From Chloroflexota bacterium (lineage in GTDB: Bacteria > Chloroflexota > UBA11872 > VXOZ01), in NCBI GenBank assembly GCA_958295775.1, contig CATQHC010000003.1:1-64000 (forward strand): a stretch of DNA of 64,000 nucleotides. Reading direction: 5' to 3'. The notes beneath the pieces are model-generated. The model made no database searches. It saw only the letters and a program-made list of their open reading frames with translations, and had not been told where the DNA came from. Position numbers and translations under genes: made by a program. The stretch's first letter is position 1; each line of letters begins with the position of its first letter. Shown here piece after piece: positions 1 through 64,000 of this stretch.

Positions 1-1
1 C

Positions 2-121
2 GAATCCGCTCAGCGACCGCTCCACATCCAAGTGTCCGTGGCCGACATACCCTTGATCAGGATTGTTACGCTCTACCAACCGGACAGAGACGACTGGGAA
101 GACTACGCAAGGAGACGGTAG
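2..121 (+). CDS. DUF4258 family protein, C-terminal fragment (probable toxin)
   Basis: This is an open frame running in from the left edge and stopping at TAG 119-121. The 39 visible residues include RPLHIQVSV, then IVTLYQPDRDDWEDYARRR. This matches the way DUF4258 proteins end: a beta strand, then T-x-Y-x-P-D and a W-x-D-Y-x-R tail. DUF4258 proteins are small and often sit directly before a YgiT/MqsA-type zinc-finger gene, as here (the next ATG is 2 nt after the stop), an arrangement read as a toxin-antitoxin pair. The N-terminus is outside the window, so toxin activity cannot be judged. Seen: tail motif and gene order. Inferred: toxin role. Confidence 0.65.
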   Translation, partial: ESAQRPLHIQVSVADIPLIRIVTLYQPDRDDWEDYARRR

Positions 122-123
122 CG

Positions 124-329
124 ATGTTCACGTGCGGTGTTTGCCGAGGACAAGGTAGCCGTAGCGAGTTGGTGGAAGAGGTCTTTCGGGTAGATGGCCG
201 CTACGTGCTTGTTGGCGGCGTGCCGTCCATGGTATGCCAACGCTGCGGCGAACGCTCCTTCAGCCGGGAAACCACGGAGAAGGCAAGGCATCAAAGGCCG
301 TATCCATGCAGGTCTACGAATTTGCGTAA
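124..329 (+). pseudogene. YgiT-type zinc-finger antitoxin, frameshifted
   Basis: The protein begins MFTCGVCRGQG and continues to VCQRCGERSFSRETTEK. Two CxxC pairs about 33 residues apart form the YgiT/MqsA-type zinc ribbon; in this family it stabilises the antitoxin, which neutralises the upstream toxin. After about residue 53 the frame loses similarity and reads on into DNA antisense to the next gene. One frame over, the sequence from about 288 gives SKAVSMQVYEFA then TAA (327-329), which is how these antitoxins normally end. A single missing base near 285-292 explains both halves. It is either a real inactivating frameshift or an assembly error. Confidence 0.6.
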
Positions 330-348
330 GGGTCCCTGGTCTCGTCTA

Positions 349-1605
349 CTACTGGGTTCTCCTAGTAAAGGCCACGCGGGACTGGTCGCGGACCTCTTCA
401 TAAATCTCCAGAACCCGGTTAGCTTGCTGTTGCAGCGTGAAGTGCTCCTGCACCCGTGCGTGGCCGGCGGCGGCGAAGGTGTGTTGGCGGGTGGGGTCCT
501 CTAACAGGCTGCGGATGGCTTGGGCGAGGGCTGTGGTGTCGAGGGGATTGACGACGTAGCCGGTCTCGCCGTCCGTGATGATCTCGGATGCCGCGCCGAA
601 GGCGCTGCCGATCACGGGCTTGCCGCAGGCCATGCCTTCGATGAGGGTGAGATTGAACGGATCGGGGTAGGTGGACGGCGCCGCCACGAGGTCGCTGGCG
701 TGGTAGGCGAGCTTCACCGCCGGCGGGTTCAGCCAGCCGAGGAAGCGTAGCCGCTCCTCAATGCCGAGTTGCGCGGCTTGCTTGGTGAGTTTCTCTTGGT
801 AAGCAGGGTTATTGCCTAACAACACAGCCACGGCGTCGCCCGGCACCTGCGCCATCGCTTCCACCAGTTGGCCCGCGCCCTTGCTTCCGCTCAGGCGCGC
901 CGCCAGCAGCACAACCGGCCGGTCGCCCAGGCCGTGTCCCGCGCGAAACGCCGCCACCGCCGCCGGGTCCGGCGGGGCGTATTCGTCGAGATCCACGCCG
1001 TTGTGCACCGGAATCACGCCGGGATAGCCGTTGTGCGCCAGCACCGTGGCCAGCGCCTGGCTGATACCGATGATGCGGGTCACGTGCTCTTGCACCACGC
1101 CGCGAATGCCGCGGTTGCGCAGCGGGTTGTAGCGCGCGCGCTGGCAGGGAACGCAGTCGAACGGCTTGTGCGTGTACGCCACCTGACCGTCCGCACAAAT
1201 GAACTTGGTACAACAGAAGAGAAAATAGTCGTGGGCGTGCAGAATCACCGGCCGGCCGCCCTGCGCGGCGAGTTGCAGGCTCTGGAACGAGAGGTGCGTA
1301 TGCACGTTGTGCGCATGCACCACGTCTGCCGCGATACCGGGCAGCAGCGCGCGCAGCTTGCCCAGCACGAACGGGTTGGCGGGCGTGAGATAGTTGCGGA
1401 ATCGTTCCGGATAGCGGGAAAACACCCGGTGCACCGGCAGGCCATCTTCCTCGCGCAGTCCCTCACGGGCACGGTCCGCCGTGCTCGTGACCACGGTGAC
1501 GCTGTGACCCATGCGGGCCTGCCGGTGCGCCAGCCGCCACGCGACCACGTCCGCGCCACCGGCGCTCTCAGGCGGAAATGTATCGGAAAGAACGAGAATT
1601 TTCAT
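349..1605 (-). CDS. GT4-family glycosyltransferase (GT-B fold)
   Basis: The protein is 418 residues, starting at MKILVLSDTFPPESAGGAD; the longer frame to 1692 adds 29 residues with no family similarity. The N-terminal GT-B half has the glycine-rich SAGGADVVAWRLAH loop and a VVHAHNVHTH segment typical of sugar-acceptor domains. The C-terminal half has RLSGSKGAGQLVEA, LRFLGWL and the donor-binding segment EGMACGKPVIGS followed by GETGYVV. Such enzymes transfer a sugar from a nucleotide-sugar donor to glycans or lipids on the cytoplasmic side of the membrane. Donor and acceptor are not predictable. It stands alone, not in a visible polysaccharide operon, and converges on the toxin-antitoxin pair. 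Confidence 0.85.
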   Translation of the reverse strand: MKILVLSDTFPPESAGGADVVAWRLAHRQARMGHSVTVVTSTADRAREGLREEDGLPVHRVFSRYPERFRNYLTPANPFVLGKLRALLPGIAADVVHAHNVHTHLSFQSLQLAAQGGRPVILHAHDYFLFCCTKFICADGQVAYTHKPFDCVPCQRARYNPLRNRGIRGVVQEHVTRIIGISQALATVLAHNGYPGVIPVHNGVDLDEYAPPDPAAVAAFRAGHGLGDRPVVLLAARLSGSKGAGQLVEAMAQVPGDAVAVLLGNNPAYQEKLTKQAAQLGIEERLRFLGWLNPPAVKLAYHASDLVAAPSTYPDPFNLTLIEGMACGKPVIGSAFGAASEIITDGETGYVVNPLDTTALAQAIRSLLEDPTRQHTFAAAGHARVQEHFTLQQQANRVLEIYEEVRDQSRVAFTRRTQ

Positions 1606-2199
1606 GAGTGGACGGGAGCGTGGCTCTGCAGGTGTTGGCATACATCGATGCGCACCGTCTCGGATACGTCCTACATAGCTTGATGGTAGCACAGCATTTG
1701 CAGTTATCTCCCTTCATACACTGACACCGCCAGAGTCTACGTTTCAAAACCGCACCTTACGGTAGACAACCGCATGCAGGGCAGGTCTTGTGTCACGTAC
1801 TTCGCCTGCAATTTGGTCCGGCGTGGAGATGGGAGTTGGCCGGCCTGCATTCGGCTTTGCGTGACGCGTCGGGGCACGACATGTCGTGCCTCTACACTTT
1901 GTGGAGGAGCCCCTGCCTTTTGCGGAGGAGCGTTTGTGCTCTGGTTGCCGCGGGGCGAACTCCAAGGACGCTGCGAGACCGGCTTCCGCCGGTATGACGG
2001 CGCCGCACTTGCCCGCTGCCACAAGACACTTAGGGGAAAGCGCCACTTGTGAAACAATCACCAAATGCGCATAGTAGTGACAACAGCAATGAGGAGGCGA
2101 TACTGCTTCACCTAAGACTTTCTTAGCCAGTCTCGCCGGCTTACTGTGTCTGGCAGAATAGATGCGAAGCGTTGCAGTTTGAGCCACAGGGGACCGTTC
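1606..2199. other. Gene-free gap with a family-1 palindrome
   Basis: No supported gene lies here; the long minus-strand frame across 1744-2769 is antisense to the SRPBCC gene. At 1873-1890 lies the perfect palindrome GGCACGACATGTCGTGCC, family 1 of the dispersed repeats, also found at 17395, 21705 and 30201. The rest shows no structure I can name. Confidence 0.7.
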
Positions 2200-2820
2200 A
2201 TGAGCGCCACTCAATCCCGAATATCCGACGCGGCGGTGCAGAAAGCGACCGGCAAGAACTGGGCCGAATGGTTCGCGCTGCTGGATGGTGAAGGGGCGGA
2301 GGCGCTGCCGCACAAGCAGATCGCGCGTTTGCTCCACGACAAGGGCTACCTCGCGAGTGGGTGGTGGCGCCAGACGGTCACGGTGGAGTATGAGCGCGCC
2401 CGGGGCCTGCGCAGCGTCGGTGAAACGGCTAGCGCCGGTTTCGAAATCGGCGTGCAGAAGAGCCTGCCCCTCACGCCGGCACAAGCGTGGAATCTCCTCA
2501 CTGAGCCTGAGGGCCGCGCGCTGTGGCTCGGCACGGTCCCCGATCTGCGCTGGGAAAAGCGCGCCGCGTATGCCACGGCGGAGGGCACGCGCGGCGAGAT
2601 TCGCAGCTTCACCCCCGGCAAGCTCGTGCGGTTGACCTGGCAGCCGCCGCACTTCACCGCGCCCTCGACACTCCAGGTTTCTCTCACCTCCAGCGGCGCC
2701 AAGACCGCGCTGCGCTTCCATCAGGAAAAGCTGGATAGCGCGGCAACACGCGAGCAGATGCGCGCCCACTGGCGCGAAGTGTTAGAGCAGCTCGCAAAGC
2801 TCGTGCAGCGTGTTGATTGA
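2200..2820 (+). CDS. SRPBCC / AHSA1-like protein
   Basis: The protein is 206 residues. The start at MSATQSRISD is preceded by a purine-rich AGGGGACC; an upstream in-frame ATG at 2146 lacks a clear ribosome-binding site. Residues 1-65 hold a small helical domain (KNWAEWFALLD, then HKQIARLLHDKG) like the DUF4287 part that often precedes SRPBCC domains. Residues 80-205 follow the AHSA1 pattern: IGVQKSLPLTPAQAWNLLTEPEGRALWLG, a central beta sheet ending KLVRLTWQPP, and a C-terminal helix EQMRAHWREVLEQLA. The fold makes a hydrophobic cavity; related proteins bind small molecules or assist Hsp90. Ligand unknown. Confidence 0.75.
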   Translation: MSATQSRISDAAVQKATGKNWAEWFALLDGEGAEALPHKQIARLLHDKGYLASGWWRQTVTVEYERARGLRSVGETASAGFEIGVQKSLPLTPAQAWNLLTEPEGRALWLGTVPDLRWEKRAAYATAEGTRGEIRSFTPGKLVRLTWQPPHFTAPSTLQVSLTSSGAKTALRFHQEKLDSAATREQMRAHWREVLEQLAKLVQRVD

Positions 2821-3092
2821 GCCAGCGACGGCAGGCGCTCCGAAAGTCCTCATACCATCGCATGCCTGGAGATTACCCCTTTGCAGGGCACATGCCGGGA
2901 TGGGGGTGACAGGGCTTGACGTTACTCAGGCGCCAACCATAACTTGCGCCTCTGGTTCCGGCCCCATAGCAGGTATAGGGCAAGCTTTTCGTCGGAATGA
3001 CGGGACATGCAAGCGTCTCTGTGGTAAGAGCGCGAAGGCCGCAACCGCCAACGCGACCGGAGTCGCTCGTTCTCCCGCTGTAGAGAACCGGC

Positions 3093-5027
3093 CTAGGCCG
3101 GATCGGAGACGGGGTCGCGCGGCTGCGCGGCAGGTTCCTGATGGACGTGCGGCGGTATCTTGGTTGGCGCGGCGATGTAGCGGGCGGCGTTCACCACCAC
3201 GGCAACCGAGCCGAGATTGTGGGCCAACGCCGCGGCGATGGGGCCTAGAATACCGGTTGCCGCCAAGGCAATGCCGCCGAGGTTCCAGACCAACGCGAAC
3301 AGCAGGTTTTGCTTGATCCCGCGCAGTGTCATTTGACTGACCGCGATTGCCGTGGGCAGTTGACCGATGTCGCCGCGCATAAGCGCGATGTCGGCGGTTT
3401 CCGCGGCCACCGCCGTGCCGGTGCCGCCCATGACGATACCGAGGTCGGCAGCCGCCAGCGCGGGCGCATCGTTCACGCCGTCGCCGGCCATTGCCACCCG
3501 CCCGCCGGCAGCGCGCGCGTCGCGAATCCAGTCCACTTTGTGCTCAGGCAGCAAGCGCGCGTGCCAGTCATCAATGCCCACCGTCTCCGCCAGGCGCTTT
3601 GCCTCCTGTTGCCGGTCGCCGGTGAGCATCACCACCCGCTGGATGCCCAGCGCGTGCAGGTGCTCAACTGCCTGGGCCGCTGCCGGACGCACAGTGTCGG
3701 CAAACTGCACCCAACCGCGAAACCGGCCTTCCACCGCCACCAGCAGCAGGCTGCCCTGCGGCGGCGCAGCTTCCTGCGGCGGGATGCCGGTTACGTCCTG
3801 CGCTTCTAGCAAACCGCGGCTTCCCACCAAGACGCGCTGCTGGGCGACACGCCCGCCCACGCCCCAGCCCGGAAAGGCCCAAAAATCCTCCGCAGCAGGA
3901 AGATCGAGCCCTTGTTCATCTGCATAGGTTACGAGCGCCTTGCCCAGCGGATGTTCGGAATAGCGTTCCACCGCCCCGGCAAGTGCTATCAAGGTCTCTG
4001 CTGTCGTGCCTTCAACCGGAATCACCTGTTGCACCACGGGCGCGCCGAGGGTGAGCGTGCCAGTCTTATCCACTGCGACGGTGTCCACCGCGCCGGCGGC
4101 CTCGAAGCGTGCGCCGCCTTTGATGAGGATGCCGTGGCGGGCCGCATTGGCTACGCCGGCCACGATGGCGGTTGGCGTCGCCAGCACCAGCGCGCACGGG
4201 CACGCGATGATGAGCACGGCCAACGCCGCACTGAGATCGCCGGAAATCAGCCAGGTTGCGCCGGACACGACAAGGATTGCGGGCGTAAAGTACTTGGCGT
4301 AGCGGTCCGCCACGCGCACAATCGGCGCGCGTTCTTCTTCCAACGTATCCAACAGACGGCTAATCTGGCCCACGTACGCGTGCTCGCCGACCGCTTCCGT
4401 GCGGATGGTGAGCGCGCCTTCCTGGTTCAGCGTGCCCGCATACACATGGTCGCCCGGCGCTTTCTGCACAGGGAGAGCCTCGCCTGTGACCAGGGCCTCA
4501 TCCACCGCGCTCATGCCGGTAATCACCTCGCCGTCCACCGGCAAGCGCTCGCCCGGTCTGGCGAGTACAGTGTCGCCCGGCTGCAGGTCGTCTACCTCTA
4601 CCTCCTCAATCGCGTCGCCCGCCATGCGGTGGGCACGCTCCGGCTGCAATTCGGCCAAGTGTTCCAGCGCCGCGGTCGCCCGCTGGCTGGTGGCTTCCTC
4701 GAGCAGTTGGCCGAAGATCATCATGAACACCACCAGGCCGGCGGAAAGGTGTTCACCGGCGAGCACCGAGGCGATCACGGCAATGCTGACCAATTCGTCC
4801 ACATTCACCTGCCGCTGCCACAGGCCCTGCAGCGCGCCCCACACGATGCCGAGCCCGCCGATACCCACCGCCGCCAGCGCGAGAATCTCGGCAAGATAGG
4901 GCACGTCTACGCCCGCGAGTGAGACCAGCCACGCCGCGAGAATTAGCGCGCCCGTTGCGGCCACAGTACGAAAGTGCGAAGTGCGCGCCAGTGGGCCGTA
5001 TGTCTGCCAAAGATGTGTGAGAGACAT
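3093..5027 (-). CDS. Heavy-metal P1B-type ATPase
   Basis: The protein is 644 residues with all P-type ATPase marks: metal motif CPC at residues 276-278 (membrane helix), phosphorylation site DKTGT with Asp320, the nucleotide-binding SEHPLGKA, MLTGDR, and GDGVNDAPALAAADLGI. Its role is ATP-driven transport of a metal ion across the cytoplasmic membrane, most likely export. It has no N-terminal HMA or Cys-rich metal domain; the first helix begins about residue 25. The last membrane helix reads HNLGSVAVVVNA rather than the DG motif of Zn/Cd/Pb pumps or the MxxSS of Cu pumps, so the substrate is open. A short His-containing tail (HVHQEP) ends the protein. A Fur-like box lies in its promoter region. 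Confidence 0.9.
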   Translation of the reverse strand: MSLTHLWQTYGPLARTSHFRTVAATGALILAAWLVSLAGVDVPYLAEILALAAVGIGGLGIVWGALQGLWQRQVNVDELVSIAVIASVLAGEHLSAGLVVFMMIFGQLLEEATSQRATAALEHLAELQPERAHRMAGDAIEEVEVDDLQPGDTVLARPGERLPVDGEVITGMSAVDEALVTGEALPVQKAPGDHVYAGTLNQEGALTIRTEAVGEHAYVGQISRLLDTLEEERAPIVRVADRYAKYFTPAILVVSGATWLISGDLSAALAVLIIACPCALVLATPTAIVAGVANAARHGILIKGGARFEAAGAVDTVAVDKTGTLTLGAPVVQQVIPVEGTTAETLIALAGAVERYSEHPLGKALVTYADEQGLDLPAAEDFWAFPGWGVGGRVAQQRVLVGSRGLLEAQDVTGIPPQEAAPPQGSLLLVAVEGRFRGWVQFADTVRPAAAQAVEHLHALGIQRVVMLTGDRQQEAKRLAETVGIDDWHARLLPEHKVDWIRDARAAGGRVAMAGDGVNDAPALAAADLGIVMGGTGTAVAAETADIALMRGDIGQLPTAIAVSQMTLRGIKQNLLFALVWNLGGIALAATGILGPIAAALAHNLGSVAVVVNAARYIAAPTKIPPHVHQEPAAQPRDPVSDPA

Positions 5028-5161
5028 AGTCTGCGCTCAGCTACTTCTGAATTTGAGAGTTTCCGATGTACCGGAAGGCGTGCAGGACGACTTCAGTGTA
5101 ACGATGACATCGCTTTGGCGACAACCGAGGCTCGTCACATTGACACCCTCCTCCACGCCAT

Positions 5162-5191
5162 AGTTTAACTGATAATGATTATCGTGTGCAA
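5162..5191 (-). promoter_or_regulatory. Fur/Zur-type box inside a candidate promoter of the metal ATPase
   Basis: TGATAATGATTATCG at 5170-5184 is a 7-1-7 inverted repeat with one mismatch, very close to half of the classical Fur consensus. Read on the minus strand it lies between TTGCAC (5186-5191) and TAAACT (5162-5167), 18 nt apart, a plausible weak -35/-10 pair, about 135 nt before the ATPase start. A Fur-family repressor bound here would block RNA polymerase. Box: seen. Promoter and regulator identity: inference. Confidence 0.55.
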
Positions 5192-5459
5192 CTCTATCCT
5201 GCTTGCGCAATATGGCCAAAAGCAACCAAGTCCTGAGCCGAGAAAAGTCCAGTTACTTTGACATTCCCAACTAACATCGCTATACTATAGCCTCGCAAAG
5301 CATAGGTTACACGCACCGGGACAGCTTCCCTGAAGCTATTTGGGTGGTTGGGGGCAATTATGTATCCGTGGGCATGGCAGTTTACGGGCCCGGAGGGCCG
5401 GGCCACGACTAGGCGCACCACGGCAACGTAGCCTAGCAGCGCACCCGCCTCTCCGGCTG

Positions 5460-5495
5460 AGCAGAAAGTGTTTACCCGCTTTCTGCTTTTTGTTT
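5460..5495 (+). terminator. Terminator-like hairpin just before pheS (possible attenuator)
   Basis: AGCAGAAAG (5460-5468) pairs perfectly with CTTTCTGCT (5479-5487) over a 10-nt loop and is followed by TTTTGTTTC. The hairpin ends about 30 nt before the pheS ATG and points the same way as pheS, so it would act on pheST transcription rather than end an upstream gene. No T-box core sequence is visible in 5200-5517. Confidence 0.45.
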
Positions 5496-5517
5496 CTGAA
5501 GTAAGGAACAGCAACCA

Positions 5518-6588
5518 ATGGCAGACGAAACCACGGCACCTGACATACCGACGCAGCTTGAAGCGCTGGAACGCGAAGCGGAAGCACAGCTTAGCGCCTG
5601 CGCCGCGGACGCAGACTTTAACGAGTGGCGCACCACGTACCTGGGCCGCAGCGGCAAAGTCACCCAGCTCTTGCGCGGTCTGGGCGGACTGCCGAAAGAG
5701 GAGCGTCCCCGCATCGGGCAATTGGCCAACACCGTAAAACAGCGGCTGGCCGCGGCCCTGGAGGCGCAGCAGGCGCAGTTGCGGCGCAACGAGCATGCCG
5801 AGGCGCTGAAAGCGGAGGCGCTCGACGTCACGCTGCCCGGCGAGCCGGTGCGTGCGGGGCAACTGCATCCGATCACGCAGGTGCTCAATGAAATACTCGG
5901 TATTTTCGAGCGCATGGGCTTCCACGTGGTGGAAGGTCCGGAGGTCGAGTGGGACCGCTATAATTTTGCCTTGCTCAATATTCCCGCCGACCATCCCGCG
6001 CGCGACATGTGGGACACGTTCTATGTGGATGCCGAGCCCGTCAGCAACCTCGGCTCGATGCTCTTGCGCACGCATACGTCGCCGGTGCAAGTGCGCGTGA
6101 TGGAGGAAACGCCGCCGCCGGTGCGCATCGTGGCGCCCGGGCGGGTGTACCGCAACGAAGCGACGGACGCCAGCCACGAGGCCATCTTCTATCAGATTGA
6201 AGGGCTTGCCGTGGACGACCGGATCAACATGGGCGACCTGAAGGGAGTGCTGACCGCATTCGCGCGCCAACTCTTCGGCGGCAAGACGCGCGTACGCTTC
6301 AACTGCTCGTACTTCCCCTTCGTCGAGCCCGGCGCTGAAGTTTCTATTAGCTGTCATGTGTGCAGCGGCAACGGCTGTCGCGTCTGTAAGCAGACCGGCT
6401 GGCTGGAGATTCTTGGGTGCGGCATAGTGCACCCCAACGTTCTCCGGGCCGTGAATTACGATCCGGAGAAATACTCAGGCTTCGCTTTTGGCCTGGGTGT
6501 AGAGCGCATTGCGATGCTTAAGTACGGGATCGATGACATCCGCTACTTCTATGGCAACGACATCCGGTTCCTAGAGCAGTTCCGCTAG
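5518..6588 (+). CDS. pheS: Phenylalanyl-tRNA synthetase alpha subunit
   Basis: The protein is 356 residues, the usual length. It forms the alpha2beta2 enzyme with PheT that charges tRNA-Phe in the cytoplasm. The N-terminal coiled-coil arm (about residues 10-105) includes YLGRSGKV; the catalytic class II core follows, with HPITQVLNEI, the motif 2 region VYRNEATDASHEAIFYQIEG, and motif 3 in FAFGLGVERIAML. FVEPGAEVSISC and the Cys-rich segment CHVCSGNGCRVCKQTGW replace the shorter loop of E. coli PheS, as in many bacteria. SD-like AAGGAAC precedes the ATG. pheT follows 156 nt downstream on the same strand. Confidence 0.97.
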   Translation: MADETTAPDIPTQLEALEREAEAQLSACAADADFNEWRTTYLGRSGKVTQLLRGLGGLPKEERPRIGQLANTVKQRLAAALEAQQAQLRRNEHAEALKAEALDVTLPGEPVRAGQLHPITQVLNEILGIFERMGFHVVEGPEVEWDRYNFALLNIPADHPARDMWDTFYVDAEPVSNLGSMLLRTHTSPVQVRVMEETPPPVRIVAPGRVYRNEATDASHEAIFYQIEGLAVDDRINMGDLKGVLTAFARQLFGGKTRVRFNCSYFPFVEPGAEVSISCHVCSGNGCRVCKQTGWLEILGCGIVHPNVLRAVNYDPEKYSGFAFGLGVERIAMLKYGIDDIRYFYGNDIRFLEQFR

Positions 6589-6744
6589 AGGGGCAATGCC
6601 CCGCCAAGCGCGCAGTAAGGCAAGGGCAAACCAATCACGCGCGGCAGAGGCAGAATCAATCCGCCGCGCATAAAATGCAGGTAAGCAAGTGTGTGGAGAG
6701 CAGCGCGGCTTCGCGCGGGCACTCCCTGGGAGGTCTTTGATCGC

Positions 6745-9210
6745 ATGCGAGTATCACTCCGCTGGCTTGAAGAGTACGTGCAGGTGACGCTGTCAGCAGA
6801 TGAGCTGGCGCATCAGTTGACAATGGCCGGTATCGAAGTCGCCCAGGTCATTCAGGTTGGCGACTTCTGGAAAAACACCTTTGTCGGCAAGATTGTAGAC
6901 ATCAAGCCCCATCCCAACGCCGACCGCTTGCAACTCGTTACCGTAGACTACGGCCAGGAACAGCAACCTACGCTGGTCACCGGCGCGAGCAATATTGCCA
7001 AGGAAGACAAAGTGCCGGTGGCGCTGCTCGGCGCCATGCTCATTGACGCCTACAGCGATACGCCCGAAATCAAGGAGCTCAAGCCAGCAGTCCTGCGCGG
7101 CATCAAGTCCGAGGGCATGGTCTGTTCGGCCAAAGAGCTTGGCTTAGGCGACGACCATGAAGGGATTCTCATTCTCGATCCGGAAGCGCCCTTGGGCGAG
7201 CCGCTGCAAAACTATCTCGGCGATACAATTCTGGAGCTTGACCTTAAGCCCAACCGGAGTGACTGCCTGGCCATGGTCAACGTGGCGCGCGAAGTGTCGG
7301 CGCTCACGGGCGAGCGACTGCGGCAGCCGGTAACGCGCCAGATCGACACGCCCAGTCAACCGGTCGTGCGGGTGGACATCAAGGAGCCGAAGCTGTGCGC
7401 GCGGTACGCCGCCGGCTTGGTCACGGAGGTCACCATTGGCCCGTCGCCGCGCTGGATGCAAGATCGGCTCTTGGCCGCAGGCATGCGTCCCATCAACAAC
7501 ATTGTAGACATTACCAACTACGTGATGCTGGAGTTTGGGCAACCGCTCCACGCCTTTGACTACGACAAGGTAGCGGAAGGTCGCATCATCGTGCGCCGCG
7601 CCCGTTACGGCGAGCATCTGACCACTTTGGACGGCGAAGAGCGCGAATTGAGCGCCGGCATGCTGGTGATCGCCGACCCCAACGGTCCCATTGCGCTCGC
7701 GGGCGTAATGGGAGGATTAGAAACGGAAGTAACCGCTGACACCACCCGCATCCTGCTGGAAGCTGCCAGCTTCAATCCCACGTCAATCCGCCGCACGCGG
7801 CAGGCCCTTGCCTTGCCCAGCGAGGCTTCCCGGCGCTTTGAGCAGGGCGTGCCGCCGGAACTGGCGCCAATTGCCCGCGACCGTGCCATTGAGTTCATAG
7901 TCGAAATCGCCGGGGGACGTGCCCGCAGCCATGCGGCCGATTCGTACGTGCGTCCGCAGCAACGCCCCACCATCGAGCTCGCGGAGGCGGACCTGGCGCG
8001 GCTGCTCGGCATGGAGATTCCCATCACGACCGCCGCCGAAAAGCTGCGGCCGCTAGGCTTCTCGTATCGCCGGCAGGATTCACGGCTGCAGGTAACGGCG
8101 CCCCTCCACCGGCTGGATGTATCGTGCGCTGCCGATCTCGTTGAGGAAGTCGCCCGCATGGTGGGTTACGACAATATACCCACCACCTTGCCGTCCGGCC
8201 CTTTGCCGGACGCGGCGCCCACGCCGCTGCGCACGTGGACGGACCGGGCAAAACAGGTCATGGTCGGCGCGGGCTTTGCGGAAGCCATCACGTATACGCT
8301 CACGAACACGACCCGCATGGAACGCCTCCTGCCGAAAGGCATATCCGCCGAGCTGACCGAAGACCTCCCGCGGGAAGTAGCCGAGGCAGTGCTGCCACTC
8401 CATGCTGAGCCGTTGCACCTCAAGAATCCGTTTACTTCGGAGGCCGGCACGCTGCGCACCGTGACACTCGCCGGTCTGCTGGAGACGCTTGCGCACAACC
8501 TGCGCCGCCGGACGGACGACGTGCACTTCTTCGAGATTGCGCCCGTCTTCTTGCCCGTGCGCGGCAAACTACCGGAGGAACGCCGTCTCCTCACCGCAGT
8601 GATGGGACAGTTCCGCACCGAGCAATGGGGCGCACGCGTCGAGAATAGCTTCTTTACAATCAAAGGGGCAGCGGAACAGGTTCTGCAGCGATTCGGCATC
8701 GCCGGCTACGACTTTGTGCCGGTGGCGCACCCGACGTTCCACCCGTATCGGACAGCAGCGGTGACCGTGCGCCACGGCGAGGCAGAGCGGGTAGTGGGAG
8801 TAGTAGGCGAGATCAATGCCGAGGTCAGCGCCGCATTTGACGTGGACCAGCGCGCGCTGGCGCTGGTGCTCGATCTCAACGAGTTGGTTGCGCAGTCCCG
8901 CGCCATCCAACAGTTCACGGCGCCGTCCCGCCACCCGGCCGTGGTGCAGGACCTAGCGATTGTGCTCGACGCCGAGATTCCGGCCGAGCGCGTGGTTGAG
9001 GAAGTGCGCGCGGCCGGCGGCGCGCTGCTCGAAAGCATCGACCTCTTCGACGTCTACCAAGGCCCGCAAGTCCCTGAGGGCAAGCGCAGCCTGGCGTACA
9101 CGCTCACCTTCCGCGCCCCCGACCGCACCCTCAACGACGCCGAAGTAACCACCATCCGCGACCGCATCATCTTCAAGCTGCAGGTGTCTCTCAACGCCGA
9201 ATTGCGGTAG
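6745..9210 (+). CDS. pheT: Phenylalanyl-tRNA synthetase beta subunit
   Basis: The protein is 821 residues. The start MRVSLRWLEEYV matches the family and has GGGAGGTC 10 nt upstream; the longer frame from 6691 adds unrelated residues. Domain order is standard: tRNA-binding OB-fold domain (about 40-150, KIVDIKPHPNADRLQ), B3/B4 editing domain (about 210-400, with MLEFGQPLHAFDYDK), B5 (about 400-475), the catalytic-like core, and a C-terminal anticodon-binding FDX-ACB domain (about 725-821, SRHPAVVQDLAIV, ending in LNAEL). It contributes tRNA binding and proofreading of mischarged Tyr. Confidence 0.97.
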   Translation: MRVSLRWLEEYVQVTLSADELAHQLTMAGIEVAQVIQVGDFWKNTFVGKIVDIKPHPNADRLQLVTVDYGQEQQPTLVTGASNIAKEDKVPVALLGAMLIDAYSDTPEIKELKPAVLRGIKSEGMVCSAKELGLGDDHEGILILDPEAPLGEPLQNYLGDTILELDLKPNRSDCLAMVNVAREVSALTGERLRQPVTRQIDTPSQPVVRVDIKEPKLCARYAAGLVTEVTIGPSPRWMQDRLLAAGMRPINNIVDITNYVMLEFGQPLHAFDYDKVAEGRIIVRRARYGEHLTTLDGEERELSAGMLVIADPNGPIALAGVMGGLETEVTADTTRILLEAASFNPTSIRRTRQALALPSEASRRFEQGVPPELAPIARDRAIEFIVEIAGGRARSHAADSYVRPQQRPTIELAEADLARLLGMEIPITTAAEKLRPLGFSYRRQDSRLQVTAPLHRLDVSCAADLVEEVARMVGYDNIPTTLPSGPLPDAAPTPLRTWTDRAKQVMVGAGFAEAITYTLTNTTRMERLLPKGISAELTEDLPREVAEAVLPLHAEPLHLKNPFTSEAGTLRTVTLAGLLETLAHNLRRRTDDVHFFEIAPVFLPVRGKLPEERRLLTAVMGQFRTEQWGARVENSFFTIKGAAEQVLQRFGIAGYDFVPVAHPTFHPYRTAAVTVRHGEAERVVGVVGEINAEVSAAFDVDQRALALVLDLNELVAQSRAIQQFTAPSRHPAVVQDLAIVLDAEIPAERVVEEVRAAGGALLESIDLFDVYQGPQVPEGKRSLAYTLTFRAPDRTLNDAEVTTIRDRIIFKLQVSLNAELR

Positions 9211-9273
9211 ATGGTGTGCTGAGGGCGCTTGAGAAATAAGGGGGATTCGCCGCTAGAATTCTCTGACTAGAAC

Positions 9274-9927
9274 TCACTCAATACCGGCGAGCTTGCGTAT
9301 CCCGTCGCAAAATACCTGGAAGCTCTTAGATTGATTCTGATCAACATCCATATGCGGCGCAATGTTGCGAGCCCACTCGCACTTGGCCACTCCCGCAACC
9401 GGGTAGCCTTCTCGCTTCAATCGCGCTGAACCACCCGGATGGATCGCGTCGGCAAGGAGCTCCCAAGTGTCGCAGATACTGTCTTGCACGTAACGGTTCA
9501 GAATGGACTTGCTTGCTTTGGGATAGGCCGTCTCTATTGCGCTACGGTCTCCCAGCAACCACGCTTCACTCTCTTCGACAGCGATTCTGAAGAGTGTCGT
9601 TGGGCGCGGATCGCACGCTTCTAGGACTTCGAGCAATTCTCGCTTGAAAGTCATGCAGTCGCGCCTGTCCAGGTCCACAACCACGATGACTGCATTGCCC
9701 TCCTGCAAACTCTTCCCGTAACCCCGCAATAAACTTGGAAGTTGGTTCAGCAAGAGTCTCTTTTGTTTGTCTACTACGGCGTGCAAATTCCTTGGCAAGC
9801 GACCTATACCCTTATAGGCATGCAGTCTCCAAGAATGAATCGAACGGTCACTACCTAGAGTCTTCTCAAGAATTTGCTCGACCGCAATGCTGCCGGAGCG
9901 GTCCTCGATCAGCACCTCAAAGTGCAT
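9274..9927 (-). CDS. DUF4276 (TOPRIM-like) protein, partner of the AAA ATPase
   Basis: The protein is 217 residues. It shows the DUF4276 pattern: an N-terminal VLIEDRSGSIAVEQIL acidic strand-helix, HAYKGIGRLP, the acidic strand VVVDLDRRDC, and VEESEAWLLGDRSAI. The Glu and Asp-x-Asp positions resemble a TOPRIM active site. Its start overlaps the end of the AAA ATPase by 11 nt, so the two are co-translated. ATPase plus TOPRIM pairs (OLD, Gabija, PARIS) are known anti-phage systems, and this looks like another version of that theme. Nuclease activity and defence role are inferences from family and gene order. Confidence 0.75.
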   Translation of the reverse strand: MHFEVLIEDRSGSIAVEQILEKTLGSDRSIHSWRLHAYKGIGRLPRNLHAVVDKQKRLLLNQLPSLLRGYGKSLQEGNAVIVVVDLDRRDCMTFKRELLEVLEACDPRPTTLFRIAVEESEAWLLGDRSAIETAYPKASKSILNRYVQDSICDTWELLADAIHPGGSARLKREGYPVAGVAKCEWARNIAPHMDVDQNQSKSFQVFCDGIRKLAGIE

Positions 9928-11206
9928 TGGCCTCTGTCCGCTCTAAGTAGTCACTGTACCAGAGACTGCCCAGCGGCAGACCTTCTTCCACCATGGCCTG
10001 GACGATGGGGTCATCGCTGGCACGGCGAATGGTTGCGAAACCGTCCGAACCTTTCTCCAATATCCAGGTCTCATCTGGCCTTAGCGCGTCGACGAGGTAG
10101 GGCTGATGAGTCGTAACAAAAATCTGCGACGTATTCCTTTCCCCGGTAGCATGGCGGCGAAACTCCGCGGCCAAGACTTCCAGTAGCTTGTGGTAGAGGC
10201 CGTTCTCCGGCTCCTCGATGCAGATGAACGGCGGAGGGTCCGGGTCTTCCAACATGAGCAGGTAGGCAAAGAGCTTTAGCGTTCCGTCAGACATCTGCTG
10301 CGCGTAGAAGGGATCCGTGAAGCCCCGATCGTTGAAGCGAAGCAGCAGGCGCCCGTCAGGGCTCAGTTCCGTATCAATGCGCTCGATGCCGGGAACCCGT
10401 TCGGCAATCCGCTCCAAGATTCGCTCGAATCTGTCAGGATGTTCCCGCTCCATGAATTGCACGACGTTGCCAAGATTGTCCCCATGCGCGTTCAAGCGCC
10501 GTTGCGGGCCGGCCAAGGGCAAACTGCGAGCGGCATCCGGCGTGAAGTAGCTAAGGTACCAGCCTTCCAGAAACTGGCGAAACGCCGCAATTCTAGGATG
10601 CTGTTTCAGAGCGCCGAGCGTTGCAATACCGAGCTTGCGTTTGTCCTCTAGTGTAATGAGTTCCGCTTCCTTGCTCTCGTCACCTGCCCACTGCTGTTTG
10701 GCCAATTCATAGTCGAACCCATCCTCGTCTACTTGCCGCCCCTGCGATGCTCCTTTCCATACGACGCCCGTACCAAGAACCATCATCAGAAACAAGAGCA
10801 CTTTGCCACCCTTACGTTCCTTGTGGCGCTGAAATAGGAGTTCGCCCGCAACGCAAGGGCGGCCGGAATCGTCTTGGTGGACAAATAATACATAGGTAAT
10901 GAGCGAAGCGTGCGGCTCTTGCCGGTAACAGACCTCGAACTTAATAGGTTCGTGACTCCCCCGCGAGTGGATTCGCTCAAATCCACCCCGTCCCCGCGCA
11001 TCGCATGCTTCTTCCACTCCTAGTTTCAAGCAATCTGCCAGAAAGCCAAAAGCATCGAAGAGGGAACTTTTGCCCACCCCGTTTTTGCCGATCACCGCAG
11101 TCATGGGCGCCAAGGGTTGGGCAGCCTGCGTATTCGACAGCTTGCCGAGCGTGATGTCCTTTAACACCCGGTAATTCTTAATTCTGATACCTTCAATTCT
11201 CGCCAT
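9917..11206 (-). CDS. AAA15/AAA_21-type ATPase of a two-gene defence-like system
   Basis: The protein is 429 residues and SMC/ABC-like. It opens with IRIKNYRVLKDITLG; Walker A GKNGVGKSS is at residues 40-48. A central insertion (about 95-240) carries a basic stretch RHKERKGGK. The signature-like SDGTLKLFAYLL, Walker B FICIEEPENGLY and a switch histidine in VTTHQPYLVDAL lie in the last 140 residues. The set matches the AAA_21 family used in OLD/PARIS-like systems. It is the first gene of a two-gene operon with the DUF4276 gene (11-nt overlap) and lies beside VapBC. Likely role: sensor/ATPase controlling the TOPRIM partner. Confidence 0.8.
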   Translation of the reverse strand: MARIEGIRIKNYRVLKDITLGKLSNTQAAQPLAPMTAVIGKNGVGKSSLFDAFGFLADCLKLGVEEACDARGRGGFERIHSRGSHEPIKFEVCYRQEPHASLITYVLFVHQDDSGRPCVAGELLFQRHKERKGGKVLLFLMMVLGTGVVWKGASQGRQVDEDGFDYELAKQQWAGDESKEAELITLEDKRKLGIATLGALKQHPRIAAFRQFLEGWYLSYFTPDAARSLPLAGPQRRLNAHGDNLGNVVQFMEREHPDRFERILERIAERVPGIERIDTELSPDGRLLLRFNDRGFTDPFYAQQMSDGTLKLFAYLLMLEDPDPPPFICIEEPENGLYHKLLEVLAAEFRRHATGERNTSQIFVTTHQPYLVDALRPDETWILEKGSDGFATIRRASDDPIVQAMVEEGLPLGSLWYSDYLERTEANAL

Positions 11207-11339
11207 GGCTGCGCTTTCTTCACCTAAAGCGACTCTGCAATAGCAGAGCGCTGTGTCTGACTCTTCTCTGCAATCGCCTCGTCAAAGATTGCTATTTTGC
11301 AGGAGTCGAGCCGTCGTGAATCGACGAAAGGAACTCCTT

Positions 11340-11741
11340 TTATTCGAGTTCATAGAGAACAAGGTCCGGTAGGTTTTGATAATCTACGACGTTGCGAGTG
11401 ACGAGTACATGGTCGTGGGCTATGGCAGTAGCAGCGATCATGATGTCTAGCGCTCTTCGGCGCGATCGCTTTCCCTGCTTTCGCAGTGTCTCCCGAAGGT
11501 GAGCGGATCTTTCCGCTACAGACCGCGTGAATGGCAGGATAGGTAGCGCAGCAACAATAGATGCAAATTGATGCTGTGCCAGCATTGGGTCGCGGCTTCG
11601 CAAGACTCCCTGATATACTTCCATGTACGTGAATATGCTAATTGAAATTCCGTCTTGCGCAAGCTGCTCAATGAGTTGCACCGCTTCCCGTCGCCCATCG
11701 AGATAGTCAATCAACCAGTCAGAATCAATGAGGTATGGCAT
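11340..11741 (-). CDS. vapC: VapC-type PIN-domain ribonuclease toxin
   Basis: The protein is 133 residues, typical for VapC. PIN acidic residues are visible: Asp in YLIDSDWLIDYL near the start, Glu in SIFTYMEVYQG, Asp in ALDIMIAATAIAHD, and the C-terminal TRNVVDY. These coordinate Mg/Mn for RNA cleavage. It starts 3 nt after the stop of the antitoxin-like gene, a normal antitoxin-toxin order. RNA target unknown. Confidence 0.85.
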   Translation of the reverse strand: MPYLIDSDWLIDYLDGRREAVQLIEQLAQDGISISIFTYMEVYQGVLRSRDPMLAQHQFASIVAALPILPFTRSVAERSAHLRETLRKQGKRSRRRALDIMIAATAIAHDHVLVTRNVVDYQNLPDLVLYELE

Positions 11742-11744
11742 GGA

Positions 11745-12026
11745 CTAGCGATCATGTCGTCCGATGCTGTCCTGCTCACGCGCCGCGCGTAAGTCGCTGA
11801 GCAGGCTCTCTCGATCGACACCCGCCAGAATGCCTGTGCCCTGGCGCAATGCCTGCCTGACCTGCTCCGGGTCGTAGTCGGCCCAAATGTCATGAGCGTC
11901 TTCCCGTGCAAGCACGTAGCGCTCTCCGTTCTTCTCAAGGACTACGGGCGCCTCACCGATCTCTTCCAAGAAACGCCCAAGCTCGCTTTCCGGCGCCACG
12001 TTGATAACCTTAGTTTCCGTTGCCAT
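11745..12026 (-). CDS. Antitoxin of the VapBC pair (Phd/YefM-like)
   Basis: The protein is 93 residues. It opens with VINVAPESELGRFLEEIGEAPVVLEKNGERYVL, the Phd/YefM-like beta-alpha-beta DNA-binding start, followed by an acidic, flexible C-terminal half (WADYDPEQVRQALRQG) that would wrap the toxin. It is directly upstream of the PIN gene and would repress its own promoter. The 12027-12261 gap upstream shows no clear promoter hexamers to me. Confidence 0.75.
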   Translation of the reverse strand: MATETKVINVAPESELGRFLEEIGEAPVVLEKNGERYVLAREDAHDIWADYDPEQVRQALRQGTGILAGVDRESLLSDLRAAREQDSIGRHDR

Positions 12027-12261
12027 TGGGTCTTCCTCGAGCAGCCACCATTGGTCTACGCTGGACTCTTCGCTCCATCAATCATTATGGCATATTCACA
12101 CTGCACAAAAGCCGGTACCGCAAGTTTAGCAACAGATTGAGGTTGCCCCGTACCAAGTCAAGACGTCAGCGCAACCGATTCATGTTGGCGTAGTCTGTCA
12201 CACACATGTGATGCGAGGCTTGTCGTAGCACATCCAATTGCCGCGACTTCGACAGAATTGG

Positions 12262-15200
12262 CTACGACGCGTGGGCTTTTTCCAGGACGCCGTCACGTTC
12301 CAGGACTGAGCGGAGGTAGACGCCGGTGTAGGAGTGGGGCATATGGGCCAGGGCTTCCGGGGTGCCTTCGGCCACCAATTCACCGCCGGCGTCGCCACCC
12401 TCGGGGCCGAGGTCGATCACCCAGTCCACGCACTTGATCACTTCCAGGTTGTGCTCGATCACGATCACCGTATTGCCGGTGCTCACCAGGCGTTGCAGCA
12501 CCTCCAGCAGACGCTCCACGTCGGCGAAGTGCAGGCCGGTGGTCGGCTCGTCCAAAATGTAGAGCGTGCGGCCGGTGGCGCGTTTGGAGAGCTCGGCGGC
12601 CAGCTTGATGCGTTGCGCTTCGCCGCCGGAGAGCGTGGTGGCGGGCTGTCCCACGCGCATGTAGCCCAAACCCACATCCACGAGGGTTCTCAGCTTGTTG
12701 TGAATGCTGGGGATACTCTCAAAGAAGGTGTTCGCCTCTTCAATGGTGAGGTCAAGCACGTCGGCGATGGTCTTGCCCTTATAGGTGATTTCCAGCGCCT
12801 CGCGGTTGTAGCGCTGGCCGGCGCAGACCTCGCAGGGCACGTAGACGTCCGGCAAGAACTGCATCTCGATCTTGATGATGCCGTCGCCGCGGCAGGCCTC
12901 GCAGCGGCCGCCCTTTACATTAAAGGAGAAGCGCCCCGGCTTGTAGCCGCGAATGCGCGCCTCCGGCGTCTTGGCAAAGATCTCGCGGATGGGCGTGAAC
13001 GCGCCGGTATACGTCGCCGGATTTGAGCGCGGCGTGCGGCCGATGGGCTGCTGGTTTATGTCGATGACCTTGTCGATGTTCTCCAGACCCAGCACCGCGT
13101 CGTGGGGGCCGGGACGCTCGCGGCTGTGGTAAATCTCCTGGGCCAGACGGCGGTAGAGCACGTCTATGACCAACGAGCTCTTGCCGGAACCGGAGACGCC
13201 GGTCACACCGATAAACCGTCCCAGCGGAAAAGTTACGTCAATACTCTTAAGGTTATTGGCGCGGGCGCCTTTGACCGTGACCCGCGCATTGCCCGTTCGC
13301 CCGGAGCCTGTCGCAGGAGCCTGCCTCGAGCTTCTTGCAAGAGCGCTGCCGGAGTTTCTCGAAGGAGTCTGTCCTGAGCCTGCCGCAGCCGGTCGCCCCC
13401 GTATCGTGTCGATACGCTGTGTCGGGTCCGGGGCAGGCTCTGAGCCTTCCGCAAACGTTCGTTCCCGTATCTCGTACGGGGCAGACTCTGCGCTAGTCGC
13501 AGGACCTCGGCGTTCCTGTGGTACGGGGATCACCCGCCGCCCGGTCAGAAAAGCCGCCGTAAGGGAATCGTCCACTGCCATCACGTCTTCCAACGGCCCG
13601 GCCGCCACAATGCGGCCGCCGTGCTCACCTGCGCCCGGGCCGATGTCTATGACGTGATCGGCTGAGCGAATTGTTTCCTCGTCGTGTTCCACTACCAGCA
13701 CCGTGTTCCCCAGGTCGCGCAGGCCGCTCAGTGTCTCGATGAGGCGGCGGTTGTCCCGCTGATGCAGGCCGATGGACGGCTCGTCCAGAATGTAGAGCAC
13801 ACCCACCAGGCCGGAGCCAATCTGGGTTGCCAAGCGGATGCGCTGGGCCTCGCCGCCTGAGAGCGTGGCGGTGGCGCGGTCGAGGGTCAGGTAATCAAGC
13901 CCCACGTTCTCTAGGAAGTGCAGCCGCGCCCGAATCTCCTTGAGAATCTGACGACCGATCAGGCGTTCGCGCTCGGTGAGCGGCAGGGCCTCAAACCACG
14001 CGCGGGCGTCTTTAACGGCGAACGCCGTGACCTTTGCGATGGTGTGGGCGTCTATGGTTACGGAAAGGCTCTCCGGCTTCAGGCGCGCGCCCTGGCAGGC
14101 GGGACAGGGCTGCACGGTCATAAAGCGCTCGATTTCCTGGCGCATGTAATCTGAGTCCGTCTCTTTGTAGCGGCGCTGCAGGTTGGGGATCACACCCTCA
14201 AAGTCCACGGTGAATGTGCGCGTCTCGTCGCGCGCGGCCTTCACCGTAACAGGAACGCGCTCTTCGGTGCCGTTGAGCAGGATGTCGACGTGTTCCGCCG
14301 CGAGCTCCGCCACTGGGGCGCGCAGGGAGAAGCCGTAGTGCGCTGCCACCGCTTTCACCACCTGGTAGAGATAAGAGTCCTTGGTGGTGAGCCGCGACCA
14401 CGGCAGAATGGCCCCTTCCAAGGGCGAGAGCCGCTTGTTGGGTACGATGAGGTCGGGATCGAACACCATGGTCGTGCCGATGCCGGTGCACTCCGGGCAC
14501 GCGCCGTGGGGGCTATTGAAGGAAAACGTACGCGGCTCCACCTCGCCAAGTGAGATGCCGCAGTGCACGCAGGCGAATTGCTCGGAGAAGAGGAGTTCAA
14601 CCGGTTTCCGGCTGTCGTCAGACTCTTGTCCGTCATTCCCGCGCACGCGGGAATCCATCTTTTCTCCATTCTCTACGGATGGACTCCCGCTTTCGCGGGA
14701 GTGACGGATAGGGTTTGTCTTTCCGCTCTCTGCAAATTGACCATCGGGGACTGGATTCCGGCTTTCGCCGGAATGACGGCCTGCCCCATCCACAATGACA
14801 ATCCGCACCACGCTGGAGCCCAGGCGCAGCGCTGTTTCCAACGAGTCTGCCACCCGCGTCTTATCGGTCTCACCGCCGCGATTCACCAGCCGGTCCACCA
14901 CAATCTCAATGGTGTGCTGCTTGTAGCGGTCAAGGGTGGGAGTCTCGTCCAGGTCGTAGACCGTGCCGTCGACGCGCACGCGCACGTAGCCCGCCTTGCG
15001 CGCGTCCTCGAACACCTGCCGGTACTCGCCTTTGCGGTCCTGCACGATAGGGGCCAGGATCATATAGCGGGCGCCGTCGGGCAGGTCGAGCAGCGTGTCC
15101 ACCATTTGCTGCACGGTTTGCTGGGAAATCTCGCGCCCGCATTCCGGGCAATGGGGCACGCCGATGCGCGCAAAGAGCAGGCGCAGGTAGTCGTATACCT

Positions 15201-15513
15201 CCGTTACCGTGCCGACCGTGGAGCGCGGGTTGCGGCTGGCGCCCTTCTGGTCGATGGAAATGGCGGGCGAAAGGCCGTCGATGTGGTCGACGTCCGGCTT
15301 CTCCAGCATGCCGAGAAACTGGCGCGCGTAGGCCGAGAGCGACTCCACGTAGCGCCGCTGCCCCTCGGCAAAAATGGTGTCGAACGCCAGGCTCGACTTG
15401 CCGGAACCGGAGAGACCGGTGATGACCACCAGCTTCTCGCGGGGGATGTCGAGGTCAATGTTCTTGAGGTTGTGTTCGCGCGCGCCGCGGATGCGAATGT
15501 ACTCTTCAGCCAT
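12262..15513 (-). CDS. uvrA: Excinuclease ABC subunit A with two in-frame repeat insertions
   Basis: UvrA is the damage-sensing ATPase of nucleotide excision repair. Walker [10 protein letters not shown] is at 33-41, a zinc module CVHCG/CPECTG follows, then [12 protein letters not shown] with [11 protein letters not shown], the second Walker [10 protein letters not shown], the second zinc module [15 protein letters not shown], and [12 protein letters not shown] with [11 protein letters not shown]. The length is 1083 residues, about 130 more than usual. The excess sits in two loops: about residues 241-303, and about 670-741 in the linker between the two ATPase halves. Both inserts translate palindromic repeats that are otherwise intergenic here, and both keep the frame. 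All catalytic motifs are intact, so I expect an active protein. Confidence 0.96.
13290..13505. repeat. Family-B repeat inserted in frame in uvrA linker
   Basis: About 215 nt encoding a low-complexity peptide rich in Arg, Ser, Ala and Pro, including RIDTIRGRP. The DNA holds CCGTATCGTGTCGATACGCT and GGGGCAGGCTCTGAG, the same blocks as the intergenic copies at 27363-27430 and, inverted, 38550-38600. It lies between PVPQERR and [13 protein letters not shown], where other UvrA proteins have only a short linker. Edges are judged by eye. Confidence 0.75.
14606..14790. repeat. Three family-4 palindromes inserted in frame in uvrA
   Basis: Three copies of the GTCATTCCCGC-n4-GCGGGAATCC type element (14631-14660, 14678-14708 in opposite orientation, 14751-14779). 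They translate as [19 protein letters not shown] and [10 protein letters not shown] within UvrA. The segment separates RIVIVDG from [14 protein letters not shown], which are nearly adjacent in other UvrA proteins. Intergenic copies occur at 33475, 34950, 35090 and 45590. Confidence 0.8.
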
Positions 15514-15589
15514 GGGAGATTTAGAATCGCCTCTTTGGGTGCTGCCTGTGGCACGCAGCTACACGATGTTGACCCTACGTGTCACTCCG

Positions 15590-15735
15590 AGCGCAGCGTC
15601 GAATAGAGTTCGTTGACTTCGTCAAAGTCGCTGACTTCGTCAAAGTCGCGGAAACTGGAATCGACTTCTTGAATTTCCTTTGAGGGTAAAGACTCCAGAT
15701 TCCTCACTGCGCTCCGTTCGGAATGACATGTGGGC
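15590..15735. repeat. Dispersed repeat with a short tandem duplication in the uvrA upstream gap
   Basis: TGACTTCGTCAAAGTCG occurs twice in direct tandem (about 15614-15648), and the ends of the segment (CACTCCGAGCGCAGCG and, inverted, TGCGCTCCGTTCGGAATGAC) form an imperfect inverted repeat around it. The rest of 15514-15949 holds only the promoter listed next. Confidence 0.6.
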
Positions 15736-15809
15736 AGGGCATTGCTGTGCATAGCAGTTTCGCGACTCAGTCTCCATGGTACCACGATGCCTCTCATTGA
15801 AGCAGACAA

Positions 15810-15838
15810 TTGACAGTCAATACTTCATTGCATATACT
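15810..15838 (+). promoter_or_regulatory. Strong sigma-70-type promoter of the solute-binding protein gene
   Basis: TTGACA (15810-15815), 17-nt spacer, TATACT (15833-15838): consensus -35 and five of six bases at -10. The start codon at 15950 would give a leader of about 105 nt with TGAGGAG at its end. No riboswitch fold is obvious to me in the leader. Confidence 0.7.
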
Positions 15839-15949
15839 AAGCGCAAGCGATGGCGGAGGCGGGCACGCCAGTCGTGTGTGTCAATAGACCTGCCGCATGT
15901 GTAGGTGTTTTCAGTCCAGACCCACCCACAACTATGAGGAGTAATGGTC

Positions 15950-17326
15950 ATGGCAGAGACACGACTTTCACGCCGGACGGTACTGGCAGCGGTACCGGCA
16001 TTTGGCGGTGCAGCTTTCCTAGCTGCTTGCGGTGCGGCGCAGGTTGCCGCGCCAATGGAGGAGAAGGCGGAGCCCGAGGAGAAAGCCGAAGCTGCGCCGG
16101 AACCGGCAGAGGACGTACAACTCACCTACCTGTCGCGCGATTCGGATAGCGCCACCCTCAAGGTGCGCGCGCTCTTCGACAAGTTCGAGGCGGCCAACCC
16201 CAACATCACCATTACCATCCAGAATATGTCCAGCGGTGATGAAGCGAAGACGAAGCTGCTCGTCCAGGCAGCGTCAGGCGTACCCATTGACTTCCTGCGC
16301 ACGAGCTGGGGCTCGTTCGCCGACCTCATCGAAGGCGAAATCCTGTCGCCTTTGGACGATTTCTTCAAGGCCGACGGCCTGGTGCCGTCAGAGCACTTCT
16401 TGCCAAACAGCCTGACGCACTGGACTGTTGGGGGAGTCCTGTACGGGTGGCCCGGCTCCGGTAACTGCGATGCCGTGCTGCTCAATAAGACGATGCTGGA
16501 TACTGCCGGCCTGGAGCCGCCGCCCATCAATCCCACCGATGCTTCCTGGAATATGGATAAATTCCTCGAATACGCCAAGGCGATGACGCAAGGCAACGAG
16601 CAGTTTGGGCACAATGGCGGCGTCTCCGCTTCCGACGGCACGCGCGGCCACCAGCGCGGCGCGTACTTCGGCCAGATTTCCTGGGACGCTGAACGGCAGG
16701 TCGCCACGATGGACCACCCGAAGTTCATCGAGGGGCTGGCCTACTGGGTAGACCTGAAACTCAAGCACCGCGTGGTGCCGAGCGCGGAGGACGCCGAAGG
16801 TCTGGGCGCGGCCAATACCGGCCGGCGCGCCATGTGGGAAACCGGCAAAGTGGGCATGAACATCACGAACGGCTACCGGCAAGTGGAGTTCGAGGCAATT
16901 GGTGCGACGCTGCCGTTCAGCGCGGAGGTGAACATCTCCGGCCGCTCCTGGTTCCCGGCAATCCTCGTCGGCTTTAGTCTGAATCCCGACGAGACGTGGC
17001 AGGTGAACCGCTGGATGATGGAGCCGGAACCCAATACGGAGTTCACGCTGGCCATGGGGCACACGATTTCGGCGGTGCAGACGGCGGTGAATATGCCGGC
17101 CGAACAGCTCAAGGAGACTGTCGGGTTCGATGCCGTCGCCCACGCGGAGCAAGCTAAATTTAGCCCGCCGGCAAGCTACGGCATGAACGCCTACCCAACC
17201 TGGGGCGAGGTCGGCACCGCTCTTCGTCCGCACTTTGACGCGTACGATGCCGGCGAGCTGACGCCCGAGGAGTACGGCCGCGTGGCCACCGACATCATCA
17301 ACGAGCTTCTGGTTCCGAAGGAATAG
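15950..17326 (+). CDS. ABC sugar-type extracellular solute-binding lipoprotein (Tat-exported)
   Basis: The protein is 458 residues. The second ATG is chosen because AGGAG (15937-15941) is 8 nt before it and only 2 nt before the first. The N-terminus has a twin-arginine motif RLSRRTVLAA, then a lipobox LAACG, then an EEKAEPEEKAEAAPEPAE linker. The mature part is an SBP_bac_1-like periplasmic-binding fold (FDKFEAANPNITITIQN, LYGWPGSGNCDAVLLNKTML, a late GMNAYPTWGEV). It would bind a carbohydrate or similar solute outside the cell for an ABC importer, but no permease gene is nearby. Neighbouring genes (M55 peptidase, PHP protein, aminotransferase) may be linked; that is inference. Confidence 0.88.
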   Translation: MAETRLSRRTVLAAVPAFGGAAFLAACGAAQVAAPMEEKAEPEEKAEAAPEPAEDVQLTYLSRDSDSATLKVRALFDKFEAANPNITITIQNMSSGDEAKTKLLVQAASGVPIDFLRTSWGSFADLIEGEILSPLDDFFKADGLVPSEHFLPNSLTHWTVGGVLYGWPGSGNCDAVLLNKTMLDTAGLEPPPINPTDASWNMDKFLEYAKAMTQGNEQFGHNGGVSASDGTRGHQRGAYFGQISWDAERQVATMDHPKFIEGLAYWVDLKLKHRVVPSAEDAEGLGAANTGRRAMWETGKVGMNITNGYRQVEFEAIGATLPFSAEVNISGRSWFPAILVGFSLNPDETWQVNRWMMEPEPNTEFTLAMGHTISAVQTAVNMPAEQLKETVGFDAVAHAEQAKFSPPASYGMNAYPTWGEVGTALRPHFDAYDAGELTPEEYGRVATDIINELLVPKE

Positions 17327-17392
17327 GCTGAGGCAGCGACGACCATTTTCCTGATGTGAGAGTGGCGAGCGTTTAGCATGTTGCTCGCCGTA

Positions 17393-17585
17393 GAGGCACG
17401 ATATATCGTGCCCCTGCGATGGGTTTGGCAGTGTAGTGTGAACCGTAGCGCGGGGGCTTGTCCCCCGCCAATTGGCTTTGAACTGGGGTTGGCAGCCACC
17501 GTTCGCCCCGACCTAGTCGAAGGGTCGAAACATGAACGGTTTGGCGCACGCTTCGCTTCAGGCTTGCAGCCCCTTTGTCCGGCCG
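17393..17585. repeat. Cluster of dispersed palindromes in a 440-nt gap
   Basis: The gap 17327-17765 has no gene. It contains family 1 (GGCACGATATATCGTGCC, 17395-17412), family 3 (GCGGGGGCTTGTCCCCCGC, 17450-17468) and a partial family B copy (GTTCGCCCCGACCTAGTCGAAGGG region, about 17500-17530). Confidence 0.7.
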
Positions 17586-17765
17586 GTCGTCCCAAAAGCG
17601 TCGCAGTCAAGCTATGCGTAGTGCCGCGAATTGCGCTCGTACTTGGTTGAGGCATACAGAGCGTGTGGGTGGATTTTCGTTCCGGCGCAGGGCGCTGTAA
17701 GCCATCCGGAAGCGTCCGTTCCAGGCGAGTACGGAGCCGATGGAAAGCTCAAAAACAGATGAAGT

Positions 17766-18863
17766 ATGAGGTGGCCCAAGAGGAGGTATGTCACGCCGGA
17801 TTCAATCAGCAATCCAGAATTCCTTAACCCCGGCTGGCTCACCAGCCGGTTGTCCGAGCAGGGGCACCTTCCCTCAGGCGAGGTGCTCCGCATTACGCCC
17901 GGGCAGTCATTTGAATCGACCGCCGCATTCCTCACGCCGCTCACGGTCACCTACTCGCATGATGCTCCTGCCTCTGCTCCTCATCAACTCATAGTGAAGA
18001 TCTATCGTGAGGATTGGTACGGCGGTGGGCGAGCTGAAGCGGTGTTCTATCAGGATTTCGTCGCCGCCATGCCCGCTGCACCCGTAGTAACCTGCTACGA
18101 AGTCACTATCGTTCCCGAGCATTACTACTGCCGCTTTGTGTTTCAAGACATCTCAAAGACCCATGCTCCGCCAGCCGGCACTCCCAGTCAGGCTCAGCTT
18201 GAAGAGATCGTAGATGGACTGCTGCAATTTCACACGAAATGGTGGGAACATCCCCGCATCAGCCGTAGCGACTTTTTCGGAAAGGCCGGCGGTCCGCTGC
18301 GCATGACCCATGCTACCAAGGAGTCGACGTTTCTCAACTACTGTCAACACATCGCAAGGGGCTTTAGAGCCTTCGCCGATGATCTTGGGGATGAGCTCCC
18401 CGGCGAATGGCGGCAACTGTGTGAGCGAGCAATCGCGGTCTGGCCCAGCTTGTTCCTCAACCGGGTCTCGTCAGGCAAGGCCCTCACGTTTATCCACGGC
18501 GACTTCGGCCTATGGAACATCTACCTGCCGCACAATCCCAAGACACATCGGCTCTGCTTTCTTGACTGGGAAACGTATAAGCGCAGCATCGGCGTCTACG
18601 ACCTCGCGTATATGCTCATTACGGCTGACAATTCAGGTGATCTCGACATGAGAAACCGAATGGAAGCCCAGTTGCTGCGCCGGTACCACGATGGCCTGCT
18701 CGCACAGGGCATCGCGGACTACGACTGGGACGACTGCGGCTACGATTACCGGCTCTCCGTCATCGCCAATCTGTTCCCCCCGGTGGGGTGGCAGCGGCTC
18801 AGCAGTCTGCAGGCAGTTATCACCGCCTTCCACGAATGGGGCTGTGCTGATTTGCTCGACTGA
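17766..18863 (+). CDS. Aminoglycoside phosphotransferase / EcKinase-fold protein
   Basis: The protein is 365 residues with a protein-kinase-like fold. LIVKIYRED gives the ATP-binding Lys, FIHGDFGLWNIYL is the catalytic loop with HGD, and CFLDWETYKRSIGVYDLAYML supplies the metal-binding Asp. Family members phosphorylate small hydroxylated molecules (aminoglycosides, choline, sugars, steroids); the substrate here is unknown. The best ribosome-binding site, AGGAGG at 17781-17786, precedes an ATG at 17788 in another frame, so the exact N-terminus is uncertain. Confidence 0.75.
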   Translation: MRWPKRRYVTPDSISNPEFLNPGWLTSRLSEQGHLPSGEVLRITPGQSFESTAAFLTPLTVTYSHDAPASAPHQLIVKIYREDWYGGGRAEAVFYQDFVAAMPAAPVVTCYEVTIVPEHYYCRFVFQDISKTHAPPAGTPSQAQLEEIVDGLLQFHTKWWEHPRISRSDFFGKAGGPLRMTHATKESTFLNYCQHIARGFRAFADDLGDELPGEWRQLCERAIAVWPSLFLNRVSSGKALTFIHGDFGLWNIYLPHNPKTHRLCFLDWETYKRSIGVYDLAYMLITADNSGDLDMRNRMEAQLLRRYHDGLLAQGIADYDWDDCGYDYRLSVIANLFPPVGWQRLSSLQAVITAFHEWGCADLLD

Positions 18864-19116
18864 ATTGATGGGCAGCTTGGTCTGCCGCGAGCACACAGCC
18901 GTTCTATATGGTCAGGAGGACTCGTTGGTCAAAGGCATGTACGGGATTGTTCTTCACGCCGGAAGCGGTGGCTTCCCCCCGCGTGCGCGAGACTGACGGA
19001 AAGGAAAACTGCCAGTCTTGGTTCGAATGGTGGTTCGCACACTGGACTTGGCGACGAAGGATCGAGGCAACGTTGTTAATTGCTAGTGAGTTTATACACA
19101 CATAGGTAGGAGAACG

Positions 19117-19935
19117 ATGAAAGTCTACGTGATGACGGACATGGAAGGCGTGGCGGGGGTTATCGACTCGCCGAACTACTGCTTCCCCGAATCCCGTTAC
19201 TACGAGCGCGGCTGCGAGTTGACCACGCTGGAAGTCAACGCCGCCATCGAGGGCGCGCTGGCGGCGGGCGCCACGGACATTCTCGTGACGGACGGCCACG
19301 GCCATGGGGCCATCACGCCCATGCTGCTGCATCCGGCGGCGCGGCTCCTGAAAGGACGTCCCCGCCCCTATGGGGCTGGGCTCGATGAGTCGTTCGACGT
19401 CGCCATCAGCATCGGCCAGCATGCCAAGTCCAATGCCATCGGCGGCCATCTGGCCCATTCCGGCTCGTTTGCGGTGGAAGACCTAACGATAAACGGCGTT
19501 TCCGTGGGCGAGACCGGCAGCAGTTTCATCAGGGCGACGTACTTCGGCGTGCCCTACGTCTTTCTGAGCGGCGATCTGGCAGCGACGGCAGAAGCAGAGG
19601 CGCTGGCGCCGGGCATCGAGACGGCGGTAGTAAAGGAAGGCCTTGACCGGGGGTCCGCCACCGGTCTCGGCATGGACGATAACCGTGCTTTCAACGGCGC
19701 TGCCATTCACCTGCATCCCACCAAGGCCCGTGAACTCATCCGGGAGGGCGTACAGCGCGGCATCGAGCGCCGCGACGAAATCGGCCGCTTCTGGCTGGAG
19801 CCGCCGTACACCCTCGTACACACCCAACGCCCTGAGAACGGCGTCCCTGGGGGTGAGGCCCGCGTCACCGGCGATGACATTCTAAAGATATTTAGGACGC
19901 CGCTCGCAATGGGAAAACACGTCGAGGCCCGTTGA
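19117..19935 (+). CDS. M55 family D-aminopeptidase (DppA-like)
   Basis: The protein is 272 residues, matching DppA length. Metal ligands are in place: Asp8 and Glu10 in MTDMEG, a His in VTDGHGHGA, and His in ISIGQHAK. GHLAHSGS and later NGVSVGETG fit the family's decamer interface. Such enzymes remove D-amino acids (often D-Ala) from short peptides using two zinc ions in the cytoplasm. AGGTAGGAG precedes the ATG by a good distance. Its neighbours (PHP protein, PLP aminotransferase) suggest a nutrient-scavenging stretch. Confidence 0.9.
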   Translation: MKVYVMTDMEGVAGVIDSPNYCFPESRYYERGCELTTLEVNAAIEGALAAGATDILVTDGHGHGAITPMLLHPAARLLKGRPRPYGAGLDESFDVAISIGQHAKSNAIGGHLAHSGSFAVEDLTINGVSVGETGSSFIRATYFGVPYVFLSGDLAATAEAEALAPGIETAVVKEGLDRGSATGLGMDDNRAFNGAAIHLHPTKARELIREGVQRGIERRDEIGRFWLEPPYTLVHTQRPENGVPGGEARVTGDDILKIFRTPLAMGKHVEAR

Positions 19936-20041
19936 CTATAGCTGCGCAGTATACTAAGCCCAGTGAGCGCTAGGGTCGGCTAGTTAACCCCAAACTAACT
20001 TGTGCGAATTGTGCGGATAAAGCGACGAATAGACTTCGTAG

Positions 20042-20060
20042 CGCAGGTTTGTAACCTGCG
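20042..20060. repeat. Family-2 palindrome
   Basis: CGCAGGTTTGTAACCTGCG is an 8-bp stem with a 3-nt loop, preceded by GTAG. Further copies at 24456-24474 and 32349-32367. Confidence 0.75.
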
Positions 20061-20168
20061 TCCGCCACATCCGAAAACTGTTACGCCGACTGCCCTGTAC
20101 CGTAGTAGTGTTGGCACCGGAATCTTGAGCTTGGCTGCTACCTAGAATCGCTTATAGAAGGGTTAAGC

Positions 20169-21374
20169 ATGACCTACACGTTGCTCTGGGGTGACACCCA
20201 CGTCCACGCTGAGTATTCGCCGTGCTTCAAGCCGGAGGCAATACCGGATGGCTTTGACGGCTCACCGGCGGACTGCTACCGCTACGCCCGCGACGTGGCG
20301 GCGATAGATTTCGCCGCCGTCACCGATCACACCTGGTCGGGCATGGGAGGGAAAACGCCCATCATGCTTACCGACGACCAGTATGGAGTGATCCTGGAGG
20401 CAAACCGCGCCTATCAGGATCCCGGCCGGTTCGTGACCTTTCCCGCATACGAGTGGAACTCGCCCAAGGACCGCACCTGGGGCCACCACAACGCGCTCTT
20501 CTGCGACGACGAACCGCCCTTGCTGCCAAGCGGCAGCGCCGTGAGCTCGCTCGATGAGGTGTGGGCGGCGTTCGATGAACTGCCCTATGGGGCGATGTTG
20601 ATCCCGCATCATCTGGCGCGGGACCGTACGCCGTACGACTGGTCAACGTTTAACCCACGCTACGAGCCGATCGTCGAGATCACTTCCATGTGGGGTAATT
20701 ATGAATACAAGGGCAACCCGCATGAGTGCGATCCCAACTGGTCGCCCAGCGTGCCCGGTAGTTTCCTGCAAGACGGCCTGGCGCAGGGCCATCGCGTGGG
20801 CGTGATCGGCGGCAGCGACAACCACACCGGTCACTCCGGGGGACACCATTTCCCGTTTGATCCCATGATTCCAGGTCGCCCTTTGAACGAAATCCTGGCG
20901 GGGCGCGGTCCCCAGCGCCGCAACGCGCTCGGCGCCGGCCTGGCCGGCGTGTACGCGGAAGAGTTCACGCGCGAGGGCATCTTTGCGGCCCTGCACGCCC
21001 GCCGTTGTTTTGCGGCTACCGGCCACAAGATCCGCCTCTGGACCGAGACCAACGGTCTGGAAATGGGCGCGGACGGCGGCGCGCTGCCGGACGAGCCGCG
21101 TACGATCCACGTCGCGGTGAACGGCACGGCGCCCATCGCCCACGTCACGCTGGTGCGCAATAACGTCGACGTACGTAGACTTATTCCGCGGGAATCGGCG
21201 ACCGACCTGACCGTAGACCTGGTGGACGACGACCCGCTGGAGAAGATCGTGAAAGTCTCACCGCCGGTAGCTGACGGCGCCGGCGCATCTCTTGTCTACT
21301 ACTACGTGCGCGTGGTGCAGGCCGACGAGCGGACGGCGTGGCCGAGCCCGGTCTGGTTCACCGTGCCGGCCTGA
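20169..21374 (+). CDS. PHP-fold metallo-hydrolase-like protein (DUF3604-type)
   Basis: The protein is 401 residues. GDTHVHAEYS near the start is the first metal-binding HxH motif; DFAAVTDHTW, HHNALF, LIPHHLARD and GGSDNHTGHSGGHH supply further His/Asp ligands in PHP order. A C-terminal beta domain (about 290-401) ends in WPSPVWFTVPA. It is a smaller relative of the 635-residue protein at 47967-49874, which has the same catalytic layout and nearly the same ending. PHP enzymes cleave phosphoester or related bonds; the substrate of this type is not established. No signal peptide is seen. Confidence 0.8.
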   Translation: MTYTLLWGDTHVHAEYSPCFKPEAIPDGFDGSPADCYRYARDVAAIDFAAVTDHTWSGMGGKTPIMLTDDQYGVILEANRAYQDPGRFVTFPAYEWNSPKDRTWGHHNALFCDDEPPLLPSGSAVSSLDEVWAAFDELPYGAMLIPHHLARDRTPYDWSTFNPRYEPIVEITSMWGNYEYKGNPHECDPNWSPSVPGSFLQDGLAQGHRVGVIGGSDNHTGHSGGHHFPFDPMIPGRPLNEILAGRGPQRRNALGAGLAGVYAEEFTREGIFAALHARRCFAATGHKIRLWTETNGLEMGADGGALPDEPRTIHVAVNGTAPIAHVTLVRNNVDVRRLIPRESATDLTVDLVDDDPLEKIVKVSPPVADGAGASLVYYYVRVVQADERTAWPSPVWFTVPA

Positions 21375-21704
21375 ACCTCCGCGCCAGCCACGACACTGCC
21401 CGCAATCGCGAGATCTCTTCCAACCACTTTCTTACGGAATCCTGCGCAAAGCGAAGGCGGGAGTATCCCGCCGCGGCTCCCTGCCGCCGGTCGTGGACGG
21501 CCTCAACGCGCGCAGGTATCATAGCAGCCACACGCAACAGTGGAAAGACACTCCTCCAAAGCCTTGTTTGGGACCAAGCCCTGCTGGGAATAGACCTGTG
21601 CGCTACTAGGCTTCTCTCCTTGGTTGGCGAGGATCAGGGCCTGCCCGTAGTTGATACGGAGGCAAGGGGGGGGACCTCATCTTTTTCTGCGCGGCTTAAG
21701 GTGT

Positions 21705-21730
21705 AGGGGCACGACATGTCGTGCCCCTAC
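21705..21730. repeat. Family-1 palindrome, 26 nt perfect
   Basis: A perfect inverted repeat from TAGGGGCACGACA to its complement. The surrounding gap 21375-21873 (about 500 nt) holds no gene or other structure I can support. Confidence 0.75.
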
Positions 21731-21873
21731 GTTTGAGTGTCTCTCCCAAACCTCACTTGGCAGAACATAACCCAGTACTTTGCGAGCAACCAGACGGATT
21801 TAGGCTACTATATCCGTAGAGTGAACCGTCCGGAACAGGACTCCCCCATAGCAATTGAGAAGGAAAGAAGCCA

Positions 21874-23052
21874 ATGGCAACCATGACTAAGAGAGAATTA
21901 CCCAACCGCTTGCTCCTCGGTCCGGGCCCGGCCAACGTGCATCCGCAGATAATGGTGGCGCTGCAACAGCCGGTGCTGGGACACCTGGACCCGGTCTTTC
22001 AGGAGATATTGGTGGAGACCGCCGGGCAGTTGCGGCGGCTCTTCGGCACGGAGAACGAGCTCACGCTCGCCGTGACCGGCACGGGGTTCTCCGGCATGGA
22101 ATCGTGCCTGGCGAATCTCATCGAGCCGGGCGACACGATGCTCGTCGGCGTGAACGGTTTCTTCGGCACGCGCATGGCGGACTTCGCCAAACGCTTCGGC
22201 GCGGAGGTGGTGGAGGTCACGGCGCCGTGGGGTCAACCGCTGGCCGCTGAGGACGTGGACAACGCCCTCCATGCAAATCCGTCAGTGAAGGTGGTCGGCA
22301 TCGTGCACGGCGAAACGTCCACCGGCGTGCGCCAACCCATCGAGGAAATCGCGCGTGTCGCGCATGCCCACGGCGCCCTGGTGCTCATGGATGCGGTGAC
22401 GACGCTGGGCGGACTGCCGGTCATGGTCGACGCCTGGGGCGTGGACGCCGCGTACAGCGCCAGCCAGAAGTGCGTCGGCACGATTTCGGGTCTCGCGCCG
22501 CTCACGTTCAGCCCCCGCGCCCGCGAACGCCTGGCCCAGCGCGCGGCGGCGCTGCCGACCTGGTACCACGACGTCGAGGCGCTGCACCAATACTGGTCGG
22601 CGCAGGGCTTCTACCATCACACCTGCTCCAGCACGCTGGTCTACGGCTTGAAAGCGGCGCTCGACCTGATGGACGAGGAAGGCATTGAAAACCGCTTTGC
22701 GCGTCACCAGCAATGCGGCGATGCGCTGAAGGCCGGCCTGGAAGCGATGGGCCTTTCGCTGGTTGCGGCGGCGGGTCACCGCCTGCCGATGCTAACGACG
22801 GTCAGGATTCCCGACGGCGCTGAAGACTTGGACGTGCGTAAAGCCCTCCTGGCCGGGCACGGCATCGAAATCGCGGGCGGCCTGGGACCGTTGATGGGCC
22901 AGATCTGGCGCATCGGCCTGATGGGCTACGCGGCGCGGCCGGTAAACGTGCGCACCTTCCTGGCTGCATTCGCCCAAATCCTCACCGACCGGGGCTGCAC
23001 CATAGACGCAGACGCCGGTAAGGCCGCCGCGGAAGCGCATTTGGCACAATGA
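21874..23052 (+). CDS. PLP-dependent alanine-glyoxylate / serine-type aminotransferase
   Basis: The protein is 392 residues, class V aminotransferase fold. It begins LLLGPGPANVHPQIMVAL, the family's start; TGTGFSGMES binds the PLP phosphate; VLMDAVTTLGG holds the Asp that pairs with the ring nitrogen; SASQKCVG holds the Schiff-base Lys199; RIGLMGYAA near the end fits the substrate-carboxylate Arg segment. Likely reaction: transamination between alanine or serine and glyoxylate in the cytoplasm. GAAGGAAAG precedes the ATG. Exact substrates cannot be read from sequence alone. Confidence 0.9.
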   Translation: MATMTKRELPNRLLLGPGPANVHPQIMVALQQPVLGHLDPVFQEILVETAGQLRRLFGTENELTLAVTGTGFSGMESCLANLIEPGDTMLVGVNGFFGTRMADFAKRFGAEVVEVTAPWGQPLAAEDVDNALHANPSVKVVGIVHGETSTGVRQPIEEIARVAHAHGALVLMDAVTTLGGLPVMVDAWGVDAAYSASQKCVGTISGLAPLTFSPRARERLAQRAAALPTWYHDVEALHQYWSAQGFYHHTCSSTLVYGLKAALDLMDEEGIENRFARHQQCGDALKAGLEAMGLSLVAAAGHRLPMLTTVRIPDGAEDLDVRKALLAGHGIEIAGGLGPLMGQIWRIGLMGYAARPVNVRTFLAAFAQILTDRGCTIDADAGKAAAEAHLAQ

Positions 23053-23147
23053 GTGCACATGCCTAGGGTGCATTAGTGATGTGCCGTGACCATACGGACC
23101 ACGGAGCTTTCGTATTGCATCCTTGCGTAAAGATGGTACTTGCGTTC

Positions 23148-23177
23148 TTTACATTCATAGCTCTCTTCGGACATAAT
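23148..23177 (+). promoter_or_regulatory. Candidate higBA promoter
   Basis: TTTACA (23148-23153), 18-nt spacer, CATAAT (23172-23177), about 40 nt before the higB start. Each hexamer is one base off consensus. Confidence 0.45.
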
Positions 23178-23198
23178 TATCTGTGACGTAACGCATAA

Positions 23199-23216
23199 CG
23201 CCAGCCAAGGCTGGCG
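23199..23216. promoter_or_regulatory. Perfect palindrome touching the higB start codon (candidate operator)
   Basis: CGCCAGCCAAGGCTGGCG is an 8-bp inverted repeat with a 2-nt centre, ending at the base before the ATG at 23217. It lies downstream of the candidate -10 and occupies the position of the ribosome-binding site. It could be the HigA operator, or an RNA hairpin that limits toxin translation. Confidence 0.5.
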
Positions 23217-23501
23217 ATGATTCTCAGCTATCGCGACAAGCGAACTAGGGACTTTGCCGCCGGTAAGCGCGTCAGGTCCTTTTCCGGCATCGAACGCGCC
23301 GCCCGACTAAAGCTTGACCGATTGGAAACAGCCACTTCACTCAAGGATATAGCCGCGTTGCCGGGCAACCGACTCAAATCTTTGAAAGGAGACCGTACCG
23401 GCCAGTACAGCATTCGCATCAATGACCAATGGCGGATCTGTTTTGAGTGGCCCCAGGGGGCTCAAGGAGCCACCAGCGTAGAGATTGTAGATTATCACTA
23501 A
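23217..23501 (+). CDS. higB: HigB-type (RelE superfamily) toxin
   Basis: The protein is 94 residues. MILSYRDKRTRDFAAGKRV, then the basic helix ARLKLDRLETATSLKDIAALPGNRLKSLKGDRTGQYSIRINDQWRICFEW matches HigB/RelE mRNA interferases, including the conserved Arg in SIRINDQWRICF. The toxin-first order with the HigA gene 15 nt downstream is typical of higBA. There is no good ribosome-binding site; a palindrome occupies that position. Confidence 0.9.
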   Translation: MILSYRDKRTRDFAAGKRVRSFSGIERAARLKLDRLETATSLKDIAALPGNRLKSLKGDRTGQYSIRINDQWRICFEWPQGAQGATSVEIVDYH

Positions 23502-23516
23502 TCAAGGAGTACACGA

Positions 23517-23828
23517 ATGGCTCTGCCCGCCATTCATCCGGGGGAACACCTTGCTGAGGAGTTGAAAGAGCTCGATATGAGCGCCACTACGCTGGCGCAA
23601 CAGCTAGGCGTGCCCACCAACCGCATCACCGGCATTCTCAACGGACAGCGCGCAGTCACCGGCGATACGGCGCTCAGACTAGCCCACTTCTTTGGCTCCA
23701 GCGCAGAGTTTTGGCTGAATCTCCAAAAGCTCTACGAACTGCGGCTGGCTGAGGAAAGAGTCGGCAACGCAATCAAGACGCTGCCGACACTCAAGAGCCG
23801 CCAGTCCGCGCGGCCAAGCAACACCTAG
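23517..23828 (+). CDS. higA: HigA-type antitoxin (XRE helix-turn-helix)
   Basis: The protein is 103 residues. HPGEHLAEELKELDMSATTLAQQLGVPTNRITGILNGQRAVTGDTALRLAHFFG is the HigA start and HTH; FWLNLQKLYELRLAEE follows. It should neutralise HigB and repress the operon. AAGGAG lies 8 nt upstream. Its stop overlaps by 3 nt with the stop of the converging phage-like gene. Confidence 0.92.
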   Translation: MALPAIHPGEHLAEELKELDMSATTLAQQLGVPTNRITGILNGQRAVTGDTALRLAHFFGSSAEFWLNLQKLYELRLAEERVGNAIKTLPTLKSRQSARPSNT

Positions 23829-24073
23829 TCATACACCGCCACCAGCACGGCGTCTTGCGGATTCTGCAAATCGTTGAAGACCACGAGGCAGCGTTGACCT
23901 ACCGCAATGGCCGTGGCATCCAGGCCGCGGTTCACGGCAATGCCGGTGAGAAACGTAGGAAATGAGCCCGAAAGCTGCACGTCCGACAGCCAGTTCGTGG
24001 GGTCGAATGCCCTGATCACGCCGTTCAAGGTGGTGCCCGGCGTGATGTCTCTCGTGTCTGCATTTTGTGGCAT
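23825..24073 (-). CDS. Small phage-module protein of unknown function
   Basis: The protein is 82 residues, starting at MPQNADTRDITPG with AAGGAAG upstream; the longer frame to 24319 lacks support. The composition is beta-rich with short turns (GTTLNGVIRAFD, VGQRCLVVFND, DAVLVAVYD), which suggests a small OB- or SH3-like barrel, but I do not recognise a family. It is the last gene of the minus-strand phage-like module and could be a tail-tip or baseplate accessory. Confidence 0.55.
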   Translation of the reverse strand: MPQNADTRDITPGTTLNGVIRAFDPTNWLSDVQLSGSFPTFLTGIAVNRGLDATAIAVGQRCLVVFNDLQNPQDAVLVAVYD

Positions 24074-24762
24074 AGAATTCTTCCTTTCTGCAAGGACCGG
24101 AGTGATTGTCTGTTGAGAATACTCAGCTACCGGTGTCGCTCTTGCTGGTAACGTTAGTCCCACGTGGGACCGTTTCAATATGCTGATGTGCTGCGCAACA
24201 GCGTAACAATAGGACTGCAGCGCACGATTCGTCGCGCTCACAGCGCGCGCTCCCAGTGCGCAAACTCTTTGAATTGCGGCGCCGTATCGTCTCAGTTCGC
24301 TGAATCGGGTGCGAGGCATGCTTTACGCCGGGATGACGGCACCAGAGCGCAGCGTGATGGCTTCTCCCTCGCGTGGGATGGGGTAGGGGCGGTTCGCGAA
24401 CCGCCCCTACCCCATGGACGGATTCATGCGTGCGCGGGAATGACTCTTGTCCGGACGCAGGTTACAAACCTGCGCTACCAGATGGAAACTGCGCCTTTGC
24501 CGAGGTCAGCGCTTCTGACGAAGTCAGGCTGCACCGGTCGTTCTCGTAAAATGAAAGGCCTTTTGCACCCAATTCCAATTTTCCGGGTTACCGCACAGAG
24601 GGATGCGGGGGACAAGCCCCCGCGCTACAGTCGCAATACAATTGCTCCTGAGAGAATCAACACTACCTTGCCCCGTGCAATCGCCTTCTCACCCTCACCC
24701 TAACCCTCTCCCCCAGGAGAGGGGATCTGCTCCGCTTTGATTCAGCTTAGGCGCTAGAATGT
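24074..24762. repeat. 690-nt repeat-filled gap inside the phage-like module
   Basis: No gene. Contents: a 38-nt perfect palindrome at 24378-24415 centred on TTCGCGAA with arms reading GGGGCGG; family 2 at 24456-24474; family 3 (GCGGGGGACAAGCCCCCGC) at 24605-24623; and a CCCTCACCCTAACCCTCTCC block near 24690-24723 that recurs inverted near 33367-33406. Confidence 0.75.
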
Positions 24763-26727
24763 CTAGTCAGCTTCTAGTACGCCGCACTGGAGCGTCATCG
24801 TGTAGTTCGCGTCGTGGGGCGTGAAGCGGTGGCTGAGCCTTACGATGCGCAGCCTGCCGTGGGCAAAGCCTGGGGTCTGAAAGTCGACCACGTCCCCGAC
24901 CTGGAGCGCCGGATTGTAGGGAACGTCCACCGTATACGCATTGCTTCCACGGCGGACGGCCGCCAGCACTGATTCCGCGCGGCTCCGGCAGTCCGCGGCC
25001 TGGGTCAGTTGAGTGTCGGTGACAAGCGTGGTGTGCTCGCTGCCGGACGTGCGCACCGCATCCCAGTCCCACGCTTCGCCGAGCACGCCTTTGCCCTGCA
25101 CCAGGACGTGATTGATCCGGTCGCGTTGCTGCCATGCGCCCGCAAATTCCTGGCCGTTGAACGTCCACGCCGCGGTGCCCGCGCGCGGGAAGTGGCAATG
25201 CACGGCGCCGTCCGGCTCCACCCGCCACCAGACGGCGTTGAGCGCGGCCAGCCGGTCCACCATGGCCTGCCAGGACTGGCCGGCATGGAGCGCGAAGGCG
25301 GGCAGAGCGCGGGCGAAACGGCTATCGCCGTCGTCGGTCATGCGCAGCGCCCCGGCGCGGTACCAGGCCTCCGCGAGCAACGCGCGCACGCTCCGATCAC
25401 TGTACGACCATGTCTGCAAGACGCGGCGGCGCGCCTGCCCGCTTGCGTCCACCGCCTCTAGACGTACCGTGCGGTCGGGCAGCAGCGTCACCGCTTGCAG
25501 GGTGAGGTCGGCCATCGGCGCCGTTTCCACGCCGCTGCTCGTTACGTATCCGGCGCGCACGCTGAGCGTAGTCCCCGCGCGCAGGGTTGTGCCCAGTGCG
25601 CCGGCGAGCGCATTGTCGGCATTGTCCAGCAGCAGGCGCGCCGTGCTCGTCTCGTTTGCCTGCTCTTCCCACTGAAAGTCCAGCACCCGTCCCGAGACAT
25701 CTTGAAACTGGTCCGGATTCGTCGCGGCATAGCCCCGGTAGCAATGCGCCGTTTCCTGGTTCACCAGCCAGTAGTGGCGTGCATCTTGCCGCAGCCACCA
25801 GAATCCGGCATAGGATTCATCTTCTACCGGCGTCGCCTCAGCGAAGGCGCCCCACGCATGCGCCGTACAGTAGCGCCAACGGCCGAAATTGAGGCCGGAT
25901 ACCACGCCGTGGTCGCGTTCCAGGTACGCAATGCGAAAGGCGTGCTCCCACCGCTCTACCGTGGGATTGAGCAAGTCGCGCCGCGCCGTGCTGTCATCCA
26001 CCCGCGCGATCGGCGTCAACGCTTCCCAGGCGGCGCCGTCCGTGCGGCAACTCACGATGGAGGCGCCGGTCGTGCCCGGCACGCCGCCCCACAGGGAGAG
26101 CGCCAGGTGCCAGGCAGTGCCGTCCCACGCGGCGCCGATGCCGCTGCATGCCGAGTACGTGCCGTGGGACCACTCGTCCGCCTGCCACGCCCCGTCGGCT
26201 TCATGGAGCCGGTACACGGTTACGCCGCCGCCTGACTTGTCCGCCGCCAAGAAGATACTGCCGTTACCGCCGTAGCAGAGGGCGCGCACAAACTGACGGG
26301 CGTTCCACAGAGTCTCGGGATTGCTCCAGGTGACGCCGCCGTCGGCGCTGGTGCGGCGAAAGACCGTGGTGAGTCTCACATAGACCACCATCACGTCGCC
26401 GTTCGGCAGCAGTCCCGCGCCCACCCCGGCAGCGCCGGTGACGCGGGACTGCAAGGTGGTCCAGGCGGTCCATTGGCTTGCCTGTTCCGGGTCCGTAATC
26501 CGCTGATACGCAACCGAGGCGGAGACCACCCCAATTTCCGGTGAAACGTCTACCCGCCAGAGCGCGCCGCTCGTGTCCACAAAGCAGGCGTTCGCGGCGG
26601 CAGGCCGCGCGTCGGACCGCACGCGTGTGTAGTGGTGCGCCGCATCGCGCAACGTAAACTGCATGGCCGGGCGGCGGGCCGGCGCGTCTACCGCCGCGGC
26701 TAGGGTATCGGTCAGCGTGCGTGCCAC
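24763..26727 (-). CDS. Large phage baseplate / tail-hub-like protein with Asp-box region
   Basis: The protein is 654 residues. Residues about 40-345 carry a beta-propeller-like region with an Asp-box motif SADGGVTWSNPETLWN and related turns (LPNGDVMVVYV, GGNGSIFLAAD), as in sialidase-type carbohydrate-binding tips. From about 350 the pattern changes to that of phage baseplate hub proteins: RVLDFQWEEQANETSTARLLLDN, VDASGQARRRVL, NAVWWRVEPDGAVHCHF and a final beta domain VGDVVDFQTPGFAHGRLRIVRLSHRF. It may recognise host surface glycans. It is the largest gene of the module. Confidence 0.65.
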   Translation of the reverse strand: MARTLTDTLAAAVDAPARRPAMQFTLRDAAHHYTRVRSDARPAAANACFVDTSGALWRVDVSPEIGVVSASVAYQRITDPEQASQWTAWTTLQSRVTGAAGVGAGLLPNGDVMVVYVRLTTVFRRTSADGGVTWSNPETLWNARQFVRALCYGGNGSIFLAADKSGGGVTVYRLHEADGAWQADEWSHGTYSACSGIGAAWDGTAWHLALSLWGGVPGTTGASIVSCRTDGAAWEALTPIARVDDSTARRDLLNPTVERWEHAFRIAYLERDHGVVSGLNFGRWRYCTAHAWGAFAEATPVEDESYAGFWWLRQDARHYWLVNQETAHCYRGYAATNPDQFQDVSGRVLDFQWEEQANETSTARLLLDNADNALAGALGTTLRAGTTLSVRAGYVTSSGVETAPMADLTLQAVTLLPDRTVRLEAVDASGQARRRVLQTWSYSDRSVRALLAEAWYRAGALRMTDDGDSRFARALPAFALHAGQSWQAMVDRLAALNAVWWRVEPDGAVHCHFPRAGTAAWTFNGQEFAGAWQQRDRINHVLVQGKGVLGEAWDWDAVRTSGSEHTTLVTDTQLTQAADCRSRAESVLAAVRRGSNAYTVDVPYNPALQVGDVVDFQTPGFAHGRLRIVRLSHRFTPHDANYTMTLQCGVLEAD

Positions 26728-26799
26728 TCTATCCAGACCTCCCGCAATACTGTTTTCTTATGTGTCGCAATGCCCACGTTGTCACGGACTCCCTTTTTT

Positions 26800-27237
26800 T
26801 TAGACTTCCCGCAACACTACGCGCGTTTCCCACTCCAACACCCACAGTTGCGCTTTGCCATACGGGATCACGCGGTCCTCACAGGCGGCGAAACGCACTT
26901 GGTAGCTATCTGCCAGTGGGTCCACGAACGTGTGGCTCTCATTCACACGCTGGTAGAAGGACCAGAGCCGGTCGTGCCATTGCCGCGCCTTGGCGGCGTT
27001 CGTCGTGCCGTCGAAATTGCGCACGTTACCACGGCACATGACCACAAACGAGAATTCGCGTTTCCCTAGTCCGGTTTCAACATAGGCGACCGTGCCGCCC
27101 GCCGTGGGACGCCCCTGCGCCCGGCGCGGTTGAGCCATGGTGTACGTACCGGGCTTGACGAAGAATCCCACCGGCCCGCCGTCGTTCACGTTCGCGTTGG
27201 TGAGCGTCACGTTGCAGTCCACTCCAATGGTTGCCAT
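26800..27237 (-). CDS. Putative phage tail protein, paralogue A
   Basis: The protein is 145 residues. It opens MATIGVDCNVTLTNAN and contains GGPVGFFVKPGTYTMAQPRR, REFSFVVMCRGNVRNFDGT, TFVDPLADSYQVRF and a final LEWETRVVLREV. The same blocks in the same order occur in the gene at 27629-28036, so the two are paralogues. Family not recognised with certainty; the neighbours and the pattern G-F-V-K-P-G-[ST]-Y plus D-P/T...Y/H-x-V suggest a tail structural role. Confidence 0.6.
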   Translation of the reverse strand: MATIGVDCNVTLTNANVNDGGPVGFFVKPGTYTMAQPRRAQGRPTAGGTVAYVETGLGKREFSFVVMCRGNVRNFDGTTNAAKARQWHDRLWSFYQRVNESHTFVDPLADSYQVRFAACEDRVIPYGKAQLWVLEWETRVVLREV

Positions 27238-27628
27238 GAATTGTGTTCCCCCTCTCTCGTTTCGGTTTTCTTGGAGATAATTTGTCTAGGCACTGTCGAA
27301 CACGCGTAAGCCCAGGTAACCCGGATCGAGCGACATCGAGAAAACCACGCTCAAGCCGTTCGTCCCCGTATCATGTCGATACGCTGTATCGTGTCGATAC
27401 GCTGTATCGAATACGGGGCAGGCTCTGAGGCACCCGCCCTGAGCTTGCCTGCACTGAGCTTGCCGAAGGGTCGCAGGATAGAAGGGCCGCAGACCGCTCC
27501 GTGGCTCGACTCTGTTGGCCTCGCTGCCCCGGCACAAGCAACTGCGGCGGGCAATTACCCAGCCCTGTCCGGCGCGCATTGACGGTCTCAGAGCAGTAGC
27601 GGCGGCGACTCCAGCGGACTTACGCGCT
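27238..27628. repeat. Family-B repeat between the two tail paralogues
   Basis: No gene in this 390-nt gap. GTATCATGTCGATACGCTG and GTATCGTGTCGATACGCTG stand in tandem (27367-27410), followed by TACGGGGCAGGCTCTGAG (about 27412-27430) and GAGCTTGCCGAAGGGTCG (about 27457-27475). Related copies lie in uvrA and at 38545-38600. Confidence 0.75.
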
Positions 27629-28036
27629 TCACGCCTCCACCAATGTGAGCGCAATCTCCCATTCCGGCTGTTCCCAGAATCCCACCGCTTCCGGCAGCCG
27701 TTCCTCCAGCGACCTTGCGTGGACTTGGTGTGCCGTGCCCTGCCGGTCGGTGAAGGGCAGCGCCTCGGCCTTGGCGTACGATGCCCGCAGGCGCTCACGG
27801 AAGACAGCGGCAGTGATGGGATTGACAGTGCCGTTGTAATTCAGGTGATTGGTGTAGGCAAGCACGGTGAAGTGCCAGACGTGTTTACCGGCCCCAAGAT
27901 CGACCGCGGCCGGCCCGGCGGCTGCAGCGGGATCTGCAGCCATGATCTTGGGAACCTCCACACGGTAGGAGCCGGGCTTTACGAAATAGCCGTGTCCATC
28001 CAGAATAATCGAGCAATCTTGGCCAACGATCGGCAT
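27629..28036 (-). CDS. Putative phage tail protein, paralogue B
   Basis: The protein is 135 residues: MPIVGQDCSIILDGHGYFVKPGSYRVEVPK, then HVWHFTVLAYTNHLNYNGTV, LPFTDRQGTAHQVHAR, ending PEWEIALTLVEA. It aligns by eye with the neighbouring 145-residue protein (VGQDC/IGVDC, GYFVKPGSY/GFFVKPGTY, NYNGT/NFDGT, EWEIALTLVEA/EWETRVVLREV). Spacing to the next upstream gene is only 6 nt, so they are likely co-transcribed. Confidence 0.6.
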   Translation of the reverse strand: MPIVGQDCSIILDGHGYFVKPGSYRVEVPKIMAADPAAAAGPAAVDLGAGKHVWHFTVLAYTNHLNYNGTVNPITAAVFRERLRASYAKAEALPFTDRQGTAHQVHARSLEERLPEAVGFWEQPEWEIALTLVEA

Positions 28037-28042
28037 GTCTGC

Positions 28043-28417
28043 TTACCTTATCTCTACGAGTTTGACGAGAGTGCGGTTCGGCGTGCCGGTCAACCCCAAA
28101 CGCAGGCGCTCCTGCACGCGGTACTTGCGGGCGCTCGCGACCTGGGTACGGTCCGGCGTGTCGGCAATCGCGACGACAGTGGCAACGTCCACCTCCGGCG
28201 CGAATTCCGCGGTGACGTCCGGACCCCGGTTGAGGCTGCGCGTGCGTTGACTAACCGCACCGGCGGCAGCGCAGTGCTCCTCCTTCCAGGTGCACTGCGC
28301 GTTGGCGTAATCGGTGGCGCCGCCGCGTTTGCGGATCAGCGTGACCGTGCGCAGCCGTCCCTGGCGAATGCGCTTGCGGTTTTCCAGGACATTGGCTGCC
28401 TGTTTGCTATCGAGCAT
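28043..28417 (-). CDS. Putative phage head-tail or tail completion protein
   Basis: The protein is 124 residues. It opens with a basic helix LDSKQAANVLENRKRIRQGRLRTVTLIRKRGG, has a middle ACTWKEE-like region (NAQCTWKEEHCAAAG) and a beta-rich C-terminus ending RTLVKLVEIR. Size, position between the connector and tail genes, and the beta-rich end suggest a stopper or neck protein, but I do not recognise the family. Confidence 0.5.
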   Translation of the reverse strand: MLDSKQAANVLENRKRIRQGRLRTVTLIRKRGGATDYANAQCTWKEEHCAAAGAVSQRTRSLNRGPDVTAEFAPEVDVATVVAIADTPDRTQVASARKYRVQERLRLGLTGTPNRTLVKLVEIR

Positions 28418-29376
28418 TGTCGTTCTCCGTTGTTTCTCTCTCGCGAGAGTCTGCCCTAACCAAGATTTTCCCTAACGCGGGCTCTCTCTTACAGGGGTTC
28501 TCTCTCATGGAAACTCTTACTTACGAGTCTTTTCTTCCATCACTCAGCGCCGGATGTAGGACCTTTCATGCTGAGCTTGTCGAAGCACGTGCAGCCATTC
28601 GCGCTGGGCCTGTAAGAGCACCTGTAACCGCTCACGCTAAGCCTGTCCAAGCACGAACGGTTACACCTGGACCAGGCGCAACGCACTCGGTCATTCCGGC
28701 GAACGCCGGATTCCAGGTCTTTGTCGCCACTCGCGCGCACACTCGAGGACGGGAGGCAAGCCCCCCGCTACGTCCTTGCACGTTCAATAGTCGGCTGTCC
28801 TTGCTATGCAAAAGGCGTGCTACTAAATCCGTCATCTGCATGTTGAAGAAAGCCTGCGAATGCGCGAATGTGAGCGGGTAACGCGAGGGGCGCGTCGTCC
28901 GTCATTCCCGCGAAAGCTCGCCTCCGCACGGGGCCGCAGAATCCATCTTCCCTTGGCAACGTGGGCCCCGCCCAGGAGCGGGGGACAAGCCCCCGCGCTA
29001 CATCATGAATACCCCGGACGAAGCGCAAGCCCCCGCGCTACACCGAGACTGTTCCAGACTTCTCCACTTCCTCGCCTTTCGGCTCTGCACTTGCGAGTAT
29101 TGGCTTCACCTCCTCCGCTGAGAAGGCACACACTCCCATCCGTCTTTCCCGCGAAAGCTCGCCCCCGCACGGGGGCGCAGAATCCATTTTTTCCTCACCA
29201 CCGGCGCAAACCCCCGAGGCGGGGGACAAGCCCCCGCGCTACATCATGAATGCCCTGGACGAAGCGCAAACCCCCGAGGCGGGGGACAAGCCCCCGCGCT
29301 ACATAATGAATGCCCCGGAGCGGGAGACCGCTACGTCTCAGTGAGACACGCGCAATCACGGCCGGGAGCGCCAGCC
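28418..29376. repeat. 960-nt repeat island with nested tandem duplications
   Basis: No gene. A composite unit (family 4-like GTCATTCCCGCGAAAGCTCG at 28901, followed by family 3 GGGGGACAAGCCCCCGCG near 28979) recurs about 240 nt later (29142 and 29220). Inside the second copy, a 60-nt block starting GCGCAAACCCCCGAGGC is directly repeated (29204 and 29264). Further family-4 (28695-28715), family-3 (28750-28775) and family-B (TGAGCTTGTCGAAGC, 28571-28585) pieces lie upstream. Confidence 0.8.
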
Positions 29377-30045
29377 TTAGCGCACGGTGTCGGCAGCGTC
29401 GACCGTCCACGCGACGCTACCCCGCGTCTGCTGCGCCCGTTCCTGACGCAAGACGTCAAGCTCCTTCGCAAACGTTTTCCGCGCCGCACTGCCCTTCTCC
29501 CACCAGGACCCACTCACCATGCTCGTATCCACGCCCGCCCCTTGCTGGCCGTCCTGATAGCGAAAGTTATCGGATTTTGGGGTCGCGTACGCCAGGCAGG
29601 CATGTGCGTACGCGCCGGTCGTCAGCAGACCGGTGTGCGCCGCCGGCACCGTCCACTGGTTTTCACCGGCGACGTGTTTCGTGCCCCAGCGCACGCGCAC
29701 CGGCTCGGCGGCGCTCGGGGCTTCCGGCACCAGGAGGAACACAAAACCCGGCGCGCCGTCGCCGGTCGGCAGCACCATGAACGTGCAGAGTTGCGGCGGA
29801 TAGCCGCCGGTGGGCCACTCCACCTCCGCCACACTCCACACATCCGTGAGACCGCTCAGGTCTACCAGGCGCGAGTCCGCACTCGTGGTCAGAGTGGCGT
29901 CACGGGTCCAGGGCGCAGCCCGCGACAATTCGGTGAGGGCACGCTCGATGGCGTGGTCGAGGTCTGCGTCGCTGAAGCGCGCCTCGGCGTCCGCTGGGTC
30001 GAATAGCTCGCTGCGCAACGAGCTGCGAAATTTGCTCAATGTCAT
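29377..30045 (-). CDS. Putative phage head-tail connector protein
   Basis: The protein is 222 residues. The ATG at 30045 has GAGGA 8 nt upstream; a TTG two codons earlier is the alternative. It begins MTLSKFRSSLRSELFDPADAEARFSDADLDHAIERALTELSR, a helical start typical of connector/adaptor proteins that count phage-neck subunits. Then come beta-rich segments (VEWPTGGYPPQLCTFMVL, EPVRVRWGTKHV) and a helix ARKTFAKELDVLRQERAQQ. It lies just downstream of the capsid gene in transcription order, as connectors do. Confidence 0.6.
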   Translation of the reverse strand: MTLSKFRSSLRSELFDPADAEARFSDADLDHAIERALTELSRAAPWTRDATLTTSADSRLVDLSGLTDVWSVAEVEWPTGGYPPQLCTFMVLPTGDGAPGFVFLLVPEAPSAAEPVRVRWGTKHVAGENQWTVPAAHTGLLTTGAYAHACLAYATPKSDNFRYQDGQQGAGVDTSMVSGSWWEKGSAARKTFAKELDVLRQERAQQTRGSVAWTVDAADTVR

Positions 30046-30200
30046 TGGCAATCCTCATGTGACAACTACAACTGTGATGCTCGGCACAACGAAGCTCGAC
30101 GTTCAGGCGGCGCCAACCGCCGCGGGCAGTGGACGCCGCTTTGCAACCTGCGCGACCGGCGGCGGGAGGGTGCTGACACTCTTCACCGCAACCAGCGCGG

Positions 30201-30230
30201 CGCAGGGGCACGACATGTCGTGCCCCTGCG
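30201..30230. repeat. Family-1 palindrome, 30 nt perfect
   Basis: A perfect inverted repeat, CGCAGGGGCACGACA and its complement, between the connector and capsid genes (gap 30046-30288, no gene). Confidence 0.8.
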
Positions 30231-30288
30231 TGCGCGCCACCGGGCGATAGCGGTGGTGAATCAATCACACAATCGCCCCGTGGCGGCC

Positions 30289-32289
30289 CTACGCCACTTC
30301 CGCCCAGTAAGCGCCCCGGTAGTCCAGCCAGCCGCCGCCGAATTCCCAGCGCACCTTGTAGCTGATGGCGTCGTTGGTGAATACCGAACCGGCGGTCGGA
30401 TTATCCTGCACCAGCAGTTCCGGCGTCTCCTGACCGTTGATGAAGCCCACCTCCAGGCACTCGATCTGGGTCGGATCAGCCATCAGGTAGTAGTCCTTGG
30501 CGTCGCTGAACTGCGGTACCACCAGCGGTTCCAGCATGCCCTGCAGCGGGTTGGCATCGTTATTCTGGCTGCCGGGCAACAGCGTGCTATTGAGGATGGT
30601 GACAGCCGTCCAGTAAAGATCGGGCGGCAGCAGGAGGTAGCGGGGCTTGATGCCCAGGGGCTTGCCCGCGCTATTGGTCTGCTTCATCATCTGCGTAATC
30701 GCGGCTTGGAGCGCGGTTGCCGCCAGCGCGGCGGTACCGCGATTCTTGTGCGACGTCTGGGTGCCGTCATCGAAAACCTTCGTGCTGTCGGCAAGCTGCG
30801 GATTGCCGGTGAGGAGGCCGTACACGAACTCGTTGATGGTCGTGGCCGCCGCAATCGCGAGCTTGGTGGGAATGCGCCGGATGGCTTCCAGGTCGTCGTT
30901 CAGGATCGCCTCGCGGGTGACCACCACCAGGTTGCCGCGCTTGGCGGGTGTGTACGTCTCCCGCGTGTCGTCCCACGCCAGGTTGGTGTACGCGGCATTC
31001 TCGTTGACCGTGCCGAGGGCGGCAAAGTCATGCAACAGCACGCGGTACTGGGGTTTGTAATCGCGGATGGAGCGGATCACGCAGAATTTCTTCCAGTCCT
31101 GCGGCTGCGCGCCATAGTCCTGGACGAGCCGCTTGCTGATGGCGTTCGCGAGGGCGTGATTGAGCACGCTCGTCGTCACCTCGTTGGCCTCCCGCACGAG
31201 CGAGAGCTCCGGATTCAGGGCTCCTCGCACTTCAGCGTCGCCCGTGATCTGCACGTAGGCTTCCCGGATGCTGGACCAGGCGGGCACCGGTTCAGCGGAG
31301 CCAACGTCACGCACGCCCAGCAGGCGCGCCAGACCGGCTTCAACGGCGGCCAAGCCCCGGCTCGCGCCCGCGCCGCCAACGTTCAGGCGGGTCTTCTCTG
31401 CGCCGGCGCCACGCACGGCGGGGGCAGAACCCGTCAGTGCGCGCACGGTCTCGACTTCGTCCTGGACGGCCTGCTCCAGCACCGCAGTGGCAAAGGTCTG
31501 ACCCTCAAAGCGGCGGCGCAGCTTGCGCTTGATGGCCGCGGGCAGGGCCGCCGTGTCGAGCCGCTCGTGCAGTGCGGTCATGCAGGCGAGCTTGGCCTCC
31601 GCTTCGGCAAGGCGGGCATCGGTCGTTGCTGCGGTAGTCTCTCCCATGAGTACCTCCTCGGTATGGGTTGAATGAGCCGGATCTGCCCCGGCCTGGGACT
31701 CGTCAATTGCTGCGTTGAGACGTACTTCTCCATCTCCTTGCATTGCGTTCTCCTTTGCTGTATCGACTATGTCTCGTGCTGCCAAGAGACGCTCGAATGC
31801 GCCGCCGGCCGCGGCCCGCGTGACCACGTCACAGGACCGCAGTACCGGGATGCGTTCCACCATCTGCACGCGCTTGCCGTTCTGCTGCTGGGTGCGCACC
31901 GACGCGAGCGAGTCAATCGAGAGACCCAACACGTCGGGGCGTCCCATCTCCACGGCTTCCTGTACCAGGCTCCAGAGCCACTCGGCGCTGGCAAAGATGT
32001 GCAGGGTTGCCCGCACCCGGTCGCCCTCTACCTGCGGCTCGCGAAAGAAGCCCACCACGTCGCGCACGCTCCGCGGCTTGTGGATGCTGCCGGTCGCAGA
32101 GGCAGGGTGGTCGGCAAAGGCCTTCAGGCCGTCGAGTTGTGCCGCGACGTCCTGCAGCGCCTGCGGCGTGAAGTAGCGGCCATTGCGCGACATGCCTTGC
32201 CGCAGCACCGTAACGGCCACGTCGCGTTGCGGCCCGGCAAGCTGCGCTTCCCGTAGCGGCGCGAGCAGCGCGAGGTCTTCTTCTTTCAT
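30289..32289 (-). CDS. Prohead protease - scaffold - major capsid protein in one ORF
   Basis: The ORF is 666 codons, starting at MKEEDLALLAPL with AAAGGAT upstream. Residues 1-180 look like a prohead maturation protease: RQGMSRNGRYFTPQAL, FADHPASATGS, RDVVGFFREPQVEGDRVRA, LGLSIDSLASV. Residues about 240-310 are helical (ARLAEAEAKLACMTALHERLD), like a scaffold or delta domain. Residues 350-666 are a Mu-gpT/HK97-like capsid: ITGDAEVRGALNPELSLVREANEVTTSVLNHAL, NLVVVTREAILNDDLEAIRRIP, ADPTQIECLEVGFINGQETPELLVQD. Two in-frame internal starts (codons 183 and 215) have strong ribosome-binding sites, so shorter capsid or scaffold forms are probably made as well. It supplies the shell and its maturation enzyme. 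Confidence 0.8.
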   Translation of the reverse strand: MKEEDLALLAPLREAQLAGPQRDVAVTVLRQGMSRNGRYFTPQALQDVAAQLDGLKAFADHPASATGSIHKPRSVRDVVGFFREPQVEGDRVRATLHIFASAEWLWSLVQEAVEMGRPDVLGLSIDSLASVRTQQQNGKRVQMVERIPVLRSCDVVTRAAAGGAFERLLAARDIVDTAKENAMQGDGEVRLNAAIDESQAGADPAHSTHTEEVLMGETTAATTDARLAEAEAKLACMTALHERLDTAALPAAIKRKLRRRFEGQTFATAVLEQAVQDEVETVRALTGSAPAVRGAGAEKTRLNVGGAGASRGLAAVEAGLARLLGVRDVGSAEPVPAWSSIREAYVQITGDAEVRGALNPELSLVREANEVTTSVLNHALANAISKRLVQDYGAQPQDWKKFCVIRSIRDYKPQYRVLLHDFAALGTVNENAAYTNLAWDDTRETYTPAKRGNLVVVTREAILNDDLEAIRRIPTKLAIAAATTINEFVYGLLTGNPQLADSTKVFDDGTQTSHKNRGTAALAATALQAAITQMMKQTNSAGKPLGIKPRYLLLPPDLYWTAVTILNSTLLPGSQNNDANPLQGMLEPLVVPQFSDAKDYYLMADPTQIECLEVGFINGQETPELLVQDNPTAGSVFTNDAISYKVRWEFGGGWLDYRGAYWAEVA
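31645..31659 (-). promoter_or_regulatory. Internal ribosome-binding site and ATG, start of the capsid form
   Basis: On the minus strand GAGGAGGTA (31651-31659) lies 3-5 nt before ATG 31645-31647, in frame at codon 215. The product would begin MGETTAATTDARLAEAEAK. Confidence 0.6.
31741..31756 (-). promoter_or_regulatory. Internal ribosome-binding site and ATG, second internal start
   Basis: On the minus strand AAAGGAG (31750-31756) lies 6 nt before ATG 31741-31743, in frame at codon 183. The product would begin MQGDGEVRLNAAIDESQ. Confidence 0.5.
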
Positions 32290-32348
32290 TGATTTATCCT
32301 TTCTCTGGTGTCGTTCGTGTTCTTTCTTCGTACGGTCTTGACCGGTAG

Positions 32349-32420
32349 CGCAGGTTTGCAACCTGCGTATTCCCGCCCGCGACGGCTCTCATTCTCGCTG
32401 CGCGGGGGCTTGTCCACCGC
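32349..32420. repeat. Family-2 and family-3 palindromes before the capsid operon segment
   Basis: CGCAGGTTTGCAACCTGCG at 32349-32367, then an imperfect family-3 copy (GCGGGGGCTTGTCCACCGC, about 32402-32420). Nothing else is seen in 32290-32610 except a partial family-4 copy near 32515. Confidence 0.7.
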
Positions 32421-32610
32421 ATGGGATAGGACCAGGCGCGACCGTTCCCTCACATAGTTCGCCTTGACTCGCGTGCGAGGGTGAGGGCGGGAAACCACGC
32501 GCCCAGCCCCTCTGAGACTCCCGCTTTCGCGGTAACAGCGATGAACGTATTGGGTCCGGCAACCGCCGTGCAATGCGGCCAGCAAGCGGCCAACTGGTAC
32601 AATAGCGACC

Positions 32611-33192
32611 ATGAACCAACACAGACCTCCCGCCCCAGTTGCAGCCCTCACCGTTGTCGTTGCCCCTTCCCAAGCCGGTGGCTATTGGGGAGACCTGCCG
32701 ACGCTGCCCGGCTGCGTTGTGCAGGGAGAGAGCGTTGACGCGGTGCTGGCCGATCTCACCATGGCGGCGGAGATGTTCCTGACACAAGAAGCGCCGCCCG
32801 CCGACACCGTCGCGCTGCACGCAGTCACCGTAGACGTAGGCGACGTGACGTACCGCTTGCCGGCCGTATCCTGGCAAGGCGAGCGGCGGCACCATGCCGT
32901 GGCGCTGCCGCTCCACGACCGTGTCGCGCGCGCAGAGACTGCGGCGGACGCGCTGACGCAACTCCGCAACCTGCTCCCCGCGTGGATTGCCGCCGATCTC
33001 GCCGAGGGCGAGACTGTGCCGGCGGTGGCGGTGGCGGACACGGCGACCATCAACCCGCGCACTGCCGGCGCCACCGGCGCGCCCCTCTCCCAATCCGAGG
33101 CGCTCAAGCCCGAAGTCGTCCTGGTATTGCTGCGCGCGGCAGGCATGACCAAAGAGCAACTGAGCGAGATGCTGGACTACGACCCCGAGTGA
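32611..33192 (+). CDS. HicB-like protein, opposite in strand to the phage genes
   Basis: The protein is 193 residues. Residues about 22-58 (GGYWGDLPTLPGCVVQGESVDAVLADLTMAAEMFL) are the HicB antitoxin fold: strand, P-x-L-P-G-C, then helix. A second, more divergent strand-helix region spans about 75-130, and the end has a helical KPEVVLVLLRAAGMTKEQLSEML. No HicA gene is beside it. It sits between the capsid and portal genes but is read the other way, with repeats on both sides. It may be an orphan antitoxin or a regulator. Confidence 0.6.
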   Translation: MNQHRPPAPVAALTVVVAPSQAGGYWGDLPTLPGCVVQGESVDAVLADLTMAAEMFLTQEAPPADTVALHAVTVDVGDVTYRLPAVSWQGERRHHAVALPLHDRVARAETAADALTQLRNLLPAWIAADLAEGETVPAVAVADTATINPRTAGATGAPLSQSEALKPEVVLVLLRAAGMTKEQLSEMLDYDPE

Positions 33193-33664
33193 CTGGGTCC
33201 GGTATCGTTGCGCTCGGCAAGACTGCGACCGGCGTCGCCGTGCTCGACAGGACTGCACCTTGCACGAGTGCCAACTGCGCCAATCCCAGTCCGATTCCTC
33301 CATGCAAGAGACCCTTGCTCTGCCCCCGCTACATTTAGACTGTCGCGCTTGCAATCCTCGCCTCAAGACCCCCTCTCCCTTGAGGGAGAGGGCCGGGGTG
33401 AGGGTGAATCTTCTCATTCGGTCTTGCCCCTTTTGGCTTGTCCGCAGCACATTTAGGTGTCCCTGTGGTCCGTAATTCCCGCTTGCGCGGGAATCCATCT
33501 TCTCTGCGTGCACACTGAACACCGGACCCGTACGCGATATGGCGCGGGTGTTCATCGGCCCAGCCCCCGTGGACTCCCGGTTGCGCGGGAGCGACATATT
33601 GGGACCCAATTCAAGAGACCCAAGACTCGGCAGATTACACGGGGCAGTCCAGTGCCGCACTCCT
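33193..33664. repeat. Repeat-filled gap between the HicB-like and portal genes
   Basis: No gene. It holds the inverted CCCTCTCCCTTGAGGGAGAGG block (33369-33389 region, followed by GGGGTGAGGGTG), a family-4 copy ATTCCCGCTTGCGCGGGAAT (33475-33494) and a second GACTCCCGGTTGCGCGGGAG (about 33572-33591). Confidence 0.75.
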
Positions 33665-34903
33665 TTACTCCTCTTCAGCTAAGAAACGGCGGAAGAGACG
33701 CGCGGCATCTTCCGTTTCCAGCCAGCCCTCGGCGCGGGCGAGCTGCAAGGACCGCGCAAACGACTCGGCATGCGGCCCCGCCACGTGGGCGACGTCCGGC
33801 TGCAGTTCCTGAAAGACCACGCGAAAGGCCGTATCGACATTCGCCGCCAGCGCGCCGGCATCCTGCTTGGCCTCGATTGCACGCGCCACGAGACGGCGCA
33901 GATAGCGGCCAAAGAGTTCCTGGCGGCGTTGGAAGCGCCGCAGCGTCGGCAGACCCATCTCAGCCGCGGTCGCCCGGTTGACGTGTCCGCCTTCCGCCAG
34001 GTAATGCTCCGGCAGGCCCGCGCCGGCCGCGATCATCAGCTTGAGGGCGCGGCCGTCCGCGGCCACGTCATCAGCGCCGATTGAAGGTTGCACCGGCTGC
34101 CATGTCTCGGCCTCGTTATGGAAGACGACCGTGCCGGGCGCCGGCGGTTGCGCATAGGCCGCCATCTTGGCAAGCAGGTCGTTCCGCGTTGCGCCCCGTA
34201 CGGTCACGTCGTAGATGAAGCTGCCCTTCAGGCGGTTGATGCGGGCGCGGTCCACGAGCCAATCGCGATAGCGTTTGAGCCACGGCAGCAAAGCGGCCAG
34301 GTCGCTGCGGCCCCGCAATGCGTTCGACACGCGGTTGACGGTGAAGTGCTCCAACTCCGCCGCGGCTACCCAGTAGCCCGGCTCCTGGCCGACACCGCGC
34401 ACGCGATAGCGGAGCACCTGCTCGACGTCTTCGGCCGCAGTCTCAATCCGGTCGATGAGCAGCGGATCGAGCTGGCGCAGGCGGATCTCGCCGGTGAGCG
34501 GATCGGTGAAGACCCGCACGAACTGCTCGCCGTAAAGGGCAAGCTCGGTGTAGAGACTATAGATGCGCGTGTCCATGCTGTTGTCGGAGTGCCGCCAGAA
34601 CGCATCCACCACGTCCTGCACCGCCGGGCTCGCGCACGCGATGCGCACGCCGCCGCCCAGCACGAAGTTGGCCTGCACGTCGATCACGGCGTAGGCCAAG
34701 GGGTTGGTGACGTAGGCTTCGTAGACCTCGCGCAGCAACCGCTGGTGGTCCCAGAGCGGATCGTCCCGTGTCTCCGCTTTTCCCGAGACCTGCCGGTAGC
34801 CGCCATCCTCAGCCGCGACCGCCTCCTGCACGCGGGCCTGGATCACGTCGCCAAAGAGACGCTCACCCAAGCGCTGCCACCAGTGTGTTGTCTGTATTGC
34901 CAT
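33665..34903 (-). CDS. Phage portal protein
   Basis: The protein is 412 residues. Typical portal features: an N-terminal region with LREVYEAYVTNPLAYAVIDVQANFVLGGGVRI, the wing/stem LYTELALYGEQFVRVFTDPLTGEIRLRQLDP, then a clip/stem region GTVVFHNEAETW and a long crown helix. Portals form a 12-subunit ring at one capsid vertex through which DNA enters. It lies between terminase and protease-capsid, the standard order. Confidence 0.85.
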   Translation of the reverse strand: MAIQTTHWWQRLGERLFGDVIQARVQEAVAAEDGGYRQVSGKAETRDDPLWDHQRLLREVYEAYVTNPLAYAVIDVQANFVLGGGVRIACASPAVQDVVDAFWRHSDNSMDTRIYSLYTELALYGEQFVRVFTDPLTGEIRLRQLDPLLIDRIETAAEDVEQVLRYRVRGVGQEPGYWVAAAELEHFTVNRVSNALRGRSDLAALLPWLKRYRDWLVDRARINRLKGSFIYDVTVRGATRNDLLAKMAAYAQPPAPGTVVFHNEAETWQPVQPSIGADDVAADGRALKLMIAAGAGLPEHYLAEGGHVNRATAAEMGLPTLRRFQRRQELFGRYLRRLVARAIEAKQDAGALAANVDTAFRVVFQELQPDVAHVAGPHAESFARSLQLARAEGWLETEDAARLFRRFLAEEE

Positions 34904-35270
34904 GCTGCTCGCTTTCTATTGTTCATTGCGATTCGGGCCTTCCGGCCCGTCATTCCCCCGAAAGCGGGAGACCTTCCCTCACTTGCGTTCCGTGCCCCAT
35001 CAAGAGCGGGGGACAAGCCCCCGCGCTACGGCAAGAGAATTGCGCCTCTTATTCGTAATTCCCATGAAAGTAGACCGCCAACCTCCGTCATTCCCGCTTT
35101 TGCGGGAATCCATCTTCTCTTTGTCAACAGCAATTCCCCCTGTTGGGAGGCATCCTTCCGTTACGCATTCTCGACCTTCCTTCCCCCTGGACTCTGGCTT
35201 CCGCCGGAGTGACGGCCAAGACTCGTGTGCCCGTCGCGGCTCATAATGCGTAACTGGGGCAAGGGCTCAA
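34904..35270. repeat. Repeat-filled gap between portal and terminase
   Basis: No gene. Family 4 at about 34952-34972 and 35087-35110 (GTCATTCCCGCTTTTGCGGG), family 3 at about 35007-35030 (GCGGGGGACAAGCCCCCGCG), and an imperfect family-4 variant at about 35190-35216. Confidence 0.75.
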
Positions 35271-36821
35271 TCAATACCCTTCCGATTGCCTCTCTTGCGG
35301 CGGGAGCGCGACCGATACGGCAGGCGGCGCGCCGCCCTCAACCGCGCGCGCCAGCAGAGCCAGGGCCGACACGTAGTCGTCATGTCCCCGGCCGGCGGGC
35401 ACGTGAAACGAAATCCGGTTGCCCGGATGCAGCGCCAGTTGACACCGCCGCACCTGTTGCCGGCATTCCCGGTACTCCGGCGACCCATCGTCTGCCCACA
35501 GTTGCAGGCGTCCGCCGGAGACCAAGCTCCGCAGGTCATAGCCGAGCGCGCTCTTCGATTGCGCCGTGAACGTAAACGGCTCGATGCGGTCGTCGCCCAG
35601 GCGCGCCCTCAAGAAACGGGCCAGAGCGTCACCCAGGCCGGTGGCGTCAACTATTGCCCGCTGCACGCGCCACTCCTCGCCCAACAGGCGCACCAGGCGG
35701 GCGTACTGCTCAGTGGTGGGCAGGCCGGTCCATTGGTAGGCATTCACCACTGCAACGGCAGGTAGCGCGAACCCCAGCACCGGGTCGTGCCGCCAGACCC
35801 GTTCGCCGATCAAGACCACGGTGCTATCCCGCCGTGATTGGGCGCTCCGCCGGTCTGCGGCAGTTTCTTCCCCGGCCACGTCCACCGCCGCAACGTAGTG
35901 CGCCTCAGCCTGCGGCTGGTGCTGCCGCGTGTGTGTACCCTGCAGGGCGGCTTGCAACGGCGGCGTGAAGAAGCCGGTGGCGTCGTCCACCTCTTCCAGG
36001 CAGTACTGGGTGCGGATAACCAGGTCCTCCGCCCCACGCTGGCGCATCTGCGCCCGCACCGCGGCGCCGTAGCGCGGGTTGGCCCGCGCGCCCACCTCCC
36101 AGGGAAACGAGAAGTGCCGCCGCTCGCCGGTTTTTTCCTCATGCGCGAGGTTGAGCGCCTTGTACTTTGCGAGGAGCGTGTCTTTCGTCCACGGCGTACC
36201 GTAGAGCACGATGGTGGCGTTCTGGGCCGCCGCCATGGGCAGGAAGTCCTTGGCAAACTTCTCCTCGTCCACGTCCTGGGCTTCGTCCACTTCCAGCAGC
36301 AGGTCGGCGGTCGCGCCGACGACATTGGACTGCTCGTGCGCCGAAAGGAACACTACCCGCGCCTTGCCGACCGTGACCGCGTTGCCGTGGGCGCGTTTCC
36401 AGTAGGGCGCCAGCCAGGGACGGTCCAGCACCGCTTCCAGGCGCAGGCGCGAGATGAGAGTCTGCGGCGTGAGGGTGGGCGCGCACTTCACAATCGTGCC
36501 GCCGCGCCGTTGGCAGCGGTAGAGCAGATAGGCTTCGAGATGCGCCGAAAGCTCGTTCTTGCCCATCTGCCGCGCCATTTCGACGGTGAAGACCGCTCCC
36601 CGGCGACGCCGCACGCTTGCCAGCACGGCTCGCGCTACCGCCAACTGGTACGAACGCAGCGGCCGCCCCACGAGCACGCGGGAAAAGTGCGCAATATCGT
36701 TAAAGGTATAGCGAAAGAAGGCGCGGGCCAGCGCATCCGTATCGTCATCGTGAAACGTCGACGACGGACGCGCGGCGGCATTCGCGTGCTGTTTGGACTT
36801 GTCGGCGGTAGTCATTTGCAT
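35271..36821 (-). CDS. Phage terminase large subunit
   Basis: The protein is 516 residues. The ATPase domain has the Walker A variant ARQMGKNE (residues 83-90) and Walker B LLLEVDEAQDVD (about 174-185), with a YGTPW coupling motif. The nuclease domain is RNase H-like, with acidic residues in VAAVDVAGEE, AIVDATGLGDALARFL and GRGHDDYVSALALL. It cuts and pumps phage DNA into the prohead. All key residues seem present, so the protein could still work. Confidence 0.9.
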   Translation of the reverse strand: MQMTTADKSKQHANAAARPSSTFHDDDTDALARAFFRYTFNDIAHFSRVLVGRPLRSYQLAVARAVLASVRRRRGAVFTVEMARQMGKNELSAHLEAYLLYRCQRRGGTIVKCAPTLTPQTLISRLRLEAVLDRPWLAPYWKRAHGNAVTVGKARVVFLSAHEQSNVVGATADLLLEVDEAQDVDEEKFAKDFLPMAAAQNATIVLYGTPWTKDTLLAKYKALNLAHEEKTGERRHFSFPWEVGARANPRYGAAVRAQMRQRGAEDLVIRTQYCLEEVDDATGFFTPPLQAALQGTHTRQHQPQAEAHYVAAVDVAGEETAADRRSAQSRRDSTVVLIGERVWRHDPVLGFALPAVAVVNAYQWTGLPTTEQYARLVRLLGEEWRVQRAIVDATGLGDALARFLRARLGDDRIEPFTFTAQSKSALGYDLRSLVSGGRLQLWADDGSPEYRECRQQVRRCQLALHPGNRISFHVPAGRGHDDYVSALALLARAVEGGAPPAVSVALPPQERQSEGY

Positions 36822-36921
36822 GAAGAATCTTCTCTATCTGTCAGGCGGCGCGGCGCACGCGCCCCGGCGGGACGCCGGCACAACCGCCCGCGCCCGTTGG
36901 ACGCATGCCGGATATGCACGC

Positions 36922-37164
36922 TCACTGCCCCGGTACCATGTGCAGGATGCTGTTGAGGAACGCGGCGGCAAACGGCGACGCAAAGATGCCGATCAGAATG
37001 ACGTTGATCTTCGCTTCCAACCGCGCGTAGTCCTCGCGCGTGTTCTCCGCCAACTCGCGGGTCACCTGGCCGAAGGCGCAGCCGTATTGCGCCAGGTGGT
37101 CTGCCAGCTCCCGGTGGCGCTTGTCCTGTGTGGTTGGCGCACGTGTGCTCGTCTCATTCAGCAT
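36922..37164 (-). CDS. Small membrane protein of the phage module
   Basis: The protein is 80 residues. It has a hydrophilic helical start (KRHRELADHLAQYGCAFGQVTRELAENTREDYARLEAK) and one C-terminal membrane helix INVILIGIFASPFAAAFLNSIL. Its start overlaps the end of the next upstream gene by 11 nt. It could be a holin-like or membrane-anchoring protein; one helix is too little evidence to call lysis. Confidence 0.55.
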   Translation of the reverse strand: MLNETSTRAPTTQDKRHRELADHLAQYGCAFGQVTRELAENTREDYARLEAKINVILIGIFASPFAAAFLNSILHMVPGQ

Positions 37165-37519
37165 GGTTTGCTTCCCGTGTTCGCTCTTCCTGTTGTTCGC
37201 GCGTTTCGATCTCGGCGATCACCTGGCGCATGGCCTCGGTCAGGTTGTCTTCGGCCCGGGGCGAGAGTTGGGCGCGGGCTTTCAAGGCGTTGAGGAGAAT
37301 ATCCGTCAGTTCCTTGACCGCCTTGATCTTGTCGGACGGTGCGCGTTCGTCTTCTTCCGCGTTGAGCAGTTGGGCGGCGATGCGGCGAATGAGCATGCGC
37401 AACAGTCCGATCTCATCCTGGAGCAGCGGATTGTCGGCGGTGCGCGCCAATGCCGCCAGTTCATGCTCGGCGAAGAGGTCGGCGTAGAGACTCTTGGGTT
37501 GCTTCTTGTCTTGGGTCAC
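37154..37519 (-). CDS. Helical phage-module protein (possible small terminase subunit)
   Basis: The protein is 121 residues, nearly all helical and charged: LQDEIGLLRMLIRRIAAQLLNAEEDERAPSDKIKAVKELTDILLNALKARAQL, then TEAMRQVIAEIETREQQEERTRE. It is the first gene of the minus-strand module, two genes before the large terminase, where small terminase subunits usually lie. No helix-turn-helix is certain. Role inferred from position only. Confidence 0.5.
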   Translation of the reverse strand: MTQDKKQPKSLYADLFAEHELAALARTADNPLLQDEIGLLRMLIRRIAAQLLNAEEDERAPSDKIKAVKELTDILLNALKARAQLSPRAEDNLTEAMRQVIAEIETREQQEERTREANHAE

Positions 37520-37719
37520 CTGGGTATATTCCTTTGCGTGGTGGCTGTGTGCTTCTCAATTGAAGAAACAGTGTTCTGTTTCCCGCTCCCTGCGGCTTTC
37601 CAGCCGGCGCGTCGCAGGGTGGAGCGTTGCGAGCGCGCCACAGGCACGGCCTTTGCCAAGCGTTGCAGGGAGCGTGTCGCTGGTGCTGTGCGGCGCTCGC
37701 CCATGATTTTGGGGCGTGC

Positions 37720-37800
37720 TTTAAGTTATATTCAAAAATAATGTAAAAAATAAGGGGTAAAAGGGGTTGTAATTTTACTATATCTTTACTATACTGGGAA
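37720..37800. promoter_or_regulatory. AT-rich divergent promoter and direct-repeat operator region
   Basis: Plus strand: TTGTAA (37767-37772), 17 nt, TATACT (37790-37795), leading to the LexA-like gene. Within it TTTACTATA occurs twice in direct repeat, 11 nt apart (37775 and 37786). Minus strand: TATAAC (37725-37730) could be the -10 of the structural genes. The segment is strikingly AT-rich against its GC-rich surroundings. The repressor probably binds here. Confidence 0.5.
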
Positions 37801-37855
37801 AAACGCGGTGCAGGATGCCGCTGAGCAGCATCTCGTGATGGAGAGGAGAGTGCAC

Positions 37856-38479
37856 ATGAAAGAAACGCTTATGGATAAGCCACTTACCGGCAAGCAACGG
37901 CAGGTGCTGACGTTTCTCACGCGCGTACAGCAAGAGGGACGCTGGCCCACCTTGGAAGAGATTGCCCGCTGCATCGGCGCGCGTTCACCCGCGGCGGCGC
38001 ACCACCATCTGAAGCGCTTGGAGACCAAGGGCTACCTGCGCCGCACGGCCTGGGGCAGCTACGAACTCACGCCCCAGGTACAACTGCTGGAGGGTCTGGG
38101 GGTTGCGCGTGTACCAATCCGCGGCACGATTGCCGCCGGTACCGGCGTGGAAGCGGTGGAGGCAGTGGAAGACTGGCTCACCGTGGATAGCGTCTTTGCG
38201 CGTCACCCCGACGTCTACGCGCTGCGCGTGCAGGGCGACAGCATGGTGGATGCCTGCGTCTGCGACGGCGACCATGTGCTCATTCGCCCCCAGCCCGCCG
38301 CGGAGAACGGCGAGATGGTGGCGGCCCTGCGCGAAGACGGCACCGCCACGCTGAAGCACCTCCAGCATGAGCGTGGGAAAGTATTCCTCGTGCCCGCCAA
38401 CCCGTATTACCCCACGCTTCCCGGCGACAACATCACCATTCTCGGCAAGGTGATCGGCGTGATCCGCGTATTCGCATGA
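37856..38479 (+). CDS. LexA-like self-cleaving repressor
   Basis: The protein is 207 residues; ATG with GAGAGGAGAG upstream. Residues 10-75 are a LexA-type winged helix (TGKQRQVLTFLTRVQQ, TLEEIARCIGARSPAAAHHHLKRLETKGYLRR). The C-terminal S24 peptidase part has the Ala94-Gly95 cleavage site in TIAAGTG, catalytic Ser129 in GDSMVDA and Lys167 in TATLKHL. It would repress until RecA-stimulated self-cleavage after DNA damage. It diverges from the phage-like operon and so probably controls it, alone or along with SOS genes. Confidence 0.85.
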   Translation: MKETLMDKPLTGKQRQVLTFLTRVQQEGRWPTLEEIARCIGARSPAAAHHHLKRLETKGYLRRTAWGSYELTPQVQLLEGLGVARVPIRGTIAAGTGVEAVEAVEDWLTVDSVFARHPDVYALRVQGDSMVDACVCDGDHVLIRPQPAAENGEMVAALREDGTATLKHLQHERGKVFLVPANPYYPTLPGDNITILGKVIGVIRVFA

Positions 38480-38778
38480 GGGGGAGCCGCAAGTAGAAAC
38501 CGGCAGCAAGGAAGCTCAAGCGCATGGTACGTACCGTTCATCCTTCGACAAGCTCAGAGCCTGCCCCGTACTCGATACAGCGTATCGACACGATACGGGG
38601 GCGAACGGGAAGAATCTCCAACGTGCGGATGAACGTCCGACGCTGTAGAGGCGCTCGCTGTAGGGTCGTTTCGCGAAGCGCCCCTACGCGAAACGACCCC
38701 ACGCAAAACGACCCTATACGAACCGTCCCAACGTTACACACCAGCAACCGTTCCAGTTAACGAAGGAGAGGAAAAGAA
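38480..38778. repeat. Family-B and palindromic repeats between the repressor and sigma-like genes
   Basis: Inverted family-B copy at about 38540-38610 (TTCGACAAGCTCAGAGCCTG, then GATACAGCGTATCGACACG). Next, a run of short variants of TAGGGTCGTTTCGCGAAGCG and CGAAACGACCC (38655-38720). Confidence 0.7.
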
Positions 38779-39498
38779 ATGGCAGCGACAATGCCTTTGA
38801 CACCGTCAACATCTTTGACGAAAGCAACGCCTTTGGCGCAGGCACAGCCCTTGGCGAAAGAGTCGGCATCCGCACAGCCGCGCCACGGGCAAAGTCTGCC
38901 TGACGAACTGTTCGTTACGGTGCAAGCGGCGAAGCAGGGCAACACCACCGCCCAGATGCTGCTCATGGACCGCTTGCGCCTGCCGATGGAGCGCCAAATG
39001 CGGCGTCTCAAGCGGAGCTTCCGCCCGTCAGAGGCGGAGGACGCCCGTCAAGAGGTGCAGCGCCTCTTTCTGGAGTTGCTCTATGAATACGACTATAGGC
39101 GCAACGGCAATTTCGAAGCCTATATGTGCACCATGCTCAAGTGGCGCGTACATAACTTCGGCCGCACCTCCCGGCGCGTCGCGCCGCCGGACCCCGCCCA
39201 CAATCAGTCGCTCAGCGATGAGATTACGGCCTATCTCGCCGAGCAGTGCTTGCGCAAAGACAAGCCCACGGCGGAACCGGCAGTCCACGCCGAGCTTGAG
39301 ATAGCCCTGCAGATGCTCACGCCGAAGCAGAAGACGGTGCTCTACGCGATCTACTGGCAGGACCGTCGGGTGGTGGATATCGCCGCGCGCATGGGCGTGA
39401 GCCCGCAAGCCGTGCGCGCTATCCGCCAGCGTGCGGAAAACATCCTCCGCCGAGAGTTGGAAGCCTGCGGCGCAGCGCCGACAGCCGCTGCACGGTGA
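38779..39498 (+). CDS. Sigma-70-like factor next to the repressor
   Basis: The protein is 239 residues. After a low-complexity start (repeated SxxLAKAxPLAQ-like units), residues about 45-130 match sigma region 2: LFVTVQAAKQGNTTAQMLLMDRL, then EAEDARQEVQRLFLELLYEYDYRRNGNFEAYMCTMLKWRVHNF. Residues about 175-230 are region 4 with a helix-turn-helix: LTPKQKTVLYAIYWQDRRVVDIAARMGVSPQAVRAIRQRAENILRRE. AAGGAGAGG precedes the ATG. It may direct RNA polymerase to the phage-like genes. The linker to region 4 is unusually long. Confidence 0.75.
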   Translation: MAATMPLTPSTSLTKATPLAQAQPLAKESASAQPRHGQSLPDELFVTVQAAKQGNTTAQMLLMDRLRLPMERQMRRLKRSFRPSEAEDARQEVQRLFLELLYEYDYRRNGNFEAYMCTMLKWRVHNFGRTSRRVAPPDPAHNQSLSDEITAYLAEQCLRKDKPTAEPAVHAELEIALQMLTPKQKTVLYAIYWQDRRVVDIAARMGVSPQAVRAIRQRAENILRRELEACGAAPTAAAR

Positions 39499-39615
39499 GG
39501 GACGCTGTATGCGGATAAGTTATAGCCACGCGCTCGCTCGTGAATTCACAGAAAACCGAATACACGGTGCGGCGACTTAAGCAGCGACAAGTAAGTTAAT
39601 GTTGAGATCAAATCG

Positions 39616-39652
39616 AATAGTACCCATCTGCTCGACAAGGCTGGGTACTATT
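39616..39652. other. Perfect 11-bp hairpin in a 447-nt gap
   Basis: AATAGTACCCA (39616-39626) and TGGGTACTATT (39642-39652) around a 15-nt loop. There is no U-run, so it is a poor intrinsic terminator. It stands alone between the sigma-like gene and the restriction-modification genes, where base composition changes; it might mark an insertion boundary. Nothing else in 39499-39945 is convincing. Confidence 0.5.
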
Positions 39653-39945
39653 GTGTACCATCCTCCCAAGTCAATATGAACCCTACATCCACGAGTCTGC
39701 TAGAAGGCATCTCATATCGGATCGACATGCCCAATCCTATGTGTTATCGCGAACTGATCGCCGCGAACGGGCGGAGGTCGAGGAATAGGAAACTGCATAA
39801 AGCATGAGGGGTATGTAGGACAAGACCTACTCAACCTGTAGCACCGTACGGGATGTAAATTCGCCCTGATCACCGACAAGAGTCGCGCCGTCGCCCAAGA
39901 ACGAAACGATGGCATACAGGAAAAGCAAACCATAACGCAACCGAC

Positions 39946-40668
39946 ATGCTTAATGCATCAAGTCAGCGGACACAGACCAAGAAACGTGCTCGGATTGTGC
40001 AAAACGGTTTGCCGACCAACGAGCTAATTCTAAGTGCACATGTGGGGGGAAACGAGAGTGTATTCCCTCAGATACTGTCTCTTTATGTCCCGAATGCAAG
40101 CGTGATTGCAGACGTAACGTACGGTGAAGGCGTATTTTGGCGCAACATTCCTGAAAACCAATACAGAGTTCTCGGAACTGACATCCAGACTGGAGTCGAT
40201 TGTCGCGACTTGCCCTATGAAAATGGTGAGATTGATTGCGTGGTTCTCGATCCGCCTTATATGCATTCTCCAGGCGGCACCGCCCATCAAAGCCAAAGTG
40301 CTTTCGAAGAGTACTATCGGAACAACGAAACAGGCAACAACACAACGAGAAAATACCATGAAGCAGTATTGGAACTGTATGCGGATGCGGGCGTAGAGGC
40401 CCATAGAGTGCTTCGAGATCGCGGAGTCTTCATCGTCAAATGCCAGGACGAGGTGTGCTCCAATCGTCAACGCTTCACCCATGTAGAAGTCATGGAGTCG
40501 TACAGCAAATTGGGCTTTATCCCAGAAGACCTATTTGTCGTAGTTAGAAACAACCGCCCTGGCGTAAGTCGCACTGTGAGGCAGGTCCACGCAAGGAAGA
40601 ATCATTCCTACTTCCTCGTATTTTGGAAGAAAGGAGCCTCCCGGCGCACTTGGAATCCACCAGAATGA
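39946..40668 (+). CDS. DNA methyltransferase (N4/N6-type, DPPY motif)
   Basis: The protein is 240 residues. SAM-binding motif I is VIADVTYGEGVFW; the acidic motif II region is VLGTDIQTG; motif IV is VVLDPPYMHS; then LYADAGVEAHRVLRDRGVFIVKCQDE and a LGFIPEDLFVVVRN. Motif I comes before DPPY. It methylates adenine N6 or cytosine N4 in a short target. The next gene overlaps it by 4 nt (ATGA), which points to a coupled restriction partner. Codon use is AT-richer than the neighbours, a sign of recent transfer. Confidence 0.85.
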   Translation: MLNASSQRTQTKKRARIVQNGLPTNELILSAHVGGNESVFPQILSLYVPNASVIADVTYGEGVFWRNIPENQYRVLGTDIQTGVDCRDLPYENGEIDCVVLDPPYMHSPGGTAHQSQSAFEEYYRNNETGNNTTRKYHEAVLELYADAGVEAHRVLRDRGVFIVKCQDEVCSNRQRFTHVEVMESYSKLGFIPEDLFVVVRNNRPGVSRTVRQVHARKNHSYFLVFWKKGASRRTWNPPE

Positions 40669-41168
40669 ACGCATTAGATTTGTTAGTGAACATTATTCGA
40701 GAACACGCACCAGAGGACATTTGGCAGGACTCACCGCTTATTGGTTATCGAATGCTTGGCAATACAAATCGTGGCGAAATCGGGGAGACGTTCATCCGTC
40801 GATACTTGGAACAGCACGACATTTCAGTCGGAAACGGCAATCGAACATCCCAAACCGATCTCCGCGTTGGAATGTTGTTATTCGAGGTCAAGACAGCATC
40901 CCTAGGGGTGAACCGAACTTTTCAATTCAATCACGTTCGCTTGGATCGAAGCTACGACTATCTCCTGTGTCTCGGCATTTGTCCTCATCAGGTCGTGTTC
41001 AATATGTGGCGCAAGGGGGCGGTTGCTGAAAACCGGGCGGGAACACTAGTACGCATGGCAGAGGGACAAGCAGTGACCTACAAACTTACTAAGAAACTTG
41101 AGGACATGGTAGCTATTACAGAGTTTCCAGCGATGGTGAGAAGCGCGTTGGACGGGGAACAGCGGTGA
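40665..41168 (+). CDS. Candidate type II restriction endonuclease (PD-(D/E)XK fold)
   Basis: The protein is 167 residues, starting inside the methyltransferase stop (ATGA overlap). GEIGETFIRRYLEQHDI gives a helix with an acidic residue near 39, then Asp65 in SQTDLRVG and Glu74/Lys76 in LLFEVKTAS: the D-x8-E-x-K spacing of PD-(D/E)XK nucleases. A later RTFQFNHVRLDRSYDYLLCLG strand-helix fits the fold. The pairing with a DPPY methyltransferase makes restriction the natural reading. I recognise no specific enzyme, so the target site is unknown. Confidence 0.7.
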   Translation: MNALDLLVNIIREHAPEDIWQDSPLIGYRMLGNTNRGEIGETFIRRYLEQHDISVGNGNRTSQTDLRVGMLLFEVKTASLGVNRTFQFNHVRLDRSYDYLLCLGICPHQVVFNMWRKGAVAENRAGTLVRMAEGQAVTYKLTKKLEDMVAITEFPAMVRSALDGEQR

Positions 41169-41560
41169 AGGAGCACAAACCTCTCCAGCGTGCTCTTGCA
41201 AGTCCGATAGATTGGGCTTCCAATTGAACCAGGCGGTGTTGGATGAGGCAATCGACTTCCCCATGGAGTAACGAGAAGCTACTATAGTGCCAAAGCGCGT
41301 TGCCGACTAACCGTGTAACATACGGCAAATCGAACTAGGAATACTCTGAACAAGCCCTTACGAGTCAAACCTGTCCCTCAAGGCGACTGAGTCGGGGAAG
41401 AGTCAAGTCCCAATTCAGGTACTCTCCTGTTAGTGATCTGGCCGCACCGCACGGAAGGCGCGAATTAGGAAGACAGAAGCAAGTAGCAGTGGAAGAAGCT
41501 TGGTAAAGAGCTGTAGACTAAACCGTTTGCCAACCACCAGTCACCGACTGTCGGTTACGC
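41169..41560. other. 392-nt gap without a recognised feature
   Basis: I see no credible gene, palindrome or repeat family here. The composition stays AT-richer as far as about 41350, continuing that of the restriction-modification genes. Confidence 0.5.
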
Positions 41561-42601
41561 TCACGGGGCCGAATTCACCTGCTCCGGCTTGCCGCTTTCC
41601 AGCGAGCGCAGGCCGGCCGCCAGCGTAGCCACGGTCTTGGCGCCTTCCAGGGCATCCACGAGGGGAGTCGCGCCGGTGCGGATGCAGTCGACCAGGTGCG
41701 TCAGCTCGTCCAACACCGGATGGCCGATGGTGCGCCGGAAGGGCATAGTCTGCGCGCCGGCCAAGCCGTCTACGCCCCAGTTCAGCCAGAGTTTCGCTTC
41801 CATCTCCAGCGTGTTGGTGAGCATGGTGCCTTCGGCGCCGTAGGCGTTGAAGTTCACCACGTGCCCCGGCACGCGGCGGATGGCGGACGTTTCCCAGACC
41901 TTGCCGAGACAGCCATTCGCAAACTTGAGAATGCTGATGTAAGTGTCCGGCAGAGGAAACTCCGGCGTGCTGGCGCACTTGTTTGCGTAAAGCGTAATTT
42001 CTGTTACGTCACCCGCCACCCAGCGCACCAGGTCCATGGGGTGCACGCCGCCGCCAAACCAGGCGTTCTGTGGATTTACGGGGTCCTTGCGCCACGGTGT
42101 GCGCTGGTAGACCTGGCGCATATCGTGGATGTAGTCGCTCTCGACGAAGAAGAGTTCGCCCAGCCGCCCTTCTTCCACAAATTGGTGGATGGCCGCGAAT
42201 TGCGGCACAAAGCGGTTGACGTTGCCGACCGCGAACCGCAGGTCCGCCGCCTTCACGCGCCGCACCAGGTCCCAGGCGTGGGCCTCGCTGGTAGTCATGG
42301 GCTTTTCGCACAAGATGTGCTTGCCGTGGGCCAGGGCCACCAGACAGTGCTCGTAGTGCAGGTGGTCCGGCGTGCACACGGAAACCACGTGCACGTCGTC
42401 CCGGTTCACGGCTGCTTCCACGCTACCTGTCGTGACGATGCCGTCGAACTCCTGCCGTGCCTCCGCCAAACGTTCCTCATTGGTATCGCAGAGCGAGACC
42501 AGCCGCACGCCGGGAATCTCCCGATACGCGCGCATGTGGCTGCGTCCCACGCCAAACCCGATCACTGCAACGCCAAGTTCTGCTATGCCAAGTTCGTCCA
42601 T
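41561..42601 (-). CDS. Gfo/Idh/MocA family NAD(P)-dependent oxidoreductase
   Basis: The protein is 346 residues, starting at MDELGIAELGVAVIGFG; the longer frame to 42664 is not needed. The Rossmann loop is VIGFGVGRSHMRAYREIPGVRLVSLCD. The family's EKP motif is seen in HILCEKPMTTSEAH; VVSVCTPDHLHYEHCLVAL precedes it. The C-terminal sheet contains GGGVHPMDLVRWVAG with the active-site His. Members oxidise or reduce sugars and related polyols using NAD(P). Substrate unknown. Upstream lies CTP synthase, not obviously linked. Confidence 0.88.
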   Translation of the reverse strand: MDELGIAELGVAVIGFGVGRSHMRAYREIPGVRLVSLCDTNEERLAEARQEFDGIVTTGSVEAAVNRDDVHVVSVCTPDHLHYEHCLVALAHGKHILCEKPMTTSEAHAWDLVRRVKAADLRFAVGNVNRFVPQFAAIHQFVEEGRLGELFFVESDYIHDMRQVYQRTPWRKDPVNPQNAWFGGGVHPMDLVRWVAGDVTEITLYANKCASTPEFPLPDTYISILKFANGCLGKVWETSAIRRVPGHVVNFNAYGAEGTMLTNTLEMEAKLWLNWGVDGLAGAQTMPFRRTIGHPVLDELTHLVDCIRTGATPLVDALEGAKTVATLAAGLRSLESGKPEQVNSAP

Positions 42602-42882
42602 ATTCTCGCTCTCTTCGAGTGCACTGTGGGTCCCTCTAAAATATCCGCGTGAGGAGAATCTCACGCACCGGCCGTGGGCGATATTGGAACTCCGAGGTTT
42701 CGTCCCTGATTACATTGAGTCTATAGGAAACTACGGCCCTGCATTCTCGCGCTCTCTAGCCCTACCCTTTCACGGTAATTGACACTGCAAAGAGCAGGGG
42801 ACAAGCCCCAGCGCTACTCGGCAAGCCGGAGCCTCCGCACGTCCTCACTACCGGACGAGAGGAATCAAGTAACGGTGGGTAC

Positions 42883-44661
42883 TTATCGTGGCAATTGGCC
42901 GCTGGGTACGGACAATTCCTCGTCTTCCGCGTCGAGCACCGGCGTTGGGGAGAGCATCTCCTCGCTCGCGTCGATCGGCAGCGGCTTCTGATCGCCTTCC
43001 AAGTGCACCCGTTTGCCGGCCTCGACAAATGCCGAGAACAGCGGGTGCGGGCGGTTGGGGCGCGACTTGAACTCCGGATGAAACTGGCTGCCCAAGAAAA
43101 ACGGATGGTCGGTGCGCTCCATGATCTCCGCCAAGCCGCCTTCCGGCCACACACCGCTCACCCGGAAGCCGTGCGCCGCCAGCGCGTGCTTGTAGCGGTC
43201 GTTCAATTCCCAGCGATGGCGGTGGCGTTCGTTGACCAAGGACTTGCCGTAGGCTGCCGCGGCAATCGTGCCCGGTTCAAGCGCGCACGGGTATGAGCCG
43301 AGCCGCATGGTGCCACCCTTTTGCGTCACGCCGCGCTGGCTCTCCATCTGATCGATCACCGGCAGGGGCGTCTGCGGGTCGAACTCGGTGCTATTGGCCT
43401 GTTCGCCCAATACCGCACGCGCGAATTCTATAACGGCAACCTGCAGGCCGAGGCACAGCCCAAGGTAGGGTACCTTATGCTCGCGCGCGTAGCGCGCCGC
43501 CATAATCTTGCCCTCGATCCCGCGCGGGCCGAATCCGCCCGGTACCAGAATGCCGCGCACGCCTCGGAGATGCGCCGCCGCCCCATCGGCTTCCACGTCC
43601 TCGGCGTCCACCCATCTGAGTTCAAGGTTTACCTGATTCTCCGCGCAGGCATGGCGCAACGCCTCGGTCACACTCAGGTAGGCGTCGGGCAACTGCGTGT
43701 ACTTGCCCACGATGGCAATCTCCAACGGATCGTGGTCGCAGGTGACATGCGCCACGATCTCTTTCCACACAGAGAGGTCCGGCGTGCGGTCCGGCAAACG
43801 CAGCGCCCGCACCAGCAAGTTGCCGAGACCAATGTTTTCCAGGTACATGGGCACTTCGTAGATCGACGAGAACGTAACGAGCGGGATTACGGCCGGTTCG
43901 TCCACGTCGCAGAAGAGCGCGATCTTCTCGCGCAGTTCCGGCGGCATTTCGTAGTCGGAACGACAGATTATCATCTCCGGCTGGATGCCCAGCCGGCGCA
44001 GTTCCTGGACGCTATGCTGAGTGGGCTTGGTCTTAAGCTCGCCGGTCGAGCCCATATGCGGGAGCAAGGTCACGTGGATATAGTAGACGTTTTCGCGTCC
44101 CAGGCTGCGCCGCAATTGGCGAATGCTTTCGATGAAGGGCAAGCCCTCGATATCGCCGACCGTGCCGCCCACCTCAACGATGACCACGTCGGCGTTGGTG
44201 GTCTCCCCCACGCGCAGGATGCGCTCGCGAATCTCACTCGTCATGTGGGGGATCATCTGCACCGTGCCGCCCAAGAAATCGCCGCGCCGTTCTTTTTCGA
44301 TGACGTGCTCGAACACTTGCCCGGCAGTCACGTTGCTCTCACGGGTCAGGGGTTCGTCGATGAAGCGCTCGTAGTGGCCCAGATCGAGGTCTGTCTCCGC
44401 GCCGTCGTCCGTGACGAAAACCTCGCCGTGTTGGTAGGGACTCATCGTGCCCGGGTCTACGTTGAAGTAAGGATCGAGCTTTTGAATTGAGACGCGAATC
44501 CCCCGGCTCTTGAGCAAGCGCCCGATGGCTGCCACCGTCACCCCTTTGCCGACGGAAGAAACCACTCCGCCGGTAACGAAGATGTGCTTGGCAACGTGCC
44601 TCGTGTCGGCATTTGCGACGCCGTCCATGTCTTCGACGAATTCTGTCATTTGTTCACTCAC
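42883..44661 (-). CDS. pyrG: CTP synthase
   Basis: The protein is 592 residues, slightly longer than usual because of about 20 extra residues at the N-terminus and a tail after the glutaminase domain. Start GTG at 44661 overlaps the MBL gene stop (GTGA); an ATG at 44649 is the alternative. The synthase domain has HIFVTGGVVSSVGKGVTVAAIG and QKLDPYFNVDPGTMSPYQHGEVFVTDDG; the glutamine amidotransferase domain has the nucleophile in LGLCLGLQ and HPEF near the end. It makes CTP from UTP, ATP and glutamine. Confidence 0.97.
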   Translation of the reverse strand: MSEQMTEFVEDMDGVANADTRHVAKHIFVTGGVVSSVGKGVTVAAIGRLLKSRGIRVSIQKLDPYFNVDPGTMSPYQHGEVFVTDDGAETDLDLGHYERFIDEPLTRESNVTAGQVFEHVIEKERRGDFLGGTVQMIPHMTSEIRERILRVGETTNADVVIVEVGGTVGDIEGLPFIESIRQLRRSLGRENVYYIHVTLLPHMGSTGELKTKPTQHSVQELRRLGIQPEMIICRSDYEMPPELREKIALFCDVDEPAVIPLVTFSSIYEVPMYLENIGLGNLLVRALRLPDRTPDLSVWKEIVAHVTCDHDPLEIAIVGKYTQLPDAYLSVTEALRHACAENQVNLELRWVDAEDVEADGAAAHLRGVRGILVPGGFGPRGIEGKIMAARYAREHKVPYLGLCLGLQVAVIEFARAVLGEQANSTEFDPQTPLPVIDQMESQRGVTQKGGTMRLGSYPCALEPGTIAAAAYGKSLVNERHRHRWELNDRYKHALAAHGFRVSGVWPEGGLAEIMERTDHPFFLGSQFHPEFKSRPNRPHPLFSAFVEAGKRVHLEGDQKPLPIDASEEMLSPTPVLDAEDEELSVPSGQLPR

Positions 44662-45314
44662 TCTTGGGAAACTGCCTCACGGCGCACTTGCGCGCGACTT
44701 TCGAGCAGCACGAGCGTGTTCTGGCCGCTCACTCCCCCGCGTCGGGTGTTGAAGGTTGCGGCGGGCTCCGGCAGTTTCGTGCCAAGCTCGTGCGCCAAGC
44801 GATCCAACGTATGAAAGCGGTCATCGGGGGCGTCCGGCAGGCTGTAGTACATGGGCATCAGCACCTTCGGTTCAAGTTCGCTTGCCAGGTCTGACACTGC
44901 CTGCACACTGATTCGTTCCGGGCCGCCCACAGGTAAGAGCAGCACGTCTACGTTGCCAAGGTCTTCGATCTGGGCGGCGGACGGCGTCTGCCACGGCAGG
45001 CCGAGATGGCAGATTGCCAGTCCTTCCATCTCGAATACGAACGCCGTTACCGGTGGTTGCCCGCGGGCATGCATGGGCACACCCATGATGAAGATGCCGC
45101 CAATTTCGTATTCGCCTGGACCTGAGACGAGCAGACTATGGTCTTCTCGGTTGACGACGGTATCGTCGCAGAGCGCAGATTCGCTAACGGCGACAACGGC
45201 GGCGTTGAGCTTGGGGAGACGCAGTGCGGAGGTCGGTGGATAAGGGTCGGTGATTACCGTCCCGAGCTGGCTGCGCAAGCGGAAACATCCGTTGCCGTAC
45301 CAGGAAATCTCCAC
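44658..45314 (-). CDS. MBL-fold protein with lost metal-binding histidines
   Basis: The protein is 218 residues (GTG start). The overall layout is of the UlaG/Lactamase_B_3 type: ISWYGNGCFRLRSQLGTVITDPYPP, then later GLAICHLGLPWQ, NVDVLLLPVGG and a C-terminal helix. The metal site is damaged: the usual GHSCF is GNGCF, and the segment where HxHxDH should lie reads VAVSESALCDDTVVNRE. It therefore is probably not a zinc hydrolase; it may be a binding or structural relative. It overlaps pyrG by 4 nt, so the two are translated together. Confidence 0.75.
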   Translation of the reverse strand: MEISWYGNGCFRLRSQLGTVITDPYPPTSALRLPKLNAAVVAVSESALCDDTVVNREDHSLLVSGPGEYEIGGIFIMGVPMHARGQPPVTAFVFEMEGLAICHLGLPWQTPSAAQIEDLGNVDVLLLPVGGPERISVQAVSDLASELEPKVLMPMYYSLPDAPDDRFHTLDRLAHELGTKLPEPAATFNTRRGGVSGQNTLVLLESRAQVRREAVSQE

Positions 45315-45926
45315 GCCAATCTACACTCCGGGGCTGGTGGGAAAAACAAAGCGGAAAGTAGTCTGGTTGACTACGAGCATTCTACCACACCACCATACAG
45401 GACGAAAGCCGACGAACTCCATTTTGGTGGGAGACATTCTTGCTAGGTAGTGAATCAAGCATGCGCTCTTACAAAACTGACTCTCTGATTTCCCGGAGAT
45501 TGCCATTGCAGGCCTAGAAATCTATATTGACAGGCGAGCTGTGCTACGAGCCTCGGGCCGTCACTCCGGCGCAGGCCGGAGTCCAGTGCGGGAAGAGCAG
45601 ATGGTTTCCCGCTTTCGCGGGAATAACGGACAATACCTTCGCTCTCGTGGGTGAGCTTCTCGACCGGCAGAAGAATCCAAACCGCGCTTTCTCGACTTCT
45701 TGCCATAGTGCCCCTGCAAATTCCTGGTAAACAGTAGCGCGGGGGCTTGTCCCCCGCTCTTCTATGGAATGGGCGTGGAATCGGACGGATGAATTCCCGC
45801 ATGCGCGGGGATGACGAGCATTGTTACCGCTAAATCTCTTGGTATTTGGGAGGGGATTCCAAGGGTGCCTACGCAGCTCAGCCTACGTACTTCGTTAGAC
45901 AGAAAGGCTGCTTGCGTATCTCACGC
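45315..45926. repeat. 612-nt gap with dispersed palindromes
   Basis: No gene. Family 4-type elements at about 45558-45585 (GTCACTCCGGCGCAGGCCGG) and 45604-45630 (TTTCCCGCTTTCGCGGGAAT) and 45793-45816; family 3 at 45739-45757 (GCGGGGGCTTGTCCCCCGC). Confidence 0.75.
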
Positions 45927-46805
45927 CTACAGGCCTACCGCAAGCAGTTGCACGATTGTCGGCTTCCGCAAACGCCGCGCATACTGCAACGCCGTTTCAC
46001 CCTCGCGGGACTCTATCGCAAGATCTGGCGCACTTGCCAGCACCACTGCAACCAGCTTACGGTTCTTCGCCACCGCATGGTGGAGCGGAGTCTTTCCCGA
46101 CCGGTCCTGACGGTTTGGATCGGCGCCATCTTCCAGGAGCAATTCTGCCAAGGCAGCGTCGCCTTTGATAATGGCGCGGTGAAGTACGGTGCCGCCGTGA
46201 TGTCCGGCACCCGCATTTGCATCCGCGCCGTGCGCCAGCAGCAGCTTGGCAATAGGGACACGCGCTGCCGTCGCGGGGTATTCGGGGCACAGCGCCAACG
46301 CCGTGTGGCTGTTGTGGTTCTTTGCGTCCACCGGCACGTCTTGCCCAAGCAGAAATTTTACGCTTTCGCGATTACTTCCGATCACGGCGGCGTGCAACGG
46401 CGTAATGCGCCAGCGGCCACCCGCTGCCGTAGGTTCCCTCAAGGCCGGATCTGCCGCCAGCATCTGCCCCAAGAGGCGGATGTCACCGATTGCCGCGGCA
46501 TGATGCACAGTTGGCGGCATACCGAACGAGACGAGATAGCGGAAGATGTCCGCGTGCCCGCTATACGCCGCCGCATCCAGCAAGGTGCGACCGTGGTAGG
46601 CATAGCGTGGATCGGCGCCCTGGGCAATTAGGAACCTGACACGATCGAGGCAGCCGGTGCCAATTGCGGCGCCGAGCGGGACGTGACCGTGCGAGTTCGC
46701 CGCATTGACGATGGTGGGGTCTGCGCCCACTATCTCGGCTACTCGACTTAACTCCCCCGCCTCAATTGCCTCGATAAGCTGCTTGCGCAACGCCCGTCGA
46801 CCCAT
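45927..46805 (-). CDS. Ankyrin-repeat protein
   Basis: The protein is 292 residues from the ATG at 46805; a GTG at 46850 would add 15. At least six ankyrin repeats can be read, e.g. HGHVPLGAAIGTGCLDRVRFLIAQGADP, WRITPLHAAVIGSNRESVKFLL, GGTVLHRAIIKGDAALAELLLEDGADPN, GKTPLHHAVAKNRKLVAVVL. No signal peptide or enzyme domain. Such proteins bind other proteins; partners unknown. Confidence 0.85.
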   Translation of the reverse strand: MGRRALRKQLIEAIEAGELSRVAEIVGADPTIVNAANSHGHVPLGAAIGTGCLDRVRFLIAQGADPRYAYHGRTLLDAAAYSGHADIFRYLVSFGMPPTVHHAAAIGDIRLLGQMLAADPALREPTAAGGRWRITPLHAAVIGSNRESVKFLLGQDVPVDAKNHNSHTALALCPEYPATAARVPIAKLLLAHGADANAGAGHHGGTVLHRAIIKGDAALAELLLEDGADPNRQDRSGKTPLHHAVAKNRKLVAVVLASAPDLAIESREGETALQYARRLRKPTIVQLLAVGL

Positions 46806-46955
46806 TGTCTCTGCACACTTATTCCTTCTTGCGTTGACCTGATGCTCCACATTGTACCAATGGAGAGGCTGGTGGATTGCCGCTTTGGCTCAAAGTAGTC
46901 AGGAGTTTCTCGATCAAGGTTACACCTTCCAAACTGGGGTCCGCGTACAAATCAC

Positions 46956-46961
46956 TATAAT
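46956..46961 (+). promoter_or_regulatory. TATAAT -10-like box before the ion channel gene
   Basis: A perfect TATAAT about 55 nt before the start. No convincing -35 at 16-19 nt, so it is only a candidate. Confidence 0.3.
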
Positions 46962-47016
46962 GGTGACAAGCTACTAGCCAAATAGTGGTCGTCTTACCAG
47001 GAGGAGGATCGAAGGC

Positions 47017-47835
47017 ATGCGAAGGTTAGCGCACCGTATCGTACACGCCCGGATATTCGAATTCTTCCTGGTTTTTCTCATAATCGGAACTTCCATTCTG
47101 CAGGGGGTGTCAACGTCTGACGCTCTGTTTGAGCGTTATGAGGACTTGATAGTGTGGTTCGTTATACTCATGCTGCTCGTGCTCCTTATGGAAGTGTTTC
47201 TCAAGCTGCTCGCGGTCGCGCCCAGGATAGACCGTTACTTCAGGGACCCCTGGAATGTCTTTGATTTCCTTGTTATCACCACCGTGATCGTCGGCATTGC
47301 AGTCTATACTGCCGCCATCGACTTTGCGTTACTCGTCGTGGTCGTACGCCTACTGCGGCTCCTTCAGGGCTTTACCACCATCAAGGCGATGCGCATAATC
47401 CTCACGACGATGTTTCGCTCTATTCCGGATATGGCACACATCCTGATCTTGCTGTGCATCATTATCTATCTGTATGCCCTCTCCGGGCACAATTTCCTCA
47501 GGGAGCACGACCCCGAACACTGGGGTACGCTGGGTAAATCCATCCTATCGCTCTTTCAGGTGGTAACGCTGGACGGCTGGTCCGATATCATGCAAACTGC
47601 CCTCAAAGTAGAGCCGTTCGCGTGGGTCTATTTTGTTAGCTTTGTCATTGTCACCACGTTCATCGGGGCCAACCTGTTTATTGCCGTTGTGGTAAGCACC
47701 ATGGACGAAGCTAAGCAAGAACGCCTGCGCATGCTAGAAGCGCCCGCATCCAGAGATGAACTGCTTAGAGAATTGCGCTCGACCCAAGCATCGCTCCGCC
47801 ACGTGGAAGAAGCCCTGCAACGCACGCCCGAATAG
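47017..47835 (+). CDS. NaChBac-type voltage-gated cation channel, Ca-like filter
   Basis: The protein is 272 residues, the NaChBac length. Six membrane segments: S1 FEFFLVFLIIGTSILQG, S2 LIVWFVILMLLVLLMEVFLK, S3 NVFDFLVITTVIVGIAV, S4 with Arg in VVVVRLLRLLQGF, S5 and S6 around a pore. The filter is TLDGWSD (residues 184-190), where NavAb-type sodium channels have TLESWSM. S6 ends VVVSTMDEAKQE, followed by a likely coiled coil RDELLRELRSTQASLRHVEEAL that would hold the tetramer. AGGAGGAGG precedes the start. The C-terminal coiled coil and length match the family; the filter suggests calcium permeation. Confidence 0.88.
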   Translation: MRRLAHRIVHARIFEFFLVFLIIGTSILQGVSTSDALFERYEDLIVWFVILMLLVLLMEVFLKLLAVAPRIDRYFRDPWNVFDFLVITTVIVGIAVYTAAIDFALLVVVVRLLRLLQGFTTIKAMRIILTTMFRSIPDMAHILILLCIIIYLYALSGHNFLREHDPEHWGTLGKSILSLFQVVTLDGWSDIMQTALKVEPFAWVYFVSFVIVTTFIGANLFIAVVVSTMDEAKQERLRMLEAPASRDELLRELRSTQASLRHVEEALQRTPE

Positions 47836-47966
47836 GAACTGGGCCTTCCCAATAGACTCTCTCGATACTTTTCTCGCACTTTGGGGATCCTCGCACGGCA
47901 GCTACGTGCTTTCTGGGTCTCTTTGAATTGGCTCAAGGCACATCAACATCAAGACTGCTATTGGTC

Positions 47967-49874
47967 TTACCCCGCTTGCGTGAACCAAATCGGGCTGCTC
48001 CACGCTCTTTGACGGTTCGCTTGGAAGAGGCGCAGATAGTAGTAGACGAACGGACGGTCGTCGGGAAAGGTAGGGGAGAAGGCAGCGGCGGCGAGGTCGG
48101 ACGCGTCGTTCCACTCGTCTTCCCACACATCGCTGTGCGGGTCGGCGCTGAAGACCACCTGATTATTGCGGATCACTTCGACACGCTTTATCGGCGCGGT
48201 GCCCGCCGCCCGCATCCGCAGACGACGCGGTCCAACACCGCTCAAGTCGACGGCATTGTCGCTGCCCATCGGCTTGTCGTCGATAGTGAAGTCAAGAAGT
48301 ATGCGGTCGCCGGTGGTGGCGTAGCAGCGACGGTCGTAGAGCGCTTGCCAGATCGCCTCGCGGGTGAGTTCCGGCGCCACCACACAGGCGAGGCCGTTGC
48401 CGTCGTTCACGTGGTAGCTGCCCTGATTGGCGAGACCGTAGTGGCTGTCCGTGCCGCCGACAAAGCCGAGCCGGTGCCCCATCGCCAAAGCGGTCTGCAC
48501 GCTGAGCGGCCCGGCCTCTTCCGCAATGTCCCACTTGGAGCAGATCTCCACCAAGCGCTGGTAGCGGTTGTTGCGAAAGCGCCAGTCCACGCCGCCGGCC
48601 GACTTCGTATGGTGGGGCACGGTGAGCGCCTCCAGTCCCCGGTCGGCCATGTCTTCCCAGAGCGCATTGGGGTCTGGATGCTGACCACGGTACCAGTAGT
48701 GGAAGGGACCGCTATCGCCCCGGTAGTAGATGTTCTTGTGCCCGCTGCCGCCGCTGCCGCCCCACTCAAAGCTGACCAGCGTCACAAAGCGGCCGGGGGC
48801 GTTGAAGCGGTTGCAGTCGTCTATGAGGCCCTGCCAAACGTCCTCGGTTACCTCGAACCGCCAGTTGTAGTGATTGGCAGGCGCGCAGAAGTCGAGACCC
48901 GCCGCGTCGCGGCCCCAGCGAAAGAACTCTTCAGTAGTCCCCGTGCCCATGCTCAGCCACATTTGACTGTGCATCTCGCCAAAGTAGATGGAGCGGTCCG
49001 GCAGGAAGCCGGCGCCGATTGGATTGCTCTTGCCGGAGATGCCCGCCCTGGGATCGAACACGCTGAGCGCGTGCGCGCCGCCGGTGTTGGCGGTTACTGA
49101 TAGGGTCTCGCCAACGGGCGGTTCGCCGTGGCCGTTAAACTGGATCTGCTTGGCGGTCTCTAGCCCGTCCGAGGCGAAAACGTGCGCTTCGCCGGTGTAG
49201 TTCGTCGCGGGATTGAAGCTGTAGATGTCCACCGGCAGCACGCGCACGTCAAACGGCTCGCCCGGCTGCACCACGGCAGGCGCAAAGACGCGGAAGCGGT
49301 CAACGCTCGCGCCAACTACTTTCACGCTGGGAAACGTCGCGGCGCGGCGATAAGCCCCGCTGCCGTCTGCGTCTACACCGACACTAAAGATAGCGGTTTG
49401 GGCGTACTTCTGCGCCTGCAAGAGGTTGCCGTCGAGCGGGCCGAGGGTAATGTGTACTTCATCTCCCGGCTGCAAACTGCCCGCCTGCACCACAACGTCC
49501 AGGAGGTCCAAATGGCGGCCCCAAGAGGCGGCGTGCGCCAGTTGAACGTCAGGATTGGAACAAGCGACATCCGCGAACGCGCCGTAGCCCGCGCGTACCT
49601 GCTCACGGTTGCCCAGGGTGCGTACGCCCAGGCGGAAGCAGTTGCCCAGATAGCAGTCCCAGGACTCCGGTACTTCCAGGGTGATGTGGGCGCCGGTGGC
49701 GAGGGAGAGACCCGGGCCGAGCGTGAGCGTAACGACAAATGTGTGTCCGCTCGCGGCCTCGACCTCGTTTGGCGACATGACGCCCCGCATGTCAACCGGC
49801 GGTAACAACTGCCAGCCGCGCGTGATGCCCCGTATCCAAGTGCCGGCGTCATCGAAGATCCGTGGTTCTGGCAT
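47967..49874 (-). CDS. Large DUF3604/PHP-fold protein with N-terminal beta domains
   Basis: The protein is 635 residues, from MPEPRIFDDAG with GGGAG upstream; the frame extends further but without support. Residues about 50-280 are beta-sandwich (FVVTLTLGPGLSLATGAHITLEVP, GEPFDVRVLPVDIYSF). From about 305 the metal motifs follow: SIYFGEMHSQMW, DFCAPANHYNW, HKNIYYRG, ALTVPHHTKS, GFVGGTDSHYG. It ends WSSPIWFTQAG, like the shorter paralogue at 20169-21374. No signal peptide. Substrate unknown. Confidence 0.8.
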   Translation of the reverse strand: MPEPRIFDDAGTWIRGITRGWQLLPPVDMRGVMSPNEVEAASGHTFVVTLTLGPGLSLATGAHITLEVPESWDCYLGNCFRLGVRTLGNREQVRAGYGAFADVACSNPDVQLAHAASWGRHLDLLDVVVQAGSLQPGDEVHITLGPLDGNLLQAQKYAQTAIFSVGVDADGSGAYRRAATFPSVKVVGASVDRFRVFAPAVVQPGEPFDVRVLPVDIYSFNPATNYTGEAHVFASDGLETAKQIQFNGHGEPPVGETLSVTANTGGAHALSVFDPRAGISGKSNPIGAGFLPDRSIYFGEMHSQMWLSMGTGTTEEFFRWGRDAAGLDFCAPANHYNWRFEVTEDVWQGLIDDCNRFNAPGRFVTLVSFEWGGSGGSGHKNIYYRGDSGPFHYWYRGQHPDPNALWEDMADRGLEALTVPHHTKSAGGVDWRFRNNRYQRLVEICSKWDIAEEAGPLSVQTALAMGHRLGFVGGTDSHYGLANQGSYHVNDGNGLACVVAPELTREAIWQALYDRRCYATTGDRILLDFTIDDKPMGSDNAVDLSGVGPRRLRMRAAGTAPIKRVEVIRNNQVVFSADPHSDVWEDEWNDASDLAAAAFSPTFPDDRPFVYYYLRLFQANRQRAWSSPIWFTQAG

Positions 49875-50194
49875 TGCAAGTCTCCCGTAAGGTTGCGGTG
49901 GCAATTGCGTTGCGTTCTCTTCCACTCGCCCTACATGCTCGAACTATCTCTCTCTTCCTGCTACATCTGCGTGCAGTATACTTATTTCCAGCAATCGCTG
50001 GGAATCCGTAAGCATGCGCGCCAGTCTTTCGCTAAAGTAAAGTGCGCGTACGCGCAGGCGGCGCGCATCCGAACACGCAACTCAAAAACCGTACTCTGGA
50101 TCGCCAGAACTTCCGAAGGTTTGTTGTGAGCGCGTTGCGGGTGTACCCGTGCGAGCAGAGGTTGAGCGAGTAGCCGACTATTGGAGGACATTCT
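49875..50194. other. 320-nt gap without a recognised feature
   Basis: Between the DUF3604 and the DUF3574-like gene (divergent promoters would lie here). I see no clear promoter pair or repeat. Confidence 0.4.
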
Positions 50195-50613
50195 GTGTCA
50201 AGACTATTGTGTGTTTTCTCAATTGTGATCGCCGCATTCCTTCTGGCAGGATGCAGCGCATACACCGTGTCCACCTGTCCGGAGGGCACGGATTCTTTTG
50301 CCGAATATCAACTATTCTTCGGACGCAGCAGCGCCGGCGTGGAGGTGGTGAGCACGAAGCCTGGACCGCATTCCTGGCGGATACGGTCACACCCCGCTTT
50401 CCTGGCGGCCTTACTGTCGTCGACGGCGCCGGCCAGTGGCGCGGCTCCAGCGGCGTGATTGAGCGTGAGCGCTCCAAGGTGCTGATCATCCTCACCGTGC
50501 CGGGCGAGGAAGGCATGCGCCTTACCGGCGAGATCTCGCAGGAATACGAATCGCGCTTCAACCAAGAAACGGTGCTGCGCGTCGTGCGCACGGCCTGTGT
50601 GTCATTCTCATAG
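50195..50613 (+). pseudogene. DUF3574-like lipoprotein, frameshifted
   Basis: GTG start with GGAGG 7 nt upstream. The first frame gives MSRLLCVFSIVIAAFLLAGCSAY (signal and lipobox LAGC) and FAEYQLFFGRSSAGVEVV. It then loses similarity. In the next frame (from about 50347) the rest of a DUF3574 domain appears: EAWTAFLADTVTPRFPGGL, VVDGAGQW, ERERSKVLIILTVPGEEG, YESRFNQETVLRVV, stop TAG at 50611-50613. One missing or extra base near 50340-50360 separates the two halves. It is a real pseudogene or an assembly error. Confidence 0.7.
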
Positions 50614-50621
50614 AAACCGCG

Positions 50622-52391
50622 TCAGGAGCGGCGGTTCCTCTGGTGCCGACCAATGTACCCGACAACAACCTGATTGCGCTCTTCATCCCAGGCGAAGGCA
50701 ATTCGAATTGTATTCTGCGGGTCGGCGCTGGTACCTCTGCCGAGGTGTTCGCCTAGCTCGTACTGCCGGCCCTGGGACTCGGTTGCGTACCACTCCCGGA
50801 ACTGTTTCTTGGTATTGTTCGCCTGATGCGGCTTATACGACCAGCCGGGGCAGGATTTCTTCAAACGCTCTTCGAAGCGCGGATTCTCACCGGGTTGCGT
50901 CCAGCGCAGGTGATGATAGTCCGTGGCGAGCCACGCAAGGGCCGACAACACCTCTGCCGGCTTTTGGAATGGGTTATCCTTATCCGACTTAGAGTTGAGA
51001 GCAAAGACCAGTTGCTCGGGAAACAGTTCCTTGGCGCGCGAAACCGCTTCGTTGACGTTTCTCACCTGATCGGTCTTGGGCGCCGCGTAGAAGCGCCGCC
51101 AGTACTCCTCCAAGTCGCGGCTCTGCGCTAGCTTGGCTCTCAGTTGGCCGTTTTCGCCGTCGAGCGACTGCTTCTCAACTTGCAGACCGGAGTTAGTTTG
51201 GGCAAGCCGGTCGTTCTCCGCTGCCAACCGGTCGCTCTCAGACTTCAGGGAGTCACGTTCTTTCTTCAGGCGCCCGCATGCGGCCCGCAGTGCCTGGATA
51301 TTCTCGGGCGGCGCGGAGCCCGCCGAGCCACCCGCAGCCTCGGTAGACTCCGTCACGGGCGCTGCGCCGGTCTCCTCGTGCGCCGGGTCGCTAACCTCGT
51401 CGGCGACGCGAGAGGCCGCATCGGGAGCCTCGCCGCCGTTCAGGTCAGCGGTTGCCGCGAGCGCGCCTTCCCACTTGGCGGCTATATCGAAAATAGCAGA
51501 CTCGCGCTCCGCTCTTGCAGGCGCCCGTTCCGCTTCCTCTTGCCTGGAGGCAGCCTGGGGGTGAAGAAGCTGATACTCCACCAGATTGCGCTTGAGCTCT
51601 TCCGCCAGTTCCAGCACAGCGATAGCGGCGGCCGGCCGGTCGTCGACTGCTTGCGCCCAAGCGGCGACATCGAGTTCAAGATACTTCAGTTCCGCCGCAA
51701 AGTCGCGCTGTATCTTCTGGAGGGTCTCGCGGCAATGCTCGACAAGGGTCGTAACCCGTTCAACTGCGATCTCGTCGGCCATCTCCGTCACGATAGCAAC
51801 GAACGCGTCGACTTCATCCCAGTCGGGGGCGTCGAGCGAAAGCTCTCCCAGTTGGTGGATACAAGCGGTCAGCAGAGGAGACGTCACCGCGGGCCCCACT
51901 GCCATGCCAGAGAGGTAACACACCATCATGCCAACGTCGTCTCCGTCGAACTCCGGATTCTGCTGGACGATCGTGTCAACCGCATCATTCCACTCGAGCC
52001 GCGGCCACAGCCCGTTGAACACCCCTTGCCGGCGGTCTGGCCCGTCCACCGGTAAGCCTAGGCTGCGGAGATGGCGCTCGGCGAGAACCTGAAGCTCTTG
52101 CTGAGACTCTGCCCACGCCCTGAGCACCGCGCCGGCAAGCCTGTCGTTTTCGTATTTCGCCACCTCTGCCAGCACGGGCCTCATGAGTTGAGACGGGTGC
52201 GCCTTGCTTGCAGAGCGAAAACCGGCTACCTGGATGCTCTCGTCAATTGCCGAGTCGAGTCCACTGCGTACGCTGCCGGACGCCTGGTCGCGGCCCTGCA
52301 AGACGCGGTCAATGAGAGCCCCGAGGTATTCGAGTGGGAACGCGCCTGCGACACTGGTTAAGGGGATGCCCTCTTCGGGAACGGTCATCAT
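50622..52391 (-). CDS. Large coiled-coil protein of unknown function
   Basis: The protein is 589 residues from the first ATG (a TTG two codons earlier is possible). Residues 1-270 are helical without known motifs. An Ala/Glu-rich linker (about 290-365) leads to a strong coiled coil: LRAACGRLKKERDSLKSESDRLAAENDRLAQ. The last 180 residues form a separate domain with YWRRFYAAPKTDQVRNVNEAVSRAKELF, GWSYKPHQ and a final beta hairpin TIRIAFAWDEERNQVVVGYIGRHQ. I have the impression that this type of ending recurs in uncharacterised bacterial proteins, but cannot name it. Function open. Confidence 0.6.
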   Translation of the reverse strand: MMTVPEEGIPLTSVAGAFPLEYLGALIDRVLQGRDQASGSVRSGLDSAIDESIQVAGFRSASKAHPSQLMRPVLAEVAKYENDRLAGAVLRAWAESQQELQVLAERHLRSLGLPVDGPDRRQGVFNGLWPRLEWNDAVDTIVQQNPEFDGDDVGMMVCYLSGMAVGPAVTSPLLTACIHQLGELSLDAPDWDEVDAFVAIVTEMADEIAVERVTTLVEHCRETLQKIQRDFAAELKYLELDVAAWAQAVDDRPAAAIAVLELAEELKRNLVEYQLLHPQAASRQEEAERAPARAERESAIFDIAAKWEGALAATADLNGGEAPDAASRVADEVSDPAHEETGAAPVTESTEAAGGSAGSAPPENIQALRAACGRLKKERDSLKSESDRLAAENDRLAQTNSGLQVEKQSLDGENGQLRAKLAQSRDLEEYWRRFYAAPKTDQVRNVNEAVSRAKELFPEQLVFALNSKSDKDNPFQKPAEVLSALAWLATDYHHLRWTQPGENPRFEERLKKSCPGWSYKPHQANNTKKQFREWYATESQGRQYELGEHLGRGTSADPQNTIRIAFAWDEERNQVVVGYIGRHQRNRRS

Positions 52392-52663
52392 CCTCAATTC
52401 TTCTCAGGTGGAAACGCTATCCTGCCCGCAATGCCGCCGCCGGGCATCAAAGTAAGCCTTGACGCCCCGGCGGGCGCTGTGGTTCATCACCACCGCGCCT
52501 ACCCGACTGCCGCCAGAGGCACTGACGCAGCCCGTGGCTTTGCTATGTAGACAGCCCACACCCCACGGTCTCCGGCCCCGCATCTACCTCAGGCAGGGAC
52601 ATGGCGCTTCCGAGCGCACTGTTGACCGCGCGGCACGAAGGTATCCGGCAAAAAGCGGCTACC

Positions 52664-54037
52664 TTACCTTCCCAGGCGTTCGTTCCAGCCGGCCAGCAGT
52701 TCCGTGATTCCTTTCTCAGCCACTTCAAGCGCCTCCGGCGCGGTGATGTTGCCCGCCATCACGTCCGGCACGAAGTCCCGCGCGTGGTCGCGCGCTTCTG
52801 TAGCGCCAGGCCCGGAATAGTAGAAGTGACGGAACGGCATCTGTTGGGCGATCAGCTCGCGGAACGGATCGTTCTCCGTGTACTCCGGCGAGGAGGTCGA
52901 GGCCTCGCGCACCGGCACGCGGTCGTACTGCTTGGCGAAGCGCAGGTTCGTATCGGCGCTCAAGAAGTACTCAAACCAAGCGAACATCGCGTCAGGGTTC
53001 GGCGCGTTGATGGCAAACGTGGCGGTGTGGTTGCCGCCCAGGTTCGCGTCCAGACCGCCTTCCGGCTTCGGCCATGGCGTAAAGCCGAAGTTCAAGTCCG
53101 GCGCATTCTCTTTGAACCACTGGCCGCGCTCGGCAAAGGTCGCGTAGTAGTGCACCGCACGCGCTTCGGCCAAATGGCTGTTGCGATGCAGGCCGTCGCC
53201 GCGCAATTGGGCGATGGCGTCCCAGCCGCCCTGTACGTCGTGGATGTTCTTCAGCCAATCCAACGCGCGCACGGCTTCAGGGCTGTTGATGGTGACTTCC
53301 GACCAGTCGTCGGCCATCACGTCGCCGCCCAACTGCCAGAGCAGCAGCAGCCACAGGCCGGTACCGCCGCTACCCCAGAAAGGCGGGCATCCGGCGCGCA
53401 CGAGGGTCTCACCGTCGAATTTCGTCGTCTGAATGATAGCAGTATCAAAGTCGGACCAGCTCGACGGCGGATTCTCGGGGTCCAGGCCGACTTCAAGATA
53501 GGTATCCCCGTGGATGTACATCACGCGCAGGTCCGGCGCATACGGCGCGCCGTACAAGTTACCCGTGGGCGCATCCGTGAGGTAGCTCAACACGCTGGGC
53601 CAGAACTCGGATAGATCCAGCACGCCCGAAGCTTTGTAGTAGTTATTCAGCGGCTGCGAAATGTCCGTGACGCCAAGCTCAACGGTCTGCCAGTCGCCCA
53701 CGTCCACGGCGTCAGGCGGGCTACCCGCCGCTACTGCCGCGACGAACTTATTCAAGCGGTCCGCTTCACCCACGGCATTGAACGTCAGGCCGGGATTCAA
53801 CTCCGCAAATTCTTTGGCCCACGGCTCGAAATCAAAGAAGCCGCGATGCCAGTAGAGCGCCTCGCCCTGCGGGCCGCTGGGCGCTTCGGCTTCCGCCTTA
53901 GCCTCTTCCGCCTTCTCCGGCGCCATGTCCGCCTCTTCCATCGCCGGCGCGGGCTGTCCGCACGCCGCAGCCAGCACACCCGCTCCCAACACGGTCGTGC
54001 CAGCTAAGAACGTTCGTCGGCTAATCTGCTCATTCAT
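52664..54037 (-). CDS. ABC extracellular solute-binding lipoprotein (Tat-exported)
   Basis: The protein is 457 residues from MNEQISRRTFLAGT, with GGGAG upstream. Twin-arginine SRRTFLAG, lipobox LAAACG, acidic/Ala-rich linker, then an SBP_bac_1 fold: FEPWAKEFAELNPGLTFNAVGEADRLNKFVAAVAAGSPPDAVDVG, GNLYGAPYAPDLRVMYIH, and GGNHTATFAI near the end. Likely binds a sugar or oligosaccharide outside the cell. No permease or ATPase gene is near. Confidence 0.88.
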   Translation of the reverse strand: MNEQISRRTFLAGTTVLGAGVLAAACGQPAPAMEEADMAPEKAEEAKAEAEAPSGPQGEALYWHRGFFDFEPWAKEFAELNPGLTFNAVGEADRLNKFVAAVAAGSPPDAVDVGDWQTVELGVTDISQPLNNYYKASGVLDLSEFWPSVLSYLTDAPTGNLYGAPYAPDLRVMYIHGDTYLEVGLDPENPPSSWSDFDTAIIQTTKFDGETLVRAGCPPFWGSGGTGLWLLLLWQLGGDVMADDWSEVTINSPEAVRALDWLKNIHDVQGGWDAIAQLRGDGLHRNSHLAEARAVHYYATFAERGQWFKENAPDLNFGFTPWPKPEGGLDANLGGNHTATFAINAPNPDAMFAWFEYFLSADTNLRFAKQYDRVPVREASTSSPEYTENDPFRELIAQQMPFRHFYYSGPGATEARDHARDFVPDVMAGNITAPEALEVAEKGITELLAGWNERLGR

Positions 54038-54441
54038 CGTCAGGTCTCCCTGTAAGAATACGAACGCACACACTGCCCTAAGTTATACCGACCCTGAATT
54101 GATGCTGTCAACTGCATGTTTGAGGGGAATCGCTTGGGCCGTCACGGGAGCGAAACGTTATATCGGGACAGGCAAGCATCCCCGTTTGTCCGTGCGGAAT
54201 CCACTTGTAGTGTGCGCGTCAAAAAGTCGAAGAAAAACAGAATAGTAGCTCGTCAACACTACAGTTTGCTTCTTTCGCGCTCTTCCCGCTGCGGTGAGAG
54301 CAAAGCCCGCATTCGTCGCTCGCAGCAACTGCGCTAGCTTTCTCTCAGCAACCAAAATGGATCTTCCTCGGGTTTTTCATCGCGCAGGCCGAGTCCTATC
54401 TGTTAGCATTTAAGCGATAGCGCTGGGGAGGCGAATGTGAC
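54038..54441. other. 404-nt gap without a recognised feature
   Basis: No credible gene and no member of the repeat families. It lies between divergent genes, so promoters for both are expected but none is clear. Confidence 0.4.
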
Positions 54442-54678
54442 ATGAAAACGCAAGCAGAAGTAATGACCTATGCGGAGATGGAAGCGGCGTACGACGGCGA
54501 ATGGGTGCTGATTGGCGAGCCCGACCTCACCCCGATGAATGAGGTGATACGCGGCGCCGTGCTCTTCCACAGCGGAGATCGGGAAGAGGTGTACCGCGAA
54601 GCGATGCAACGAAGTCTTGATCGGATAGCTATTCTCTACATCGGTAGTCGCCCGACAGACGTCCACTTTCTCTTGTAG
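54442..54678 (+). CDS. Small conserved-looking protein upstream of retropepsin-like gene
   Basis: The protein is 78 residues: MKTQAEVMTYAEMEAAYDGEWVLIGEPDLTPMNEVIRGAVLFHSGDREEVYREAMQRSLDRIAILYIG. It ends one base before the next start, so it forms a pair with the retropepsin-like protease. This arrangement (a short protein with EWVLIGEP plus an aspartyl-protease-like domain) resembles pairs in other bacteria, judged from memory. Function unknown. Confidence 0.65.
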   Translation: MKTQAEVMTYAEMEAAYDGEWVLIGEPDLTPMNEVIRGAVLFHSGDREEVYREAMQRSLDRIAILYIGSRPTDVHFLL

Positions 54679-54679
54679 T

Positions 54680-55063
54680 ATGACCTATTCATTCAATCCC
54701 CACGATGGACTCATCATCGTGCCTGTCACGCTGGGCGGTCCGCAACGGGAAGTAGTAGTTGAGCTTGCTCTTGATACCGGCGCAACCACCACAGTGATCA
54801 ACCAAAGTGCGCTTCAATATGCAGGAGTCCGACTGGATAAAGAAGGGAAACCGGCGGAGATTACAACCGGAAGCGGCATAGCATCTGTGCTCGAGGTGCG
54901 GCTAGAGAGAATTCATGCATTGGGTAAGAAAAAGACTGACTTTTCAATTCTCTGCCATACTCTACCGCCTAGCGCCAGCGTAGACGGCGTGTTGGGTTTA
55001 GACTTCCTGCGCGGCCAGCGGCTGGTCATTGACTTTCGCGCAGGCCTGCTAGCGCTGGAGTAA
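54680..55063 (+). CDS. Retropepsin-like aspartic protease
   Basis: The protein is 127 residues, a single domain. The catalytic motif is in VELALDTGATTTVIN, and the second psi-loop in VDGVLGLDFLRGQRLVIDF. A single-domain aspartyl protease would need to form a dimer with two DTG loops. It follows the 78-residue gene by one base and precedes purD by 7 nt, so it may be co-transcribed with purD. Substrate unknown. Confidence 0.82.
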   Translation: MTYSFNPHDGLIIVPVTLGGPQREVVVELALDTGATTTVINQSALQYAGVRLDKEGKPAEITTGSGIASVLEVRLERIHALGKKKTDFSILCHTLPPSASVDGVLGLDFLRGQRLVIDFRAGLLALE

Positions 55064-55070
55064 GTTGCCT

Positions 55071-56333
55071 ATGCGTATCCTGATTGTCGGCGGCGGCGGG
55101 CGCGAGCACGCGATTGCGTGGAAGTGCGCGCAGAGCCCAATCCAGCCGACCCTATTTGTTGCCCCGGGCAATGCTGGCACGGCCTCCCTGGCTGAAAACG
55201 TCCCAATTGCGGCCACGGACATAGAGTCCCTGGTCGCATGGGTGCAAGCAAACGCCATTGACCTCACCGTGGTCGCGCAGGATGATCCCCTGGCCCTCGG
55301 CGCGGTTGATGCCTTGCAAGCTTGCGGGCAAGCCGCCTTCGGTCCCACGCAAGCAGCGGCGAAGCTGGAGTGGAGCAAGGTCTGGTCGAAAGAATTCATG
55401 CGGCGGCACGGACTGCCCACGGCCGCTTTTGCTGTCTTCGACCGGTGGGAAGAGGCGGCCGCCTACGTGAAACAAAAGGCGTCAATGCCGATCGTGCTCA
55501 AGCCCGATGGCTTGACCGCGGGCAAAGGCGTGTTCGTCTGCGCCTCGCGCGCAGAGGCCCTCCAGGCGCTGGACACGATTATGGAGAGCCGCGCCTTTGG
55601 CGCATCCGGTGACCGCATCGTAATCGAAGAGTGCCTGCGCGGCATCGAAATATCCGTCTTTGCCTTCGCCGACGGCACCCACATCACGCCGCTCGTCACT
55701 GCCTGCGACTACAAGCGCGCCTACGATGGCGACGCCGGGCCCAACACCGGCGGCATGGGCGGCTACTCGCCGGCCCCATTCGTGGACCCGGAGACCCTGG
55801 ACTACATCCACCACGCGATCATGGAGCGCACGATCACGCTCATGGCGCAGGAAGGGCATCCTTACGTCGGCGTGCTCTACGGACAACTCATGCTCACCAA
55901 CGACGGGCCGCGCATCGTCGAGTTCAACGTGCGTTTCGGCGATCCCGAAGCGCAGCTCATCCTGCCGCGCCTGCAAGCCGATCTCGTCGCGGTGTTGCAA
56001 GCGGCGGTAGCAGGACGCCTACCGGAAACGGACGTCACCTGGGATCCCGCCGCCACCTGCGGCGTGGTGGTCGCGTCCGGCGGCTATCCCGGCGCCTACA
56101 CCACCGGCCATCCCATAGCGGGACTGGATACAGTGGATGACGACGTATTGCTCTTCCATGCCGGCACCGGCGTGGCGGATGGAAAAGTCGTCACCGCCGG
56201 AGGCCGGGTGCTCATCGCGGTAGGGCAAGCGGCCAATGTGCCCACCGCCCGAGGACGCGCCTATGACAATATCGCGCGGGTCGCATTCGAGAATTCTTAC
56301 TACCGGAAGGACATTGCCGCAAGGGAAGTCTGA
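55071..56333 (+). CDS. purD: Phosphoribosylamine-glycine ligase
   Basis: The protein is 420 residues, starting at MRILIVGGGGREHAIAWKC. ATP-grasp enzyme for the second step of purine synthesis: phosphoribosylamine, glycine and ATP give GAR. Motifs: KPDGLTAGKGVFVC, EECLRGIEISVFAFADG, GPNTGGMGGYSP, GPRIVEFNVRFGDPEAQ, and the C-terminal PATCGVVVASGGYPGAY. No other purine genes nearby. Confidence 0.97.
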   Translation: MRILIVGGGGREHAIAWKCAQSPIQPTLFVAPGNAGTASLAENVPIAATDIESLVAWVQANAIDLTVVAQDDPLALGAVDALQACGQAAFGPTQAAAKLEWSKVWSKEFMRRHGLPTAAFAVFDRWEEAAAYVKQKASMPIVLKPDGLTAGKGVFVCASRAEALQALDTIMESRAFGASGDRIVIEECLRGIEISVFAFADGTHITPLVTACDYKRAYDGDAGPNTGGMGGYSPAPFVDPETLDYIHHAIMERTITLMAQEGHPYVGVLYGQLMLTNDGPRIVEFNVRFGDPEAQLILPRLQADLVAVLQAAVAGRLPETDVTWDPAATCGVVVASGGYPGAYTTGHPIAGLDTVDDDVLLFHAGTGVADGKVVTAGGRVLIAVGQAANVPTARGRAYDNIARVAFENSYYRKDIAAREV

Positions 56334-56699
56334 GCGCCTCCACCTGTTAACACGGGACTTGTACGCATGATACGATAATGCACGGGGCGAGGTGTGCTTT
56401 CTCTCACGGCCGGCAGGCAATTTTCAACGGGGTGGCGGCCCAACTGAGAGACTTCGGTTGTGAGATTCACAATGGGAGCCGCGAATCTCAGGAAATTCCC
56501 AGCTTTGTCGGGCATGCTGGAGAGTAGTATAGGTGTTTGGGCGCACGAAGAGCTAGGGCAGCACGACACTGCGCGAGCGCGAAGGGGAGTATTCAATTGA
56601 CGCGACGATGGATGCAAACCTCTGGGCAAAGCCCCGGGCGCGTTGCGACCGGAACGAATCGATCCAACGAGAAACTGACTTCTTGGAGATAACCCCGCA
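56334..56699. other. 366-nt gap without a recognised feature
   Basis: No repeat family or gene recognised; probably holds the promoter of the following gene. Confidence 0.4.
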
Positions 56700-58049
56700 G
56701 TGACGAGACGAAATCTGATCATTCTGGCGTCCTTCGTTCCTGCTGTCGTTGCCGCGTGCGGACCCTTTGCCTCAGACGATTCAGAGACGGACGATTCCGT
56801 CCTTTCTTCCCCTACGGCGGCCACCTCCGCAACCCTCACGCTGATCATGCCCGACGCGTCGAGCGGCCAATCCAGCGAATTGGCCGCGGTGCTCAAGGAA
56901 ACGACATTCGCCGACAATCACACAGTCAAGCCGGTGGCGTTGCGCCCCAGCGGCGGACAGACGTACTCAGAGGCCGTTACGCAGTTGGTAGCCGCCGGCA
57001 CCAGGCCCGATCTCGTGTGGATGGACCAATTCGCGCTGCCCACGCTGGCGACACAAGGGGTAACCCGTCCGCTTACTGAATTCACACGGCGGGATATTGA
57101 TTTTTCCACCGACGATTTTTGGCCCCACATCCTGAGCAGTGGCGCCAACCGCGGATCGCTGCACGCCCTCCCGCTCGCGGCGTCGGTTTGTACTCTGCTG
57201 TACAATCCGGCGCTTTTTACCAGTTCCAATACGCCCCTGCCGGAGGACAACTGGAGTTGGCAGGACTTCCTGACGCTGGCCCAATCACTCAATGACAGCA
57301 CCGCCACGCCGCGCGTCTGGGGCTTCTTGCAAGCGCCTCTGATACCGCCGTTCTTTGCCATGGCTTGGCAGGATGGCAGCACCCTCTTCCAAGACCAGAA
57401 TTGGGACATCACGCACGAAGGCGTCATTGACGCGCTGCAATTCCAGGCAAATCTGATCCTGCACCATGAGGTGGCGCCGCCTCTGGACGTCGTAGACTAC
57501 CGCACCGATAACCTCAGAATCGACCTGACCGACAAGGCGCGGGACATGATTCTCTCCGGCCAGATCGCCATGATGGGCGGTATGCTCAAGGCAGAAGTCT
57601 TTTGGCGCAGCGCCGGCGGCGCATCGCTTGAGCTCGTTGAAATGCCGCAAGGCAACGATGCCGCCACCTGGGGCATGGCGGAGCACATGGCAGGCGTGGC
57701 GCAGGAAAGCGAACAGGCTGATGCTGCCTACGAGGTGCTGAAGCCGCTCACGGAAGCAGCGGCCCTGGTCCTGAGCATGCCCGCCAAGCGCACCAGCGCG
57801 GAAGCGCTGCGTTCCCTGCACCAAACGCTGACGGTCAATGACTCGGTCGTGCTGATTGAGAGCATGGAGCAGAGCCAGTACATCGACGCCGACGCGCCGG
57901 AGTGGCTCGCTTTTCTTATCTTCGCCTCGCTTGTATTCCCCGTGCTTACCGGCCAGTCCTCGGCCCACCAAGCCGCCGCCGACACCCACAACGCCATCCA
58001 GATGCAGATTCAAACCGCCCAAGCCACGCCGACTCCTTCTTCGTCGTAG
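56700..58049 (+). CDS. Divergent ABC solute-binding lipoprotein
   Basis: The protein is 449 residues with a GTG start; GGAG lies about 11 nt upstream. A short signal TRRNLIILASFVPAVVAACG has a lipobox VAAC. The mature part is SBP-like but divergent: LTLIMPDASSGQSSELAAVL, GTRPDLVWMDQFALPTLATQG, SWQDFLTLAQSLND and a late TWGMAEHMAGVA. It ends with a Thr/Ala/Pro-rich tail (AQATPTPSSS). No transporter genes nearby. Ligand unknown. Confidence 0.75.
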   Translation: MTRRNLIILASFVPAVVAACGPFASDDSETDDSVLSSPTAATSATLTLIMPDASSGQSSELAAVLKETTFADNHTVKPVALRPSGGQTYSEAVTQLVAAGTRPDLVWMDQFALPTLATQGVTRPLTEFTRRDIDFSTDDFWPHILSSGANRGSLHALPLAASVCTLLYNPALFTSSNTPLPEDNWSWQDFLTLAQSLNDSTATPRVWGFLQAPLIPPFFAMAWQDGSTLFQDQNWDITHEGVIDALQFQANLILHHEVAPPLDVVDYRTDNLRIDLTDKARDMILSGQIAMMGGMLKAEVFWRSAGGASLELVEMPQGNDAATWGMAEHMAGVAQESEQADAAYEVLKPLTEAAALVLSMPAKRTSAEALRSLHQTLTVNDSVVLIESMEQSQYIDADAPEWLAFLIFASLVFPVLTGQSSAHQAAADTHNAIQMQIQTAQATPTPSSS

Positions 58050-58159
58050 TCTGTGCTGAGTGAAGTCCTGCCGGCAAAGCCAGGTACTGCTGTCGTCACT
58101 CAGTTCTTTTGTGTACAATGCACTGGCTGACTGAGTTCCCAGTCTCCCAAAGCACCGGC

Positions 58160-58831
58160 ATGCCCTCGAGCTTGCGGACGATCTTGTTTGATTTCGACTA
58201 TACGTTGGCGGACTCCTCCCCCGGCGTGATCGCCTGTGCCAACTATGCTTTGGCAGCGCTCGGCTTGCCCGCGGCTGAACCGGACGAGGTGCGGCGGACT
58301 ATCGGCCTTTCGCTTGCAGACACCTTTGCGCGCCTTGCCGGCGGGAGCTTGGCAGCAGACCGGTTTCCGGCGGCGAGTAAGGAATTCGACCGCCTATTCA
58401 TCCGTCAGGCTGACGCAATCATGGCCGACAACACGGAGATACTCCCGCACGTAGCAGAAGCGGTTCACGCCCTGCAGCGGCGCGGCTATGCCCTCGGCAT
58501 TGTCTCCTCCAAGTTCCGCTACCGCATTGAGGGCGTGCTGGAGCGCGAGGACCTGCGCGCGGAATTCGACGTGCTTGTGGGGAGAGAAGACGTCATTGCG
58601 TCAAAACCGGACCCCGAGGGCCTGCTCACGGCCATGTCAGTGCTGGGGGGCGTACCGGCACAAACCTGCTACGTGGGCGACAGCGTCACCGACGCCAAGA
58701 GCGCGCAGCGCGCTCGGGTGCCCTTCGTCGCCGTGCTCTCCGGCGTTACCGCGCGGACAGATTTCAGTGCTCACCCTTGCCAAGCCGTCATCGCCAGCAT
58801 GGCTGCGCTACCGGACGCGGTCGCCCGCTAA
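58160..58831 (+). CDS. HAD-superfamily phosphatase (Gph/PpaX-like)
   Basis: The protein is 223 residues from MPSSLRTILFDFDYTLADSS, with catalytic Asp11 and Asp13. Motif II is GIVSSKF, and motif III/IV in REDVIASKPDPEG and CYVGDSVTDAKSAQRA. Helical cap between motifs I and II, as in phosphoglycolate or pyrophosphate phosphatases. Substrate not certain. The start might be 51 nt earlier. Confidence 0.88.
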   Translation: MPSSLRTILFDFDYTLADSSPGVIACANYALAALGLPAAEPDEVRRTIGLSLADTFARLAGGSLAADRFPAASKEFDRLFIRQADAIMADNTEILPHVAEAVHALQRRGYALGIVSSKFRYRIEGVLEREDLRAEFDVLVGREDVIASKPDPEGLLTAMSVLGGVPAQTCYVGDSVTDAKSAQRARVPFVAVLSGVTARTDFSAHPCQAVIASMAALPDAVAR

Positions 58832-58999
58832 TCAGCCCGCACGCTCGCCAAGCAGCGGATATCGGGGTACCTTGCCCTCGTGATTCACCGATTAGCCCGC
58901 CGTTTGGAGCATGCCGCTAGTCATGCATACGCACCTGTGCGAGCATGAGGATGACCCTTGCGCCAATGCATGCGTTCCCGCGCGAACGGAAATCGGCAA

Positions 59000-60304
59000 A
59001 TGGATGTACCACTACTCCGTTTCTTTCGGCGTGCAGACATACTTGCCGTATTGGCGCACCGCAGCTTTCGCTATCTATTCTTGGCACGCGCCGTAAGCAG
59101 CGCCGGTGACGCGATCTATTCCGTGGCCCTTCCGTGGTTTGTCATCGAAGAACAAGGGTCCGCGCTGGCTTTAGGGTTCACGCTCTCAGTCGGACTGCTG
59201 CCAATCTTGTTTATGGCGCCGCTGGCGGGTGTACTGGCGGACCGGCTGGACCGCAAGTTTCTCATGATACTGTCGCACACGCTGCAGGTAGTCGTGTTGG
59301 CTGTGCTTATCGGAGCCGGGCGACTGGTGGAATTGCACACGTTACACTTTGCGGCCGCCGTGTTTCTGATCACGGCAGCAGGTCAACTCTTTTACCCGGC
59401 GCGGGCGGCGATCCTGCCGAATCTCGTGCCGAAAGAGGAATTGGTGGCGGGGAATGCCGCGCTGACGGCCGGTTCTCGCTCAATTGATATTGGGGGCAAG
59501 GCTGCGGCCGGATTCATGATTGTGACCATCGGCGCCCTCAACACGTTTGGTATCATTCTGGTCGCGAATGGCCTCGCGGCCCTGCTGCTTAGCAGAATCG
59601 CGGCGCCTGCCCAGGCCAAACTGCCGAGCGCGGTCGGCCGGGGTATCCAACTGCACGCGAAGCTGGTGGGGCTGGCGAGAGGAGCCTGGAGAGATTTCGT
59701 ATCCTCGCTCGCGTTTATTCTCCGTCACCCATTGCTGCGTGCCCTGGCCCTGGTCGGGTTGGTTTTCAACGCCTTTCACTTTCCCGCCACGTCAATCTTG
59801 GTTCCGGTCTTTTTCAGGGAGACTCTCAAGGCGGGGCCGGACGCTTTCGGGCTGTTCAGCTCCATTGAAGCCGCGGCAATATTCGTTGCGTTGCCGGTAA
59901 TTCCGTGGCTGGCGAGGGAGTTGGGAGATGGTAGAATTAGTCTCTTTTCGCTCATAGCCTTGGGCATTTTCATCGGAGGACTAGCGGCTGTAGGACAGCT
60001 CTGGCAGGCCTTTGCAATTGCGGCCCTCATGGGTGTGTTGACTGCCGGCGTGCTGCCGATGCAAAGCCTGGTGCAAGCGGCGTCGCCCGATCACATGCGC
60101 GGCAAGGTGGTGGCGAATCTCGCGGTGGCGAATATTTTCTTCGTGATCTTCACCGGACCCTTGCTCGCCTGGCTAACCGATTCGATAGGGGTCAGAGTTC
60201 TCTTCCTCGTCACCGGCGTTGTTGTGCTCCTCTCAGGATTCGCCCTTATGACAGTGAGAGAGGTGCGCGAAGCACGCCTTAGCGCAACGCCGCAGGATAG
60301 TTAG
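59000..60304 (+). CDS. MFS transporter (EntS/MFS_3-like)
   Basis: The protein is 434 residues from MDVPLLRFFRRAD (ATG at 58970 is an alternative). About 12 membrane helices; the A-loop motif lies in APLAGVLADRLDRKFLMI. The N-terminal half has FLARAVSSAGDAIYSVALPWFVIEEQGSALALG, as in enterobactin-exporter-like and macrolide-efflux proteins. A second MFS half begins about LRALALVGLVFNAFHF. It probably exports a small molecule; the cargo is unknown. It is followed by an unrelated, opposing gene. Confidence 0.85.
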   Translation: MDVPLLRFFRRADILAVLAHRSFRYLFLARAVSSAGDAIYSVALPWFVIEEQGSALALGFTLSVGLLPILFMAPLAGVLADRLDRKFLMILSHTLQVVVLAVLIGAGRLVELHTLHFAAAVFLITAAGQLFYPARAAILPNLVPKEELVAGNAALTAGSRSIDIGGKAAAGFMIVTIGALNTFGIILVANGLAALLLSRIAAPAQAKLPSAVGRGIQLHAKLVGLARGAWRDFVSSLAFILRHPLLRALALVGLVFNAFHFPATSILVPVFFRETLKAGPDAFGLFSSIEAAAIFVALPVIPWLARELGDGRISLFSLIALGIFIGGLAAVGQLWQAFAIAALMGVLTAGVLPMQSLVQAASPDHMRGKVVANLAVANIFFVIFTGPLLAWLTDSIGVRVLFLVTGVVVLLSGFALMTVREVREARLSATPQDS

Positions 60305-60453
60305 CGCGTCCCACCCTATGCAATACGCGGCTGGCCGGAGTGAAGGAACGACCACTGGCTTAGATAGGGAGAAATGAAGGACTCGACGAGCAAGAAAGCA
60401 CACAGGCGCGGGCGAATCGCCCGCTCGTTTGGCCGGCCCCGCAAGTGAGTTGC

Positions 60454-60786
60454 CTAGAGCAACCGGCGGCGGGTTTGCAGACGAATGCGTTGGGGCTCGG
60501 CGGCGGGCTCGTTGGCGGGGCGCAATTCCAGGAAGATGCCTCCCGCCTGTCCGATAACGGTACCGGCATACTGCGGCGACGTTTCGTCCTCGCCGCTGAG
60601 CTCCGAGATAACAACGGCATCGTCAATTTCCATGGGCACCGACTTCTTGCCGCCGGGCGGAATGCGGTGCACCACCGTATCGCCGTTCACCGTGATGCGC
60701 TGGGGGGCGTTCCCCGTATTCGTATAGTCCAGACGATATACCGGCACCGGTTCTGCTGCTCCTTGCGTTAAGCGGTCGGGCCTCAT
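60454..60786 (-). CDS. Small beta-rich protein of unknown function
   Basis: The protein is 110 residues from the ATG at 60786; the frame stays open much further but the extension looks non-coding. The conserved-looking part is VPVYRLDYTNTGNAPQRITVNGDTVVHRIPPGGKKSVPMEIDDAVVISEL, a small beta sandwich-like segment. I do not recognise a family. A GTG slightly upstream (about 60826) could be the real start. Confidence 0.5.
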   Translation of the reverse strand: MRPDRLTQGAAEPVPVYRLDYTNTGNAPQRITVNGDTVVHRIPPGGKKSVPMEIDDAVVISELSGEDETSPQYAGTVIGQAGGIFLELRPANEPAAEPQRIRLQTRRRLL

Positions 60787-61162
60787 CTGCAATGCGGGCG
60801 TCAATTTCGGTCTTGTCAGCACTCCATGATACCAAGTCTTTCGCTTTGAACCCAACCGCTGCCCGGCTCCGGGCGCAGCCGGCAGCGCGCGCCAGGGTTT
60901 TTTCACGGCTTCAAAACGGAAGACTTGCGCCGCGCACCGACCGTAGCGAGCCGGATTTGACAGCCAGACACCGCAACGCGGCGGCGCCCGCGCGCGCATT
61001 CTCGGTTTTCGGTTTTTCATAGCCGTCAATCGCCAAAGAATCGCGATTGTTGCCGCTACCCATTGATACGCACGCAATATGCACGTACTAGGCAGCCACT
61101 TGTAGGGGTAAGTATAATGGGCGTGTGGGTAAAAGCGCCTCAATTCGCAGCGGATGGTTGCG
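60787..61162. other. 376-nt gap, divergent promoter region
   Basis: A TATAAT lies at about 61113-61118 (plus strand), about 45 nt before the next gene, but without a clear -35. No repeats. Confidence 0.35.
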
Positions 61163-61891
61163 ATGCCGACCCTCGTCACTCCACATCAGCACGTTTCAGC
61201 GCTCTCTGCCGACCCCACCCCCGCCGTGCGGGAGTTTGCCGCAGCCTTGGGGGAGGGCGAGCACTGGTACACCGCGCTCTTGGGCGCCGTCCACCTTTGG
61301 AGTCGTGAAGAAGAGTGTTACGGCGGACGCTATTTTCGCTACCTCGTGGCCGGTGAAGCGCTTGACCTGCTGCTCGTCATGGAGCGCATTAGCTGGGACT
61401 TTCGGCATCTCCTGCCGCAGGCAGAGCGCGATGCGCTCTTCTTCTATGCGCGACCGCCCTTCACGCATTCGGATAGAGAATTCGCCCACTTGTTGGGGGA
61501 AGAAAAATACTGCTCATACCTCAGCTACTTCTACGGCGTAACCCTGGAAGAGGTGCTGTTGCACGCGGTGGAAGATGAGATATTGAAGGCCACAAACTAC
61601 GGCGTCACCCGTGACCTGCGCGATCCGGAAAGCCCCTACACCCGCTTGTACGGCAAGAAGGAACACGAACTCCTCGAGGGATTCAGCGAGGATCGGGGCC
61701 GGTCCCTCAATGGGGTCATGACGCTTACCGAGTGGAAAGAGTTTCTCTATTGGTTGTTCAAGCACCGGGTTGCCAACTCCCTGCCGGAGCGCCTCGCGAG
61801 CGACACCCAGAAGGGCCTGGACACGTTGCGCATGCTGCGCGGCACGTATCCGGCCGGACCCTTTGACACACTGCGGGGGTATGGCGAGTAA
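61163..61891 (+). CDS. Helical protein of unknown function, first of a small operon
   Basis: The protein is 242 residues (a start 9 nt earlier is possible). It is helical and rich in aromatic residues: GEHWYTALLGAVHLWSREEE, YFRYLVAGEALDLLLVMERI, HLLGEEKYCSYLSYFYGVTLEEVLLHAVEDEIL, EWKEFLYWLFKHRVANSLPERL. It has no recognised active site. The next gene overlaps its stop (TAATG), so they are coupled. This resembles a conserved actinobacterial/Chloroflexota neighbour set, but I cannot name it. Confidence 0.65.
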   Translation: MPTLVTPHQHVSALSADPTPAVREFAAALGEGEHWYTALLGAVHLWSREEECYGGRYFRYLVAGEALDLLLVMERISWDFRHLLPQAERDALFFYARPPFTHSDREFAHLLGEEKYCSYLSYFYGVTLEEVLLHAVEDEILKATNYGVTRDLRDPESPYTRLYGKKEHELLEGFSEDRGRSLNGVMTLTEWKEFLYWLFKHRVANSLPERLASDTQKGLDTLRMLRGTYPAGPFDTLRGYGE

Positions 61892-62145
61892 TGCGCCAAC
61901 TGTTTTTGCTCCTCACGGCGCTCGTCCTGGCGCTGGTGCTCTGGGTGGAGTTCCGCACGCGCCTCTCACGCAGCCTCAAGATCGTGGCCTGGCTCATTCC
62001 CTCCCTGCTCGTCATACGTCTTTTCTTCAACTGGTCGTGGGAGGACGCCACTTATCTGGGGCTCATAGTTGGTATTGGCGGTCTCGTTTGGCTGGCAGTC
62101 TGGTATGTCACCGGACGGATCGCCCGCGGCCAGACCGAGAAGTAG
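61891..62145 (+). CDS. Small membrane protein, second gene of the operon
   Basis: The protein is 84 residues; start ATG overlaps the previous stop by 1 nt. Three membrane helices: QLFLLLTALVLALVLWVEF, IVAWLIPSLLVIRLFF, LGLIVGIGGLVWLAVWYV. No known motif. Confidence 0.7.
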   Translation: MRQLFLLLTALVLALVLWVEFRTRLSRSLKIVAWLIPSLLVIRLFFNWSWEDATYLGLIVGIGGLVWLAVWYVTGRIARGQTEK

Positions 62146-62215
62146 GGCCTAGGGAATTGACGCGCGCGGCTGGTTGTCGAATAATAGATTAGAGCTAACT
62201 CAAGGAATGATCACT

Positions 62216-62617
62216 ATGCCGCAAAACATGTCAAAACGCGACGAACAAGAGGTGCGGCGGCTGCTCGACGGCATTGAAGTCTACGTGCCCAAAGAGAAGC
62301 AGCGCGTTCGGCGCACGCCGCCGTCACTGCAGCGCGCCCTCTACGGCATATTCGACCGCTTCGGCCCGAGCGGCACGCTCGTCTTGCTGGGTTTGGCCGC
62401 GCTCGTGTTGGGCAACGTGCTGCGCCTCACCTTTCCGCTGGCGGCCCCACTGCTGGGCATTGGCGCCGCGGTCTGCTTAGGCGCCGCCCTGTTTCTTGCT
62501 TTTCGCGGCAATCGAAAGCGCCCGGTGCAGTTGTGGCGCGGGCGAGATATGACCGACCGGCAGCCTAGTCTCATCGAACGTTTGCAGCGCGCGTTCCATT
62601 CGCGCCGCCGCTTCTAA
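62216..62617 (+). CDS. Membrane protein with charged tail, unknown function
   Basis: The protein is 133 residues from MPQNMSKRDEQEV, chosen because AAGGA is 9 nt upstream. A basic, hydrophilic start (RRLLDGIEVYVPKEKQRVRRTPP) precedes two membrane helices (GTLVLLGLAALVLGNVL and LGIGAAVCLGAALFLAF) and a basic C-terminus. No family recognised; probably an envelope protein in one operon with the two upstream genes. Confidence 0.65.
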   Translation: MPQNMSKRDEQEVRRLLDGIEVYVPKEKQRVRRTPPSLQRALYGIFDRFGPSGTLVLLGLAALVLGNVLRLTFPLAAPLLGIGAAVCLGAALFLAFRGNRKRPVQLWRGRDMTDRQPSLIERLQRAFHSRRRF

Positions 62618-62697
62618 CGCTCCATCGGCCTCATCGCATTCGTAGTTTCAAATCTTGTCACCTTATATTACTGTCCCATTAGTCGCTAAGGAGAACA

Positions 62698-64000
62698 ATG
62701 ATGTTTCAGCGGCTTCTTTCGTATCCTTTGCGCGTCTGCGGCGGGCTTGCGCGGCGCATGTCATTGAGGACATGTGTCGGTTTCCTCTGCCTTAGCGGCG
62801 CACTCTTACTGACGGCGGCTACCTATCAGTCACCGTGCACCGAAGACATCAGCGCCGAAGACTGCGAGGTGCTGATAGGCGACATGGGAGACGTGCTGCG
62901 CGGCGATGGCGGCGCGGACCTCAATTGGAGCGTCGACACGCCGATAGCTGAGTGGACCGGCGTCACCATCGACCCTGAATCAAAACGCGTCACCCGCATC
63001 GACCTGCGGGACCTTGATCTACAAGGGACCATTCCCGCAAGTCTGGGACTTCTCACCGGCCTGGAGCGGCTCTGGCTCTCCGGCAACCAACTCACCGGCG
63101 AGATTCCCCTGGAATTGGGCAACCTCGCTAATCTGGAGTGGATCACGCTCCGCGGCAACCAACTGACCGGCTGCCTGCCGGATGAATTCAGCAATATTCC
63201 CTATGGCGACGTGAACCAGCTTGGCTTGCCGTACTGCGCGACAAATGAGCACGCGACGCTCCTGGAGCTTCGCGACACACTTGTCGGCGACGGCGCCGCC
63301 CTCAATTGGGCGGAAGACCTCGACGTCAGCGAATGGGATGGCGTGGGCCTCAACTACTTGATGCGTGTGACCTCGTTGAGCCTCTCCGAACATGGCCTGC
63401 GGGGTACGCTCCCGGCTGGACTGGGTAATCTCCCCTATCTGAGTTCGTTGAATTTTTCGCGCAACTTGCTGAGCGGCTCACTTCCCACGGAGTTGGGCAA
63501 TCTCTCTGATCTTCGCTCGCTAAATCTCTCGCGTAACGGTCTGACCGGCGAGATTCCGGTGGAGTTGGGCAATCTCTCCAATCTGAGTTCGCTCTCGCTC
63601 CACTACAACCGGCTGTCCGGCGAGATTCCGGTAGAGTTCGGCAACCTTGCCAAACTGCGGTCCCTGGTGCTTTCCTTCAACCAACTTTCCGGCCCGCTGC
63701 CGATAGAGTTGACCGCTCTGCCTGAACTGCGCACCATTCACATCTCGTTCAACCGGCTGACGGGTGAAATTCCGCCGGAGATCGGCAACCTCACCAACCT
63801 GAACACGCTGGTGCTCTGGAACAACCAACTCACCGGTCCCATTCCGGCGGAGATTGGCAGTCTTACAGAACTGAGCAGCATCGACCTGGACAATAACTTC
63901 CTGTCCGGCGAGATACCCGTGGAGTTGGGCAACCTCACCGAGTTGGAAAGCCTGTGGTTGGACAATAATCATCTCACCGGCGAGATTCCGGTGGAACTGG
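62698..64000 (+). CDS. Secreted leucine-rich-repeat protein, incomplete at the right edge
   Basis: The frame runs from ATG 62698 (AAGGAG upstream) to the window end without a stop: 434 codons visible. After a signal-like CVGFLCLSGALLLTAATY it has two repeats of a plant-RLK-type cap: CEVLIGDMGDVLRGDGGADLNW...EWTGV and ATLLELRDTLVGDGAALNW...EWDGV. About ten leucine-rich repeats follow, such as LRSLNLSRNGLTGEIPVELGNLSN. The consensus LxxLxLxxNxLxGxIPxELGNL is of plant-receptor type. Probably extracellular, for protein-protein contact. The C-terminus is outside the window. Confidence 0.88.
   Translation, partial: MMFQRLLSYPLRVCGGLARRMSLRTCVGFLCLSGALLLTAATYQSPCTEDISAEDCEVLIGDMGDVLRGDGGADLNWSVDTPIAEWTGVTIDPESKRVTRIDLRDLDLQGTIPASLGLLTGLERLWLSGNQLTGEIPLELGNLANLEWITLRGNQLTGCLPDEFSNIPYGDVNQLGLPYCATNEHATLLELRDTLVGDGAALNWAEDLDVSEWDGVGLNYLMRVTSLSLSEHGLRGTLPAGLGNLPYLSSLNFSRNLLSGSLPTELGNLSDLRSLNLSRNGLTGEIPVELGNLSNLSSLSLHYNRLSGEIPVEFGNLAKLRSLVLSFNQLSGPLPIELTALPELRTIHISFNRLTGEIPPEIGNLTNLNTLVLWNNQLTGPIPAEIGSLTELSSIDLDNNFLSGEIPVELGNLTELESLWLDNNHLTGEIPVEL

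Follow-up and report, generated by a model that had tools for sequence, protein, structure and literature searches.

Few gene transfer agents (GTAs) have experimental support, and most of these are found in alphaproteobacteria (PMC9662315, PMC12946183). A GTA is defined by six features: (i) proteins derived from caudoviricetes, (ii) packing of mostly random host DNA, (iii) full endogenisation, often over several loci, (iv) an element that cannot be packaged in full, as the head is too small, (v) mostly vertical inheritance, with co-diversification with the host, and (vi) delivery of the DNA to other cells (PMC9662315). RcGTA and its relatives (Rhodogtaviriformidae, alphaproteobacteria) are vertically inherited, co-diversify with their hosts, occupy scattered loci and are subject to host-linked regulation (PMC9662315). 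BhGTA/VSH-1 of Brachyspira is induced by DNA damage (PMC9662315), and FpGTA of Faecalibacterium is a candidate GTA, reported to be podovirus-like, with two operons that in one strain are separated by about 125 kb (PMC12946183). No report of a GTA in Chloroflexota was found in the literature searched, which did not cover most subscription papers and preprints.

We analysed a stretch of 64,000 nt of Chloroflexota DNA (the window) and compared it with related genomes and viral sequences. Our main conclusion, to which we assign a probability of roughly 0.7, is that a phage-like gene cluster within it represents the principal locus of a domesticated, GTA-like phage (viriform) of Chloroflexota; that it packages and delivers random host DNA is inferred. 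This reading rests on the presence of phage genes for packaging, head and tail and the absence of mobility genes, on purifying selection and co-diversification with the host, on the occurrence of one locus per genome in nearly all carriers, and on genes that co-occur even when they are unlinked. The original prediction had arrived at the same interpretation, and the presence of the cluster in congeners, together with selection and co-diversification, leaves it the best available, with random packaging of host DNA still an inference.

Three of the six defining features are met. The proteins are of caudoviricete origin (capsid, portal, large terminase subunit TerL and adaptor by profile, tube by fold), endogenisation over several loci appears complete (the window lacks mobility genes and attachment repeats, and TerL is often unlinked from the capsid), and inheritance is vertical (the trees of the capsid and other proteins are congruent with that of RpoB, and flanks are shared by congeners). 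The remaining three features need particles, and for this reason we use the term “GTA-like” and not GTA. The features of a temperate prophage (integrase and attachment sites) are not met; nor are those of a tailocin or contractile injection system (tail genes in the absence of capsid, portal and terminase), since all three of these genes are present and under selection.

The cluster resembles RcGTA in its vertical inheritance, host co-diversification, distribution of genes over several loci and, by inference, host-linked regulation, and its tube protein aligns with an RcGTA neck protein (6toa, Z 8.6). It differs in having a fused protease-capsid gene, in the lack of a detected tape measure and in the phylum of its host; moreover, no RcGTA capsid or terminase is found among its sequence matches to solved structures. 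Induction by damage, which the lexA neighbour of the cluster would suggest, is a point of likeness to BhGTA/VSH-1, although the latter is a spirochete element. FpGTA is also a candidate GTA from outside the alphaproteobacteria and has split loci, but it belongs to Firmicutes and is supported by packaged DNA reads.

Profile searches and open reading frames (ORFs) placed the cluster on the minus strand, from position 37519 down to 23825. Its genes are given below in minus-strand order, from candidate terS to the 82-aa gene, and are followed by the features to the right.

37154..37519, minus strand: candidate small terminase subunit (terS), 121 aa, named by position only
36922..37164, minus strand: 80-aa ORF of unknown function, overlapping the 121-aa candidate small terminase gene
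35271..36821, minus strand: TerL, terminase large subunit (phrog_5909 and Terminase_6C; dN/dS 0.13)
33665..34903, minus strand: portal protein (phrog_10963, E 1.7e-38; dN/dS 0.07)
32611..33192, plus strand: UPF0150/HicB-like gene between portal and capsid (PF21748, E 2.7e-6)
30289..32289, minus strand: fused prohead protease and major capsid protein (PF25209, E 1.5e-44; NF045541, E 3.5e-73)
29377..30045, minus strand: head-tail adaptor, SU10 type (PF24175, E 8e-4, under the curated cut-off)
28043..28417, minus strand: neck-like protein, named by position (dN/dS 0.29)
27629..28036, minus strand: tail-tube-fold protein, copy 1, a paralog of copy 2 (30-35% identity)
26800..27237, minus strand: tail-tube-fold protein, copy 2 (AlphaFold model, pLDDT 78.7)
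24763..26727, minus strand: hub-like tail-tip protein, 654 aa (weak phrog_196, phrog_1887 and phrog_177 matches)
23825..24073, minus strand: conserved 82-aa protein, the last gene of the cluster, kept in the genus and the phylum
37520..37873: divergent regulatory region, in which a block of about 80 nt hardly varies among five species, with a sigma70-type promoter directed toward lexA
37808..38479, plus strand: lexA (TIGR00498, 158 bits), the only copy found by a search of the genome
38920..39498, plus strand: Sigma-70/ECF-type sigma factor (TIGR02937, above the cut-off)
39946..40668, plus strand: N6/N4 DNA methylase (PF01555, E 4.5e-8), conserved in the genus (dN/dS 0.08)
40665..41168, plus strand: 167-aa ORF of unknown function, overlapping the methylase gene

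The terminase, portal, capsid, connector- and tail-type genes that had been predicted are supported by profile matches for portal, TerL, capsid and adaptor, and weakly for the hub. Two details required amendment: the structural genes do lie on the minus strand, but the gene at 32611-33192 is a plus-strand gene inside the cluster, and the protease and capsid functions, both present, reside in one fused gene. The conserved unit is also larger than the interval 23825-37519, as it reaches right to about 41168 and includes lexA, the sigma factor, the methylase and the 167-aa ORF.

The 121-aa candidate small terminase, for which a profile search gave no family match, has counterparts with 83-84% identity in four congeners (dN/dS 0.17) and a weak homolog in the same place in genome G058. 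The 80-aa ORF is kept across the genus, and its homologs in G058 and G113 immediately precede TerL. The UPF0150/HicB-like gene retains its position between portal and capsid in the genus, the adaptor is conserved phylum-wide, and the neck-like protein is kept in the genus, with homologs that adjoin the portal or the capsid in other families. The two tube paralogs are 135-145 aa in length. A Foldseek search with the tube-fold model gave a list filled with tail and baseplate tube proteins, including relatives from injection systems (VIA Z about 10). The hub model (pLDDT 37) was too poor for a fold search; a homolog of the hub in G322 matches phrog_1887 with E 1.4e-5.

A HigB-like toxin and an HTH antitoxin (23217-23828) directly adjoin the left end of the cluster. 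The methylase and the 167-aa ORF (39946-41168) lie where the GC content is low (0.49 at 40-41 kb) and are conserved with the cluster in the genus. The ORF has no Pfam match, and a homolog adjoins the methylase in G001 and G002; the two genes are possibly a restriction-modification pair.

The original prediction noted the absence of integrase, tape measure and endolysin from the cluster, and none was found. Profile searches revealed no integrase among the cluster genes, the two flanks have no exact direct repeat of at least 12 nt in common, and no tRNA gene is present within the window. The search for a tape measure, limited to one family (PF10145), gave no match anywhere in the genome. We do not take the lack of a tape measure to indicate domestication, as had been argued, because L229, a temperate viral relative from IMG/VR that bears an integrase, likewise has no gene of tape-measure size in the interval from TerL to hub, within the available 17.8 kb stretch; this absence is thus probably ancestral. 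No endolysin or holin was found in the window, and an endolysin homolog and a holin-like gene are present in the cluster of G113, with homologs of both in G058. In another genome, G102, a serine recombinase lies at the edge of the cluster (L082:15332-17368), where synteny with four genus mates ends. It was absent from the other loci searched and thus represents a local insertion.

The palindromic repeats reported from the gaps of the cluster are real: 9.4% of the non-coding bases of the cluster belong to 14-mers occurring at least three times in the window, in comparison with 0.9-1.5% in other gaps, and the same repeats are scattered across genomes of the genus. They had been considered old. 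However, the equivalent gaps are mostly shorter in congeners (391 nt between the tube genes in the window genome versus 54-56 nt in three congeners; 72 nt versus 2 nt between tube and hub, also in three congeners), which identifies the repeats as late insertions, and we do not accept them as proving a great age. They do show the operon behaving as ordinary chromosome, but give no duration.

The comparison of related genomes that had been proposed as a check revealed conserved synteny in congeners. Exactly one copy of the capsid gene is present in all six genomes of the genus (80-84% identity to the window copy), and the gene order is kept in G002, G003 and, across three contigs, in G004. A common aldolase/UbiD block adjoins the cluster in G001, in G002 (inverted) and in G003, and a CTP-synthase block does so in G003 and G004. 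These flanks are common to four congeners, and the window genome differs at that point. In G001 the end of the cluster is inverted and, close to a contig end, the hub, adaptor, neck and one tube gene are missing. All reading frames are otherwise intact in the genus, except for a frameshifted adaptor gene in G004.

Mean dN/dS values (Nei-Gojobori) ranged from 0.07 to 0.29 for all 12 cluster genes and from 0.06 to 0.17 for seven host controls; dN was similar in the two sets and dS was somewhat lower in the cluster. With frames intact at a mean pairwise dS of about 0.3-0.9, and dN/dS well below 1 in every gene, sequence comparison indicates that the cluster is maintained by purifying selection. 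None of the findings named beforehand as fatal to the prediction was encountered: the capsid is not absent from close relatives (6/6), there are no attachment repeats, and neither terminase nor capsid is decaying in the genus.

Trees of capsid and RpoB from 42 genomes had 31 of 39 splits in common (label shuffles averaged 0.14 and reached at most 3), and only two of the 30 well-supported capsid splits conflicted with well-supported RpoB splits. The Mantel correlation was 0.91 overall, 0.81 within one family (f21) and 0.81 within the genus (five genomes, p 0.04). The trees of TerL, portal, adaptor, hub, the 82-aa protein and tube also agreed with RpoB, with a few conflicts. Some f21 genomes carry two rpoB genes, and we infer that this may account for part of the conflicts. 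Judged from these trees, the cluster is vertically inherited and has co-diversified with its host across the phylum.

A capsid profile search was positive in 60 of 400 genomes of the phylum, nearly always at a single locus. Capsid-positive genomes constitute 23 of the 29 in f21, and the capsid was absent from two families of the window genome's own class. Elsewhere in the phylum, the neighbourhood of the capsid contains the same gene families in changed order, on both strands and among other genes. TerL was present in 45 of 47 capsid-positive genomes tested (the two exceptions are incomplete, 69% and 86%) and in none of four capsid-negative ones; G253 has two copies. On the same contig TerL lies approximately 380-680 kb from the capsid in G102, G172, G086, G345 and G357, and more than 1 Mb away in the single-contig genome G196, while in G371 and G016 the two genes are on different contigs. 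Genes that co-occur in this way, and yet are unlinked, are not those of a prophage; they resemble parts of a particle owned by the host. The catalytic motifs of TerL, predicted to be intact, are invariant: the Walker B and nuclease aspartates are identical in 43/43 genomic TerLs, and Walker A in all 41 that cover it.

In G016 and G020 portal and capsid alone remain together among other genes (L026:12642-16306 and L028:13648-17405, respectively), with TerL on another contig. The capsid gene of G328, a member of f21, is broken by several stops (G328:C1:5686176-5688137), and is intact in its genus mates G061, G286 and G322; a loss under way is possible. In G351 and G144, also outside the genus of the window genome, the capsid gene is broken near its end.

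The isolated phages related to the cluster are distant. Microcystis phage Mae-JY22, with capsid and portal 31% and 30% identical to those of the cluster, differs in having 61 annotated genes, including a tape-measure-like one. A scan of IMG/VR with a single sequence gave no match, but alignment-based scans did yield related contigs, with TerLs 41-47% identical. Among these, L229 shares a related TerL (about 43%) and homologs of adaptor and hub with the cluster, and differs from it by an integrase, an excisionase-like protein and an unrelated HK97-type capsid, which mark it as a genuine temperate phage. True phages thus have homologs of the TerL, adaptor and hub of the cluster. Other IMG/VR contigs (L190-L202) carry the same set of capsid, portal and adaptor, with up to 57-64% identity in the best segment; we infer that they may be bacterial GTA-like chromosomal loci filed as viral.

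In an unrooted TerL tree 70 viral sequences formed one clade (support 0.999), with all 43 genomic TerLs and 12 IMG/VR contigs on the other side. This split fits a single origin. How many domestications took place is unsettled, however, because the tree is unrooted and because the trees of capsid and portal place viral contigs within the genomic set. The proposal that one domestication took place in the ancestor of most Chloroflexota, that the GTA has been carried since while its genes scattered, and that in the genus, where it lies beside the sole lexA, it may be under direct SOS control, is tentative, and we place it a little short of even odds.

The region between terS and lexA contains, in the five-species alignment, the nearly invariant block and a good promoter that faces lexA. 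No LexA box of the GAAC-N4-GTTC type was noticed by eye in this block. The LexA of the genus shares only 35-41% identity with its counterparts in other families of the class, and five genomes have it as their sole copy. No linkage of lexA to the cluster was seen outside the genus in the loci examined, and the idea that LexA generally accompanies the cluster is therefore unsupported. In G058, in which no lexA was seen, a homolog (44%) of the sigma factor holds the equivalent divergent position. Regulation by the adjacent LexA and/or the sigma factor is inferred from position.

According to the GTA-like reading, the operon would be switched on in some cells, plausibly in response to DNA damage through the adjacent LexA, through the linked sigma factor, or both. 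The fused capsid protein would be processed into heads, which TerL would fill with chromosomal DNA, as inferred from the conserved TerL and portal. The tube and hub proteins may form a short tail, whose function in delivery is inferred from the tube fold and the hub-like protein. Lysis would depend on an endolysin/holin pair, linked in some relatives and not seen in the window, and the particles would then deliver host DNA to kin.

Several points count against this scheme: data on particles, packaging or transfer are lacking, the window revealed neither a tape measure nor a lysis gene, four genes are missing near a contig end in G001 and the adaptor is frameshifted in G004, capsids are broken in some genomes outside the genus (G328, G351 and G144), phages have homologs of TerL, adaptor and hub, and lexA is unlinked outside the genus in the loci examined. 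A domesticated particle might instead be kept for a role other than transfer (protein delivery, a DNA-filled decoy or a compartment). The evidence for domestication and selection would be identical, and the lack of a lysis gene in the window suits this explanation, yet the invariant motor and nuclease residues of TerL and a portal dN/dS among the lowest point to DNA packaging, and endolysin and holin lie within the clusters of relatives; we consider it unlikely. Slow decay of a defective prophage by drift could account for the missing mobility genes, the loss in G001, the frameshift in G004 and the broken capsids of a few other genomes, but hardly for frames intact at dS of about 0.3-0.9, dN/dS well below 1 and retention across the phylum. 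We consider this explanation extremely unlikely, and reject a decayed remnant on account of the intact frames and the selection.

It is very unlikely that the cluster is a prophage, active or satellite, in the form of a compact temperate element still on the move. An integrase-bearing viral relative (L229) does exist and the flanks differ between some congeners, but the cluster has neither an integrase nor a flanking repeat of at least 12 nt, its trees follow the host, its genes are unlinked in many genomes and four congeners have common flanks. We reject a recent prophage on account of the shared flanks, the unlinked genes and the host-congruent trees. The resemblance of the tube-fold proteins to baseplate and tube proteins of contractile injection systems might suggest such a system or a tailocin; the cluster has conserved capsid, portal and TerL genes and no recognised sheath gene, which leaves next to no chance of this.

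To conclude, the GTA-like element is found both in lineages of uncultured bacteria known from metagenome-assembled genomes and in families with complete genomes. If our interpretation is true, it would be a phylum-wide element of apparently separate origin, indicating that domestication of this kind can be both deep and lasting. It would provide another old system for asking why hosts retain such particles, and would represent a route of gene flow of a kind for which the literature searched holds no prior report in the phylum.

Follow-up and report, generated by a model that had tools for sequence, protein, structure and literature searches.

CavMr of Meiothermus ruber is a native prokaryotic calcium channel with the selectivity filter TLEGWVD and a PCa/PNa of 218 (PMC7041947), and in 2026 it was still described as the only identified prokaryotic Cav (PMC12919392). 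The key determinant of its calcium selectivity is Gly4. The mutants G4D and G4S have PCa/PNa values of 7.7 and 11.9, V6T (TLEGWTD) has a value of 40, and Asp7 is dispensable, with D7M keeping 144 (PMC7041947). In NavPp, the exchange D4G (TLEGWTD) gives a PCa/PNa of 41 (PMC7041947). A published scheme predicts that a one-domain channel with Gly at position 4 is calcium-selective (PMC10120453). NavAb S178G (TLEGWSM) stays under 0.01, so the scaffold matters; replacement of Met181 in NavAb already admits Ca2+ (PMC12919392). Asp at position 3 of NsvBa (TLDSWGS) gives permeability for Ca2+ and K+, which is abolished by D186E (PMC4225499). In the voltage sensor of NavAb, an outer cluster is made up of E32 and N49, the S2 Glu is part of an inner cluster, and a Phe marks the hydrophobic constriction (PMC13095418). 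TPC1 gates by voltage with two S4 basic residues, and the exchange of one S4 Arg for Gln or Ile abolishes its voltage gating; TPC2 is the natural case (PMC13095418).

The window, meaning the whole stretch of 64,000 nucleotides that was analysed, belongs to contig 3 of a genome of 3.4 Mb. The channel interval listed in Table 1 coincides exactly with a frame of 272 codons that runs from ATG to TAG and encodes a 272-residue protein (paralogue A); a strong ribosome-binding site, AGGAGGAGG, lies about 9 bases 5' of the ATG. Channel residues 12-235 matched the Pfam family Ion_trans (1.1e-39); the far weaker match to PKD_channel (5.4e-8) was taken as superfamily similarity. The frame is conserved in two congeneric genomes at 81% and 74% identity, and dN/dS (NG86) is 0.12-0.24. 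The channel gene is therefore real, and chance is excluded. Because the dN/dS values indicate purifying selection, they also argue against decay, and together with the conservation they ruled out a pseudogene reading. The same genome encodes a second Nav/Cav-type channel, L001 (paralogue B, filter TFDGWTD, dN/dS about 0.07-0.17 by NG86), and two K+-channel-like proteins. Paralogue A was present in three of the six genomes of the genus, paralogue B in all six.

Table 1. Features of the channel locus, in positions of the window
Feature	Positions	Strand	Basis
One-domain six-helix cation channel, 272 aa (paralogue A)	47017..47835	+	Frame, Pfam match, orthologues, dN/dS
Ribosome-binding site AGGAGGAGG	46999..47007	+	Read from sequence
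S1 residue 32: Ser; Glu in 73/94 other channels (NavAb E32, outer cluster)	47110..47112	+	Alignment
S2 residue 49: Val; D/H/Y/N in 94/94 others (NavAb N49, outer cluster)	47161..47163	+	Alignment
S2 residue 56: Leu, replacing the charge-transfer-centre aromatic (Phe/Tyr in 94/94 others)	47182..47184	+	Alignment
S4, residues 106-126, LVVVVRLLRLLQGFTTIKAMR; R1 = Val108, R2 = Arg111, R3 = Arg114, R4 = Gln117	47332..47394	+	Alignment
Selectivity filter TLDGWSD, residues 184-190	47566..47586	+	Read from sequence
C-terminal helix, residues 246-269	47752..47823	+	AlphaFold2 model; as in tetramerising BacNav tails
Ankyrin-repeat gene, divergent to channel	45927..46850	-	Neighbour of channel in three genomes; candidate partner at most

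The protein has the layout of one-domain Nav/Cav channels, with six helices in a single domain and a filter of the form T-x-(E/D)-x-W. In the PDB, animal T-type calcium channels were its best sequence matches, and other four-domain channels and bacterial channels came next; this ranking is not evidence of kinship, since four-domain chains score higher partly through several matching domains. An AlphaFold2 model (mean pLDDT 80, pTM 0.57) contained the expected helices, and its closest PDB structure was NavAb (Z 17.2, rmsd 3.8 over 220 residues). The C-terminal helix of the model may serve as a coiled coil, and we infer that the channel is a homotetramer.

In a tree of 61 rows the window protein grouped with Chloroflexota and Mariprofundus channels and was split from the NaChBac/NavAb-type channels (TLESWSM, TLESWAS and related filters) with a support of 99/91. 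A phylogeny against NaChBac had been proposed as a check by the sequence-only reading that preceded this analysis; its outcome places the protein outside the NaChBac/NavAb-filter group and on the tree side with CavMr/NavPp-like filters, where CavMr and NavPp are represented by proxies with matching filters. A pore-only tree minus the filter columns gave the same arrangement with lower support. The filter is likewise TLDGWSD and not the TLESW of canonical BacNavs. Membership in the ancestor-like BacNavs (AnclNavs), which include NavPp, is likely on this basis; their TLE(D/G)W(T/V)D-type filters are common among the nearest relatives of the window channel. The protein belongs to a clade of four members, termed clade A (support 100/99), three of them in the genus of the window and one, L006, in a Dehalococcoidia MAG. 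Within a sample of 400 Chloroflexota genomes, clade A was found only in the genus of the window, with L006 as the sole further member found.

The filter had been read correctly as TLDGWSD, and its comparison with TLESWSM of NavAb and TLDDWSD of engineered, calcium-selective CavAb also held, with D, G, D here and D, D, D in CavAb. The weight given to Gly4 did not hold. It had been counted, on the CavAb model, as a missing third aspartate, whereas in CavMr it is the residue on which calcium selectivity mainly depends (PMC7041947), so that Gly4 of the window filter probably favours calcium. Calcium permeability is thus still the likeliest reading of the pore, but the CavMr data contradict the reasoning from aspartates by which it was reached. 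Nor is it up to date to call a natural calcium-permeable channel unusual: a native bacterial calcium channel was published in 2020, although in 2026 it was still termed the sole prokaryotic Cav identified (PMC12919392), and the filter is not new in kind. CavAb shares with the window channel Asp3, Asp7 and the NavAb fold, but it is engineered, works by added Asp rather than by Gly4 and lies on a different branch. CavMr has in common with it the one-domain architecture, Gly4, Trp5 and Asp7 and, by proxy, the broad side of the tree, and differs in having Glu3 for Asp3 and Val6 for Ser6. With Gly at position 4 and a polar or acidic residue at position 7, the window filter is of the CavMr-like type. 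Because of its polar residue at position 6, it is nearer to the moderately selective, K+-permeable TLEGWTD cases than to CavMr itself; TLEGWTD, the filter of CavMr-V6T and NavPp-D4G, occurs naturally in the close relatives L007, L088 and L091.

To judge from NsvBa, Asp3 tends to loosen selectivity. The channel might then be non-selective or permeable to Na+, with Gly having no calcium effect on this scaffold, as the non-selective NsvBa and the Ca2+-impermeable NavAb S178G would suggest. We consider this unlikely, as the tree places the window channel away from the NavAb-type channels, it shares Asp at position 7 with CavMr, and NavAb itself already admits Ca2+ once Met181 is replaced. An appreciable Ca2+ permeability of the window channel is, by analogy with these measured filters, what we rather expect. 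An open-licence literature search for TLDGW returned nothing, and no D3-G4 homotetramer with measured selectivity was found. The genome (G000) was also searched for Na_Ca_ex (calcium/cation antiporter, PF01699) and Cation_ATPase_C (PF00689). Neither had a match, which leaves no evident dedicated route for the export of Ca2+ and counts against the calcium reading; both families were present in most control genomes.

The voltage sensor was compared over 98 aligned channels, four clade A members and 94 others, which were picked by similarity to the window protein and are not a sample of all BacNavs; as the four clade A members are related, their losses represent a single event, except at R4, where two may be counted. 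Few arginines had been noted in S4, and the case is stronger than stated, with Arg only at core R2 and R3 in LVVVVRLLRLLQGFTTIKAMR. R1 is Arg in all 94 channels outside clade A and Val, Val, Leu and Ile within it, and R4, always Arg or Lys outside, reads Gln, Gln, Gln and Arg. The S2 aromatic (Phe/Tyr in 94/94) is Leu in all four clade A members. Position 49, which is D, H, Y or N in every other channel, is occupied by V, I, V and W, and position 32, Glu in 73 of the 94, by Ser or Ala. Among the 98 channels only clade A is without S4 R1, the S2 aromatic and the S2 outer polar residue. In the window protein the canonical series of R1 to R4 at every third S4 residue is broken by Val at R1 and Gln at R4, and Leu56 takes the place of the charge-transfer aromatic; the inner countercharges, S2 Glu (E59) and S3 Asp (D83), are in place. 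E59, D83, R111 and R114 are invariant across all 98 channels. An S3-S4 insertion was considered as a mark of the clade and rejected, as the spacing of 31 is common to 12 other channels and L006 has 24.

Judged by the NavAb roles of the lost positions (PMC13095418), the clade A losses take away the sensor's outer half together with the gate residue and are not random decay. The intact inner network of E59, D83, R111 and R114 points to a sensor that is partly dismantled rather than pseudogenised. The S4 core of paralogue A is 81-90% identical among orthologues, which exceeds the identity of the protein as a whole and shows that the altered S4 is maintained. The description as voltage-gated is left doubtful: the inner network speaks for it, and the absence of R1, the S2 aromatic and the outer countercharges throughout the clade against it. 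CavMr was shown to be voltage-dependent (PMC7041947), whereas clade A lacks these residues, and the AnclNavs differ in the same respect, the reduced sensor being absent in the 94 other channels sampled. This sensor is the rarer feature of the locus, and the doubt that it casts on voltage gating is more interesting than the calcium reading.

The reading that we prefer, at about even confidence, is a homotetramer that lets divalent ions pass and is gated by voltage weakly or not at all. Such a homotetrameric one-domain cation channel of the Nav/Cav superfamily, on the CavMr/NavPp-like side, would carry an Asp ring at the high-field site, Gly next to it and an outer Asp ring, through which Ca2+ and probably also Na+ and K+ would pass with a moderately divalent, not strict selectivity. 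The inner half of the sensor (R2, R3, Glu59, Asp83) would be retained and R1, R4, the aromatic and the outer countercharges lost. Since each subunit has two core arginines at most and lacks the constriction aromatic, voltage dependence would be shallow or lost, and opening may rely mainly on some other stimulus. It is possible, at a clearly lower level of confidence, that the channel is instead an ordinary voltage-gated, calcium-permeable channel like CavMr, in which R2 and R3 are enough to move charge and the effect of the losses is limited to a shifted or flatter activation curve. TPC1 gates on as few S4 basic residues, and R111, R114, E59 and D83 are kept in clade A as in the rest of the 98 channels; what weighs against it is that clade A, alone in the sample, has lost R1 and R4 as well as the S2 aromatic and the outer cluster. 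That the gene is decaying and its sensor degrading we regard as very improbable. The L006 genome does hold a second, frameshifted clade A copy, and clade A matches were absent from the congeners G002, G004 and G005 (of which G005 is 69% complete and G004 has a contig that stops near the site), but a dN/dS of 0.12-0.24, orthologue S4 cores with 81-90% identity, a fully kept inner sensor network and open frames in all four clade A members are hard to reconcile with decay.

Paralogue B is 44% identical to A and shares the Asp3-Gly4 filter, but unlike A it has a complete S4 (R1-R4) and the S2 Phe. Paralogue A could act as a regulatory subunit that co-assembles with B into a heterotetramer with fewer gating charges, and a full-S4 paralogue was indeed present in each of the four genomes that have clade A. 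Within the genus of the window this co-occurrence says little, since B occurs in all six genomes anyway; the A and B genes lie on different contigs, and both the pore and the C-terminal helix are complete in clade A, which leaves the co-assembly decidedly unlikely. As in the homotetramer that we prefer, TPC2 has one S4 Arg position hydrophobic and pore and sensor domain kept; TPC2 is a two-domain eukaryotic organelle channel, and homology is claimed at the superfamily level only. Tentatively, and with more doubt than conviction, the window channel may be a prokaryotic counterpart of TPC2, calcium-permeable and evolved out of voltage gating by shedding the outer sensor half with the pore retained, which responds to another stimulus or serves as a non-sensing subunit beside the full-sensor paralogue.

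As a homotetramer with Asp3-Gly4, a combination that otherwise occurs in CatSper3/4 (TVDGWTD/TQDGWVD), the channel would allow a direct test of which residue, Gly4 or the acid at position 3, determines selectivity for calcium. Its Chloroflexota relatives offer a natural filter series (TLDGWSD, TLDGWSE, TFDGWTD, TLDGWTE, TLDDWIS, TLDDWAK, TLDNWTQ, TLEGWTD). Reduced-sensor A and full-sensor B, encoded in one genome, offer a natural comparison on the number of gating charges that a small channel requires. The case carries weight with a single native prokaryotic calcium channel identified as of 2026 (PMC12919392).

The divergent ankyrin-repeat gene was considered as a co-evolving partner and rejected, because G002 and G004 have it too and neither gave a clade A match. 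For G004 the absence is provisional, as its contig stops about 470 bases beyond the start of the ankyrin gene; those bases contain no channel match. In G002 (L126 8398-9033) the slot between the ankyrin gene and a DUF3604 gene holds another reading frame, macro-domain-like by eye. Genes 3' of the channel in G003 (L109 8592-12010) look by eye like phage tail proteins and are possibly part of a prophage. The second clade A copy of L006 (254-793; G400:C1:325136-325534) lies about 5.2 kb from the intact gene and is decayed: it retains the S4 end and the pore with the filter TLDGWSN, is frameshifted close to the C-terminus and lacks S1-S3 upstream. The Chloroflexota one-domain channels L130, L131, L008 and L006 show an unusual variety of Asp3 filters (TLDDWAK, TLDGWTE, TLDNWTQ, TLDDWIS). 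A filter with Asp3, Ala4 and Asp7, TLDAWSD, was seen in the alphaproteobacterial channels L023, L024, L035, L038, L039, L065 and L083, and the two placed in the tree, L023 and L024, fall with the canonical BacNavs.
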